Origin: Panopea generosa
Lineage: Eukaryota; Mollusca; Bivalvia; Adapedonta; Hiatellidae
Length of the DNA: 64,000 bases
Assembly: GCA_029582155.1 (NCBI GenBank)
Contig: CM055906.1
Span: forward strand, 16,019,828-16,083,827
Direction: 5' to 3'
The translations under genes and the position numbers were made by a program. Shown here in pieces: positions 1 to 64,000 of the stretch; within the stretch, counting starts at the first letter, position 1, and every line of letters begins with the position of its first letter. The notes beneath the pieces are model-generated. The model was not told the origin of the DNA. It did no database searches and was given only the letters and a program-made list of their open reading frames with translations.

Positions 1-119
1 ATGTACATGCTGTTACACAATAAATAGTGAAAATCATGAATTTAATAGAAATGCTGTAATAATATAAGCATGTCAAATAGTTTTTATTGTCAATTAAGTA
101 TGTGTAATTGGAGATGGGT

Positions 120-180
120 GTGCATGAGTACTGGTTAACTTCCCATAGATTAGTGTATGACCGAATAAAGATTATTCTAA
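120..180 (+). mobile_element. SINE-A fragment (3' part)
   Basis: The stretch with ggagatgggtgtgcatgag followed by tactggttaacttccca matches the 3' body of the tRNA-derived SINE family seen in full at 34,184-34,446. Only a short piece remains. The rest of 1-330 shows nothing recognisable. Confidence 0.4.
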
Positions 181-782
181 ATATTCAAACATGCAAACTG
201 TTGGGTTGGGGTGTGAATCACTTTCAATAACAGGTCTAGTTTGTATTGTAGTTTACTGTACTGTATGATATTTTTACCATAATTCTGTATAACACATTGC
301 ATTCAATTTATTAATGTTTTTGATATTTTATTTACAGAATTACATCTGAACTTGAAGTGTTCCATCAACTTATACTGATGTATTGTGCAAAACGCTTGCA
401 CACACATACCACCAGTATACAGAATAAGGAACAGACTGGCAGCAATAGACCATAATCAGAATGTACGAAGGGCTGTAAAGAGAAACAAAAATGAGAGATC
501 ATGTAAGTATCAAATCATTGAACTTATTCATTTGTATGTGTTAAATTGAGTTAAAACATTTCCTGTCATTATGGGCTACTCCCATAGAAAACAATTGATT
601 GATTTATTGATTGAATATTAAGCATAATTTTTATGCCTTAGAGGACTAACAGATGAACAGTTAACCTAACCACTGTTTCCTGGGATCCTGAAAGGTTAAC
701 CAGTACTTGAGCACACTCCATCTCCGCAAGTAACTGATAATTTTCCCACTTGAATCAGTGGTAAGAGACAAATGATAATGAA

Positions 783-1423
783 TGAATGAATGAATAAATG
801 AAATGGGTTTTACAGCGTACCAACACATTATAAGTTATTCAACGCCAACAGGAAGGAAGATTCACTCTACATGTACAATGTTGTTGTTGTATGGTGTTTA
901 GTGTCGCTTTCAACAATTTTTCAGTCATATCCCGACGGTGTCTTCTTGAGACAGTATTCTAAGCGCTGTCACACTGGAGTATCATGCCGCAGACACATGG
1001 TATGATACCCCACCCAGTCACATTATACTGACACCGGGCCGACCAGATCTAGAACTCTCCTCTAAATGCTGAGCGTCAAGCGAGGAAGCTTCTAGTACCA
1101 TTTTTAAAGTCATTGGTATGACCCAGCCGGGGATTGAACCCACGACCTTCCGCATGCGAGGCGGATGCTCTACCACTAGACCACGCCGCGGTCTCTACAT
1201 GTACAAAAAAAAACAAATTAACATACAGATTAAAAAAAATACAACAACAAATGAATATGCAGAATGAACCTAGAACCTAAATACCTGCAGAACTGCAAAG
1301 TTTCAGCAAATTCTATCGTATTACTCAATTTGTCGCTTCTTACGACATGCATGAGCCACAGTGATCCTATTCTTGCCATCACTCATGGCTCCCTGGAACC
1401 ACACAGGGGTTGATAATTTAACC
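783..1423 (-). mobile_element. R420 retro-like repeat with (ATTC)n tail, carrying a SINE
   Basis: This is the minus-strand copy of a repeat also present at 25,670-26,090 and 46,475-46,897. Its tail is the aatg run at 783-800; its body includes the complement of ttcctgttggcgtcgaa and of aactctgcagttctgcag. It is 5'-truncated at 1423 and flanked by the 8-bp direct repeat ATAATGAA. It is itself interrupted by a tRNA-Ala-like SINE at 879-1192. Confidence 0.75.
879..1192 (-). mobile_element. tRNA-Ala-like SINE, full length with 14-bp TSD
   Basis: On the minus strand the element starts with a tRNA-like head: A box TGGTCTAGTGGTAG, an anticodon loop CTCGCAT (anticodon CGC, Ala-like) and B box GGGTTCAATCC. 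About 240 bp of body follows, with a (CAA)n tail. CTCTACATGTACAA flanks it at 865-878 and 1193-1206, the footprint of target-primed insertion. Other copies: 29,639-29,951, 30,888-31,075 and 58,698-58,943. Confidence 0.88.
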
Positions 1424-1982
1424 ATAATGAAACACAGTGTTATAAAGTAACCATGAAGGAGACTGTTGCCGAGCCGGGATTTAAATTTAAATGGATTATA
1501 TCAGATTTACAACTGTGCATTAACAATTATAATCAGAATCAATATCATTTCTGTAAGAGATAGCTAATGGTCTTACCATAAAGGAATACTAACCACAAAT
1601 CAATGGATTGACTTTGCATTTGAAAAGGTCCATCTTGTTTTAGAACACAGTAGTTTTATATAAATGACATAATTTGTCATGTTTCCCCTTCTTTTTATTG
1701 TTTAGGTATCACAGACATTACAACAAAAAAAGCGCTTGATGTTCTATCTTCCCTTAGAAAGTTGAGAAAGACTATTCTTACGTCAAGGATATAGCCCGTA
1801 AAGCCCTTGTCATGAGGATCAGTGATCAAGTCGGAATGCAGCGACGAATGACTCTGGAGCAAAATGATCCAAGAAGGTTGGCTTTGCACTTGGCACCAGT
1901 GGAGCCACCTGCAACAGCGGAGATACGGAAAGCCTTGAGACTGGATTTGATAACAAAGATCCAGTCTACCCCGAGGGTGTAA

Positions 1983-3544
1983 CTAGCCAGGCAGGGTTGA
2001 ATTATGAGAACGAGATTAGACTTCACCTTGTTGATAGTGAGAAATTGATTGAGGGAATATTTGAAACCATTAGTACCTGCCATTTGAAAGGTGAACGGTA
2101 TTATAAATGTTTCCTGTGACTGTCCATCAAATATGTTTTCATTTAATAAATTATGATAGGGTCTCTGTGTTTATTTAATACTTGTAAGTTATGACCCCTT
2201 TTTGTCTTAATTTTTTGTTAGAATTTGTAGACATTTTGTAAGGAACATAATATGTCTTCTAGTGCATTACAGCTTTTATAATAACTTTAACTTTGTGGAT
2301 ACAATGTAAAAATATGCATGAAGGATCTTCTTGCTGTTCAATGGCACCATGAGTTTTAAATGCTGGCATTAACATTAAAAATAAGAAGATACTAGTGGCT
2401 TATGTCCAATTACTTTTTGATTGAGATATTGAACTTTTGACAAAAATTGGTCAATGTCACTGTTCCCAAAATAGAATTATGGTTTACATTCAATCATTTT
2501 AATGAGAATTGAGCTATTCAAATGGAACTCTTTGCAAAGGTAGTTTGCATCGAGACGTTAAGATTGCATTTATAAAGATACTGAGGTCAGGGACAATGTA
2601 ACTAAAATAGAAAAATAGTTTCTAACCATCAGTGACCTTTTGTATAAAACTTAAACAAGGGTAGCTTATATATTGAGACAAATATTTTGACTGTTTATAT
2701 AGTAAAAAGTATAAAGCTGTTTTTTTTTAATAAAATCGGTGCAACTGTTTAGTTATAAACTGATGAATTTATCAAAGTTGTGTATCTGTATAGAGAATTT
2801 TTTAGAGTTTTTTTCATGTAATCTAGGATGTATTGGTAGTTATTTTGTTTTGTAAAATTATGGTTGTGTTGCCCTGACAACTCCACAATCCTCAAAGTGC
2901 CTGTCATTTTCATTTTTTGTGTTGTATACATATAAGTTGTAAATTACCAATTCATGTTTGGGTCCAAGGTGCCAGCTACCCGAGTGATAGACAGGATCGA
3001 ATCATTTTAACCCACGCATTTCATAGTATGCAACAGTTCAGTATTGGAAAGCCTTCATGATAGTATAATGTAAATTTTTGGTTACATGTTAACTACAATT
3101 TATTCATTGCTATATATGTCATTTATGTAAAACTTAGTATATTATATATTATAGTTTTAATTGTATTGGAATAAGTTGACATGTTTTGGCAAAAGGTTAG
3201 GTGCATGTGTAATAGATGATGGAAATAGATGTAATCAAAACACGTACATATTTACTTTATTAACAAGATAATTATGATAGATATTTTGTTTACAATCAAC
3301 AGTTATGAATACCGGTCTTCTAAACAGAGATCAAAATGTACATTGACCTCTTCCAGTCGCCCAATAACAATAACAATATTATTCTATTTGCAAAGAGTTA
3401 AAAGTCTAGACCCGAAAGGATTAACATTTTTATCTAGGTTAACTGTAATGGAAAATAAAGATTTGTTATTTTGAGACATATCGATGTAACAGTCCAAATG
3501 TATGTCAGGCACATAGTCAAGTTGCTGCCCGTGCGCACACACAC
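1983..3544. other. Intergenic, nothing recognised
   Basis: AT-rich sequence with short chance ORFs only. No splice-bounded exon, tRNA or recognisable element was seen. Confidence 0.5.
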
Positions 3545-6500
3545 TCCACTACCACATGCTTTATAAAGTGACTGAGCCTCTATCCACCTGACTACCACAT
3601 GCTTTATAAAGTAACTGAGCCTCTTTATCTACCAGTCTACCATATGCTTTATAAAGTGACTGAGCCCCTCTATCCACTAAACTACCACATGCTTTATATA
3701 GTGACTGAGCCACTCTATCCACTAAACTACCACATGCTTTATATAGTGACTGAGCCACTCTATCCATTAGACTACCACATGCTTTATATAGTGACTGAGC
3801 CACTCTATCCACTAGACTACCACATGCTTTATAAAGTGACTGAGCCTCTCTATCCACTAGACTACCACATGCTTTATAAAGTGACTGAGCCTCTCTATCC
3901 ACTAGATTACTACATGCTTTATAAAGTGACTGAGCCTCTATCCACCAGACTACCACATGCTTTATAAAGTAACTGAGCCTCTCTATCTACCAGTCTACCA
4001 TATGCTTTATAAAGTGACTGAGCCCCTCTATCCACTAAACTACCACATGCTTTATAAAGTGACTGAGCCTCTCTATCCACTAGACTACCACATGCTTTAT
4101 ATAGTGACTGAGCCTCTCTATCCACTAGACTACCACATGCTTTATAAAGTGACTGAGCCTCTCTATCCACTAGACTACTACATGCTTTATAAAGTGACTG
4201 GGGCCCCTCTATCCACTAGACTACCACATGCTTTATATAGTGACTGAGTCTCTCTAACCACTAGACTACCACATGCTTTATAAAGTGACTAAGCCTCTCT
4301 AACCACTAGACTACCACATGCTTTATATAGTGACTGAGCCTCTCTATCCACTAGACTACCACATGCTTTATAAAATGAATGAGCCTCTTTATCCACTTTA
4401 TCCGCTAGACTACAACATGCTTTATAAAGTGACTGAGCCTCTCTATCCACTAAACTACCACATGTTTTATAAAGTGACTGAGCCTCTTTATCCACTAGAC
4501 TACCACATCCTTTATAAAGTGACTGAGCCTCTCTATCCACTAAACTACCACATGCTTTATATAGTGACTGAGCCTCTCTATCCACTAAACTACCACATGC
4601 TTTATAAAGTGACTGAGCCTCTCTATCCACTAGACTACCACATGCTTTATAAAGTGACTGGGCCTCTCTATCCACTAAACTACCACATGCTTTATATAGT
4701 GACTGAGCCTCTCTATCCACTAGACTACCACATGCTTTATAAAGTGACTGAGCCTCTCTATCCACTAAACTACCACATGCTTTATAAAGTGACTGAGTCT
4801 CTCTATCCACTAAACTACCACATGCTTTATAAAGTGACTGAGCCTCTCTATCCACTACACTACCACATGCTTTATATAGTTACTGAGCCACTCTATCCAC
4901 TAGACTACCACATGCTTTATAAAGTGACTGAGCCTCTCTATCCACTAAACTACCACATGTTTTATAAAGTGACTGAGCCTCTCTATCCACTAGACTACCA
5001 CATGCTTTATAAAGTGACTGAGCCACTCTATCCACTAGACTACCACATGCTTTATATAGTGACTGAGCCACTCTATTCACTAGACTACCACATGCTTTAT
5101 ATAGTGACTGAGCCACTCTATCCACTAAACTACCACATGCTTTATATAGTGACTGAGCCTATCTATCCACTAAACTACCACATGCTTTATATAGTGACTG
5201 AGCCACTCTATCCACTAGACTACCACATGCTTTATACAGTGACTGAGCCTATCTATCCACTAAACTACCACATGCTTTATATAGTGACTGAGCCACTCTA
5301 TCCACTAGACTACCACATGCTTTATATAGTGACTGAGCCTATCTATCCACTTAACTACCACATGCTTTATATAGTGACTGAGCCTATCTATCCACTGAAC
5401 TACCACATGCTTTATATAGTGACTGAGCCACTCTATCCACTAGACTACCACATGCTTTATATAGTGACTGAGCCTATCTATCCACTTAACTACCACATGC
5501 TTTATATAGTGACTGAGCCACTCTATCCACTAGACTACCACATGCTTTATAAAGTGACTGAGCCACTCTATCCACAAGACTACCACATGCTTTATATAGT
5601 GACTGAGCCACTCTATCCACTAGACTACCACATGCTTTATATAGTGACTGAGCCTATCTATCCACTTAACTACCACATGCTTTATATAGTGATTGAGCCA
5701 CTCTATCCACTAGACTACCACATGCTTTATATAGTGACTGAGCCACTCTATCCACTAGACTACCACATGCTTTATATAGTGACTGAGCCACTCTATCCAC
5801 TAGACTACCACATGCTTTATAAAGTGACTGAGCCTATCTATCCACTAAACTACCACATGCTTTATAAAATGACTGAGCCTATCTATCTACAAAACTACCA
5901 CATGCTTTATATAGTGACTGAGCCACTCTATCCACTAGACTACCACATGCTTTATATAGTGACTGAGCCTATCTATCCACTAAACTACCACATGCTTTAT
6001 ATAGTGACTGAGCCACTCTATCCACTAGACTACCACATGCTTTATAAAGTGACTGAGCCTATCTATCCACTAGACTACCACATGCTTTATAATGTGACTG
6101 AGCCTCTCTATCCACTAGACTACCACATGCTTTATATAGTGACTGAGCCACTCTATCCACTAGACTACCACATGCTTTATAAAGTGACTGAGCCTCTCTA
6201 TCCACTAAACTACCACATGCTTTATATAGTGACTGAGCCACTCTATCCACTAGACTACCACATGCTTTATATAGTGACTGAGCCACTCTATCAACTAAAC
6301 TACCACATGCTATATATAGTGACTGAGCCTCTCTATCCACTAAACTACCACATGCTTTATAAAGTGACTGAGGCTCTATCCACTAAACTACCACATACTT
6401 TATATAGTGACTGAGCCACTCTATCCACTAGACTACCACATGCTTTATATAGTGACTGAGCCTATCTATCCACTAAACTACCACATGCTTTATATAGTGA

Positions 6501-7860
6501 CTGAGCCACTCTATCCACTAGACTACCACATGCTTTATAAAGTGACTGAGCCTCTCTATCCACTAAACTACCACATGCTTTATATAGTGACTGAGCCACT
6601 CTATCCACTAGACTACCACATGCTTTATAAAGTGACTGAGCCTCTCTATTCACTAAACTACCACATGCTTTATATAGTTACTGAGCCTCTCTATCCACTA
6701 GACTACCACATGCTTTATATAGTGACTGAGCCTCTCTATCCACTAAACTACCACATGCTTTATATAGTGACTGAGCCTATCTATCCACTAAACTACCACA
6801 TGCTTTATATAGTGACTGAGCCTCTCTATCCACTAAACTACCACATGCTTTATATAGTGACTGAGCCACTCTATCCACTAGACTACCACATGCTTTATAA
6901 AGTGACTGAGCCTATCTATCCACTAAACTACCACATGCTTTATATAATGACTGAGCCACTCTATCCACTAGACTACCACATGCTTTATAAAGTGACTGAG
7001 CCTCTCTATCCACTAAACTACCACATGCTTTATATAGTGACTGAGCCTATCTATCCACTAAACTACCACATGCTTTATATAGTGACTGAGCCACTCTATC
7101 CACTAGACTACCACATGCTTTATATAGTGACTGAGCCTCTCTATCCACTAAACTACCACATGCTTTATAAAGTGACTGAGCCTCTCTATCCACTAGACTA
7201 CCACATGCTTTATATAGTGACTGAGCCTCTCTATCCACTAAACTACCACATGCTTTATATAGTGACTGAGCCACTCTATCCACTAAACTACCACATGCTT
7301 AATATAGTGACTGAGCCTCTCTATCCACTAGACTACCACATGCTTTATATAGTGACTGAGCCACTCTATCCACTAAACTACCACATGCTTTATAAAGTGA
7401 CTGAGCCTCTCTATCCACTAGACTACCACATGCTTTATATAGTGACTGAGCCTCTCTATCCACTAGACTACCACATGCTTTATAAAGTGACTGAGCCACC
7501 ACATGCTTTATAAAGTGACTGAGCCTCTCTATCCACTAGACTACCACATGCTTTATATAGTGACTGAGCCACTCTATCCACTAGACTACCACATGCTTTA
7601 TATAGTGACTGAGCCTATCTATCCACTAGACTACCACATGCTTTATAAAGTTTCTGAGCCTCTCTATCCACTAAACTACCACATGCTTGATATAGTGACT
7701 GAGCCACTCTATCCACTAGACTACCACATGCTTTATAAAGTGACTGAGCCTCTCTATCCACTAGACTACCACATGCTTTATAAAGTGACTGAGCCTCTCT
7801 ATCCACTAAACTACCACATGCTTTAAATAGTGACTGAGCCACTCTATCCACTAAACTACC
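3545..7860. repeat. 45-bp satellite array, about 96 copies
   Basis: The unit is ctaccacatgctttataaag followed by tgactgagcctctctatcca and ctaga (45 bp). It is highly homogeneous, with a few indel units near 3,590, 4,200, 4,390, 6,370 and 7,495. Because 45 is divisible by 3, the plus strand reads a 15-residue repeat (MLYKVTEPLYPLDYH) for up to 698 residues (4318-6414), and the minus strand reads GSLVDREAQSLYKAC. Variable sites are few and linked: AAAG/ATAG, cctctc/cctatc/ccactc and gac/aac. Each unit carries the palindrome CTTTATAAAG or its broken form CTTTATATAG. Best read as a non-coding satellite. Confidence 0.97.
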
Positions 7861-8774
7861 CCTCAAGACAAAGGAAGCTAGTCATTTTAATAAATTTAAA
7901 TAGTTTTTAACCATTAATCAACAATACCTCTGTGAAAAATGTTCAACCCCACCCACATCATGCACCGATCCCGTATCTTGACATGAATATATTTAAGCAT
8001 GTAAAAATACAATACTGAGTATAAGGAATTTTTAGAATTTGGATTCAACTTCAATATCTTCATTTCAATTAAAGTACTGTTTTTGTTAATCTGGCCGACT
8101 TACAAATCATGTACGTTTGATTACTGTTTTACTAAATTTTGTATTTATTTAAAAACAAAATTCATTCAATTATATTCCCCCAACCCTTCCCTGATAAAAT
8201 ACCTATAAAGTTTGAAATATTTTTTCAATGATTTGTTTTAGATTCTTTGTCAGAGTAATGACCCTTGAATAATAAACTTTGACAGTGTCCACTCTTTACT
8301 GGATCTTCATCAATGTTAAGTGTTTAGTGTTGTAACTTCAAAATTACAGAATTAAACATGAAACAATGATGGAGAACTTGCTCAGTTGATGCCGACATTT
8401 TAAAGAAGAAAGAAAAGTAGACAAAGGAGTTAATGCAGTATTCCCTTATCCTAAAGAACATCTACCTCCTCTGGAAAGTAAGAATTGTTATATAACTTAC
8501 TTGTTTACTTACTTATCTGCATCCCATGGCTATGGAACTAAAGTGGACTCGCAGCTGTGCCTATGAAAATAAATAAATATGTTACACACATAGTTGATTC
8601 TTTTTTATTTTTATTTCTAAACAAAAACAAAAGGCCCAAGAGGGCCTGATGATGCTGTACTAGTTAAAGTGACCATAGTAAATTCGTAAATTTCACAGTA
8701 TAAACCATTTTAGGGACTGTCTTGACCCCAGTATTCCTATGTAACAATTTGTTTGTTTGGGATTTTTTTTATGT
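7861..8774. other. Intergenic, little recognised
   Basis: AT-rich. A coding-like stretch at 8390-8477 on the plus strand (HFKEERKVDKGVNAVFPYP, then KEHLPPLE) ends at a gtaaga donor, but no acceptor or upstream exon was found, so it is not called as a gene. Confidence 0.4.
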
Positions 8775-9012
8775 AGTACTTCAGTTAACAGTTGTCAGCA
8801 CACCTAATCATTGTTCTTTGGATTCTAATGGCAGTTAACCAGCACTAGACACACCTTATCTCTACAAGTCACTGACTACTTACCCACATATTCAGAGGTA
8901 GGAAACTCATGGTCGTAGAATAAAGTGCATGATTAATCATCATAGAGACTGCAGCTGGGTTGGGATTCAAACCCACCTGAATTAATAGATGCATTACTGG
9001 CTGCACTGGCCA
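8775..9012 (-). mobile_element. SINE-A, diverged copy
   Basis: Matches SINE-A order on the minus strand: conserved 3' body near 8,800-8,900 (taaccagcac, ctctacaagtcactgac), then gagactgcagctgggttggg and a degenerate B box ggattcaaacccacc. Divergence is high, so it is an old insertion. Confidence 0.65.
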
Positions 9013-9355
9013 GGCCCAGCACAAATAACCGGTTATTAACTATTGAATAACACTTCAATATCCTAACAGTTTTACAGAATATGATAAACAGTTCATTTAA
9101 CTGTTGTTTTATTGAGTAGCGTAAATGGAGCTTGAATGGACTATCAGCAGGAGAATGGAAAAAACATTTTATTTGAACTATTGACTCAGTAACGGATGAA
9201 ACTGGTTTTGAAAGAATAAGTGGTCAATAGTTCAATTTTAAAGAAATAGGTGGTCAATAGTTAATATTATTTGACCTGTTTAGTTCAGTTTCCAACCAAT
9301 CAGATTTAAGCATTCATAATGATATATAATAAAAAACAATATTACCTTTTGAACT

Positions 9356-9543
9356 GCGTAGAATAAATATTTGGTGGACTTGTTTCATCCTATCCATACA
9401 AAGTTTTCTCGCGTCTGCATGGTTCACCATAGGTACTGGATAGTCTTTTCCCACAATGCACTTGGTTGCTTTCTGGACACTCTCTGGTGTATACAGGGTT
9501 CATAGATATATTGTGGCGGATAACCTTTCAATACAGGTAATGC
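9356..9543 (-). pseudogene. cry: Cryptochrome C-terminal exon (broken)
   Basis: On the minus strand an acceptor (tttgtttccag) precedes the exon and a gtaata donor follows it. One frame reads PVLKGYPPQYIYEP. After a one-base loss inside the expected Trp codon, the next frame reads TPESVQKATKCIVGKDYP, then VPMVNHADARKLCMDRMKQV. This is the conserved C-terminal end of the FAD-binding domain of animal cryptochromes/photolyases (YIYEPW, IxGxDYPxPxVxHxxA, RMKQ). The MVNHA and RMKQV forms look more like cryptochrome than (6-4) photolyase. Relative to the upstream exon about four bases are missing at the start, so this copy cannot encode an intact protein. Introns are retained, so it is a duplicated rather than processed pseudogene, or a locus with read errors. 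Confidence 0.82.
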
Positions 9544-9639
9544 CTGGAAACAAATCACACAATTACTCAGTTATAATCTTGACCTCCAGATCACAACAAA
9601 TGGCTTGAATGTGATATAGTATAGCGGATATATTTTTAG

Positions 9640-9735
9640 TTAAACCATAGCATAATATCAATCACCACAGAGATTGTGACCCTGGCAGGGATTCGATATC
9701 ATGACCACAAGGTACTGGCTGATCCAACCAGTACT
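9640..9735 (-). mobile_element. SINE-A head fragment
   Basis: atcaatcaccacagagattg followed by a B-box-like ggattcgatatc matches the tRNA-proximal part of SINE-A on the minus strand. It lies in the intron between the two cryptochrome exons. Confidence 0.5.
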
Positions 9736-10029
9736 TTGTAAAGAATGTCTGTAATATATATCCTAGCATCATGCATTAACATTTGATATAATAAAGAGTT
9801 GACCTATTAAACCTACTACTGTAAGTTTATTCGGCTGGAAAACCTTCATTCAGACTACCGGTACTTAGATTTTCTTCCTTCAAACCAATTGTCCAAGATA
9901 CTGTTATTGAAATCTCAGCAGCAGGATAAATAAAATACTAGAGAAAAAACTGTTGCTACAAGTTCATTAGATTTGGCACATCAATGTAACACTGCCTCAG
10001 CAGAGCCGACCTTGCCTTTATGCTTTTTA

Positions 10030-10235
10030 ATGGAATTTGACTATTAATCTATACTCATTAAGTTGCCACAACTATAAAGAAGGCTCAGGGCTATTCCGGA
10101 TCATTCTCCAGTCTATTTCCTGGGAAGAACCAGAACTGAGTGTTATTTTTAGAGATGTCTTCCAATTGAGACTGATAATGAACAACTGACCTCTGGCATG
10201 AGCTGCCAACACTATATCCACTGTACTTCCACCCA
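10030..10235 (-). mobile_element. SINE-C copy in cryptochrome intron
   Basis: The reverse complement reads a degenerate tRNA-like head (cagtggatatagtgttggca) followed by ctcagttctggttcttccca and a tail like acttaatgagtatag. The order matches 62,427-62,620 (head, ctcagtactggttctaccca, then aattagtataaa). Two copies in the window support a dispersed family. Confidence 0.6.
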
Positions 10236-10534
10236 GATTATTTGACTATTGACTCTTTGACACATTCTTCTCCATGTCAAAGGCATCACAATGACATCAG
10301 GAGTATAGATAGTCTGAGAGTAATATTAAGCTACTAGTGATTCTGCGATTGTACCAACACCAAAGATACAATACTTGAACAAAAACGATCCATCCTTTAG
10401 CCAGTAACACATTTAAAATAATGTTGTTCATTGTTTTTTTATTTTACACAGTTTACTATTAAAACTGGAATTAATAGTACAGTAAAGTAGTTAAAATTTG
10501 CATGCACATTAACATTTACTGTACGTCTACACAA

Positions 10535-10775
10535 CAAAGCAACATACCTGATAACATCACTACATACCTGACAAAATCGCAACATATCAGATAAAATCAC
10601 AACGTACCTTATAAAATAACAACATACCTAATAAAATCATAACATACCTGATAAATTTAAAAAACATACCTGATAGAATCACAACATACCTGATAAATTC
10701 ACAACATACCTGATAAATTCACAACATACTTGATAAAATCACAACATACCTGATAAAATCATAACATACCTAAGA
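10535..10775 (-). repeat. 20-bp tandem array of a 5' splice-site sequence
   Basis: About twelve units of aaaatcacaacatacctgat. Read on the minus strand, the gene's own strand, each unit is ATCAGGTATGTTGTGATTTT, that is CAG followed by GTATGT, a good 5' splice site. The true exon/intron boundary at 10,961/10,962 has the same 20 bp with one mismatch (10,949-10,968). Seven units keep an intact CAG/GTATG; others are mutated (for example at 10,581, 10,601, 10,621, 10,723 and 10,763). About 170 bp of AT-rich sequence (10,776-10,948) separates the array from the boundary. Confidence 0.88.
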
Positions 10776-10961
10776 TAGCTAATTTCTTTTTTTTTTTTGC
10801 CAGATTTTATTTTTTTATAGTCATCTTCAATAAAAATGGACAAAAATCATGAAAAGAAATTCAACGTTTAGAAAGTCAATAAAAAAATTTGAGTCGAAAG
10901 TAGTTAGGAGCAAGACAAAAAAGTATTTTTTTAAGGACAGTCTAATAAAATCTCAACATAC

Positions 10962-11114
10962 CTGATTAAATCTCCTGTTGGATCTGCCTGCTTACTAATG
11001 CCAACAGGATAGTAAGAGTAGAGGATATTGTTAAAAGAATGAACTACACGACAGCCGCAACCACATGCCCGCATTCACCGACCAATCAGCATCCAACAAC
11101 AGCTTGTCAAACAC
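10962..11114 (-). pseudogene. cry: Cryptochrome FAD-domain exon (broken)
   Basis: On the minus strand an acceptor (catatttacag) precedes the exon and donor CAG/GTATGT follows it. It reads [16 protein letters not shown], then a block ending LSCSSFF, which is a hallmark of the cryptochrome/photolyase FAD-binding domain (DADWSxNAGxWxWLSxSxFF). The next codon is TAA where the family has Gln, two codons later one extra C shifts the frame, and the shifted frame continues LYSYYPVGISKQADPTGD, then LIR, matching the family CPVGFGxxTDPxGDYIR block. The exon order is correct for a minus-strand gene running from here to 9,356. Upstream exons (photolyase domain, most FAD contacts) were not found up to about 13 kb, so the copy is partial as well as mutated. 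Confidence 0.85.
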
Positions 11115-11980
11115 CTGTAAATATGATTAAGGCAGCTCAGGGAACAGACTCATATTAGGTTAAAAAGTGCCATAAATTCATACTTTGTGTATTCTCAGAT
11201 CACTTCACACTGAAAATCATATCTCATTGCATAATAGTTGCATTTGAAGATTTATATCCAAATCCTTAAAATTTAGAATGAAGATGTTTATATGTATGTT
11301 ACAAGCTAAAATTTCTATTTTTCTTCAATCATAAATTTAAAACCCATAAATTTTATATACTGCAAGGTATGTAAATCAGACTGTCTTAGCTTAAACCATG
11401 ACATCATAACATTAAATTTATGAATTATTCATTTTTACGTTATACTACCAATATGAATATAATAATGAATTATAAACAAGTAAATATTTGAACAATATTG
11501 CTGGTGAAATGGATTGAGAGGAATAAAAGACAGAAAACAGATTGACGTTTATGGTATAAAGCATTTTTCACTGAAAATAAATCTATAATGTCAGTTTAAA
11601 AATAGTTTATATGTCCTATAATATTTCATTCAGAATGTAAAAGAACCATCACTAAGTGTAACGAATATTAGACTTGGCCAAAACTCAGGCCTATGGTCTC
11701 TGGGAGGCAAGGCAAAACTGTATCAATTTTATAATTTAAAGCATGATTTATTTAATAAAGAAGAAATTGCATCAGATATAAGAGAATTTTTTATTTTAGG
11801 GACTTGTTATATTGAATCTTAAAGATGGTATCATGCAAAATTTCTCTCAGTCATTTAACTTATCAATTTAAACCAACTCACTTAATCTACTGCAGCTATA
11901 TTCCTTTTTGTTCATTTTCAAAAGCTAAACTTTTTTTATAAACTAGAGCTCTAACTAGTATTTCTTGATTCAGAAATGAC
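11115..11980. other. Intergenic/intronic, nothing recognised
   Basis: AT-rich. I looked here on the minus strand for further cryptochrome exons and saw none. Confidence 0.45.
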
Positions 11981-11986
11981 ATTGGT

Positions 11987-12715
11987 ATGGTAAAGTTTGT
12001 GTCACCATACACATTAATGGTGAGAATCTATGTGCAGCCTCACTTAATGTTAAAAAGCAGTGTTTCCTTTGAAATTGCTCCATTCAATGATACAAGTGGC
12101 AGTGTTATTCTTGAAAATAGTATTGACTCTGACATACAAGCTGATATTTCTGGAGTTGATCCTATTTCAGATGAGAAATATATATACGGTAGTGCGATTT
12201 TGTATCTCCCAAGACAGCACATTACATATCCAAATAAAGAAAAAAAAATGTCCATCTAAGCCTTATTAAATGAAGCCAATATATACACAGTTGTAAACTT
12301 TTATCAGAAGAGGCTTCAGGCATACTGAAACATTTAGTGGTGTTTCAGATGTGTCTCAGTTCAATATCTGATTATAAGCATTCACATTCAAACTGATGAA
12401 TGCATTGATGACTTAAATGACAGTGTTACATTTTTCAAAGGTATTGATAGCACTGTGTTTGATGCAATTTTTATCAGTTGATCTAAGTTTGTACCTAGAT
12501 TTACCAATTGTGCAAACAAATATTTGAACCAACTGACTTAATCAGTCTTTAATAAGAGTCTTTTAATAGATCAATTTTCAATTGTGAATTCAATATTTCA
12601 TTCTGACCAAAGAAGATCAAGGTGATCTATACAATGCATTTGAAAATGCCTCAACAGGAGAAAAAGAAATATTGGGGCCAGATTATGATAAACATATAAA
12701 GAATAAATAACTGTA
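11987..12715 (+). pseudogene. Coding-like decayed sequence, unknown
   Basis: A 90-codon ORF (11,987-12,259) includes ENSIDSDIQADISGVDPISD. After stops, further coding-like stretches follow in shifted frames, such as QTDECIDDLNDSVTFFKGID at about 12,395 and EDQGDLYNAFENASTGEKEI ending in a stop near 12,709. Acidic, polar composition unlike translated AT-rich noise, in consistent orientation over 700 bp, suggests one gene broken by several indels. I do not recognise the family and see no splice sites that would repair it. Confidence 0.35.
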
Positions 12716-13244
12716 CTAGGCAACAGAAAGAGGCAAACAAAAACAAGGTAAAAAGTAAAGATTTCTCTGACACTGCAGTGGCTTGTTTTGACCTTGAGGT
12801 AATTCATTAAAGCCACACTCTTTTCAATCATGTTTACACTATAAAAGGAGACTCAGTTCATTTAAATTATTAAACCATTTATGGGCTCCAATGAAGTTCA
12901 TTGCTATATTTGGATGGAGTCCATAGAAAGTAGAACAGTACATTTATGTGAACTTGCTTCCAGTCTTTTTCTTTTTATCAAAACAATAATCAGAAAGTCA
13001 GAAGAAATTTTATAATCTAGAGTGACAACTGTACCACCCAAAACAAAAATAAGTTTTACTTTAGCATGATGTGGTTTTGCCTGCAGAGGTTCAATCTTCT
13101 TTCTATCACTCATAAATATTTAGAAAATGCACATAATGAGTGAGACTATCCATGCTTCTACAGAGTGTGCCAGTAAAACTATTTCTGTATAATTATACAA
13201 TTTCACAGTAGGTAGCAACTTTCAGATTGACTGATCAAATATAT

Positions 13245-13362
13245 AGCATCAGTTTTATGCCATCAAGGGCTAAGACAATCAGTTAACTTAACCTATCTTT
13301 CCTGGGATAATGTAAGCCTAACCAGTACTCCAGCACATCCTTCTCCCCAAGCAACTAACAGA
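13245..13362 (-). mobile_element. SINE-A fragment (3' part)
   Basis: Contains atgccatcaagggctaagac, cctgggataatg and taaccagtactccagcac, the 3' half of SINE-A on the minus strand; the tRNA-like head is missing. Confidence 0.6.
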
Positions 13363-13399
13363 AGTGACAGGACAAGAAAACCTTACTTTATTCGGGGAA

Positions 13400-13795
13400 A
13401 TGAGCATGATGATTTTTTTTGTGATTTTAAAAGTATTGCCCTTTAAATCAATAATTTTGAAAGTAACAGTAAGAATGACAATGTATACTGGGGATCAATT
13501 AAAGTATAATCTATGTTATTTTCTCTGTACTCATGATTTAATAGTTATAAATAAGTTTAATGAGGCTATGTTAGTCAAAATTATCAGTATATTTTCCATA
13601 GTGTTGGGTAACATTCAGACAATGTCATGGTCTTTATCATACCTAATAGTGCTGCAGACTATATTAGAAACATTTAGTCACCTAAATAACCTGTATTTTA
13701 TAGGGATACACATTTGTTACAGACAGTTCATGGAAGACAATATAATATTGTTAGTTATAGAATTTAATACTTTCCCATTGTCATACAATAAATGA
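13400..13795 (+). CDS. Hypothetical hydrophobic ORF
   Basis: From the ATG at 13,400 the frame stays open for 131 codons to TGA; the open frame begins at 13,364. In sequence this AT-rich such a length is unusual by chance. The product would be rich in Ile, Leu, Phe and Val, with possible membrane segments, but no motif or family is recognised. The start abuts a SINE-A fragment and there is no clear promoter or splice signal. It may be a remnant of the decayed sequence upstream or a chance ORF. Confidence 0.22.
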   Translation: MSMMIFFVILKVLPFKSIILKVTVRMTMYTGDQLKYNLCYFLCTHDLIVINKFNEAMLVKIISIFSIVLGNIQTMSWSLSYLIVLQTILETFSHLNNLYFIGIHICYRQFMEDNIILLVIEFNTFPLSYNK

Positions 13796-13799
13796 AAGA

Positions 13800-14500
13800 A
13801 AAAGATTGATAATAAACACATGAAAAACAGATGTTTGATTATGTCTTTTACATTTGCTTGAATTGGGAACAAAAATACAGATACAACCATTTCACACCAA
13901 GTAAAGTTGCAGAATTTTGGTGCAAAGGGGTTGTAATTTGATCTTTGTCAAATATCTCTTTTTAAAACTAAATGACTGTTTCATGTCAGTCTCTGTTAAA
14001 ATCATCCACAAAAATGACAAAAAAACATGAACAAAAACTAAAGGAGTTAACAATTTTTTGTCTTTCCTGAACAATTAGAAATATTTACTTACAACTGTTT
14101 TGCACCAAGCCCTCAGTATACATTATTGAAATTTTCAAATTGTAATGATGAATAATTATACTATTGAAATATCATGTTTTTAGATTTCAGTGTTGTAAAA
14201 TTTGCCCAGTATAACCCTTTTATACACTCAACTTCAGGACAACCTCGTATTATGGGGTGATAAACTAGGCATAGATCTGTTATTAAATTGATAAGTTGTT
14301 ACTAAGATGTAAAAATATGTCCCCAAAAAGGCCATTTTTGAGCGTTATGCTGTCTCACTTGAAAAAAATAATATTTTGACCAGTATTTTTTATATCTTAT
14401 AATATCAATTATTTTTTCTAAAACTATTGTTTTCCTGCAGAAAAATATTTAACTTACAAAATGATGCTAAGCTGAAAAAAAAATCATGAATATTTGACAG
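13800..14500. other. Intergenic, nothing recognised
   Basis: AT-rich, no exon, RNA or repeat identified. Confidence 0.4.
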
Positions 14501-14504
14501 AATT

Positions 14505-14822
14505 ATGGTAAAAAGACTGAGATCAGTGATGATAATCGAATTTTATAAATATATGTTCTCAAATCACATGATATCATATCTAAATATTGTTCGTAGGCAA
14601 AAGAAGTTTTAACATTATTATATAATTCTAGCATACCACTATTTGATTTATTTGAAAACAAATTTTGTAGGAAACTGTCAATAACTCTTTTTTTAAATAC
14701 ATGAATAAAATTATTAATGACAATCATTGAGGGATCTTCCCAAATATATCCAAAGCCATAAACAGATAACATTTGTTTAATATTAGACAACCAATTCTTT
14801 TTACCTTTTATACAATCATCAT
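14505..14822 (-). pseudogene. Non-LTR retrotransposon ORF2 C-terminal fragment
   Basis: The minus strand reads NWLSNIKQMLSVYGFGYIWE, then NNFIHVFKKRVIDSFLQNLF and YEQYLDMISCDLRTYIYKIR. The order (xLLxxYGFGxxW, about ten residues, FxxxFKxRxIDxFxQ, then the YLxxI and LxxLRxSSH-type block) is what follows the reverse transcriptase in many invertebrate LINE polyproteins. Stops lie just upstream (about 14,825) and the expected Cys/His-rich tail after IRLSS is lost, so only about 105 codons survive. It is adjacent to the foldback element at 14,976. Confidence 0.7.
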
Positions 14823-14975
14823 ATTAAAGATATAGTTACGTGTGGATGGACGGTATGATTACTCAGTTAATATATATGGACCTGAGGTCTTTCTTCATCT
14901 ATAATAGCGGATGCCACGCCAGTATATAACATATAATGTGTTTAAAATAACGCATAATACATATATCAAAATAAT

Positions 14976-15645
14976 ATATTAAAAAGGGATTTCCTAACTC
15001 TGGCTACGCCTAGGTTAGACTAAAATAGATTGCCCGCTCAGTCAAAAATGCAATATATTTTGTGAAGTATTAAATGAGTCACGTGATTTCATGATCTGTT
15101 ATACACATGGGTGGAACCAGGATTCAGTTATGAGGATTTGACAAACACGTTTCATCTTAGAGAGAGTCCGAATGGCGTCAAGCAGTTGTTAAGTGCTGTC
15201 TATGTTTAAAATGGGGATTTCGTTTTCACCCCAATTTAAATATCGTGACAAAATTGTAGTGGTAAACTTGAAAGGAAATCTACATCTTCTAAAAATAGAC
15301 AGCACTTAAATACTGCTTGGCGTCATTTGGACTCGAACAATATTTACTACGTGTAAGGTTGTATCAATTACGGATCTTCTACGTTAAGAAAACCGGCGTA
15401 AGCCCTCACCACCTTGCCCATATATTTCATTAAAATTCACTATATTTCTCTGAAAATATGTGTACCCGTTCAGATGCGCCTTTAAACTGAAATCCTGGAT
15501 CACTCCTGTGTATAACAGATCAAATTGAAATGAAAATGAATTCAGGTGACTCATACGTCACAAAGTAGGTTGCACATTGAAGCGGGAAATCTATTTTAAT
15601 CTAACCTAGGCGCGTAGCCCAAGTCAGGAAATTCCTTTTTAATAT
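14976..15645. mobile_element. Foldback MITE with about 150-bp terminal inverted repeats
   Basis: Left end atattaaaaagggatttcct pairs with right end aggaaattcctttttaatat. The complementarity continues imperfectly for about 150 bp (ctacgcctaggttaga against tctaacctaggcgcgtag; gatctgttatacaca against tgtgtataacagatc). A second inner inverted pair lies at 15,163-15,203 and 15,295-15,335 (ggcgtcaagcag against ctgcttggcgtc; aagtgctgtctat against atagacagcactt), making most of the element one imperfect palindrome. No transposase ORF. Related internal sequence occurs at 26,852-27,046 and 28,850-29,065. Confidence 0.8.
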
Positions 15646-16383
15646 CTTATCTTAGCATGTTTAAACATATATCATTTTGGCCATAAGGTTATAGGCATGA
15701 TGTATTGGAACAAATGTCATTTTAGCCAATTTTAAAAGTTTGAAAAATCCTGATAAAGCCACTTTAATAACATGATAGTTTTCACGGTGACATCTACAAC
15801 TGCGTTGGAAGGCGTGTTTGAAATCACTGTCTTCTCATGTGTGGGACACTTTTCACATTTCCACGTGCTTAACGTGCTTCCATCTGTTGACATTTTATGG
15901 TCGCAATGGAATGTCATTTGCCAGTGAGTTAATGGTTAATGTATGATTGTGCGTAAATAAACTAATATGTTACAAGTAAATATTACTATTTTGGATATAA
16001 CCATAGTTTAAATGAAAGGTAAGTGTTTTTGTTAATTAGTTGACCGAAAATTATTGTTAAAATGGCGAGCAAATGTACTAATATCTTTCAGTATTTTGGG
16101 AAAGTATGAGCTGGTGAGGCCATAGGTTCACTGATATTGTGCCGACACTACAAAGACTAAGTACGATAGAAGTTACTGAATAGAAATATACTGATATATG
16201 ATGTTTGATGTAAATGTGAAGTTTACTGCCATGATCTAAAACATATCGGCGCTATAAGTAAGTGATGCCTCTTTAAGGGGTAAAGAATTATACTGTGTGT
16301 TCTTTTTCAATTAATCCTAAGTTTTCGAATCGAAACTTTTATTTGACTGAAATGTTTAAGTTGGATACCATTTGGCAAGTCGA

Positions 16384-16700
16384 GTTAGAAACTTGAGGAT
16401 TAAGTATATACTATATAGAAACTCGAGGATTAAGTATATGCTATATAGAAACGTGAGGAATAAGTATATGCTATATAGAAACTCGAGGATTAAGCATATG
16501 CTATATAGAAACTCGAGGATTAAGCATATGCTATATAGAAACTCCTCGAAGATTAAGTATATGCTATATAGTAACTCGAGGATTAAGTATATGCTATATA
16601 AAACTCGAGGATTACGTATATATGCTATATAGAAACTCGAGGATTAAGTATATGCTATATAGAAACTCGAGGATTACGTATATGCTATATAGTCTTATAT
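16384..16700. repeat. 30-bp tandem array, about 10-11 copies
   Basis: Unit actcgaggattaagtatatg followed by ctatatagaa, with few substitutions and small indels (for example near 16,545 and 16,600). Most units keep the palindrome CTCGAG and the AT palindrome CTATATAG. The 86-codon plus-strand ORF here is a by-product of the 30-bp period. Confidence 0.95.
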
Positions 16701-17625
16701 GCTTGTCAAGCAAATATTTTTCTTGCGTTAAGGAAACCACAAGATGAAGAAAGTAATACATCTAGATATCTGTATTCTTTAACAGTTTCTATGTTTTAAC
16801 CATTTCTATCAATTTGAAGTTACTAGGTTTATTGTACCAGAAATAATCACCTTCGTTTTATTCATATAAATTGATAATTTCCTCTTTTTTTTTTGCCACT
16901 TTGCAAGTTTAGAAGTACGATAGGGCTATCACTAACAATAACTGTGTACTCCGCATTTACCAAATTAACTTATTTAAGATAAATATTTTTGTTTTGAAGT
17001 GGCTGGTTAAAATCGATCCCGTTATTATATTTTCGAGCTCCATTTCTACGTCGTTTAAGTAGATTAAAAAAGAATCGGTGAAAGATTTACCCAACATTAT
17101 CATTGAGTAATTGGAACTTATTATCATTAACAGTTACACCAGATTAATATCGGAATACATATTAACATTTATTTAGAAAAGCTTACCGTTTCTATATGAT
17201 AGCATTTTAATGAATGTACTGGTACTCCGCAGACCTACCAGCCAATTACTATATAAAACTACGGAGAAATTTATACAGGAGCACATTTTTTGTGATCTTA
17301 ACGTTTCTATAAAAAAGAGTAAAAACATGATCAATAATAGAGTATTTTGCCCAAAAAAATAGCTTGGTTTTCTTTAAGAATATTTTGTTTTGGGAATATA
17401 CGAATACTCGATTACCTCAAAATCAGAGAAAAGGGGGAACAACTCGGGAGAGGCTATCACATAGTTTAAATACGGAAATATCTATATTGTTAAAGTCCCA
17501 AAATTCCGATCTTGGCCGATCCTGCTGTTAACATTAAACAGGTTGTTGCGATTACACTTGGGAGCTGCATACGTATAACCGTGATAATAGTTAAGCAGAT
17601 ACTTTATAGTGACAACGATGCTGAC
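16701..17625. other. Intergenic, nothing recognised
   Basis: AT-rich sequence between two arrays, with no recognisable gene or element. Confidence 0.45.
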
Positions 17626-20600
17626 AGCGGACATTGTGCGCGTTCCGTTTTACGGAATGTTTGTTTCCCTGGCTCATTGTGTTTTTCCCATGTTAAGAAT
17701 TGTATTTTCCTCGCTCGTTGTGCTTGTTCCATGTCAAGAATTGTTTGTTTCCCTGGCACGTTGTGTGTATTCCATGTTAAGGAAGTTTTGTTTCCCTGAC
17801 ACGTTGTGCTTGTTCCATGTTAAGGATTGTTTGTTTTCCTTGCACGTTGTATGTGTTCCATGTTCAGGTTTGTGTGTTTCCCTGGCACGTTGTGCGTGTT
17901 CCATGTTAAGGATTTGTTTATTTCTGTGGCACATTGTGCGTGTTTCATGTTAAGGATTGTTGTCCTGGCACGTTGTGCGTGTTCCATGTTAATGATTGTG
18001 TGTTTCCGTGGCACATTGTGCGTGTTTCATGCTAAGGATTGTTGTCCTGGCACGTTGTACGTGTTCCATGTTAAGGGGTGTGTGTTTCCCTGTCACGTTG
18101 TGCGTGTTCCATGTTAAGGATTGTTTGTTTCCGTGGCACATTGTGCGTGTTTCATGCTAAGGATTGTTGTCCTGGCACGTTGTATGTGTTCCATGTTAAA
18201 GATTGTGTGTTTCCCTGACACGTTGTGCGTGTTCCATGTTAAGGATTGTGTGTTTCCCTGGTACGTTGTATGTGTTCCATGTTAAAGATTGTTTGTTTCC
18301 GTGGCACATTGTGCGTGTTTCATGATAAGGATTGTTGTCCTGACACGTTGTGCTTGTTCCATGTTAAGGATTGTGTGTTTCCCCGGCACGTTGTGCGCGT
18401 TCCATGTTAAGGATTGTTTGTTTCTGTGGCACATTGTGCGTGTTTCATGCTAAGGATTGTTGTCCTGGCATGTTGTGCGTGTTCCATGTTAAGGATTGTG
18501 TGTTTCCCTGTCACATTGTGCGTGTTCCATGTTAAGGATTGTTTGTTTCCGTGGCACATTGTGCGTGTTTCATGATAAGAATTGTTGTCCTGGCACGTTG
18601 TGCGTGTTCCATGTTAAGGATTGTGTCTTTCCCTGACACATTGTGCGTGTTCCATGTTAAGGATTGTTTGTTTCCGTGGTACATTGTGCGTGTTCCATGT
18701 TAAGGATAGTTTGTTTCCCTGGCACGTTGTTCGTGTTCCATGTTAAGGATTGTGTGTTTCCCTGACACGTTGTGCGTGTTCCATGTTAAGAATTGTGTGT
18801 TTTCCTTGCACGTTGTATGTGTTCCATGATAAGGTTTGTGTGTTTCCCTGGCACGTTGTGCGTGTTCCATGTTAAAGATTGTTTGTTTCTGTGGCACATT
18901 GTGCGTGTTTCATGTTAAGGATTGTTGTCCTGACACGTTGTGCTTGTTCCATGTTAAGGATTGTGTGTTTCCCCGGCACGTTGTGCGTGTTCCATGTTAA
19001 GGATTGTTTGTTTCCGTGGCACATTGTGTGTGTTTCATGCTAAGGAATGTTGTCCTGGCATGTTGTGCGTGTTCCATGTTAAGGATTGTGTCTTTCCCTG
19101 ACACATTGTGCGTGTTCTATGTTAAGGATTGTTTGTTTCCGTGGTACATTGTGCGTGTTCAATGTTAAGGATTGTTTGTTTCCCTGGCACGTTGTTTGTG
19201 TTCCATGTTAAGGATTGTGTGTTTCCCTGACACGTTGTGTGTGCTCCATGTTAAGGATTGTTTGTTTACCTGGAACGTTGTGCGTATTTCATGTCAATGA
19301 TTGTTTGTTTTCCTGGTACATTGTGCGTGTTTCATGATAAGGATTGTTGTTTCCCTGGCACGTTGTTTGTGTTCCATGTTAAGGATTGTGTTTTTCCCTG
19401 ACACGTTGTGCGTGTTCCATGATAAGGGTTGTTTGTTTCCCTGGCACGTTGTGCGTGTTCCATGTAAAGGATTGTTTGTTTCTTTGGCACATTGTGCGTG
19501 TTTCATGCGAAGGATTGTTGTCCTGGCACGTTGTGCTTGTTTCATGCTAAGGATTGTTGTTCCCTAGCACGTTGGCTGTGCGTGTTCTGTGTGATTGTTG
19601 TTGTCCTGGCACGTTGTGCGTGTTCCATGTTAGGATTGTTTGTTTCCTGGCACGTTGTGCGAGTTCCATATTAAAGATTGTTTGTTTCCCTGGCACATTG
19701 TGCGTGTTTCATGTTCAGGAATGTTTGTTTCCCTGGCACGTTGTGCGTGTTTAATGCGAAAGATTGTTGTCCTGACACGTTGTATGTGTTTCATGATAGA
19801 ATTGTTTGTTTCCCTGGCACGTTGTGCGAGTTCCATGTTAAAGATTGTTTGTTTCCCTGGCACTTTGTGCGTGTTTCATGTTAAGGATTGTTTGTTTCCC
19901 TGGCACGTTGTGCGTGTTCCATGTTAAAGATTGTTTGTTTCCCTGGGTCAGTGTGCGTGTTTCATGCTTAGGATTGTTGTTTCCCTGGCACATTGTGCGT
20001 GTTTCATGCTAAGGATTGTTGTTTCCCTGGTACGTTGTGCGTGTTCCATGTTAAGGATTGGTTGTTTCCCTAGCACGTTATGCGTGTTCCATATAAAGGA
20101 TTGTTTGTTTCCCTGACACGTTGTGCGTGTTTCATGCTAAAGATTGTTGTTTCCCTGACACGTTGTGCGTGTTTCATGCTGAGAATTGTTGTTTCCCTGA
20201 CACGTTGTGCATGTTTCATGTTAAGGATTGTTTGTTTCCCTGGCACATTGTGCGTGTTCGATGTTAAAGATTGTTTGTTTCCCTGGCACGTTGTGCATGT
20301 TTCATGCTAAGGATTGTTGTTTCCCTGGCACGTTCTGTGTGTTCTATGTGATTGTTGTTTCCCTGGTACGTTGTGCGTGTTCCATGTTAAGGATTGGTTG
20401 TTTCCCTGGCATGTTGTGTGTGTTTCATGCTAAGGATTGTTGTTTCCCTGACACGTTGTGCATGTTCCATGTTAAGGATTGTTGTTTCCCTGACACGTTG
20501 TGCGTGTTCCATGTTAAGGATTGTTTGTTTCCCTGACACATTGTGCGTGTTTCGTGCTAAGGATTGTGGTTTACTTGACACGTTGTGTGTGTTTCATGCT

Positions 20601-23600
20601 GAGAATTGTTGTTTCCCTGACACGTTGTGCGTGTTTCATGTTAAGGATTGTTTGTTTCCCTGGCACATTGTGCGTGTTCGATGTTAAATATTGTTTGTTT
20701 CCCTGGCACGTTGTGCATGTTTCATGCTAAGGATTGTTGTTTCCCTGGCACGTTCTGTGTGTTCTATGTGATTGTTGTTTCCCTGGTACATTGTGCGTGT
20801 TCCATGTTAAGGATTGGTTGTTTCCCTGGCATGTTGTGCGTGTTTCATGCTAAGGATTGTTGTTTCCCTGACACGTTGTGCATGTTCCATGTTAAGGATT
20901 GTTGTTTCCCTGACACGTTGTGCGTGTTCCATGTTAAGGATTGTTTGTTTCCCTGACACATTGTGCCTGTTTCGTGCTAAGGATTGTGGTTTACTTGACA
21001 CATTGTGTGTGTTTCATGCTAAGGATTGTTGTTTCCCTGACCCGTTTTGTGTGTTTCATGCTAAGGATTGTTGTTTCCCTGATACGTTGTGCGTGTTTTA
21101 GGCTAAGGATTGTTGTATCACTGATACGTTGTGCGTGTTCCATGTTAAGGATTGTTGTTTCCCTGACACGTTGTGCATGTTCCATGCTAAGGATTGTTGT
21201 TTCCCTGATACGTTGTGCGTGTTTCATGCTAAGGATTGTTGTTTACCTGACACGTTGTGCATGTTCCATGTTAAGGATTGTTGTTTCCCTGATACGTTGT
21301 GCGTGTTCCATGTTAAGGATTGTTGTTTCCCTGACACGTTGTGCATGTTCCATGTTAAGGATTGTTGTTTACTTGACACGTTGTGCGTGTTTCATGTTAA
21401 GGATTGTTGTTTCCCTGACACGTTGTGCATGTTCCATGTTAAGGATTGTTGTTTCTTTGATACGTTGTGCATGTTCCATGTTAAGGATTGTTGTTTCCCT
21501 GATACGTTGTGCGTGTTCCATGTTAAGGATTGTTGTTTACTTGACACGTTGTGCATGTTCCATGTGATTGTTGTTTCCCTGATACGCTGTGCGTGTTCCA
21601 TGTTAAGGATCGTTGTTTCCCTGGTACGTTGTGCGTGTTCCATGTTAAGGATTGTTGTTTCCCTGATACGTTGTGCATGTTTCATGCTAAGGATTTTTGT
21701 TTCCCTGACACATTGTGCGTGTTTCGTGCTAAGGATTGTGGTTTACTTGACACGTTGTGTGTGTTTCATGCTAAGGATTGTTGTTTCCCTGACCCGTTGT
21801 GTGTGTTTCATGCTAAGGATTGTTGTTTCCCTGATACGTTGTGCGTGTTTCAGGCTAAGGATTGTTGTTTCCCTGATACGTTGTGCGTGTTCCATGTTAA
21901 GGATTGTTGTTTCCCTGACACGTTGTGCATGTTCCATGCTAAGGATTGTTGTTTCCCTGATACGTTGTGCGTGTTTCATGCTAAGGATTGTTGTTTCCCT
22001 GACACGTTGTGCATGTTCCATGTTAAGGATTGTTGTTTCCCTGATACGTTGTGCGTGTTCCATGTTAAGGATTGTTGTTTCCCTGACACGTTGTGCATGT
22101 TCCATGTTAAGGATTGTTGTTTACTTGACACGTTGTGTGTGTTTCATGTTAAGGATTGTTGTTTCCCTGACACGTTGTGCATGTTCCATGTTAAGGATTG
22201 TTGTTTCCCTGATACGTTGTGCATGTTCCATTTTAAGGATTATTGTTTCCCTGATACGTTGTGCGTGTTCCATGTTAAGGATTGTTGTTTACTTGACACG
22301 TTGTGCATGTTCCATGTGATTGTTGTTTCCCTGATACGTTGTGCGTGTTCCATTTTAAGGATTGTTGTTTCCCTGATACGTTGTGCGTGTTCCATGTTAA
22401 GGATCGTTGTTTCCCTGGTACGTTGTGCGTGTTCCATGTTAAGGATCGTTGTTTCCCTGGTACGTTGTGTGTGTTCCATGTTAAGGATTGTTGTTTCCCT
22501 GATACGTTGTGCTTGTTTCATGCTAAGGATTGTTGTTTCCCTGACACGTTGTGCATGTTTCATGCTAAGGATTGTTGTTTCCCTGACACGTTGTGCGTGT
22601 TCCATGTTAAGGATTGTTTGTTTCCCTGACACATTGTGCGTGTTTCTTGCTAAGGTTTGTTGTTTACTTGACACGTTGTGTGTGTTTCATGCTAAGGATT
22701 GTTGTTTCCCTGACCCGTTGTGTGTGTTTCATGCTAAGGATTGTTGTTTCCCTGGCACATTGTGCGTGTGTCATGCTAAGGATTGTTGTTACCCTGGCAC
22801 GTTGTGTGTTTTTCATGCTAAGGATTGTTGTTTCCCTGGCACATTGTGTGTGTTTCATGCTAAGGATTGTTGTTTCCCTGACCCGTTGTGCGTGTTTCAT
22901 GCTAAGGATTGTTGTTTCCCTGGCACATTGTGCGTGTTCCATGTTAAGGATTGGTGTTTTCTGACACGTTGTGAGTGTTTCATGTTAAGGATTGTTGTTT
23001 CCCTGGCACGTTGTGTGTTTTTCATGCTAAGGATTGTTGTTTCCCTGGCACATTGTGTGTGTTTCATGCTAAGGATTGTTGTTTCCCTGACCCGTTGTGC
23101 GTGTTCCATGTTAAGGATTGTTGTTTCCCTGGTACGTTGTGCGTGTTTCATGCTAAGGATTGTTGTTTCCCTGGCACATTGTGCGTGTGTCATGCTAAGG
23201 ATTGTTGTTTCCCTGGCACGTTGTGTGTTTTTCATGCTAAGGATTGTTGTTTCCCTGGCACATTGTGTGTGTTTCATGCTAAGGATTGTTGTTTCCCTGA
23301 CCCGTTGTGCGTGTTTCATGCTAAGGATTGTTGTTTCCCTGGCACATTGTGCGTGTTCCATGTTAAGGATTGGTGTTTTCTGACACGTTGTGCGTGTTTC
23401 ATGTTAAGGATTGTTGTTTCCCTGGCACGTTGTGTGTTTTTCATGCTAAGGATTGTTGTTTCCCTGGCACATTATGTGTGTTTCATGCTAAGGATTGTTG
23501 TTTCCCTGGCACATTGTGCGTGTGTCATGCTAAGGATTGTTGTTTCCCTGGCACGTTGTGTGTTTTTCATGCTAAGGATTGTTGTTTCCCTGGCACATTG

Positions 23601-24208
23601 TGTGTGTTTCATGCTAAGGATTGTTGTTTCCCTGACCCGTTGTGCGTGTTCCATGTTAAGGATTGTTGTTTCCCTGGCACGTTATGCGTGTTCCATGTTA
23701 AGGATTGTTGTTTCCCTGGTACGTTGTGCGTGTTTCATGCTAAGGATTGTTGTTTCCCTGGCACATTGTGCGTGTGTCATGCTAAGGATTGTTGTTTCCC
23801 TGGTACGTTGTGCGTGTTTCGTGTTAAGGATTGTTGTTTCCCTGGCACGTTGTGCGTGTTCCATGTTAAAGATTGTTGTTTCCCTGACACGTTGTGCGTG
23901 TTCCATAGGAAGGATTGTTGTTTCCCTGGCACGTTATGCGTGTTCCATGTTAAGGATTGTTGTTTCTCTGGCACGTTATGCGTGTTCCATGTTAAGGATT
24001 GTTGTTTCCCTGGCACGTTGTGCGTGTTCCATGTTAAGGATTGTTGTTTCCCTGGCACGTTTTGCGTGTTTCATGCTAAAGATTGTTGTTTCCCTGACAC
24101 GTTGTGCGTGTTTCATGTTAAGGATTGTGTTTCCCTGACACGTTGTGCGTGTTTCATGTTAAGGATTGTTGTTTCCCTGGCACGTTGTGCGTGTTCCATG
24201 ATACAAGC
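17626..24208. repeat. 42-bp satellite array with higher-order repeats, about 155 copies
   Basis: Core unit ttgtttccctgacacgttgt followed by gcgtgttccatgttaaggat and tg. From 17.6 to about 20.1 kb units of 38-39, 42 and 43 bp are mixed; from about 20.1 kb 42-bp units dominate, so long ORFs appear: plus strand CCFPDTLCVFHVKD (up to 610 residues, 21,551-23,383) and minus strand MEHAQRVRETTILN. Second-level periods are visible: 420 bp (20,221 with 20,641), 752 bp (21,041 with 21,793; one unit is 38 bp) and 419 bp (22,951 with 23,370). Most units carry the short inverted pair ACACG/CGTGT. Homogenisation of blocks indicates recent unequal exchange. Confidence 0.97.
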
Positions 24209-24696
24209 CACGTGCCAATTTTAATGTGTACACAGACTACAAAATCTTAAATTAATGTATCAATTTCACGACAACCATCGAAGTTTACAAATGTACTCAT
24301 TATAAAACATTGGTTACAATTAAAACATCTCGATGTTAAACATCAGATGCTGCTAGTTATTTAAATTATCTTGCTCCTGTTTCACCAACATATGCTTAAA
24401 AAGATCCACTAAAATCTTAGAAAAGCAGCCAGGTGAGCATGATTTACGACTGGTTCCAGTAAAACTGCACATAGCTTCATTGATTTTGATTTTAAACTAG
24501 ATTAAAAACCAGATAAAATTAAGTTAAGTATTTAGGTGAAGCGTTTTTCTGTTTTATTACCCACATCTTATCAAAGTTTACAACACCCCAAACACCTCAC
24601 ATCCCTCCCCACATAGCTGAGTTTCGTCTATGGGCCTTCCGTTGACACAAAAAAAACAGCATATAAAAAGTTGACAGAATGAGAAATAATGAAATA

Positions 24697-24697
<1 letters not shown>

Positions 24698-24728
<31 letters not shown>

Positions 24729-24730
24729 GG
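24698..24730. repeat. (GT)n followed by a run of about 19 G
   Basis: A short GT microsatellite runs directly into an uninterrupted G tract. Similar G tracts of 22 lie at 49,346 and 59,423. Confidence 0.9.
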
Positions 24731-25479
24731 CTCAATTATCACGTGCACGTATAAACTTTACACATACCATGCACGTGTGTAGGCCTGTGTAAACAAGATC
24801 GAGTGCACGCAAACTTTTGGGAAAGTAAACCTTCGACAATACGTTCGGGCATATCCACACAGCTTTTTAAATATTGGTTTACATAGGCGGATTCAAGGGT
24901 CGGGTTTGGTGCCCCAACCCGTAAAAATCTCCGGACATATCAGTAATTGTTAACAACAACTGTGTATTAGGAGAATACAACGGTTTGAGACAAATATAGC
25001 ATAGTAACAATGTTCATAAGTATATGGAAAATTCGCAGTATCTATCGTGGCAATATGTATTTGCATGACCAAGTCAAAGGACGAAAATCAGTGAACTTTT
25101 CATCATTCTTTGCTATTTTATTTTCTGTTGTTTTTTTCCCCAATCATATTCCGTTATTAAAGTTCTGTCTGAAATTCATAACAAAACGTCCCTAAAATAA
25201 ATGTAAAAAAAAGATAAAATCAAAACCATTTCAAGTCTTGATTTTTATTTTTTTCCAGGGAGGTGTTGCTTTTAATCATATTCGCTGATTGCAAGTCTGT
25301 CATCATAACAAAATGCATGAAGTAAACCAAACTTTTCAGATAAACAAAACGCACATAAAAGAATAGTAAAAATGGAAAGCTTATCTGTGTGTATGCACAG
25401 TTACTTTGTTATACATATGAATATATTTGGGGAAAATATCTTTCGTGTAAAATTGAATTAATGTAGAACTCAATATCCT

Positions 25480-25485
<6 letters not shown>

Positions 25486-25516
<31 letters not shown>
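25486..25516. repeat. (CT)n microsatellite
   Basis: Uninterrupted CT dinucleotide repeat of about 15 units. Confidence 0.95.
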
Positions 25517-25520
<4 letters not shown>

Positions 25521-25669
25521 TATTTATCATACTATTTCATGTAGTATGTATATAATGTGTTGTTTATGTTCCGTGTAAACATACATACATGTTCACTTTG
25601 AATGCTGTATAATTGGTACATTTCATATTGTTTTATTAACATTCCATCTTCATGATTTCATTAAAAGAG

Positions 25670-26090
25670 ATTCCGTGTGGTTCCGGCTAAGAATAGAATC
25701 ACTGCCGATCTCTGCAGAGGGGTAGGAATCCTCCGAATGGGTGTCATATTCATTTTATCATTTTTGTCATGTTCACTATTGTTAAATTATCAACCCCTGA
25801 GTGGTTCCAGGGAGACATATGAGTGATGGCAAGAATAGGATCACTGTGGCTTATGCATGTCGTAAGAATAGAATAGAATATAACGATAGAATATGCTGAA
25901 GCTCTGCAGTTCTGCAGGTATCAAGGTCCAAGGTTCATTCTGCTTATTCATTTGTTTATGTATTTTTTTAATCTGTATGTTAATTTGTTGTTTTTGTACA
26001 TGTAGAGTGAACCTGGAATCTTCCTTCCTGTTGGCGTCGAATAACCTATAATGTGGTGGTACGCCGTAAAACCCCATTCATTCATTTATT
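25670..26090 (+). mobile_element. R420 retro-like repeat, near full length
   Basis: Begins tgtggttccggctaagaata, continues with gcagaggggtaggaatcctc, aactctgcagttctgcag-like and ttcctgttggcgtcgaataa blocks, and ends in an attcattcattt tail. It aligns with 46,475-46,897 from end to end. A tetranucleotide tail and no ORF suggest a SINE-like element; I cannot identify its head. Confidence 0.75.
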
Positions 26091-26292
26091 CCTAAGGGAG
26101 GAAATATGGACCCCTGTGGAGAATTTTAGTCCTTGACTATTTACGTTCGGACATAGAAAATTAATTTACGGATAACAATATTGTCAGGCCGGATTAACAA
26201 CAAAATGTACTGTTATAATTCTGACTAGTGTTCACACACGACAGTATATTTATCTGCAGGTATCTGTTACCTAGCAATGTGTAATCCGTAAC

Positions 26293-26350
26293 CACGTGAC
26301 AACCAAAGTTTATAAAAAGAAAGTACGTCTATTGTTCTGCCTTCATTCGT
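26293..26350 (+). promoter_or_regulatory. Predicted core promoter: E-box, TATA box, start region
   Basis: CACGTG at 26,293-26,298 is followed by TATAAAAAG at 26,311-26,319. About 30 bp downstream, around 26,341-26,350, lies a pyrimidine/TCATT initiator-like sequence, and the first coding ATG follows at 26,462. The order and spacing fit a TATA-type RNA polymerase II promoter for the exon at 26,462. Inferred from sequence only. Confidence 0.5.
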
Positions 26351-26461
26351 TCGCGTCTGGATACAAGTTAAGTTTACTACTACAGTATTTACTGGCTCGC
26401 CGTTTATTTAACTTCACAACAATTTTCATATTTTCTAAGTGATTTCGTGTGTGTAATAGTC

Positions 26462-26542
26462 ATGGCTTTGCGTTTAGTGCGTTCTGTATGCAGTGTAGTG
26501 TATGAGGCTCTCTCGGCAGCCGCTGGAATGATGTTCAGCTTG
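26462..26542 (+). CDS. First coding exon of a candidate two-exon gene
   Basis: The ATG at 26,462 opens 27 codons (MALRLVRSVCSVVYEA, then LSAAAGMMFSL) ending at a strong donor, TTG/gtaagt, at 26,543. The peptide is Ala/Val/Leu-rich with two Arg, so it could be a targeting or membrane-proximal segment; I cannot decide. The TATA box at 26,311 sits about 150 bp upstream and the ATG context is gtcATGG. The exon ends in phase 0, and the next well-supported acceptor in phase 0 on this strand leads into the Pro/Val/Arg-rich exon at 38,416. Whether extra exons lie between is unknown. Confidence 0.5.
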
Positions 26543-26851
26543 GTAAGTTTATAACATTTATTATTTTATCAAAATGTACATTTCGCCTGTTTGCACGTTT
26601 TATGGTCAAATGAAACAAATCTATACGAACTTCAAGTGTTTAAAGCTAAACGTGGAGCTGATTCACGAAGATTCCGTGTTGGTGAGAAAACTAAAGTTTC
26701 CTCGAACAACATCATTCATTTTTGGCAGAGTTGCGTTCATTTTGTAGAAGGTGTTGATGATTTGATAAAAATATGTATTAAAAGACATGTGTATGTTTCC
26801 ACCTTGCTGAAAAGATATCTGGTAGTCACAATAATGTATTTTAGCTTATAA

Positions 26852-27046
26852 CAATGGCGGATCTACTCTTTACAAACAAACGGCGCACGCACTTCACGGA
26901 CAACCCCTACCCCACCCCTGTTACTCCCATAATTTAATAAAATCCACTATATTTCTACTGAAAAACATATGTGCCAATTCAGAATTTTGCGTTGCGCACC
27001 TTAAGTATGCCCCCTCTAAACTGAAATCCTCGATCCGCCCCTGTTT
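26852..27046 (+). mobile_element. Fragment related to the 14,976 foldback element
   Basis: Shares with the right half of that element the series atggcggatctact, atccactatatttctactga, ctaaactgaaatcctcgatc. The terminal inverted repeats are absent. Confidence 0.55.
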
Positions 27047-27829
27047 AAGACCCTTTACTTGAGACAGCTTGCATTATAACAGTCACTGTCAGCACCAGCG
27101 GATAAAGGGGTGGGTGTCATAGCGTGCAGCTTAACTAATATCTGACAAGTTAATACTATTCTGCAGCTATGGTGCAATCCCACCGATGACTTTTGTTTTT
27201 TATTCTATAGTAATTGAAAAAGGTTTGCATGCTTGTTCAGTGGTGTTGCTGCCTTTTACCACAACACCAGTGCTTGCATATTTTCTTGCAAATACATCAC
27301 TCTATATCCTTGAAATACCCTGAAAATACAGGACATACAGATCATTATTCTCCAAAACCTAACCCCTCTCTTCCCACCCCATCTCTAGTAGCTGGTGTGG
27401 CTTCATTTTAGCTATGGCTAAGCCACGGTTGTTGTTTATAGAGAGACCAAAAGAAAAGAAGTGAAAGTTACATTTTATTGTTTGTCATCCTCAGCACTAC
27501 CAACATATGATGAGAAAAGTGGGCGTCATCCAAAAGATCTTTTTCCTGTTCAGTGTGTACACTGTTGACAAAGTGAAAGTAGACTTCGAAAATCATGTAA
27601 TCATACCCCAATTTACAAGCATCCATTTTTTTTGTAAATTCACAATTCAAATATAACATTGCTTTCAAAATACACCAGTAGTGCTATTCAAATAAAAAAG
27701 ATGCATTAAAATAAGGAAAATGCACTTCTAAAGAAGAAGAAGCACTGATTATTTATGTAAGGTCCCCCACAGAAGCATTTCCTGTTTGCAAAGGTGGCAC
27801 TTTGCCTTAAAATCAGTGTACACTAAATC

Positions 27830-28062
27830 AACAACCCACAAACAAACCTACAAAAAAAATACTACTACAACAACCCACAAACAAACTCACAAAAAACACC
27901 ACTACAACGACAATCCACAAATAAACCCACAAAAACACCACTACAACAACAACCCACAAAAACACCACTACAACAACGAAACACAAACAAACCCACAAAA
28001 ACACCCACTAAAACAACAACGAACAATCAAACCCATAAAAAACATCACTACAACAACACATA
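27830..28062. repeat. A/C-rich degenerate tandem repeat
   Basis: Irregular repetition of acaacaacccacaaacaaac and cccacaaaaacaccactac with variable spacing. The 95-codon plus ORF here is low complexity. Confidence 0.75.
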
Positions 28063-28239
28063 TATATATATAGGTACATCACTTCAAACACAAAACTACA
28101 AAATTCTAAAAGGTCATTCATTACACCTAAAACACCTAATACACAACAATAAATATATATACAGGTACAACACCTCAATCACAAAACCACAAAATCCCTT
28201 AAGGTCATTACACCTTAAACACCCAATACAACAACTAAA

Positions 28240-28725
28240 ATGAATATACAAGTACAACACTTAAAACACAAAATTACAGAATTCCATTACACCCAAAACA
28301 CACAATCACAACAAAAATCCATTACACCCAAAACAAACAATCATAACAAAAATCCATTACACCAAAAACACATAAACACGGCAAAAATCCATTACAGCCA
28401 AAATACACAATCGCAACAAAAATCCATTACACCCAAAACACACAATCACAACAAAAGTCCATTACACCCAAAACACACAATCACAATAAAAATTACCTAA
28501 AACACTCAATCACAACAAAAATCCATTTCACCCAAAACAAACAATCACACCAAAAATCCATAACACCCAAAACACACAATCACAATAAAAATTACCTAAA
28601 ACACACAATCAAACCAAAAATCCATAACACTATATCACACCAAAAATCCATTACACCTAAAACACACAATCACAACAAAAGTCCATTACATCTAAAACAC
28701 ACAATCACAACAAAACTCCACATAA
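28240..28725. repeat. 35-bp A/C-rich tandem array, about 13 copies
   Basis: Unit acacaatcacaacaaaaatc followed by cattacacccaaaac, with variants lacking part of the unit. 35 is not divisible by 3, so no single frame repeats. Confidence 0.9.
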
Positions 28726-28849
28726 TTAGGAATTGCACCTTAAAGGGAGTATATCAGATAAAAGCTATAAATGTTTTAAAAAATAAAATATTTATAAAAA
28801 TGGATAAAATGCATCTCATTTTCATGAAAAAATAAAGTACAAATTGTTT

Positions 28850-29065
28850 GGTATGTCAAATCCACCAAAACATTACAAAATCGATATTTAAATTGGAGTG
28901 GTAAGCTTGATATGAAATCTCCATTCTAAAAATAGACACTACTTACTGTTTGAAGCATTCAGACTCTTTCTTAGATGAAACCATTTTTACTATGTGTAAG
29001 CCTGTATCAATGGCGGATCTACTGAAAAAACGGCATACGTACCCCTCATAAGCTTCTATCTTAAG
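28850..29065 (+). mobile_element. Second fragment related to the foldback element
   Basis: Contains gatatttaaattggagtggt, ctaaaaatagacactactta and gtatcaatggcggatctact in the same order as 15,230-15,390, without the outer ends. Confidence 0.55.
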
Positions 29066-29113
29066 AAAACCCTTTTTAATAAATATATACCCTTTTGGTA
29101 ATTATGGCATCAG

Positions 29114-29277
<164 letters not shown>

Positions 29278-30105
29278 GTTTATTCAGGTTAAAACAAACA
29301 TTATTATAAAAGTTGCATTAAATATACATACTCAATTACAAATAAAAAATAGATAAATTGATAACATGTAATGGTATAACTATCAACCATATTATATAAA
29401 ATTAATTAAAGTATTGCAACTTGTTAAATATAAAGTATCAAAGAATGCAATTTTAATACTACTGTTTCGGCAAAATCAAATGTAAAAACGTTGCAATAAA
29501 ATGTTCTATAGAAAACTATGGTAAATGAAATGAATGGCAAACATCAAAGAAGTATTCAATTAATGCAACATTGGACATACATAATAGTATGTAGTAACCT
29601 TGGATTGCCCATAAAGCCCGAAAGCTTATTTCCACTGAGGTTGTTGTATGGTGTTTAGCATCCCTTTCAACAATTTTTCAGTCATATTGCGACGGTGTCT
29701 ACTTGAGACAGTATTTTAAGCGCTGTCACACTGGAGTATCATGCCACAGACACATGGTATGATATCCCACCCAGTCACATTATACTGACACCGGGCTGAC
29801 CAGACCTAGAACTATCCTCTAAATGCTGAGCATCAAGCGACGAAGCTTCTAGTATCATTTTTTAAGTCTTTGGTATGACCAGGCTGAGGATTGAACCCAC
29901 GACCTTCCACATGCAAGGCAGACGCTCTACCACTAGACCACGCCATGGTCTTTCCAATGATGTCCTTGGTACTATACTTACTAAGAGTATACATTACAAA
30001 ATAGGAATTAAATTAAATAAACATAGTAAAAAGTTTAAGACTTTTGAATTTGGAAGTTACCACATGGAATGTTTCCATAATATATTTGCCATATACAAAT
30101 ATATT
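29278..30105 (-). mobile_element. Possible 3' end of a non-LTR element, split by a SINE
   Basis: On the minus strand this AT-rich stretch ends with AATAAA followed by a tetranucleotide tail (29,115-29,277), a common non-LTR 3' architecture. A tRNA-Ala-like SINE at 29,639-29,951 interrupts it. No diagnostic protein was seen, so the class is uncertain. Confidence 0.33.
29639..29951 (-). mobile_element. tRNA-Ala-like SINE with 9-bp TSD
   Basis: Same body and head as 879-1192 (ctaccactagaccacgcc at the head end, ggttgttgtatgg at the tail end). Flanks TTCCACTGA (29,630-29,638) and TTCCAATGA (29,952-29,960) differ at one base. ORFs crossing it are not genes. Confidence 0.85.
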
Positions 30106-30110
30106 ATTAT

Positions 30111-30750
30111 TACAATATATTCCCTTATAAACGCCCCCACCTATTTTTCTGGAAAATTAAAAAAATAAAACGTACATGCGAGTTGAGTGCGTATTCGCCC
30201 ATCTTTCCCTGATCGATTATTTTGTTACACAGACAACAATTAGCAGAGTGTTTATTACCTTTGAACTCTTTAACCCATTGTTTATATCTTTGGTGACCAC
30301 TTAACTGCTTTTGGTTGAATAAACACTTCCCTATATTTGCTGTTTAAAACTAGTAAAAATACCGTCTGCCCATTAAAACATTACAAAACGTCAGAAAATG
30401 CGGTTAGTCTGTGTACGCTGAAAGCTCATTGTTCCACGTTGATAAGAGCAAGCGTCCAAGTGATTTAAAGTGAAGAGTACATTGACCATAAATTCTGATA
30501 TTCCAGTATGCGGACTAGTAATTTCATACAGATTTTCAGCTTTTTTTCATCCCATGTAGATTATTTCATTCACTCTCAAATAATTCTGCACCACTTTTTC
30601 GGGATTTAAACCGGATTTAAGGTTTTTTCCAGGGCTTTATTGGTTTATTGTATTTTAACTGTTGTTAAATTTGCTTTTTTTATCTTTTATAAATGCCCCC
30701 ACCTTGTAAAATGTAACGCCCCGGGGGCGTTAATTAGGGAATATACGGTA
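30111..30750. mobile_element. MITE with 28-bp terminal inverted repeats
   Basis: Left end (30,111-30,138) begins tacaatatattccc and ends aacgccccc; the right end (30,723-30,750) is its reverse complement with four mismatches. The 640-bp interior is AT-rich, without ORF. No convincing TSD was found. Confidence 0.72.
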
Positions 30751-30887
30751 TCACAAATTTAGTGTAAAAATATTACAATCAAAAACATTGAGCATATCTA
30801 GTCAGCAAGTGCAATAAATAAACTATGTTTTCCTAGCTCAGAAATAGCTGCTCAGGCAATATATCTGTTAATTTTGTTGCCGTTGTT

Positions 30888-31075
30888 GTTGTATGGCAAC
30901 AAGCGCCACTTTAAAAAATTGTTCAGTTATATCTCGACTCTGTCTACTTGAGACAGTATTCTGAATGCTGCCACACTAGAGTATCATGTTGCAGACACAT
31001 GTTTTGATTGTACCCAGCCCCATCACATTATACTGACACCAGGTCAACCAGACCTAGAATTACCAACACACCCAC
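30888..31075 (-). mobile_element. tRNA-Ala-like SINE, 5'-truncated
   Basis: Starts with the tgttgttgtatgg tail end, contains tcgactctgtctacttgaga and caggtcaaccagacctagaa, and stops before the tRNA-like head. More diverged than the copies at 879 and 29,639. Confidence 0.7.
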
Positions 31076-31217
31076 TCATAGGGATTTGCTATGAGCAGAC
31101 AATGCTTTATTTTTTAAATAGAAGTTTTTTAGTACACAGTGACATGGATGTGAAAATAAAAATTTCAGTTTTCCCCATTATATTTCTATGTAAAAGTCAT
31201 CTTACAGAGTCCCTATA

Positions 31218-31376
31218 CAGTCAAATCTGTCTTAAGCAGCCAGTTGAGGGAATGAGCCAAAGTGACCATTTAAGACAGGTTGTTGCTAAATACAGGTCAA
31301 TTTGCTATGAAAGCATAGAAATGGGAAATAGCAAAGTGGCTGCTCATTAGAATGACCACTTACACAGGTTTGACTA
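31218..31376. mobile_element. Small MITE, CAGTC-type inverted ends
   Basis: Left end cagtcaaatctgtcttaag, right end ending caggtttgacta, flanked by TA on both sides. Same family as 55,139-55,356. A TA duplication and CAG ends suggest Tc1/mariner-type mobilisation. Confidence 0.75.
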
Positions 31377-32012
31377 TATATCACAGCCCCTTGATTTTCA
31401 GAATTTCAATCCCTTGTTGATGTAAGAATAATTTATATGATATATGAACAAGTTTGACAGAAAGGTTATTGAAAGGAATTTTTTTAAATTTCAACCATTC
31501 TGTTGTCCTTTGGGCCTTTTTAGAAATTCAATTTTCCCTGTTGAACCAAATCTAATATGCTAAGACCAGACAATGCTTCAGATATGAAACTATGAATTAG
31601 TATTGAACAAATAGATAAGAAAATGGAAATTTTTCATTTTTCCCATAATATTTGTATATAAAACTCAAAGTTCCCTTACAATCTATATACACTAGCCTGT
31701 GAACTCCCAAAATGGTCAAATCCCATAGGCAATTATCATATCAATTATAAAGCTATTTGACTGACTTGCTGTTGAGAAAAAACATTTATGAAAATTTCCC
31801 AATATTGGTCCCCACCCTGCAGCCCCTAATGGAAATTCAATCCTCTTTATTGAACACAGTCAAATTAACTGTTTACTCAATAAAGCTTTGGATTTCCAAT
31901 TGAACAACATATTTACACAAATGGAAGAAAAAATGAGAATTTTCTGTTTTCTCATTGTTATCATTCCTATGTTAAACTGAAAGTCCTCTTACATGGCCTT
32001 TGTACATCCCAG

Positions 32013-32268
32013 GGTGAGGTCCTTGGTGGCTAAGTGGTCTACGGTGCCGTCTCAAGGCCACTTACCTCTAACTGCTAAGGTGGTAGGTTTGAGTCCCGAT
32101 TATTCCAAAAACTTTATGTTTGAAAGTTTGCCGTTTACTTGGGGAAGGACGCTGGTTCTAGTCAGTCTGAGGTCTTCCTCCACCAGTAAAACTGGACATG
32201 CCATATATGACCAGAAATGTGTAGAAAATTACGTTAAACCCTATTAAAAATAATATAAAAAAACAAAC
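32013..32268 (+). mobile_element. SINE-B, class II tRNA-like head, 8-bp TSD
   Basis: The head contains A-box-like tggctaagtggtctac, a long variable arm, and B box ggtttgagtccc, so it looks Ser/Leu-like. The body includes ggggaaggacgctggttcta and ends in an A-rich tail. CATCCCAG flanks it (32,005-32,012 and 32,269-32,276). The short ORF across it is not a gene. Confidence 0.82.
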
Positions 32269-32989
32269 CATCCCAGTGCCCCTTGATTTGTACAAACTTA
32301 GAACTCTTGATTATAGGGATAATCTATATAAATATGAACAAATTTTACTGACTGGTTGTTGAGATTAAGATTTTTGTCAACCCTTAGGTGACCCCCACCT
32401 GGACCCTTATAGAAAATCAATCCTGCTTTTTTAACTAAATCTTATTTGCTATGACTAGTAGTTGCTTCAGATCTCAAACTGTATGACAATTTTTCACAAA
32501 TGGATGAAAAAATTTAAACTTTAAACCCCTACTTATAGGGATAATCTATATCAATGAACAAATTTTGCAGACTGGTTCTTGAGAAGAAGATATTTTTTAA
32601 AAAAATCTATTTTAACCATTTTGTGACCCAACCTGGCCCCATAGGGAAAGTCGGTTCTCTTTAATGAGCCAAATTTTACATTTTATGACTAGATGATGCT
32701 TCAGAACTCAAATTGAATAATAATTATGCCCAACTGAATGAAAAAATAAGAATTTTCCTTATGTAAACTTCTAAATTCCTTTACAGCGCCCCTATAAATA
32801 TTAGCCCATTCATTCTTATCTTCATTCAAACCTCTACACATAGGGATAATACTTGCCTAATATAAACAAATTTGACTGACCAGTTTTTAAGAAAATGATT
32901 TTTGTTATTCCCTACTTTTACCCTTTTGGGGCACTCCTGACCCCTTGAGACAGTGGAATCAAGTCATTTTAGCTCAAATGGTCAAAGGC

Positions 32990-33965
32990 ATTTGAGGTCC
33001 CCTAAAAAGTTTGTTGAAAGTTTGTCAAATTTTGGGCTGCCACAGGAGTCACTGTTTTACATAGAGATATAAAGGGAAAATGCTGAAGACATGATAGCAC
33101 CTTCATTATTCATTGAATTTTAACCAAACTTACACAGCAGTTATATAACTACAAGATTTCGGTCAAATTCTTGAACCAGTGTGATTCGAACACAAATGCC
33201 CTTACCACAGGCCTGGCTTATAAGTACATTTTAAGTGAAATTTTAAAAAACATTTTCTCTAAAGGTTTAAAGTCTTTACCTTAGATATTTTACATGAAGC
33301 ATTGCATGGAAGTCCCCTAAAAGACATGTTAAAGCCGGGTCCCTGGAGTCAAAATTAGGGCTGCCGCAGGGGTCACTATTTTACATAGAGTTATATGGGA
33401 AATATGTTGTAGACATGAAAGCAGCCTTATTTTTCATTGAATCTTAACCAAACTTCCATAGTAGTTATATAACCACAAGATTTCAGACAGTTTCATGAAT
33501 CACCATGATTCAACCACATAATGCCACTGCCACAGGGCTTTTAAGTATAATTTAAGCAAAGCTTTAAAAACTATTTCTCTGAAAGTTCAAGGCCTAGACC
33601 ACAAATATTTTACATGTATCATTGTATGGAGGTGCCCATTAAGATTTTTTGAAGTCAAGTCCCTGGGGTCATATTTGGGGCCACCACTGGGGTCACTGTT
33701 TTATATAGAGTTATATAGGAAAAATGTTGTAGATGCAATAGCAGCCCCATTTTACATGAATCTTCACCAAACTTGCACAGCAGTTATATAATCACAAGAT
33801 CTCAGACAAAGTTTTGAACTGATGTGATTCGACTACAAATCCCCCCGCCACAGGGCTTATAAGCATAATTTAAGCAAATTTTAAACAAACATTTTCTCAG
33901 AAAGTTCAAGGCCTAGACCTTAGATATTTAATGTTAGAATTGCATGGTGGTTTCCTAAAGGATTT
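32990..33965. repeat. Three diverged tandem copies of about 320 bp
   Basis: The block caggggtcactattttacat with atagagttatat recurs at 33,051, 33,375 and 33,695 (spacing 324 and 320). Each is followed by ttgaatcttaaccaaactt and, farther on, gaaagttcaaggcctagacc. Confidence 0.8.
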
Positions 33966-34183
33966 ATTGATATCATAAAATCATAAAAGGATGGTCTTTA
34001 TGATATAGAATGTTTTAATGTTGAGCACACCTCCTAAAGCATTCAACAACAAAGAAAGTGCTAAAGCCTGGTACCCAGGAATGAAAAAGTAGATCACCCT
34101 CTGAGCCAGTTAAATGTTACATGTTGACTGGTGTAAACAATTCTGTATAAAGTCTAACCTATACATTATGGTTTCTTAGGATA

Positions 34184-34446
34184 TTGATTGATTGAAAATT
34201 CAGCGTCATTTTTGTGCCATAGAGGGCTAACAGACGATCAGTTAACCTAATCATTGTTTCCTGGGATTAACCCATACTCGAGCACACCCCATCTCCACAA
34301 GTAACTGATATTTTTCCTACTTGAATCAGTGGTGAGAGACGAATGATAATGAGACACAATGTCGTATATCAATCATCACAGAGACTGTTGCCGGGCGGGG
34401 GATTCAAACTCACGACCCCTGGATTGATAGTCAGACGAGTAACTGA
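34184..34446 (-). mobile_element. SINE-A with 11-bp TSD
   Basis: The reference copy of this family here: (AATC)n tail at the left, ggctaacagacgatcagtta, cctgggatta, caagtaactgat, cacagagactgttgccgggc, and a tRNA-like region with B box ggattcaaactc read on the minus strand. TTCTTAGGATA flanks it at 34,173-34,183 and 34,447-34,457. The A-box end is truncated. Confidence 0.87.
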
Positions 34447-34754
34447 TTCTTAGGATAGGAATATTATGAGTGCTGTCTACAGAAAGTTTAATGTGGGGGC
34501 CCTTAATTGTTTTACCGTTTTTAGGTTGAATTTTTTGACCCTATTACTCCTGCCCACTTGGTTACTCTTAGGGTAGAGTTTTCTAAATAAAGATACTAAG
34601 GAAACCTTCAATTAATTAATATATCCCCTCTTTTTAAATTGTTATATATATGTATCGTGAATTTTTCTGCATAACCACAGATACACTGAGACATGAAAGT
34701 TCTCCCCTAAGAGGGCCCTGACCTCATTCCCCTAAATTGAAGGGAGTGCCCTAC

Positions 34755-34850
34755 ATGTTTATATGTTGTGGTTTCCGGACACTGTTATATGTTGTGGTTC
34801 CTGGACACTGTTATACGTTGTGGTTCCCGAACACTGTTATATATTGTAAT
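34755..34850. repeat. 26-bp repeat, three to four copies
   Basis: gttatatgttgtggttcc followed by ggacact recurs with a 26-bp step. Confidence 0.85.
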
Positions 34851-34984
34851 AACAAAATCACCATGGCTTTTATATTTCAAAACACTGAACAAATTGAAAA
34901 TTAGGTATGAAAATTGCTGAAACTCTGCAGTTCAAGGTATCAAGGTTCTAGGTTCAATTTACTCCAAACTGCTGTAAGCTTTGA

Positions 34985-35165
34985 TGTTGTTGTATATGGA
35001 GAGCAAATCTGATATCTCATTGTCATTTGTCTCATGCTGATTCAAGTGGGAAAGTTATCAGTGACTTGTGGAGATGGGATGTGCTCAAATACTGGTTAAT
35101 CTTCTAGGATCCCAGGAGAGATTGGTTAGCATAAAAATGATGCTAAAGAGTCAAACAAACAAACA
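34985..35165 (+). mobile_element. SINE-A, 5'-truncated, plus strand
   Basis: Reads catgctgattcaagtgggaa, gtgacttgtggagatggg and ends with aaaatgatgctaaagag and a caaacaaacaaa tail. A short R420-like piece (actctgcagttcaaggtatc) lies just upstream at about 34,915. Confidence 0.7.
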
Positions 35166-35449
35166 AAACTATGTTACTTTACATCAATGTGAATCAAGTT
35201 CTGACAGTTTAGACAAAGTACACCTATAATCTTCCTGGATAGAACATGTTCTATAAATATACTAGCAAGCTGGTATATTAATTATCTTGACAACACTATG
35301 TATGGACCTGGCGAGGAATCAAACCCTAGACCCTTCTACCCGATAAGTTACCATGCAACTTATTTTCAAATAGACAAATCAGTTAATGAACAAATGAAGC
35401 CTTCCATGTCAACCTTACTCTTTAATGTACATGTTCATCTAAATATGAA

Positions 35450-35735
35450 TTGGCTGACTAAATATTCAGCATCATTTTTTGCCATTGAGGGCTAGCAGAC
35501 AATCAGTTATCCTAACCACTGTTTCCTGAGATCCTGGAAGGTTAACCAGTACTCAAGCACACCGCATCTCCGCAAGTAACGGATAACATTCCCACTTGAA
35601 TCAGAAGTGAGGGATGAATGATAATGAGATGCAATATTGTATATCGAACAGACTGTGGCTGGGCGGGGATTCAAACTCACTACCCCTGGATTGATAGACA
35701 GATGTGCTACCCACTGAGCTACATGTAATTGGGCC
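35450..35735 (-). mobile_element. SINE-A, full length
   Basis: Complete on the minus strand: tRNA-like head with atgtagctcagtgggtagca (A box) and agtttgaatccccg (B box), then the family body to a left-hand tail. The 109-codon minus ORF here is a by-product. Confidence 0.85.
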
Positions 35736-35796
35736 CAACTGTAAATATATGAAAGATTGACAAAAAACATTGACTTCAGAGTATCTTCATTTAGAT

Positions 35797-36070
35797 AGGT
35801 CTGGTTAGCTGAGTTGGTAGCAAGTCTGAGTTTCATCTAGGTATTGTGAGTTTGAATCCAACCTGGCAACAGACTCCCTGATGATTGATATATGACATTG
35901 CATCACATTGTCATTCATCACTCACTGATGATTCCAGCGAGAAAGTTATTAGTTACTTACAGAGACAGCTAGGTGTACTCAAGTACTGATGTACCTTCCA
36001 GAATCCAAGGAAAGAGCACGTATCATCTGTTTGCCCTTGATGGTATAAAATGATGTTAAATATTCAGACT
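35797..36070 (+). mobile_element. SINE-A, full length, plus strand
   Basis: Head ggttagctgagttggtagca with B box gagtttgaatccaacc, followed by gcaacagactccctgatgat and the family 3' body to aaatgatgttaaatattcag. It lies head to head with the 35,450-35,735 copy. Confidence 0.85.
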
Positions 36071-36089
36071 ATCAAAGTTACATTTCATG

Positions 36090-36470
36090 ATAAAGATTCA
36101 AAATTCTTTATTCAATAATTTAAACATATAATGTTTCTCCCTACATACAAATTCAGATAATAAATGACACGCAGATAATAGATCAATATTATGTTAGATT
36201 CTATTAAATTAGAAAGTTACGTTATTTAAATACATACATTTTTAATAGTTTCTGAGGTTGGACAAATATAAATCAAACATTTAAATACTTTGTCAAACAA
36301 ATACTTGAGTAGATCAACACAAAAAAAATAGATGTATTTATTATGTATTTTGATTATACAAGGAATTGCAAGCACTAAAACATGGTTTGAAAAAGGAAAT
36401 GGAAACTCTTGTGATATAAGCAAGGGCAGGACTTGGGAATACTGTGTATCATAACACATCAAAACTTCAA
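36090..36470 (-). mobile_element. Possible LINE 3' end
   Basis: On the minus strand a 78-codon ORF ends near 36,226 and is followed by AT-rich sequence to gaataaagaattttgaat, the usual look of a non-LTR 3' UTR. No diagnostic motif survives. Confidence 0.25.
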
Positions 36471-37189
36471 TTGTTAGAGCTGGCCATTGCGGTCAAACAT
36501 GTCTATATACATGTATATTATGGCAGTGCATGCTTTTCAGGTAAATGTGACCTTTGCAGGAGTGTAAAGATGTGTAGTTGTATCAATACAAAAGCAAACT
36601 TTTGGTGAATGTGAGCTTGGGCAATTAATGGGTGAGCAAGGTCAAGTCACTTATTTCTTCATAGATCTATAGATGTGATTGAGAGCATTGAACAGCTTTA
36701 ATGACACTTGGAAATTATGCAATTTAACAAATAACTTAATATCTACATCATGCTTTGAATTATTATTGCTTTGTCACCTTTTGATGAGGTCATATTTAGA
36801 TACACTGTCCCTTTTCAACTTTGTTACCAACCCTAAGACACCCTCCCCCTCCAACTTGTTTTCATTGTATATTAAAACTGCACAGCCCCGTTTATTAAAC
36901 ATTCCCAGCACATACACCCGCCACCCCACCCCCTAGATTATGTGAATATGGATTGACGGAACTTTGCATATGTGTGCTTGCTTATATTCTGAGGCAGTAT
37001 ATAACATATCGGGCTCCTCCTATCTTGGAAGTCAAGGTTATACTGCAGGGTTGACAAGGTCATATTTTGTCTTTACTCTCTCTATTACAGTTTTGGTGCA
37101 GGCTGTGATTTTCCGTGCATGTTTACAGTTATGTGAATGTAACTTGGCCGAGTCCAATCTAGACACGCCATCCCCTCCCCCCACACCAT

Positions 37190-37480
37190 GACTTTTTTGC
37201 AAATTTTGTTTTGTATTCAATCATATACTCTGCCCAATTTCCACTTTGTTACTGACCCAAAGACCCTCCCTGCTTATTTTTTAAATTTTATTTTGTATTT
37301 TCAAATACTCTGCTCCATTTCAATTTGTCATCAACCCCAAGGACCATCCCCTTCCCACAGCCATTTTTTAAAAAAAAAATTGTTTTGTTTTAAATTTTTG
37401 TCCATTTCAAATTGTAACCAACCCCAAGGACCCCACCCTCATGTCATTTGTTTGTTTTTAATCTTTTTTTGAATTAGATA
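37190..37480. repeat. Diverged repeat of about 85 bp, C- and T-rich
   Basis: The block tccatttcaatttgtcatca followed by accccaaggaccatcccc recurs at about 37,235, 37,315 and 37,400 with variable T-rich linkers. An earlier diverged unit is at 36,810. Confidence 0.55.
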
Positions 37481-37542
37481 CCCAGCCCTTCTACTATTTT
37501 GTTAATATCAAAGATGGTTTCATTGATACATATATATCTTTT

Positions 37543-38115
37543 TATGCCTCCCCAAAAAATGTTTTTGGGTGGCATATAGTAATCGCAGCGTCCGTCCATC
37601 CGTCCGTCCGTCCTTCCGTCCTTCCGTCCGGTATTTCGTTTCCGGCCTGTAACTTTGTCATGCATAGATGGATTTTGTTGATACATGCTTCAAATGATCA
37701 ACATAGTATAACAACGTGTCGCGAGTAAGACCCACACCCGTACCTCAAAGGTCAAAGTCACAATTTGAGTTTGTTTGACAACACTTTCAGTTTGTGTGAG
37801 ATGTCGTTTCCAGCCTGTAACTTTCTCATGCATAGATGGATTTTGTTGATACTTGCTACAAATGATCAACATATCATGACGACGTGTCGCGAGTAAGACT
37901 CACACCCATACCTAAAAGGTCAAGGTCACAATTTGAGTTTGTTTGACAACACTTTCAGTTTGTGTGAGATTTCGTTTCCGGCCTGTAACTTTGTCATGCA
38001 TTGATGGATTTTGATGATACTTGCTACAAATGATCAACATTACATATTTTTATTTTGACAGACCATTTGGGGGGCATGTGACACTTAACAGTGACACTTA
38101 ACAGTGACATTTCTT
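37543..38115 (+). mobile_element. Pearl/Helentron-like non-autonomous element
   Basis: Starts with a hairpin (atgcctccccaaaaaat and its near complement tttttgggtggcat), then gtaatcgcagcgtccgtcc with a (GTCC)n tract, then 168-bp core repeats (gtaactttgtcatgcatag at about 37,650, 37,818 and 37,986), and ends ggggggcatgtgacacttaa cagtgacatttc. This hairpin, tetranucleotide, core-repeat and 3' tail order is characteristic of bivalve pearl elements, often grouped with Helitron/Helentron derivatives. No ORF. Confidence 0.8.
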
Positions 38116-38282
38116 TTTTTTTTTATTGTACATATAATATACTGTTCTGTAACAAGGCTAGAATAGTCAAGTTAACGCTGTTCTTCGACAGCTCTTGTTA
38201 TACCTACGCATTGCTGGTTCCACCATGTCTGTCTATCTGTCCATCTGTAAACAGTTTTGTCTAGGCTGTTATTTCTTCATTA

Positions 38283-38358
38283 ATATTCACACTTGGCCTT
38301 GCAAGAGGATTGAACTTGTGACCCTCCAATCCTAAACCTGCCAGATGCTCTGCCACTG
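38283..38358 (-). mobile_element. SINE tRNA-like head fragment
   Basis: The minus strand reads gtcagtggcagagcatctgg (A-box-like) and acaagttcaatcctct (B-box-like). It lies about 55 bp upstream of the acceptor of the 38,416 exon. Confidence 0.5.
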
Positions 38359-38415
38359 ACATTCAAAGTTTAATTGTTAAACATTTTATTGAAACTTTTC
38401 TTTTTCTATTTCCAG

Positions 38416-38892
38416 GTGACTGGTACCCGTACCATGCCAAGTGAGGATCTACATCCAGTTGCTGATGAGGTACCTCAGGTAGTTGTAGTTAGGGCTCCTG
38501 TTGCTGTGGCAGACCCCGCCCCGGTAGGTTCGTGTGTCTCTGTCCGTCGCTGTATCCGTCCGTCCGTTGCTACTGACCATACAGCTGTATGCGTCAGACC
38601 CACAGCCTGTGTTGCTGTCCCTCGGACTGCTTCTCCTCCCGCCGTTGTCCGTGTCAGGCTTGCCGAGCCTGTTCAGCTTGCTCCAGTTCAGCTTTTTGTT
38701 GTTCACCCTCCTCCCGTCCGTGAAGCAGTCCCTGCACCACCGGCACCCCTTAGGCGCTCTACTCGAGCTAGACGACCCCCCCTCAGATACAGCGACACTC
38801 CAGTTAGGGTTAGGGTAGTCCCAGCCTCTGTTCTAGAGGTTAGGACTAGGATAGGAAGGGTGTCTCGCCGTCCGGACAGGTTGTCGTATTGA
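38416..38892 (+). CDS. Second, terminal coding exon: Pro/Val/Arg-rich protein
   Basis: After the acceptor ctatttccag, 158 codons run in phase 0 to TGA (38,890-38,892), so joining to 26,462-26,542 gives 185 residues. The sequence is more GC-rich than its flanks. The protein is rich in Val, Pro, Arg and Ala and probably disordered, with no catalytic motif. Its C-terminal region contains LRRSTRARRPPLRYSD, which resembles the basic RRSxRxRRPPxRY tail found at the end of many LTR-retrotransposon polyproteins, so a domesticated retroelement tail is one possibility. The length, GC bias and clean acceptor argue for a real exon; the pairing with the distant first exon is inferred from phase and strand only. 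An ATG at 38,434 could serve as an alternative start. Confidence 0.55.
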   Translation: MTGTRTMPSEDLHPVADEVPQVVVVRAPVAVADPAPVGSCVSVRRCIRPSVATDHTAVCVRPTACVAVPRTASPPAVVRVRLAEPVQLAPVQLFVVHPPPVREAVPAPPAPLRRSTRARRPPLRYSDTPVRVRVVPASVLEVRTRIGRVSRRPDRLSY

Positions 38893-40700
38893 TAGTTTTG
38901 TAGGGGATTTCTGTGGCTGGGAAGTAGGTTAGGTATTAATCTTAAAAACTACATTTTTAATTTGTTGTACAATTTTTTAGTAAGATCAATTTTAATTTGT
39001 TGTACAATTTTTTAGTAAGATCATTTTTAATTTGTTGGATGGTTTTCAAGACTGTCCAAGGCATTTTTTTTATCTCCATAGAGGGTTGGGTATGATATAT
39101 TTCCACATTTATCATACATTTTTTTTTCCTGTTTTGTCTATTCATTTAGCCATAGATTTCCCCTATGTATGTAGTCAGTTATTTGAATAGAAATTTTGAG
39201 TTGCAGATTAAACTGTAATGTTATGGGATCACTTAGGTGGCTGTTTCTTAATTAAGTTGATTTATTTTAAGTTTTTAGTTGCTTAATATTATAAAGGGTT
39301 TATCACTTTGTTTTTTTTTGTTGTATTTCACATACTTAAATAATTTTATAGAATGTTAGGCTGTATGGGTCTTCACTCACTGAAGATTCCCATATTCTAT
39401 ATAGACATCCAGGGTGAGTTTCTATGCAGTCTCGAGGTGTGTTTGCTGTGACAACAACAACGGTCATTTATATATATATATGTATCATTGTAAAAAGGTA
39501 TTTCTTGTTTCAACAAACAATTTTTTCAGAAGAAATTTGATTTCAACTTTCATTAACAAGTATATAATAGTTATTTTTTACTTTTAATAATATATGTGTT
39601 GCGGACCAAAACACTTGTTACTATATTTTGGCAAAATAGGCTTAAGTGTTGTTATTTCTATTTTCAACCTTCATCAGAGATAACCAGTAGCCTGTAGCAA
39701 TTATTGTTTACATGGTACATTCAGTGTCAAGATCCACGTCACTTTATACTACCATTGGTAATTTTTGCATTCAGGTACTTTTATGGTGTCAGTATCCATA
39801 TTTATTGACATCTTTGATATTGATTCAGTGAGTTCTTGTGTTTTATGGAATTGTTTCCATAGACACACATTTTATTATTTGAGATACATGTAGTCTTAAA
39901 ATAATTTTTTTTCCCATTCCTACGATCATAGAATAGATTCCTATGATTCTGTCACAGACTTGGAAGAGTTGATTACCAAACAGAGATGTCTGAATGGAGC
40001 GATAGATGGACTTTGGTGAAGCTGTTGAGGCCCCTTTGTCAACAGTTTCATCTCTATGAGTCTATCCAATGAAGATTTCTCTGCATATCAGTATCTTCTC
40101 TTTTGAGAATGTGGAAGTTTTAAAGTCACTATTTGATTGGTCAAATGGAAAAAATGGACTCCAACTAACTTCTCTGTTCTCTTGGGAAGTTTAACAAAAG
40201 TAAAGATAAAGTAGGATAATCAAGCTTAGATTTTAGAGTCCATTATTCACTTCCCTATTCTCTGGGAAAAGTTTAATTCATTACTATAGTAATTGCAGTA
40301 GTCAGTGATTTCTTCTGTTTTATGAAATCATTTGCCTAATACACAATTACTTAACTGTATTTTTTTTTTGTAAACTTTCTAGTATAAGATAGTTTTTCAT
40401 TCCTAAGATCATAGAATATATTTCTATGCTTTTTCATCACAGTCAAACCACCTCTGCATATCATACTCTTATTTGTTTAATGTTTCATTAATAATTATAC
40501 AGTCTTCACTCACTGAAGACTATATGAGGTCTTTAATCTGCAACAATAGGCTTCTGTTTGATAATTGAATTTCTGTTTTCAATGAACTATTGAATTTCAT
40601 TGTGACAGAATGTAGTAGTATTGTAGTAGAGTAATTATATATATAAAATGTAGATAGTTGTGTTATTAATGTAAAGAATAAAAGTTTTTTTTACTAAAAT
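38893..40700 (+). other. Putative 3' UTR with hairpins and polyA signal
   Basis: AT-rich, no ORF. AATAAA lies at 40,677-40,682. Two hairpins share the sequence tcttcactcactgaaga (39,370 and 40,502; the second has an 8-bp perfect stem with a 5-nt loop). A block with tcctacgatcatagaatag (about 39,920) recurs diverged as tcctaagatcatagaatat (about 40,400). Confidence 0.35.
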
Positions 40701-40754
40701 AGCATAATATGATAGTATTGTTCTGGTAGTAGTGTAGTGTAGTGTTCTGTTTTA

Positions 40755-40975
40755 TACTGTACTATATTGTATTGCACTTTAATGTATTGTAGTTATAGTA
40801 ATATAGGAGTATTGTGACTGACATATTGTATTTTATTGTTCTTTAATGTATTGTAGTTATATTAATATAGGAGTATTGTGAATGACATATTGTATTGTAT
40901 TGCACTTTAATGTATTGTAGTTATAGTAATACAGGAGTATTGTGACTGGCATATTGTATTTTATTGTATAGCAAG
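40755..40975. repeat. 64-bp tandem repeat, about 3.5 copies
   Basis: agttatagtaatataggagt followed by attgtgactgacatattgta recurs at 40,791, 40,855 and 40,919 (step 64). Confidence 0.92.
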
Positions 40976-41299
40976 TTATAGTGAATTGTAGTTTACAGTA
41001 TTAGCTGCAAGAGTAGTATCATAGTAGAAGTGTTTTGTATTCACATCAAAGGGTTCATAATGTATATATATATATACCTGTGTACTGTAGTTTTGTTTGA
41101 TACATTGCAGTTTTTACCAAACATTTACCAATGTTGGATTGCTGTGGTGAAGAAATGCTGTTCCATGGGTCCTGCCAATGGTGATGGTGCTGATGCTGTT
41201 CCGTGGGTCCTGCCAATGCTGATGGTGCTGTTGTGGTGGAGAGATGCTGCACCATTGGTCCTAAGGAAGCATGTTGATTGTGTTCAGAGATATGTAGAG

Positions 41300-44200
41300 T
41301 TGGATAGGTGTTGGTGTGGTGATGTGGTGTTGGTGTGATATGTGGGGTGGTTGATTGTTGGTGTGGTGTTGTGTGATATGTGTGGTGGTTGATTGTTGGT
41401 GTGGTGTTGGTGTGATATGTGGGGTGGTTGATTGTTGGTGTGGTGTTGGTGTGATACGTGAGGTGGTTGATTGTTGGTGTGGTGTTGGTGTGATATGTGG
41501 GGTGGTTGGATGATGATGTGGTGTTGATGTGATATGTGGTGTTGGATGTTGTTGTGGTGTTGGTGTGATATGTTGGGTGGTTGATGGTTGGTGTGGTGTT
41601 GGTGTGATACGTGGGGTGGTTGGATGATGATGTGGTGTTGATGTGATATGTGGTGTTGGATGTTGTTGTGGTGTTGGTGTGATATGTTGGGTGGTTGATG
41701 GTTGGTGTGGTGTTGGTGTGATATGTGGGGTGGTTGGATGTTGTTGTGGTGTTGGTGTGATATGTGGGTTGGTTGGATGTTGGTGTGGTGTTGGTGTGAT
41801 ATGTGGGGTGGTTGATTGTTGATGTAGTGTTGGTGTGATATGTGGGGTGGTTGATTGTTGGTGTGATGTTGGTGTGATATGTGGGGTGGTTGATTGTTGA
41901 TGTGGTGTTGGTGTGATATGTGGGGTGGTTGATTGTTGATGTGGTGTTGGTGTGATATGTGGGGTGGTTGATTGTTGATGTGGTGTTGATGTGATATGTG
42001 GGGTGGTTGGATGTTGGTGTGGTGTTGGTGTGATATGTGGGGTGGTTAATTGTTGATGTGGTGTTGGTGTGATATGTGGGGTGGTTGATTGTTGATGTGG
42101 TGTTGGTGTGATATGTGGGGTGGTTGGATGTTGGTGTGGTGTTGGTGTGATATGTGGGTTGGTTGGATGTTGGTGTGGTGTTGGTGTGATATGTGGGGTG
42201 GTTGATTGTTGATGTAGTGTTGGTGTGATATGTGGGGTGGTTGATTGTTGGTGTGATGTTGGTGTGATATGTGGGGTGGTTGATTGTTGATGTGGTGTTG
42301 GTGTGATATGTGGGGTGGTTGATTGTTGATGTGGTGTTGGTGTGATATGTGGGGTGGTTGAATGTTGATGTGGTGTTGGTGTGATATGTGGGGTGGTTGG
42401 TTGTTGATGTGGTGTTGGTGTGATATGTGGGGTGGTTGGTTGTTGATGTGGTGTTGATGTGATATGTGGGGTGGTTGATTGTTGGTGTGGTGTTGGTGTG
42501 ATATGTGGGGTGGTTGGTTGTTGATGTGGTGTTGGTGTGATATGTGGGGTGGTTGGTTGTTGATGTGGTGTTGATGTGATATGTGGGGTGGTTGGTTGTT
42601 GATGTGGTGTTGATGTGATATGTGGGGTGGTTGATTGTTGGTGTGGTGTTGGTGTGATATGTGGGGTGGTTGGTTGTTGGTGTGGTGTTGGTGTGATATG
42701 TGGGGTGGTTGATTGTTGGTGTGGTGTTGGTGTGATACGTGGGGTGGTTGGATGATGATGTGGTGTTGATGTGATATGTGGGGTTGTTGGTTGTTGATGT
42801 GGTGTTGATGTGATATGTGGGGTGGTTGATTGTTGGTGTGGTGTTGGTGTGATACATGGGGTGGTTGATTGTTGGTGTGGTGTTGGTGTGATATGTGGAG
42901 TGGTTGATTGTTGGTGTGGTGTTGGTGTGATACGTCGGGTGGTTGGATGATGATGTGGTGTTGATGTGATATGTGGGGTGGTTGGTTGTTGATGTGGTGT
43001 TGATGTGATATGTGGGGTGGTTGATTGTTGGTGTGGTGTTGGTGTGATATGTGGGGTGGTTGATTGTTGGTGTGGTGTTGGTGTGATACGTGAGGTGGTT
43101 GATTGTTGGTGTGGTGTTGGTGTGATACATGGGGTGGTTGGATGATGATGTGGTGTTGATGTGATATGTGGTGTTGGATGTTGTTGTGGTGTTGGTGTGG
43201 TATGTTGGGTGGTTGATGGTTGGTGTGGTGTTGGTGTCATACGTGGGGTGGTTGGATGTTGTTGTGGTGTTGGTGTGATATGTTGGGTGGTTGATGGTTG
43301 TTGTGGTGTTGATGTGATATGTGGGGTTGTTGGTTGTTGATGTGGTGTTGGTGTGATATGTGGGGTGGTTGGATATTGATGTGGTGTTGGTGTGATATGT
43401 TGGGTGGTTGATTGTTGATGTGGTGTTGATGTGATACGTGGGGTGGTTGGTTGTTGATGTGGTGTTGATGTGATATGTGGGGTGGTTGATTGTTGGTGTG
43501 GTGTTGGTGTGCTATGTGGGGTGGTTGATTGTTGATGTGGTGTTGATGTGATACGTGGGGTGGTTGGTTGTTGATGTGGTGTTGATGTGATATGTGGGGT
43601 GGTTGATTGTTGGTGTGATGTTGGTGTGCTATGTGGGGTGGTTGATTGTTGATGTGGTGTTGATGTGATATGTGGGGTGGTTGGTTGTTGATGTGATATG
43701 TGGGGTGGTTGGTTGTTGATGTGGTGTTGATGTGATATGTTGGGTGGTTGGATATTGATGTGGTGTTGGTGTGATATGTGGGGTGGTTGATTGTTGATGT
43801 GGTGTTGATGTGATATGTGGGGTGGTTGATTGTTGATGTGGTGTTGGTGTGATATGTGGGGTGGTTGGTTGTTGATGTGGTGTTGATGTGATATGTGGGA
43901 TGATTAGTTGTAAGTGATGTGGTGTTGGTGTGATATGTGGGGTGGTTGATTGTTGATGTGGTGTTGATGTGATATGTGGGGTGGTTGATTGTTGATGTGG
44001 TGTTGGAGTGCTATGTGGGGTGGTTGATTGTTGGTGTGGTGTTGGAGTGCTATGTGGGGTGGTTGGTTGTTGATGTGGTGTTGATGTGATATGTGGGGTG
44101 GTTGGTTGTTGATGTGATATGTGGGGTGGTTGGTTGTTGATGTGGTGTTGATGTGATATGTTGGGTGGTTGGATATTGATGTGGTGTTGGTGTGATATGT

Positions 44201-45335
44201 GGGGTGGTTGATTGTTGATGTGGTGTTGATGTGATATGTGGGGTGGTTGATTGTTGATGTGGTGTTGGTGTGATATGTGGGGTGGTTGGTTGTTGATGTG
44301 GTGTTGATGTGATATGTGGGATGATTAGTTGTAAGTGATGTGGTGTTGGTGTGATATGTTGGGTGGTTGATTGTTGATGTGGTGTTGATGTGATATGTGG
44401 GGTGGTTGATTGTTGATGTGGTGTTGGAGTGCTATGTGAGGTGGTTGATTGTTGGTGTGGTGTTGGAGTGCTATGTGGGGTGGTTGATTGTTGATGTGGT
44501 GTTGGTGTGATATGTGGGGTGGTTGATTGTTGATGTGGTGTTGATTTGATATGTGGGGTGGTTGATTGTTGATGTGGTGTTGATGTGATAGGTGGGGTGG
44601 TTGGTTGTTGATGTGGTGTTGATGTGATATGTGGGATGATTAGTTGTAAGTGATGTGGTGTTGGTGTGATATGTGGGATGGTTGATTGTTGATGTGGTGT
44701 TGATGTTGATGTGGGGTTGTTGATTGTTGATGTGGTGTTGGAGTGCTATGTGGGGTGGTTGATTGTTGGTGTGGTGTTGGAGTGCTATGTGGGGTGGTTG
44801 GTTGTTGATGTGGTGTTGGTGTGATATGTGGGGTGGTTGATTGTTGATGTGGTGTTGATGTGATATGTTGGGTGGTTGATTGTTGATGTGGTGTTGATGT
44901 GATATGTGGGGTGGTTGATTGTTGGTGTGGTGTTGGTGTGCTATGTGGGGTGGTTGATTGTTGGTGTGGTGTGTGATATGTGGGGTGGTTGGTTGTTTAT
45001 GTGGTGTTGATGTGATATGTGGGGTGGTTGATTGTTGGTGTGGTGTTGGTGTGATATGTGGGGTGGTTGGTTGTTGGTGTGGTGTTGGTGTGATATGTGG
45101 GGTGGTTAATTGTTGGTGTGGTGTTGTGTGATATGTGGGGTGGTTGATTGTTGGTGTGGTGTTGGTGTGATATGTGGGGTGGTTGATTGTTGGTGTGGTG
45201 TTGGTGTGATATGTGGGGTGGTTGGTTGTTGGTGTGGTGTTGGTGTGATATGTGGGTTGGATGATTGTTAGTGTGGTGTTGGTGTGCTATGTGGGGTGGT
45301 TGGTTGTTGGTGTGGTGTTGGTGGATGCAGCTATA
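41300..45335. repeat. 39-bp satellite array with higher-order repeats, about 103 copies
   Basis: Unit tgatatgtggggtggttgat followed by tgttggtgtggtgttggtg, on a strongly purine/T-biased plus strand. Variants exchange gttggtg for gttgatg and ttgatt for ttggtt or ttggat. The minus strand is open in two frames: TYHTNTTPTINHP (691 residues, 41,055-43,130) and TPHQQSTTPHI (659 residues, 41,261-43,240), both Thr/His/Pro-rich. Ten-unit blocks repeat with 390 bp (41,761 with 42,151), and a block marked by tgattagttgtaagtgatg recurs at 43,901, 44,322 and 44,637 (steps 421 and 315). Confidence 0.97.
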
Positions 45336-46925
45336 CCTTATATTATCCTTTAATTGCTAGGTCTTGTATAATCGGGGAAGACGCGACAACAATGGATGCT
45401 GCTCTACCTTTTTTTGTCTTGTTTATTGCTAGGTCTTGTTTAATTGGTGACAACAATGGATGCTGCTCTACCTTATTTTATCTTGTTTATTGCTATATCT
45501 TGTATAATCGGGGAAGACGCTACAACAGTGGATGCAGCTGAACCTTATTTTATCTTTTAATTGCTAGGTCTTGTATAATTGGGGAAGACACGACAATAAT
45601 GGATGCAGCTCTACCTTATATTATCCTTTAATTGCTAGGTCTTGTATAATCTGGGAAGACGCGACAACAATGGATGCTGCTCTACCTTATTTTATCTTGT
45701 TTATTAATAGGTCTTGTTTAATTGGTGAATACATGACAACAATGGATCCAGCTCTACATTATTTTATCTTGTTTATTGCTAGGTCTTGTATAATTGGTGA
45801 ATACATGACAACAATGGATTCATCTCTACATTATTTTATCTTTTTTATTGCTACAACAGTGGATGCAGCTGAACCTTATTTTATCTTTTAATTGCTAGGT
45901 CTTGTATAATTTGGAAAGATGTGGCAACAATGGATGCAGCTCTATCTTATTTTATCTTGTTTATTGCTAGGTCTTGTATAATTGGTGAATATGCGACAAC
46001 AATGGATTCAGCTTTATGTTATTTTATCTTGTTTATTGCTAGGTCTTGTATAATTGGGGAAGACGCAACAACAATGGATTCAGCTCTATGTAATTTTATC
46101 TTGTTTATTGCTAAGTCTTGTATAATTGGTGAATACGCGACAACAGTGGATTCAGCTCTATGTTATTTTATCTTGTTTATTGCTAAGTCTTGTATAATTG
46201 GTGAATACGCGACAACAGTGGATTCAGCTCTATGTTATTTTATCTTGTTTATTGCTAAGTCTTGTTTTATTGGTGAATATGCGACAACAATGGATTCAGC
46301 TCTATGTAATTTTTTCTTGTTTATTCCTAAGTCTTGTATAATTGGTGAAGATGAGACAATGATTGATGCAGTTCTACAGTATTCATTGCTAGGTCTTGTT
46401 TATTGGTAAAGACTAGATAACAATGGATGCAAGTCTATTACTTATTTCATCTTATTTATTGCTAGGTCTTGTAGATTTGCAGCCCATGTGGTTCCGGCTA
46501 CGAATAGAAACGCTGTCGATCTCTGCAGAGGGGTAGGAATCCTCCGAATGGGTGTCATTTTATCATTTTTTGTCATGTTCACTATTGTGGTTAAATTATC
46601 AACCCCTGTGTGGTTCCAGGGAGCCATGAGTGTTGGCAAGAATAGAATCACTGTGGTTTATGCATGACATAAGAAGCGACAAATTGAGTAATACGATAGA
46701 ATTTGCTGAAACTCTGCAGTTCTGCAGGTATCAAGGTTCTAGGTTCATTCAGCATATTTATTTGTTGATGTATTTTTTTAAATCTTTGTTAATTTGTTGT
46801 TTGTGTACATGTAGATCGAATCTGGAATCTTCCTTCCTGTTGGCGTCGAATAACCTATAATGTGTTGGTACGCTGTAAAACCCTATTCATTCATTCATTG
46901 TAGGTTCGCTGAAGACGAGATAAAG
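45336..46925. repeat. 72-bp tandem array, about 15 copies, interrupted by R420
   Basis: Unit tttattgctaggtcttgtat, aattggtgaatacgcgacaa, caatggattcagctctatgt, tattttatcttg; exact 72-bp steps near 46,131 and 46,203. Some units lack part (for example near 45,450 and 45,850). A partial unit resumes after the R420 insertion at 46,898. The 162-codon plus ORF (24-residue period) is a by-product. Confidence 0.93.
46475..46897 (+). mobile_element. R420 retro-like repeat inside the 72-bp array
   Basis: Same family as 25,670 and 783. Flanked by TTGTAG (46,469-46,474 and 46,898-46,903), with array sequence on both sides, so it inserted into an existing unit. Ends in attcattcattcattg. Confidence 0.8.
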
Positions 46926-46929
46926 ATTT

Positions 46930-47210
46930 TATTTTTTATTTTAAATCATTGTAATTGTTATAACATTGTATCTTATTACATTGTATAATGTCTTATTTAA
47001 TATTGTTTTTTATGTTATTTTATGTTATGTTATTTCATCTTATATCCTTATATCTTATTGCACATATTGTGTTTTTATTTATTGTATCTTATATTTTGTT
47101 TTTATTTTATTTCTTAACTATTTTTCTTAATAACTAATAAAATCTAATAATTAACAATAACTAATAATTAACAATTGTTCAGTTGGCTCAAGTTTATGGG
47201 GTTTGTCTAA
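46930..47210. other. Low-complexity AT/T-rich sequence
   Basis: Irregular ttattttatgttatg and taataatta repeats; no gene seen. Confidence 0.6.
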
Positions 47211-47264
47211 CTGATGAGTCCTGGAAACTCTGTATGGGCCCTTAACATAATCGGGACGAAACGC
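47211..47264 (+). ncRNA. Hammerhead-ribozyme-like core
   Basis: CTGATGAGTCC at 47,211-47,221 is followed after about 32 nt by GGACGAAACGC at 47,254-47,264. These are the two conserved strands of a hammerhead core (CUGAUGA and GAAAC), with a possible stem II GUCC/GGAC. Hammerheads with exactly these flanking bases are common in metazoan Penelope-like elements and retrozymes. The loop is long, and I could not find convincing stems I and III, so it may be a decayed copy or chance. Confidence 0.35.
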
Positions 47265-47867
47265 ACTTAATATTTTTTAATTGGGGCATGTTAAAATCTG
47301 ACGGGACATTTTAAGGAACTCTTTTTCTATAGGCCTAGCTCTGATTAATGAGCTTAAAGTGGTATTATACAAATAACCAAAAATATAAATCCAATTCTAT
47401 TATAACAATTAAATGTTTTGTGGATATTAGGTGCGTCTTAGAGATATTGTTTGTACTGTTAGTATTAATTTGTATGATATTCTATAACTTTTATCAACAG
47501 TATTTCAGATATTAAAAAATGGTCATTGGTCGTAATCATCTTTTCTATGGATCCAGGTTGTTATGGTCTCACTACACAGTTGAATTTTGTTCTTTGTTCT
47601 ATATAAAATAAGGTCTAGGATTTCCATGGTAAAAAAAGTTTTTTTTTCATAGCAGGAATGTATACTCACATAAAAATGCACAATATCTGGTAGGTTGACC
47701 AAGTTGTTGTTTTTTAAGCTCTACTGGCCAAAGGGCCAGAAGTGCTTACCCAATGGTGCGTTGTCTGTCGTCTGTTAGTAGGACTTTCTCTGAAACCACT
47801 AGGCCAATTAAACTGAAACTTCACAAGGATGTTTCTATTGCATTGGAGACTATACAGAAGATGTTTT

Positions 47868-48690
47868 TCATGTCCCCCCCAAAAAAATTTTTTGGGTGGC
47901 ATATAGTAATCGCAGCGTCCGTCCGTCCGTCCGTCCGTCCGTCCGTCCGTCTTTCTGTCCATCCGGGCAGACAAATGGGTATTTAAGTGTCTAGGGTTTA
48001 GGGTTAGTAATTTTTATGGACAGTTGAAAAGCTGTTGAAAAAACATTAAGTGGCTGTTCTAGACACTTAAAAAACAGCTCTTAGGTGGCTTTTTTCTCTT
48101 ACGTGGCTAAAATTTAGCCACACAAGTAATACGATTGATGCAAAGAAGCCACTTAAATACCCATTTGTGAGAACGTCCGTCCGTCTGTCCATCGGTCCTT
48201 CCGTCTGGTATTTCATTTCCGGCCTGTAACTTTGTCATGCATAGATGGATTTTGTTGATACTTGCTACAAATGATCAACATAGTATAACGACATGTCTCG
48301 AGTAAGACCCATGCCCGTACCTCAAAGGTCAAAGTCACAATTTGAGTTTGTTTGACAACACTTTGAGTTTGTGTGAGATTTCATTTCCAGCCTGTAACTT
48401 TCTCATGCATAGATGGATTTTGTTGATACTTGCTACAAATGATCAACATAACATGACGACGTGTTGTGAGTAAGACCCACACCCATACCTCAAAGGTCAA
48501 GGTCATAATTTGAGTTTGTTTGACAACACTTTCAGTTTGTGTGAGATTTCGTTTCCAGCCTGTAACTTTCTCATGCATTGATTGATTTGTTGATACTTGC
48601 TACAAATGATCAACATAACATATCATATATTTTTATTTTCACAGACCATTTGGGGGGCATGTGACACTTAACAGTGACATTTCTTATTTT
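47868..48690 (+). mobile_element. Pearl/Helentron-like element, second copy, carrying a MITE
   Basis: Same architecture as 37,543: hairpin start (cccaaaaaaattttttgggtggc), gtaatcgcagcgtccgtcc with a (GTCC)n tract, 168-bp core repeats (48,228, 48,396 and 48,564) and the 3' end ggggggcatgtgacac, cagtgacatttctt. The tetranucleotide tract is split by a palindromic element at 47,971-48,168. Confidence 0.82.
47971..48168. mobile_element. 198-bp MITE with perfect 19-bp inverted ends
   Basis: ACAAATGGGTATTTAAGTG (47,971-47,989) is the exact reverse complement of 48,150-48,168. Inside, TTTAAGTGTCTAG (47,982) pairs with CTAGACACTTAAA (48,059), and gtggctaaa pairs with tttagccac near 48,110. No ORF and no clear TSD. 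Confidence 0.85.
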
Positions 48691-48694
48691 CGAT

Positions 48695-49555
48695 CTAAAT
48701 TCAAGATGGTCGCAATTACTAAAAATAGTTCAAAACCTAAAAAGTCTTCTTCTCATGGATGGCCCAACAGATTTTCAAAATGTTATTATATTAATGATGA
48801 CCAACTGTAGTTTTGTTAGATTTGTATGTGTACAAAAACAACTTCTTTTTAAAATTTGAATTATTTCTGCGCATAACAAATCGCTAAGAGTGGGTGATTG
48901 AAGTTCTGACAAATTAAGGGGCTGGGTTGTATAAGGGTTCTGTACAGGGGACTATATTTTTTTACAGATGAATGGTATAGGAATTTAAAGTATTTCTTTT
49001 TCGTAGCAATTAAATTTTTGTTCAGTATTGGTGTGGTGGGGGTATTTATCCATAAGTTGTTAAGATGACCCCTCCACCCCCAAAGAGGGTAAATATTGTT
49101 AAATTTCAAAAAGTGCTATGACCACTATAAGTCAATAGAGCATCCTCAGGCACTCTTGGTCCTCTTGTTTAAAGAGGGTGCAGTGACACACTGAGATTTT
49201 TTGAAAAAAGAAGTCCTTTAATTTTCATATATACATGCATATGGTGAAATCCTATAAAAGTCACTTTTTTAACACCAGTGAGGACTTGAATCTTAATGCA
49301 GAGTATTTCATTTAAAATAAAAAAACAGAATTAAAAAAAAACAGTGGGGGGGGGGGGGGGGGGGGCGGAGTGAGCAGAGTGGGTGTGACACTTAGGTAGG
49401 TACAGGATATTGGGGCCAGGAATGTTCAGATATAATAACACAAGGTATTTCAAATAAACAAATAACTATTGTAGATATTTAGCTAAATAGTTAACTAAAT
49501 ACAGCAGCCTTTAAATAGTAAGAATACATTGTATAAGCATGCACACTTTAATGAC
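48695..49555. other. Intergenic, nothing recognised apart from a G tract
   Basis: Contains short chance ORFs and an uninterrupted run of 22 G at 49,346-49,367. Confidence 0.45.
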
Positions 49556-49559
49556 TGCA

Positions 49560-49880
49560 AGTTATTTCAAACATATAAATCACTTCAACCTATATTCCAT
49601 TAATATTCCAAACATCTAAATCACTTCAACCTATGTTTCTTTCTACCAAATATCTAAATCACCTCAACCTATGTTTCATTTCTACCAATATCTAAATCAC
49701 CTCGACCTGTGTTTCATTTCTACCAAATATCTAAATCACCTCAGCCTATGTTTCATTTCTACCAAATATCAAAATCACCTCAACCTATGTTTCATTTATA
49801 CCAGATATCTAAATTACCTCAACCCATGTTTCATTTATTCAAACCATCTAAATCACTTCAACCTATATTTCATTTATTAA
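49560..49880. repeat. 39-bp tandem array, about 8 copies
   Basis: Unit ttctaccaaatatctaaatc followed by acctcaacctatgtttcat, diverging at both ends. Unrelated in sequence to the 39-bp array at 41.3 kb. Confidence 0.88.
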
Positions 49881-49979
49881 CCTGTAGCCTTTAGTCCAGA
49901 CATCTTAATCACCTTATATCAATTGTTTTATTTATTTCAAACATATTTTTACCTAAATATTTACTCCATTGTTTGACAA

Positions 49980-50885
49980 ATTACCAAAAAAGGATGTCCT
50001 ACCATCTTGTATGTTCTGTTATGACCGTTCCTTAAACACCACCTATAAGGATGTCCTACCATATTGTATGTTCTGTTATGACTGTTCCTCAAACACCAGC
50101 TATAAGGATGTCCTACCATCTTGTATGTTCTGTTATGACCGTTCCTCAAACACTAGCTATAAAGGTGTCCTATTGTCTTGTATGTTCTGTTCTCACTGTT
50201 CCTCAAACACCAGTTATAAGGATGTCCTACCATCTTGTCTGTTCTGTTATCACTGTTCCTCTAACACCAGCTATAAGGATGTCCTTTCTATTATGACCGT
50301 TCCTCAAACACCAGCTATAAGGATGTCCTACCATCTTGTATGTTCTGTTATCACTGTTCCTCAAACACCAGCTATAAGGATGTCCTACCATCTTGTATGT
50401 TCTGTTATCACTGTTCATCTTACACCAGCTGTAAGGATGTCCTACCATCTTGTATTTTCTGTTATGACCGTTCCTCAAACACCAGCTATAAGGATGTCCT
50501 ACCATCTTGTATGTTCTGTTATCACTGTTCCTCAAACACCAGCTATAAGGATGTCCTACCATCTTGTATGTTCTGTTATCACTGTTCCTCAAACACCAGC
50601 TATAAGGATGTCCTACCATCTTGTATTTTCTGTTATGACAGTTCCTCAAACAACAGATATAAGGATGTCCTACCATCTTGTATGTTCTGTTACCACTGTT
50701 GTTCAAACACCAGCTATAATGATGTCCTACCATCTTGTATTTTCTGTTATGACAGTTCCTCAAACAACAGATATAAGGATGTCCTACCATCTTGTATGTT
50801 CTGTTCTCACTTCCTCAAACATCAGCTATAAGGATGTCCTAACATCTTGTATGTTCTGTTATGACCGTTCCTCAAACACAACTAC
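49980..50885. repeat. 57-bp satellite array, first block, about 16 copies
   Basis: Unit ctataaggatgtcctaccat, cttgtatgttctgttatcac, tgttcctcaaacaccag. Plus strand reads SSNTSYKDVLPSCMFCYHC and minus strand MVGHPYSWCLRNSDNRTYK, both open over hundreds of bases because 57 is divisible by 3. Confidence 0.96.
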
Positions 50886-51117
50886 ATTGAAAGTATACAT
50901 TTTGGTTTTTAAAATTATTTCATTATTGGCTAAGTTTATTCATGTGATGGAAAATGAACTGATTTTTTCTTATTGTTTTGCTTTGAAATGAATTAAATGT
51001 TTGTTTTTTGATTCAACAATATGATGAAATATAAATATACAAAATTTATATGCAATACATTTATTGTTCCTTGACCTGTTGACGTTTATAGGTATGTATA
51101 CTTTCTTTTTCCTTTCA
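50886..51117. other. Unique spacer between two blocks of the 57-bp array
   Basis: AT-rich, no repeat unit and no recognised element. It interrupts the array between a normal unit and cactgtataatgatgtcc, where the repeats resume. Confidence 0.7.
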
Positions 51118-53556
51118 CTGTATAATGATGTCCTACCATCTTGTATGTTCTGTTATCACTGTTCCTCTAACACCAGCTATAAGGATGTCCTTCCATCTTG
51201 TATGTTCTGTTCCTCAAACACCAGCTATAAGGATGTCCTACCATCTTGTATGTTCTGTTATCACTGTTCCTCAAACACCAGCTATAAGGATGTCCTACCA
51301 TCTTGTATGTTCTGTTATCACTGTTTCTCAAACACCAGCTATAAGGATGTCCTACCATCTTATATGTTCTGTTATCACTGTTCCTCTAACACCAGCTATA
51401 AGGATGTCCTACCATCTTGTACGTTCTGTCATCACTGTTCCTCTAACACTAGCTATAAGGATGTCCTACCATCTTATATGTTCTGTCATCATTGTTCTTC
51501 AAACACCAGCTATAAGGATGTCCTACCATCTTGTATGTTCTGTTATTACTGTTCCTCTAACACCAGCTTTAAGGATGTCCTACCATCTCATATGTTCTGT
51601 CATCACTGTTCCTCAAACACCAGCTATAAGGATGACCTACCATCTTGTATGTTCTGTTTTGACCGTTCCTCAAACACCAGCTATTAGGATGTCCTACTAT
51701 CTTGTATGTTATGTTATCACCATTCCTCAAACACCAGCTATAAGGATGACCTACCATCTTGTATGTTCTGTTTTGACCATTCCTCAAACAACAGCTATAA
51801 GGATGTCCTACCATCTTGTATGTTATGTTATCACCATTCTTCAAACAACAGCTATAATGATGTCCTACCATCTTGTATGTTATGTTATCACTGTTCCTCA
51901 AACACCAGCTATAAGGATGACCTACCATCTTGTATGTTCTGTTTTGACTGTTCCTCAAACACCAGCTATAAGGATGTCCTACTATCTTGTATGTTATGTT
52001 ATCACCATTCCTCAAACAACAGCTATAATGATGTCCTACCATCTTGTATGTTATGTTATCACCGTTCCTTAAACAACAGCTATAATGATGTCCTACCATC
52101 TTGTATGTTATGTTATCACCATTCCTTAAACACCAGCTATAAGGATGTCCTACCATCTTGTATGTTATGTTATGACCATTCTTCAAACAACAGCTATAAT
52201 GATGTCCTACCATCTTGTATGTTCTGTTATCACCGTTCCTCAAACACCAGCTATAATGATGTCCTACCATCTTGTATGTTATTTTATCACCGTTCCTTAA
52301 ACACCAGCTATAAGGATGTCCTACCATATTGTATGTTCTGTTATCATCGTTCCTTAAACACCAGCCATAAGGATGTCCTACCATCTTGTATGTTCTGTTA
52401 TCACCGTTCCTTAAACACCAGCTATAAGGATGTCCTACCATCTTGTATGTTCTGTCATCACTGTTCCTCTAACACCAGCTATAAGGATGTCCTTCCATCT
52501 TGTATGTTCTGTTCCTCAAACACCAGCTATAAGGATGTCCTACCATCTTGTATGTTCTGTTATCACTGTTCCTCAAACACCAGCTATAAGGATGTACTAC
52601 CATCTTGTATGTTCTGTTATCACTGTTCCTTAAACACCAGCTATAAGGATGTCCTACCATCTCATATGTTCTGTCATCACTGTTCCTCAAACACCAGCTA
52701 TAAGGATGTCCTACCATCTTGTATGTTCTGTCATCACTGTTCCTCAAACACCAGCTATAAGGATGTACTACCATCTTGTATGTTCTGTTATGACCGTTCC
52801 TCAAACACCAGCTATAAGGCTGTCCTACCATCTCATATGTTCTGTCATCACTGTTCCTCAAACACCAGCTATAAGGATGTCCTACCATCTTTTATGTTCT
52901 GTTATGACCGTTCATCAAACACCAGCTATAAGGATGACCTACCATCTTGTTTGTTCTGTTTTGACCGTTCCTCAAACAACAGCTATAATGATGTCCTACC
53001 ATCTTGTATATTATGTTATCACTGTTCCTTAAACACCAGCTATAAGGATGTCCTACCATCTCATATGTTCTGTCATCACTGTTCCTCAAACACCAGCTAT
53101 AAGGATGTCCTACCATCTTTTATGTTCTGTTATGACTGTTCCTCAAACACCAGCTATAAGGATGACCTACCATCTTGTTTGTTCTGTTTTGACCGTTCCT
53201 CAAACAACAGCTATAATGATGTCCTACCATCTTGTATGTTATGTTATCACCGTTTCTTAAACACCAGATATAAGGATGACCTACCATATTGTTTGTTCTT
53301 TTTTGACCATTCCTCAAACACCAGCTATAATGATGTCCTACCATCTTGTATGTTCTGTTATCACCATTCCTTAAACACCAGCTATAATGATGTCCTACCA
53401 TCTTGTATGTTATGTTATCACCGTTCTTTAAACACCAGCTATAATGATGTCCTACCATCTTGTATGTTCTGTTTTGACCGTTCCTCAAACAACAGCTATA
53501 AGGATGTCCTATCATCTTGTATGTTATGTTATCACTGTTCCTTAAACACCAGCTAA
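51118..53556. repeat. 57-bp satellite array, second block, about 43 copies
   Basis: Same unit as 49,980-50,885, with a 616-codon plus ORF (51,706-53,556). A 42-bp short unit (tgttctgttcctcaaac) occurs at 51,201 and 52,502 in the same context, showing a 1,301-bp duplication; a block near 52,890 recurs 228 bp later (four units). Confidence 0.96.
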
Positions 53557-53837
53557 TGGAAATCTCTGCCACTTGTCCTCGGATATTTAAGATTTTCACA
53601 GGAACTAGATTTTTTCAGGCCAACCCTTCAAAGTGATCACCCCCCTCCCCACGCACAGATAGCCTTGCTGTCCATGACCTAAATGGCACAAAGTAGTCTC
53701 CCCTTGGTATACTGTTCAGACACTGAAAAATTGTAGCATAGCGTTTACCTGTGAGCATTATTTTTAGCATAGGAAATAGAAAAAGTCACATGGGCTTAAC
53801 TCAGGGGAATTTTCTTAGGATTACTATTTTTATACAT

Positions 53838-54235
53838 TTACAGAATTTTTTTAGCACAATCTAAAAACGCTTGGTGTTTTGGTCAGGTGTCGGCAAGTTG
53901 GGTATCCATCTAACACAAGACTTCTTTAATTTCAAACAGTTAGTCAGAATATGATGTACAGTGCCTTCTGAAATGCCTAGACTATAAGCTAGCTGGAAAA
54001 CAGTATACCGTCTTCTTCTACTTTAGCTCTAACAGCACCAATGATTTCTTTTGTTGCTGCAACAACAGGCCTACCTGGGTGGTTATCTTCTTGCAGGCTA
54101 TGCTGACCCCCCTTAAATTTCTTAACCCAATGAAAAATTGTTCTTACTGTTACAGTAGAACTATCATGTATACGACACAATTCAGAATAAATCTCTTTTG
54201 GCGATAACTGCAAAGCAACTGGGGCTAATTAACTT
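53838..54235 (-). pseudogene. Mariner transposase N-terminal fragment
   Basis: The minus strand reads QLSPKEIYSELCRIHDSSTV, TIFHWVKKFKGGQHSLQEDN and HPGRPVVAAT (HTH region, then the GRP hinge). After a frameshift near 53,990 it continues QLAYSLGISEGTVHHILTNC and RWIPNLPTPDQ, ending in a stop at 53,838. This is the mariner/SETMAR-type DNA-binding domain (WVxRFxxG, GRPxxxxT, LGISxGSVxxIL, RWVPxxLTPxQ). The DDD catalytic domain was not found. It is dead, and abuts the 57-bp array. Confidence 0.85.
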
Positions 54236-54688
54236 AAGTCCTTATTTCTAATTCTTATGTAGGTTTCATTATGACATTGAAATATAGCCACTGTACACGA
54301 GTGTGTATGATTCAACAATGAATATATTGGCCAAATACAATTGGATTAAATTGAGAATTCGCAGGTGTATTGAATAAACATCCCCGAACAATTGCACAAG
54401 TTTTTCATGTTCTTAGGCAGCAATGTTTCTGCGTAAGGCCATAAGTGACAGACTTTATTGAATATCACTCATATATAGATAGCATTCAAATGCCACACAT
54501 AGTAAATTCAATTCAAGATATATCTCAAATTAAACAAAATATTGGCATATTTGATGCATGAACAAATTTAACCTTGGTGTATCTTAAAACTGTATCTAAT
54601 TAATCTAATATTCTTTTAATTTATAAAATTTTCTCTTCCTTTTAAGAAATTTCCACATCCACTTGCAGCATTAATATTATTGATGATC
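54236..54688. other. Intergenic, nothing recognised
   Basis: AT-rich; mariner ends were not identified here. Confidence 0.4.
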
Positions 54689-54689
54689 A

Positions 54690-55030
54690 TTTTAATTGAG
54701 AATGTCCATATATTGTGCACATTTTAATTGAGAATGTCCATATATTGTGCACATTTTAATTGAGAATGTCCATATATGGTGCACATTTTAATTGAGAATG
54801 TCCATATATTGTGCACATTTTAATTGAGAATGTCCATATATGGTGCACATTTTAATTGAGAATGTCCATATATGGTGCACATTTTAATTGAGAATGTCCA
54901 TATATTGTGCACATTTTAATTGAGAATGTCCATATATTGTGCACATTTTAATTGAGAATGTCCATTTGAGAATGTCCATATATTGTGCACATTTTAATTG
55001 AGAATGTCCATATATGGTGCACATTTTAAT
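54690..55030. repeat. 32-bp tandem array with CArG-like motifs, about 10.5 copies
   Basis: Unit attttaattgagaatgtcca followed by tatattgtgcac. Four units have CCATATATGG (54,770, 54,834, 54,866 and 55,008), a perfect CC(A/T)6GG palindrome; the others have CCATATATTG. Each unit end carries GTGCAC. One short unit occurs at 54,961. Confidence 0.95.
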
Positions 55031-55138
55031 TTGTTTACTAGGAAAATTATTGGTACAATGTTGTTGTTTTTTTTGTGTGAAATAAGTCAATTATTGTTTT
55101 CAAAAAATGGACATGTCTGTGACTTGAATTGTTCAATA

Positions 55139-55356
55139 CAGTCAAACCTGTCTTAAGCAGTCAGTCAAAGGAAGGAGCAAAAGTGGTCTTTTAAAACAGT
55201 TTGTTGCTTAATACAGGTTAATTTGTTCTGAAAGCATAGATATTAGAAATAGAATGTTTAATTTGTTCTGAAAGCATAGATATTGGAAATAGAAAATATG
55301 CCTGCTTAAGACTGGTGGCTGCTTAATAGAGGTGACCACTTATGCTGGTTTTACTG
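55139..55356. mobile_element. MITE, CAGTC-type inverted ends, TA target
   Basis: Left end cagtcaaacctgtcttaag and right end ggttttactg are imperfect inverted repeats flanked by TA. The interior has a direct duplication of ttgttctgaaagcatagata (about 35 bp). Second copy at 31,218-31,376. Confidence 0.8.
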
Positions 55357-55359
55357 TAT

Positions 55360-55898
55360 CTCTATATTCATAATACTGCAACAAGGATAACAGTTTCATC
55401 CGAGATATAAAATTGACACACATGAAAATCTAAAACTCCCAAGTAAACATCCTTATATCTGGACAATCAACATTTATATATGTATAAACACAACAGAAAA
55501 GAAAAAATAATTTACATAGAAAACTAAGGGGCTGCATAAAAGCTACTTATATGTACGTAAAACCTAGCATATTTGCACCTGCATATAGCAGCTTTTGCAC
55601 AGCATTTACGCAGAGACTACATTAAAGCTTTGTCTACGAAACTTTTATGCATCTAAAACATATGTAAAAGCTAGTGGTATTGGCACCTGTGTAAATGCAG
55701 TTTTTATGAAGGATATGTGCATGCAGCTGTTTTAGCTACGTTAAACATGTTTTACATAACTTTTTGACAATGGTAGAGGTATTCCATAATTATGAATTAT
55801 TTGTTACAATCCAGGTTACTGTACATGGTGGCTGGCAAACTAGCTAAAATGGTCCCAAATCTGGATGTGGTTTTCATTCAGCTGGCACAACAACAGAA
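55360..55898. other. Intergenic, nothing recognised
   Basis: AT-rich; no gene or element identified. Confidence 0.4.
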
Positions 55899-55899
55899 T

Positions 55900-56665
55900 A
55901 AAAACTAGAAATGTGTCCATGGGACACAGATGCCCCTGCTTTGTAACTACATTGTAGATATCAATAAAGCCAAATATCAAGTTTCATCACAATCGGTCCA
56001 TCAATAAAGATTTTAGAGGTCGGAAACTGTCAGCCAATCATAGTCCAGATCACCTAATTAATATGCGCCAATTCCATCTATTGTCAAACTTGACCTGGGT
56101 CTTGTTGATATAAAGCCAAATATAAAATTTTAGCTGGCGCAACAACAAAATAAAAACTAGAAATGTGTCCATGGGACACAGATGCCCCTGCTTTGTAACT
56201 ACATTGTAGATATCAATAAAGCCAAATATCAAGTTTCATCAAAATCGGTCCATAAATAAAGACTTTAGAGGTCGGAAACTATCAGCCTATTAGAGCCCAG
56301 AACACCTAATTAATATGCAGGGATTTTGAATTGAACTTGAGTGTAGTTTATCACCATACATCTTTCAACCAAATATGAATCAAATCCATCCAATCCTCCA
56401 AGAGAAATAGAGCGGAAACCAATTTCTTGACACTTGTCAATAATCTTAAGTCCAGAAAGGGGCATTACTCCATCAAAAATCATCAGACCGGAAGGAAATA
56501 AAAACTTAACCTGTATTATCTGAATGTGAAGTCACACACTAAATTTGGTTTAAATATGTTCATTAAAACTAAAGATATCAGTCAGAAACCATTTTCGTAC
56601 GTGAAATACATACGGACAGCGGTGATACTATATGCCCCCCCCACCCATTGAAAATGGCGGGGGTA
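55900..56665 (+). mobile_element. Non-autonomous element with duplicated 252-bp head
   Basis: aaaactagaaatgtgtccat with gggacacagatgcccctgct starts at 55,901 and again at 56,153, each followed by tcaagtttcatca and aatcggtcc. The 3' end has tacggacagcggtgatacta and a C-run/G-run hairpin (ccccccccacccattgaaaa, tggcgggggtata). The layout resembles other mollusc core-repeat elements. Confidence 0.6.
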
Positions 56666-56974
56666 TAATCATTCTGCTAGCAAAATGACAAGAATGAAAA
56701 ACAACAACACATTCTACATGCAGAATGGTAGAAGAATTTCTTTTATTCTGCACACAGAATGGCAGAATAGTAGATAATAATTTACATGTCACTAAAAAAA
56801 GAAGAATTGTCTTTTTTCGTTGCATAAAAAATTAAAACTTAGAATGATGGGGCCTTTAACAATTACTGAAGACATGTCGGCTTCATCAAATAGCATGTTA
56901 TTAAGATACAAAAGGTCCAATTGGGCTTTGATTGCTCACCTTGTTCACTTGTCACTTCTTTTCAAATTTAAATG

Positions 56975-57250
56975 GATTGAATATTTAGTGTCATTTTTAT
57001 GCCATCGAGGGCTAACAGACGATCAGTTAACCTTACCAATGTTTTCTGGGATTAACCAGTACTCAAACACACTTCATCTCTGCAAGTAACTGATAACTTT
57101 CCCACTTGAATCATTGGTGAGAGATGAATGATCATGAGAGACAATGTCATATATCAATCATCAAAGAGACTATTGCCGGGCAGGGGATTCGAATTCACTA
57201 CCCCTTGATTGATAGTCAGATGCTTAACCGACTGAGCTAATCGGGCCTGG
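56975..57250 (-). mobile_element. SINE-A, full length with intact tRNA-like head
   Basis: On the minus strand the head reads gcccgattagctcagtcggt and ttaagcatctgac, then B box aattcgaatcccc. The A and B boxes are the best preserved of this family in the window, so this copy is probably the youngest. Confidence 0.88.
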
Positions 57251-57254
57251 CAAA

Positions 57255-57835
57255 TTTTAATGGACTAAGCCTTGCGAAGAACATATAGATGAAATACAAT
57301 TGTGAATGATCTGTTTTCCTTAGCACTCTCCTGTTAAAGTCAAATTACTGGGCCCCAATGGACATTGTCTCTTTATTTAAATAATTTAAAAATTTGATCC
57401 CTTTTCAAACCACTGCTGGTCCCTTATGAATATCAAATCCTTCTTATAATGACTCAGATTTTGAATGTAATGTATAAATGATATCCTAGAACCAAGATGA
57501 TTAAAAATTACCCAAACTAGTCAAGAAAGAGAATTTCTGTTTATCCATAGTATTACAGTATAAAAATCACCTCTCTAGGCCCCAATGTACTCTAACCCAT
57601 TTAATGAAACCCCTACTCATAGTGATGATTTATACAAAATAACTAATTAAAATTTCCCTATGTTAAACTGATAAATCCCCAGTGTATGGCTTGTACAAAC
57701 ACGAGAGCAAATGATTATGTGAAACTATATGCGTATTATCAATGATTCATGGCTTGCCCTTTTGGAGAAGATTTTTGAATATTTTTTAAAAAACCCTGAT
57801 AAGCCCCTGTGGCGGAGCCAAATTTGACCAAACGG
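57255..57835. repeat. Degenerate relative of the 31-33 kb repeat series
   Basis: Phrases such as gggccccaatggacattg, aatttctgtttatccatag and ttacagtataaaaatcacct echo the 310-bp series at 31,080-32,980. Low-confidence grouping by eye. Confidence 0.3.
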
Positions 57836-57875
57836 ACTTGCTTTGTACAAATTTGAGAGAATATAATATTGTATT

Positions 57876-58315
57876 CTTCCATCCATTGCCCTGGTACAAT
57901 ATGGGTAAACACTACAAAATTCTCACAAGATTCCATCCATTGCCCTGGTACAATATGGGTATACACTGTACAAAATTCTCACAAGATTCCATCCATTGCC
58001 CTGGTACAATATGGGTATACACTGTACAAAATTCTCACAAGATTCCATCCATTGCCCTGGTACAATATGGGTATACACTGTACAAAATTCTCACAAGATT
58101 CAATCCATTGCCCTGGTACAATATGGGTATACACTGTACAAAATTCTCACAAGATTCCATCCATTGCCCTGGTACAATATGGGTATACACTGTACAAAAT
58201 TCTCACAAGATTCCATCCATTGCCCTGGTACAATATGGGTATACACTGTACAAAATTCTCACAAGATTCCATCCATTGCCCTGGTACAATATGGGTATAC
58301 ACTGTACAAAATTCA
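57876..58315. repeat. 56-bp tandem array, about 8 copies
   Basis: Unit ccatccattgccctggtaca, atatgggtatacactgtaca, aaattctcacaagatt. Nearly perfect copies, so recent. 56 is not divisible by 3, so each frame cycles through all three readings and three overlapping plus ORFs arise. Confidence 0.96.
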
Positions 58316-58319
58316 ATAC

Positions 58320-58685
58320 TACCCATCAAGGTGCACCACTATAATCTCAGGCTCATTTTAATGTGAAACAAAACTAATAAGTCCTGCTGTCCTCCATTAT
58401 GTCTGATTTAGGGGTAGTAAATGACTGGTGCATTAATACATTTAGTTTCCATCAGTCTACACATACGGTCAATGTCCCCAGATGGTGACATATATTACAC
58501 CAATTAATCATTAAGATTTTCCGGAAAACTGACAAGTAGCTGTACAAGAGGCGAGTCATATGGACAACACCATGCCATGATCCTGTAGTGCTATTACACC
58601 AGGTTAATATAACAAATATGTCACTGGTTTAGTAAACTCCTGCCCCGGTAATTAAGTATTTTTTTGTCTTCCTGTATTCATATTC
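58320..58685. other. Intergenic, nothing recognised
   Basis: No gene or repeat identified. Confidence 0.4.
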
Positions 58686-58697
58686 TTAATTATATAG

Positions 58698-58943
58698 TTG
58701 TTGTATGGTGTTTAGCATTGCTTTCCACAATTTTTCAGTCATATTGCGATGGTGTCTACTTGAGACAGTATTCTGAGCACTGTCACACTGGAGTATCATG
58801 CCATGATACCCCACACAGTCACATTATACTGACACCGGGCTGACCAGACCTAGAACTTTCCTCTTAATGCTGAGCATTGAGCGAGGAAGCTTCTAGTACA
58901 TTTTTAAAGTCTTTGGTATGACCCTCGACCTTCCGCATGCGAG
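58698..58943 (-). mobile_element. tRNA-Ala-like SINE, 5'-truncated, 11-bp TSD
   Basis: Body as in 879-1192 but cut in the tRNA-like head at cgcatgcgag. TAATTATATAG flanks it at 58,687-58,697 and 58,944-58,954. The TSD shows that the truncation happened at insertion. Confidence 0.87.
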
Positions 58944-58954
58944 TAATTATATAG

Positions 58955-59762
58955 AATGTGTTGAGTAATAACTAAATTTGCATAATATAGCTAATAGCAA
59001 AATACATAATTTATTTATTTTTAAAATTTTGGCCTCCATCATGGCCCCTTTTGCCAATGCTAATCACCTCAATAATTATTTTACTGTACATTGACTTTTT
59101 AATTATTATTACCAGATATGGTACTGTCAAGAATCTGCCTTAAAGGTCTGTACAATTCCTAAAAAAAGAAAGACTTCTCCCCCACATGAACATGTGAGAA
59201 CCCTGCTTTGATAGATAACATTTGTATGTGCCTGGGAAAGACAAGTCATACGTGGCACATCTTGTTTACATCACAGGGATGTTTTTACCAATAAACATTC
59301 AGAAGAAGCATACAATTTTCTTTTAAAAGGAACAGCTTGCCTGTTTGAGTATGTGAAATTATAAGTATTTTGTAGGTAAACGATACTTTAATTGGTATAA
59401 GAGCACTTCAATTATTGGTGGTGGGGGGGGGGGGGGGGGGGGGGATCCCAGTCATGGCATACTAAATTGTGTTTTGAAATAAACAACAAAAGTAGGGTCT
59501 GCACCTTAAAATCAAACAAAAATACCAGGGTTACCTAAATTTATTTACATGGGAGATGCTTATACTCCTACAGCGTTGGTAATCCGTGTATTAAAATATA
59601 CTAGTCCGCATATCATTCATAGTCTTGATCATCTACAAATCTAGTGCCAGTACTTGTATAGTGGCCTATTTATAAAAACATGTTTAATGATTGGATAAAC
59701 TGAAACAAGTAGACCTTTAAGAAAGGAAATCGTAGAAGGTGGCCAAAACTATACCACATTGT
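58955..59762. other. Intergenic with a 22-G tract
   Basis: Nothing gene-like. An uninterrupted G run lies at 59,423-59,444. Confidence 0.45.
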
Positions 59763-59765
59763 AAA

Positions 59766-62098
59766 ACAAGAGGGCAAAGGTGGCCCTATATCGCTCACCT
59801 GACTGACCTTGAGTCACCCAATTTAAGTAGATTATATAATACATGTACACTTAAAATTCCAGAAAAATGAGATGGGCAAGAATTTTGATTTTTTTTTTTG
59901 AAGATGTAACAGATGCGTAGAAGAGTTCAAACTTGATACAGGTTCACCCATGGTAAATGTCGGTGAAATTACATTGAAATCAGGTCAGTAAATTCTGACA
60001 AGAAGGCTTTTGAAGTTTTTACTATAGCTGCCTATATAGTAAACTAGCACCTCACTGTGGCGGTCATGTTTTTTAAAAAATCACAACGGCTCAAACAAAC
60101 TTGGTAAAGGGTCACCCAAGGAACATTTCTGCGAAATTGTTTTGAAATTGATCCGGTGGTTTCTGACAAGAAGATTTTTTTAAGTTTTTGCTATAACTTA
60201 TATAGTAAACTAACCCCATCCCCTGACCGCCATGTTTTTTTATCGAATCACTACCATTTGAACAAACTTGGTAGGGGATCCTCCAAGGAACATTTCTGTG
60301 AAATTATTTTAAAATCGAACCAGTACTTTCTAACAAGAAGATTTTTAAGTTTTTACTAATTAAACTTGCCCCGCCCCCCTGGCGGCCATCTTTTTTGACG
60401 AATCAAGATGGCTTGAACAAACTTGGTAGAGGGTCACCAAAGGACCATTTCTGTGAAATTATTTTAAAATCGAGCCAGTTGTTTCTGACAAGAAGATTTT
60501 TTAAGTTTTTACTATAGCTTATATAGTAAACTAACCCCGACCCCTGGCCGCCATCTTTTTTGATGAATCAAGATGGCTTGAACAAACTTGGTAGAGGGTC
60601 ACCCAAGGACCATTTCTGTGAAATTATTTTAAAATCAAGCCAGTAATTCCTGACAAGAAGATTTTTTAAGTTTTTACTATAGCTTATATAGTAAACTAAC
60701 CCCACCCCATGGCCCCATGTTTTTTGACGAATCAGGATGGGTTGAACAAACTTGGTAGAGGGTCACCCAAGGAACATTTCTGTGAAATTATTTTAAAATT
60801 GAGCTAGTAGTTTCTAACAAGAAGATTTTATAAGTTTTTGCTATAGTTTAATTATATAATAAACTAACCCCACCCCCTGGCTGCCATGTTTTTTGACGAA
60901 CCAAGATGTCTTGAACAAACTTGGTAGAGGGTCACCCAAGGAACATTTCTGTGATGTTATTTTAAAATTGAGCCAGTAGTTTCTGACAAGAAGATTTTTT
61001 AAGTTTTTACTATAGCTTATGTAGTAAACTAACCCCACCCACTGGCGGCCATGTTTTTTGACGAATCAAAATGGGTTGAACAAACATGGTAGAGCATCAC
61101 ACAGGTAACATTTCTGTGAAATTATTTTAAAATCAAGCCAGTAGTTTCTGACAAGAAGATTTTTTTTAAGTTTTTACTATAGCTCATATAGTAAACTAAC
61201 CCCAACCCCGGGCCGCCATGTTTTTTAACAAATCAAAATGGCTTGAACAAACTTGGTAGAGGGTTACCCAAGGAACTTTTCTTTGAAATTATTTTAAAAT
61301 CGAGCTAGTAGTTTCTGACAAGAAGATTTTTTAAGTTTTTAAGTACTATAGCTTAATTATATTATAAACTAACCCCACCCCCTGGCAGCCATGTTTTTTG
61401 ACAAACCAAGATGACTTAAACATCTTGGTAGAGGGTCACCCAAGGAACATTTCATTGAAATTATTTTAAAATTGAGCCAGTAGTTTCTAACAAGAAGATT
61501 TTTTAAGTTTTTACTATAGCTTATATAGTAAACTAACCCCACCCCCTGGCGGCCATGTTTTTTGACAAATCAAGATGGCTTGAACAAACTTGGTAGAGGG
61601 TCACCCAAGGATCATTTCTGTGAAATGATAATAGAGCCAGTAGATTCTGACAAGGAGATTTTTTTAAGTTTATACTATAGCTTATATAGTAAACCTTACC
61701 CCACCCCCTGGCGGCCATGTTTTTTAACATATCAATATGGCTTGAACAAACTTGGTAGAGGGTCACCCAAGGAACATTTCTGTGAAATTATTTTAAAATC
61801 GAGACAGTTGTTTCTGACAAGAATATTTTTTAAATTTTTACTAATTAAACTAGCCGTACCCCCTGGCGGCCATTTTTTTTGACGAATCAAGATGACTTGA
61901 ACAAACTTAATAGAGTGTCACCTAAGGAACATTTCTGTAAAGTTATATCAAAATTGGCCCAGTGGTTTCAGATCAGAAAATGTTGTTAGAAGCTAAAAGT
62001 TAATGACGGACGACAGACAACGGACGGCGGATGACAGACGACGAACAGCAGGCGATCACAAAAGCTCACCTGTGAGCCTTCTGCTCAGGTGAGCTAAT
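59766..62098 (+). mobile_element. 2.3-kb core-repeat non-autonomous element
   Basis: Begins caagagggcaaaggtggccc, tatatcgctcacctg. About twelve core repeats of 155-172 bp follow (ttgaacaaacttggtagagg at 60,095, 60,261, 60,416, 60,581, 60,745, 60,914, 61,079, 61,251, 61,418, 61,583, 61,745 and 61,900). It ends with a gacggacgacagac-type tract and a perfect 10-bp-stem hairpin AGCTCACCTG/CAGGTGAGCT (62,063-62,095). No transposase. Short ORFs inside are by-products. Confidence 0.82.
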
Positions 62099-62426
62099 AA
62101 AGTGTAGAATACAAAATATATCCTATTTTGATGGTAACCTACGCCATATTGCATTGTATTGTCTTGTTTCATGTTTAACAAAGTACCTAATAGGAATTCG
62201 AAACCTATCTTAATACTAAGGCTGGCCTCCATAGAGGCAAACCAAAAATATCACAGAATAATGTGGTAAATTATGAAAGAGGAATTCCATTACAAAGTCG
62301 CTTTCCTTTATTGCAAATAAACACAAATCAATAACATGATACTATTATAGTTAACTGGGACAAGTAAACATGTCAACTATGTACATGCAAAACTAATTAT
62401 ACCATTAGCTCATCAATAAATAAATA

Positions 62427-62620
62427 TCAAGTGGGGGCGGGCAGTGTAATGGACAGTGTTGACCACTTATGTCACAGGTTGCGGGTTTGATCCCCAGCTT
62501 ACCCGATGCTTCTAATAAAACAACGCTCAGTACTGGTTCTACCCAGGAAGCGGACTCAAGAGCGATTCATATAAACTTCGAGCTTTCATCACAACCAAAC
62601 TTAATAAATTAGTATAAAAT
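62427..62620 (+). mobile_element. SINE-C, plus strand
   Basis: tRNA-like head gcgggcagtgtaatggacag with B box gggtttgatccccag, then ctcagtactggttctaccca and aggaagcggactcaag; 3' region aataaattagtataaaa. Related to 10,030-10,235. Confidence 0.65.
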
Positions 62621-62689
62621 CCCCTAATAAATAAAGCATATGATTTTATTTATGAAAATAAATGGTATCCCATTCCACTTATCACTTAC

Positions 62690-63115
62690 TACGAGGTCCA
62701 CTGTGACCCAGTGGCGCCATCTCCATATCACCTCAGTCTCATTGCTTTGATCCCAGCTTGGTTCAAACACTTTATGTGAGAAAGTTTTCCAGTTACTTGT
62801 AGAAGGACATTGGTTCTACTCAGATGTATGCATGATACATTCTTAGACTTGAACTCAAGAATGAATCTTGAAAAGGACACTTTGAGACTATTTTTTGAGA
62901 CCAAATTTTGCAAGCATGTAGGGACATCCACTATATAATCCAGCAAACTCTCACAACTATTCTATCTGTCATGGTAAACTTGATAACTAAGATTGAAATA
63001 TGGATTATCAAGCTTAAGTGTAAGAATATTCTCAAGAATGGTTGGTGAATACGACCCCAGGAGTCTTCCTCCAATATAAAACTGATTGTTATAATATAAC
63101 CTGTTTTGTGTTAAA
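62690..63115 (+). mobile_element. SINE-B, diverged and probably interrupted
   Basis: Head region ctgtgacccagtggc and B-box-like ctttgatcccagc, then gaaggacattggttctactc match SINE-B. The expected tail part gagtcttcctccaatataaa reappears only at 63,060, after about 220 bp of other sequence. Confidence 0.5.
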
Positions 63116-63470
63116 TCTCAAAACAAAAATAGTGCAAAATATCTATTAAAGACCCCTTCCACAATAAAAACCCGTCCCCATGTCAAATTTCTTAAATAAT
63201 ATGCATATGAATAAACCAGATTCTTTCTTACGTGTAAAACTATATCTACTTCTCATACATATAGGTGTGAATTCCCGAGTGTGTTGGTGAGGCGTTGGCC
63301 TGTTTTCTGTTTATGTGATTTTTGTGTGTGAAGATTTTTGTTTCACAAACAGAATAAAGAGCAAACTTTTCTTGTAAATAAAATTTATTTTGAATGTTAG
63401 AGCAAACTGAAACAATATGGTATGTAGAACCTCGAAAGTATTCAGTCACCTAATTCTGACGTTTGGAACA

Positions 63471-63632
63471 AAAACACATGGTCATTTGTACAAGCTAGGT
63501 TTGGAAAAAAATGTGGAAATTTGTATAAAAAAACACTGAAATTATTGTAAAACACATGGTCATTTGTACAAGCTAGGTTTGGAAAAATATTTGTGGAAAT
63601 TTGTATAAAAAAACACTGAAATTATTGTAAAC
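63471..63632. repeat. Tandem duplication of about 78 bp
   Basis: aacacatggtcatttgtaca, agctaggtttggaaaa, gaaatttgtataaaaaaaca occurs at 63,473 and 63,551, nearly identical apart from a two-base indel. Confidence 0.93.
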
Positions 63633-63639
63633 CTTTGAG

Positions 63640-63900
63640 TATTTGAACATTTCATATGTTTTTTTTTATATATTAACCTTGGAAACTATTATACAACCCT
63701 CAGAAAATGTACACCCGGGAGGTACCTCCCTACAAAGTTGGATGTAATGTAGTGTTGTTGTCTTTGCTCATACTACAGGGAACTATTTTATTTAAATTTT
63801 GAATTGTTAAGCAATGATTTGGTTGATTATGGAATGTATATCTTGTTTAATATAATGCCTTTTGTATTTTAAAATAAAATAATAATCTTATTAGTATCAA
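63640..63900. other. Intergenic, nothing recognised
   Basis: AT-rich, no feature seen. Confidence 0.4.
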
Positions 63901-63904
63901 GTTT

Positions 63905-64000
63905 GTTTGAATATTTAACATCATTTTATGCCATCAAGTTCTAATAGATGATCAGCTAATCTAACCATTTTGATCCTGGAATCTGGGATGGTTAACCAGC
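63905..64000 (-). mobile_element. SINE-A, cut by window end
   Basis: tttgaatatttaacatcatt, atgccatcaag and taatagatgatcagctaatc match the tail-proximal half of SINE-A on the minus strand; the head would lie beyond 64,000. Confidence 0.7.

Follow-up and report, generated by a model that had tools for sequence, protein, structure and literature searches.

A tandem array of twelve 20-bp units lies inside an intron of a broken cryptochrome copy, and its repeat unit is homologous to the 5′ splice site of the exon about 190 nt upstream. The window analyzed was the whole 64-kb stretch of DNA, and the cryptochrome copy is on its reverse strand. Judging from the conserved cryptochrome coding content of its exon share, the array was very probably derived from this exon/intron junction. 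We consider it highly likely that it arose by neutral tandem expansion across the exon edge in a cryptochrome copy that has since decayed, that a spacer was inserted later, and that the many donor sites are a by-product.

The array was detected by TRF at positions 10540–10771 (−) with a period of 20, 11.5 copies, and the consensus CAACATACCTGATAAAATCA. A fixed-register alignment anchored on the donor gave 12 units, spaced by 20 nt except for one step of 22 nt. The earlier note had placed a roughly twelvefold 20-bp array at 10,535–10,775, and both methods recovered it. In gene orientation, the consensus was GTGATTTTATCAG/GTATGTT. In the edge unit, the exon part could not be recognised.

The host was identified with a tblastn search using human CRY1 as the query. 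The exon A fragment at 10962–11114 (−) corresponds to about residues 380–430 of CRY1 and carries an in-frame stop and a frame shift (tblastn, translation, and PDB matches). The exon B fragment at about 9346–9543 (−) corresponds to about residues 431–489 (tblastn and Pfam). Exon A matched with E 2e-13 and exon B with E 1e-13, each as two HSPs in different frames. A query joined from the pieces of both exons matched cryptochromes in the PDB. Pfam analysis placed FAD_binding_7 at exon B (E 2.8e-6); among the three cryptochrome pieces, two matched this family, one of them below the cut-off, and one short piece had no match. The intron holding the array extends from 9544 to 10961 (−), as delimited by the acceptor and the exon positions. 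It is in phase 2 and leads from the ...IR end of exon A to the HYL-like start of exon B. The acceptor before exon B was TTTGTTTCCAG/G. The 3′ end of exon B is uncertain, with a candidate donor at 9345.

No open frame runs through the exons as in a functional cryptochrome. One stop and three putative frame shifts interrupt it, the third being suggested at the start of exon B by the splice phase. No further convincing cryptochrome exon was found in the 64-kb window, including about 53 kb upstream, and the matches span about CRY1 residues 378–489. Four other CRY1 tblastn matches, with E values from 3.1 to 9.1 and two on the opposite strand, were taken as chance. Among them is a weak match at 35660–35704 (+), covering CRY1 residues 330–344 with 53% identity over 15 residues (E 3.1). 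The host thus looks like a broken, intron-bearing, two-exon remnant of a cryptochrome gene. Less likely, it is a gene whose introns are very long and whose sequence contains assembly errors; the frame shifts could partly be assembly errors, and the missing exons could lie beyond the window.

The sequence of the unit was compared with the junction of exon A. The real junction was GAGATTTAATCAG/GTATGTT, with the 5′ splice site CAG/GTATGT at 10961 (−). The putative founder unit at 10955–10974 (−), made of the last 13 nt of exon A and the first 7 nt of the intron, was identical to the array consensus at 18 of 20 positions. Outside the array, no 20-mer on either strand of the 64-kb window matched the unit better than the exon/intron junction, where three 20-mers within 10945–10966 agreed at 19/20. 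The exon's 5′ splice site is part of the unit, and junction 20-mers were identical to the unit at 18–19 of 20 positions. The 19/20 match claimed previously therefore holds for these three 20-mers; at 10949–10968, where it had been located, the identity was 18/20. The unit had also been described as ATCAG plus the intron start. It does span the junction, and its exon share reaches beyond ATCAG to 13 nt. With the junction 20-mer as the query and up to 6 mismatches allowed, 13 matches were obtained: the junction itself, 11 in the array, and one at 59,012, which differed by 6 mismatches.

Aligning the units to the junction had been suggested as a check in the earlier note, and the identity proved to be above chance. 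A wrap-around alignment of the unit with exon A and the early intron scored 47 over 31 nt (10942–10972), a score reached in 0 of 300 dinucleotide shuffles (mean 14.6, maximum 25). The other segments stayed within chance. The exon alone, cut at the junction, scored 17, equalled in 34 of 300 shuffles, indicating that the exon share alone is not significant. Without its last bases, the exon scored 12, a value reached by 274 of 300 shuffles. The downstream flank of the array also scored 12 (290 of 300), and the remainder of the intron scored 18 (43 of 100).

These values bear on the reading that the array was born elsewhere and imported, or that its likeness to the junction is a chance product of AT-rich words and the donor consensus. 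An unrelated 172-nt spacer parts the array from the junction, and the exon share alone is within chance, as this reading would have it. On the other hand, exon end and intron start jointly match over 31 nt beyond any of the 300 shuffles, and no further copy of the array occurs elsewhere in the 64-kb window. A 29-base array pattern, searched exactly, had 0 matches in the viral and 0 in the prokaryote contig collections; these are non-eukaryote collections, and the result has little weight for eukaryote DNA. We regard import or chance likeness as very improbable.

The similarity to the unit continued past the junction. Directly behind it, GAGATTTTATTAG at 10942–10954 (−) opens a second unit and matches the exon half of the array consensus at 11 of 13 positions. 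In this second half unit, GAG is common to the exon and TTTT is common to the array. The half unit beside the junction thus appears to be an intermediate state between exon and array, though few sites are involved.

The exon share of the unit encodes the GD-x-IR motif of cryptochromes, which read GDYIR in all nine alignments shown. The junction read GDLIR in the exon frame. In the same frame, the 12 units read ISYLR (edge), YDFIR (twice), CDFIK, CEFIR (twice), CDSIR, FKFIR, CYFIR, CDFI-stop, CDFVR, and SDVIR. Eleven of them were at most one residue away from DFIR and two were exact, a reading that depends on the DNA match to the junction and is not evidence independent of it. Phenylalanine at the third motif position was absent from the alignments shown, which all had tyrosine. 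Because this exon share belongs to the conserved coding sequence of cryptochrome, the array very probably derives from the junction. The direction from exon junction to array is probable, as an intronic repeat is an unlikely source for conserved coding sequence. The earlier note had claimed that an exon–intron junction was amplified inside the downstream intron, and the 31-nt match together with the coding conservation supports this well.

Between the half unit and the array lies the spacer at 10770–10941 (−), which is 172 nt long, AT-rich, and has TTAG at both ends. It carried no unit signal. Degenerate units within it were considered and rejected, as 10780–10941 scored 14 and 140 of 300 shuffles did as well. 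The spacer is in phase with the repeat: when its flanks were rejoined across it, they formed one unit with 2 mismatches of 20. This suggested that the spacer is probably a later insertion within one unit of the array, the second, and that the array formerly adjoined the exon directly, again with probability rather than certainty. The phase agreement could be due to chance, for which we estimate a probability of around 1 in 20 or a little higher, the edges being unclear. Four-base identity is expected in about 0.6% of random position pairs, and the two terminal TTAG copies of the spacer may be left over from the unit and not mark an insertion. The spacer was also considered as a dispersed repeat, and this was rejected since the window held no convincing second copy. 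Its best other matches in the window had E 0.002 and 0.006 and fell over its A-run; the rest were 12–16 nt long.

The units were scored as splice donors with a human donor matrix; scores of 8 or more were called strong. By this matrix, 10 of the 12 units were strong predicted donors (8.18–9.76). Seven had exactly CAG/GTATG and equalled the real donor at 9.76, in agreement with the earlier claim of at least seven intact CAG/GTATG donors. Three further units reached 8 with TAG/GTATG (two units) or AAG/GTACG (one unit). A weaker unit, CAA/GTATG, had lost the −1 G and scored 6.42, and one of the 12 units had no GT. Predicted pairing with the U1 5′ end was −6.4 to −9.9 kcal/mol for the ten strong units and −8.3 kcal/mol for the real donor. 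The rest of the window contained 39 sites scoring at least 8 (both strands, the real donor counted), with at most three in any 246-nt stretch of one strand outside the array. The array is a real concentration of donor sequences.

The donor core (−3 to +6) was compared with the other positions of the unit. Leaving out the edge unit, 6 of 99 core positions were changed versus 13 of 121 elsewhere (P = 0.24). With all 12 units, 7 of 108 were changed versus 19 of 132 (P = 0.06). The tally was made in the fixed register over all 12 units, since a set of 11 units chosen by their donor pattern would be inherently biased toward the core. Neither P value was significant, and selection on the core was rejected. 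There may be weak constraint, the core having fewer changes in absolute terms and P being 0.06 with all units.

A working splicing element would offer another explanation of this donor density: the units would act as alternative or decoy donors or bind U1, tuning or silencing a transcribed cryptochrome copy. Ten of 12 units have donors equal or close to the real one, at a density unmatched in the window, and the similar ABCA7 VNTR supplies an alternative donor, its length correlating with skipping of the next exon, as described in PMC5954066. Several observations count against it. Both exons of the copy are broken, the donor core is not significantly more conserved than the rest, and one unit lacks the GT and another the −1 G. 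The ABCA7 isoform retaining a unit makes up about 2% and is unaffected by VNTR length, according to the same source (PMC5954066). The intron behind the junction contains stop codons in all three frames, so splicing at any array donor would take in intron sequence with stops in all frames. We therefore consider a working splicing element unlikely. Somewhat less likely still is that the array arose in a working cryptochrome gene and persists in an intact copy here or in relatives, where about a dozen equal donors would compete with the true one and set full-length output, and of which the present fragment would be a decayed duplicate.

The unit could also be read as acceptor and donor in one (TTTTATCAG/GTATGT), forming sites like those of recursive splicing or tiny nested introns in the manner of AGGT intron gain. 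Most units indeed consist of a T-rich run, CAG, and then a strong donor. Most spliceable introns are longer than 20–40 nt, which argues against such a reading. A fission yeast precedent does exist, in which a 24-bp AGGT-containing exonic repeat has introns across repeats, as reported in PMC4974935. In the array, the acceptor halves are weak. By a rough score, their mean was −0.5 over 9 of the 12 units, the edge unit (−0.4) and two units without AG being left out, versus 2.95 for the acceptor of exon B. Ten percent of all AG sites on the same strand reach −0.5. Recursive splice sites in the array were rejected given these weak acceptor halves, and combined acceptor–donor units are extremely improbable.

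The array was also compared with known systems. The earlier note knew of no standard name for such a structure; the ABCA7 VNTR and the IFI6/6-16 minisatellite are precedents. The VNTR in intron 18 of ABCA7 has a 25-bp unit and begins with the donor of exon 18, as described in PMC5954066. According to that paper, the donor one unit downstream is used in about 2% of transcripts, which retain one unit; this share is unchanged by VNTR length, and length correlates with skipping of exon 19 (PMC5954066). As far as the ABCA7 description goes, both are short-unit minisatellites behind an exon and carry that exon's own donor. They differ in detail. The ABCA7 VNTR is described as having a C-rich 25-bp unit starting at GT and as being polymorphic (alleles of 315 to 9711 bp are mentioned) in a working gene. 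In the present array, the unit is AT-rich, 20 bp long, and takes in 13 nt of exon; there are 12 units, the host is a broken gene fragment, and a spacer lies in between.

The IFI6 (6-16, G1P3) minisatellite provides multiple splice donor sites, according to the title of Turri, Cuin and Porter (1995). Two downstream repeat units are described as acting as donors, resulting in three mRNA species (PMC4526556). As far as these descriptions go, it resembles the present array in having minisatellite units with several donors, those here being predicted from the sequence, and differs in that IFI6 is a working interferon-induced human gene. Its unit is reportedly 12 bp long and located at the end of exon 2. 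On anatomy, the array appears to belong to the same kind of donor-bearing minisatellite as those of ABCA7 and IFI6.

A further comparison was made with the Rogers model, in which tandem duplication of an AGGT-containing segment leads to intron gain, as presented in PMC4974935. In both cases, an AG/GT-bearing sequence is multiplied by tandem duplication. As described there, intron gain starts from an exonic segment and makes a new intron; here, in contrast, AGGT spans a junction that was already present, and the copies are located within the intron that was there before. The array is thus not a duplicated exonic AGGT segment creating a new intron. Among the papers listed by the literature searches, none on a cryptochrome donor array was found, which is no proof of absence. 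The present case adds an example to a class known from human genes. One sequence here appears to record a minisatellite born across an exon/intron junction, with its likely direction and an intermediate state. Repeat length in ABCA7 is associated with disease risk and with changes in splicing, according to PMC5954066.

The proposed course of events is as follows. A short tandem duplication, by replication slippage or unequal exchange, would have copied a 20-bp segment across the junction, 13 nt of it exonic and 7 nt intronic. The repeat would then have grown to about 13 units inside the cryptochrome intron, as in any minisatellite, and this expansion would be tolerated because the first unit leaves the exon end and donor intact. 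The 172-nt sequence may have been inserted later within the second unit, and decay would have left two exons of the cryptochrome copy itself. The donor-like sequences would be passengers, set by where the duplication started. In a transcribed locus, the array sites could pair with U1 as well as the real donor does and compete for it. We infer both the slippage mechanism and its neutrality. Among the roles proposed in the earlier note, the best fit is slippage whose start at a splice site was accidental, because the surrounding gene is broken and the donor core has no significant extra conservation; the array may have a decoy or U1 function, but nothing here calls for one.

The window is very rich in minisatellites, which fits an expansion-prone genome. 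Very large minisatellite or satellite arrays occur at 3548–7860, 17634–24200, 41320–45323, 49990–53555, and 59928–61969, with units of 45, 42, 39, 57, and 165 bp, respectively, and occupy about a third of the window. The 39-bp array at 41320–45323 is G-rich, and its strand asymmetry is extreme (GC skew +0.97 over 42,001–44,000).

The rest of the window was also surveyed. Outside the arrays, 23 long frames were listed and 13 were scanned against Pfam; three and another nine of these had no match, and one had a match below the cut-off (E 0.083). Rfam found nothing in the window at the gathering threshold. ARAGORN indicated a tRNA-Ala(cgc)-like sequence at 1120–1191 (−), which had no Rfam match at the gathering threshold and may be the head of a tRNA-derived SINE. 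Two places, 37636–38040 and 48210–48622, contained 168-bp tandem units that are very similar to each other, with a (CGTC)n run before each (37589–37630 and 47916–47951, respectively). They may represent a dispersed repeat family that carries short tandem arrays of its own. A perfect (TGAT)41 microsatellite was located at 29114–29277.
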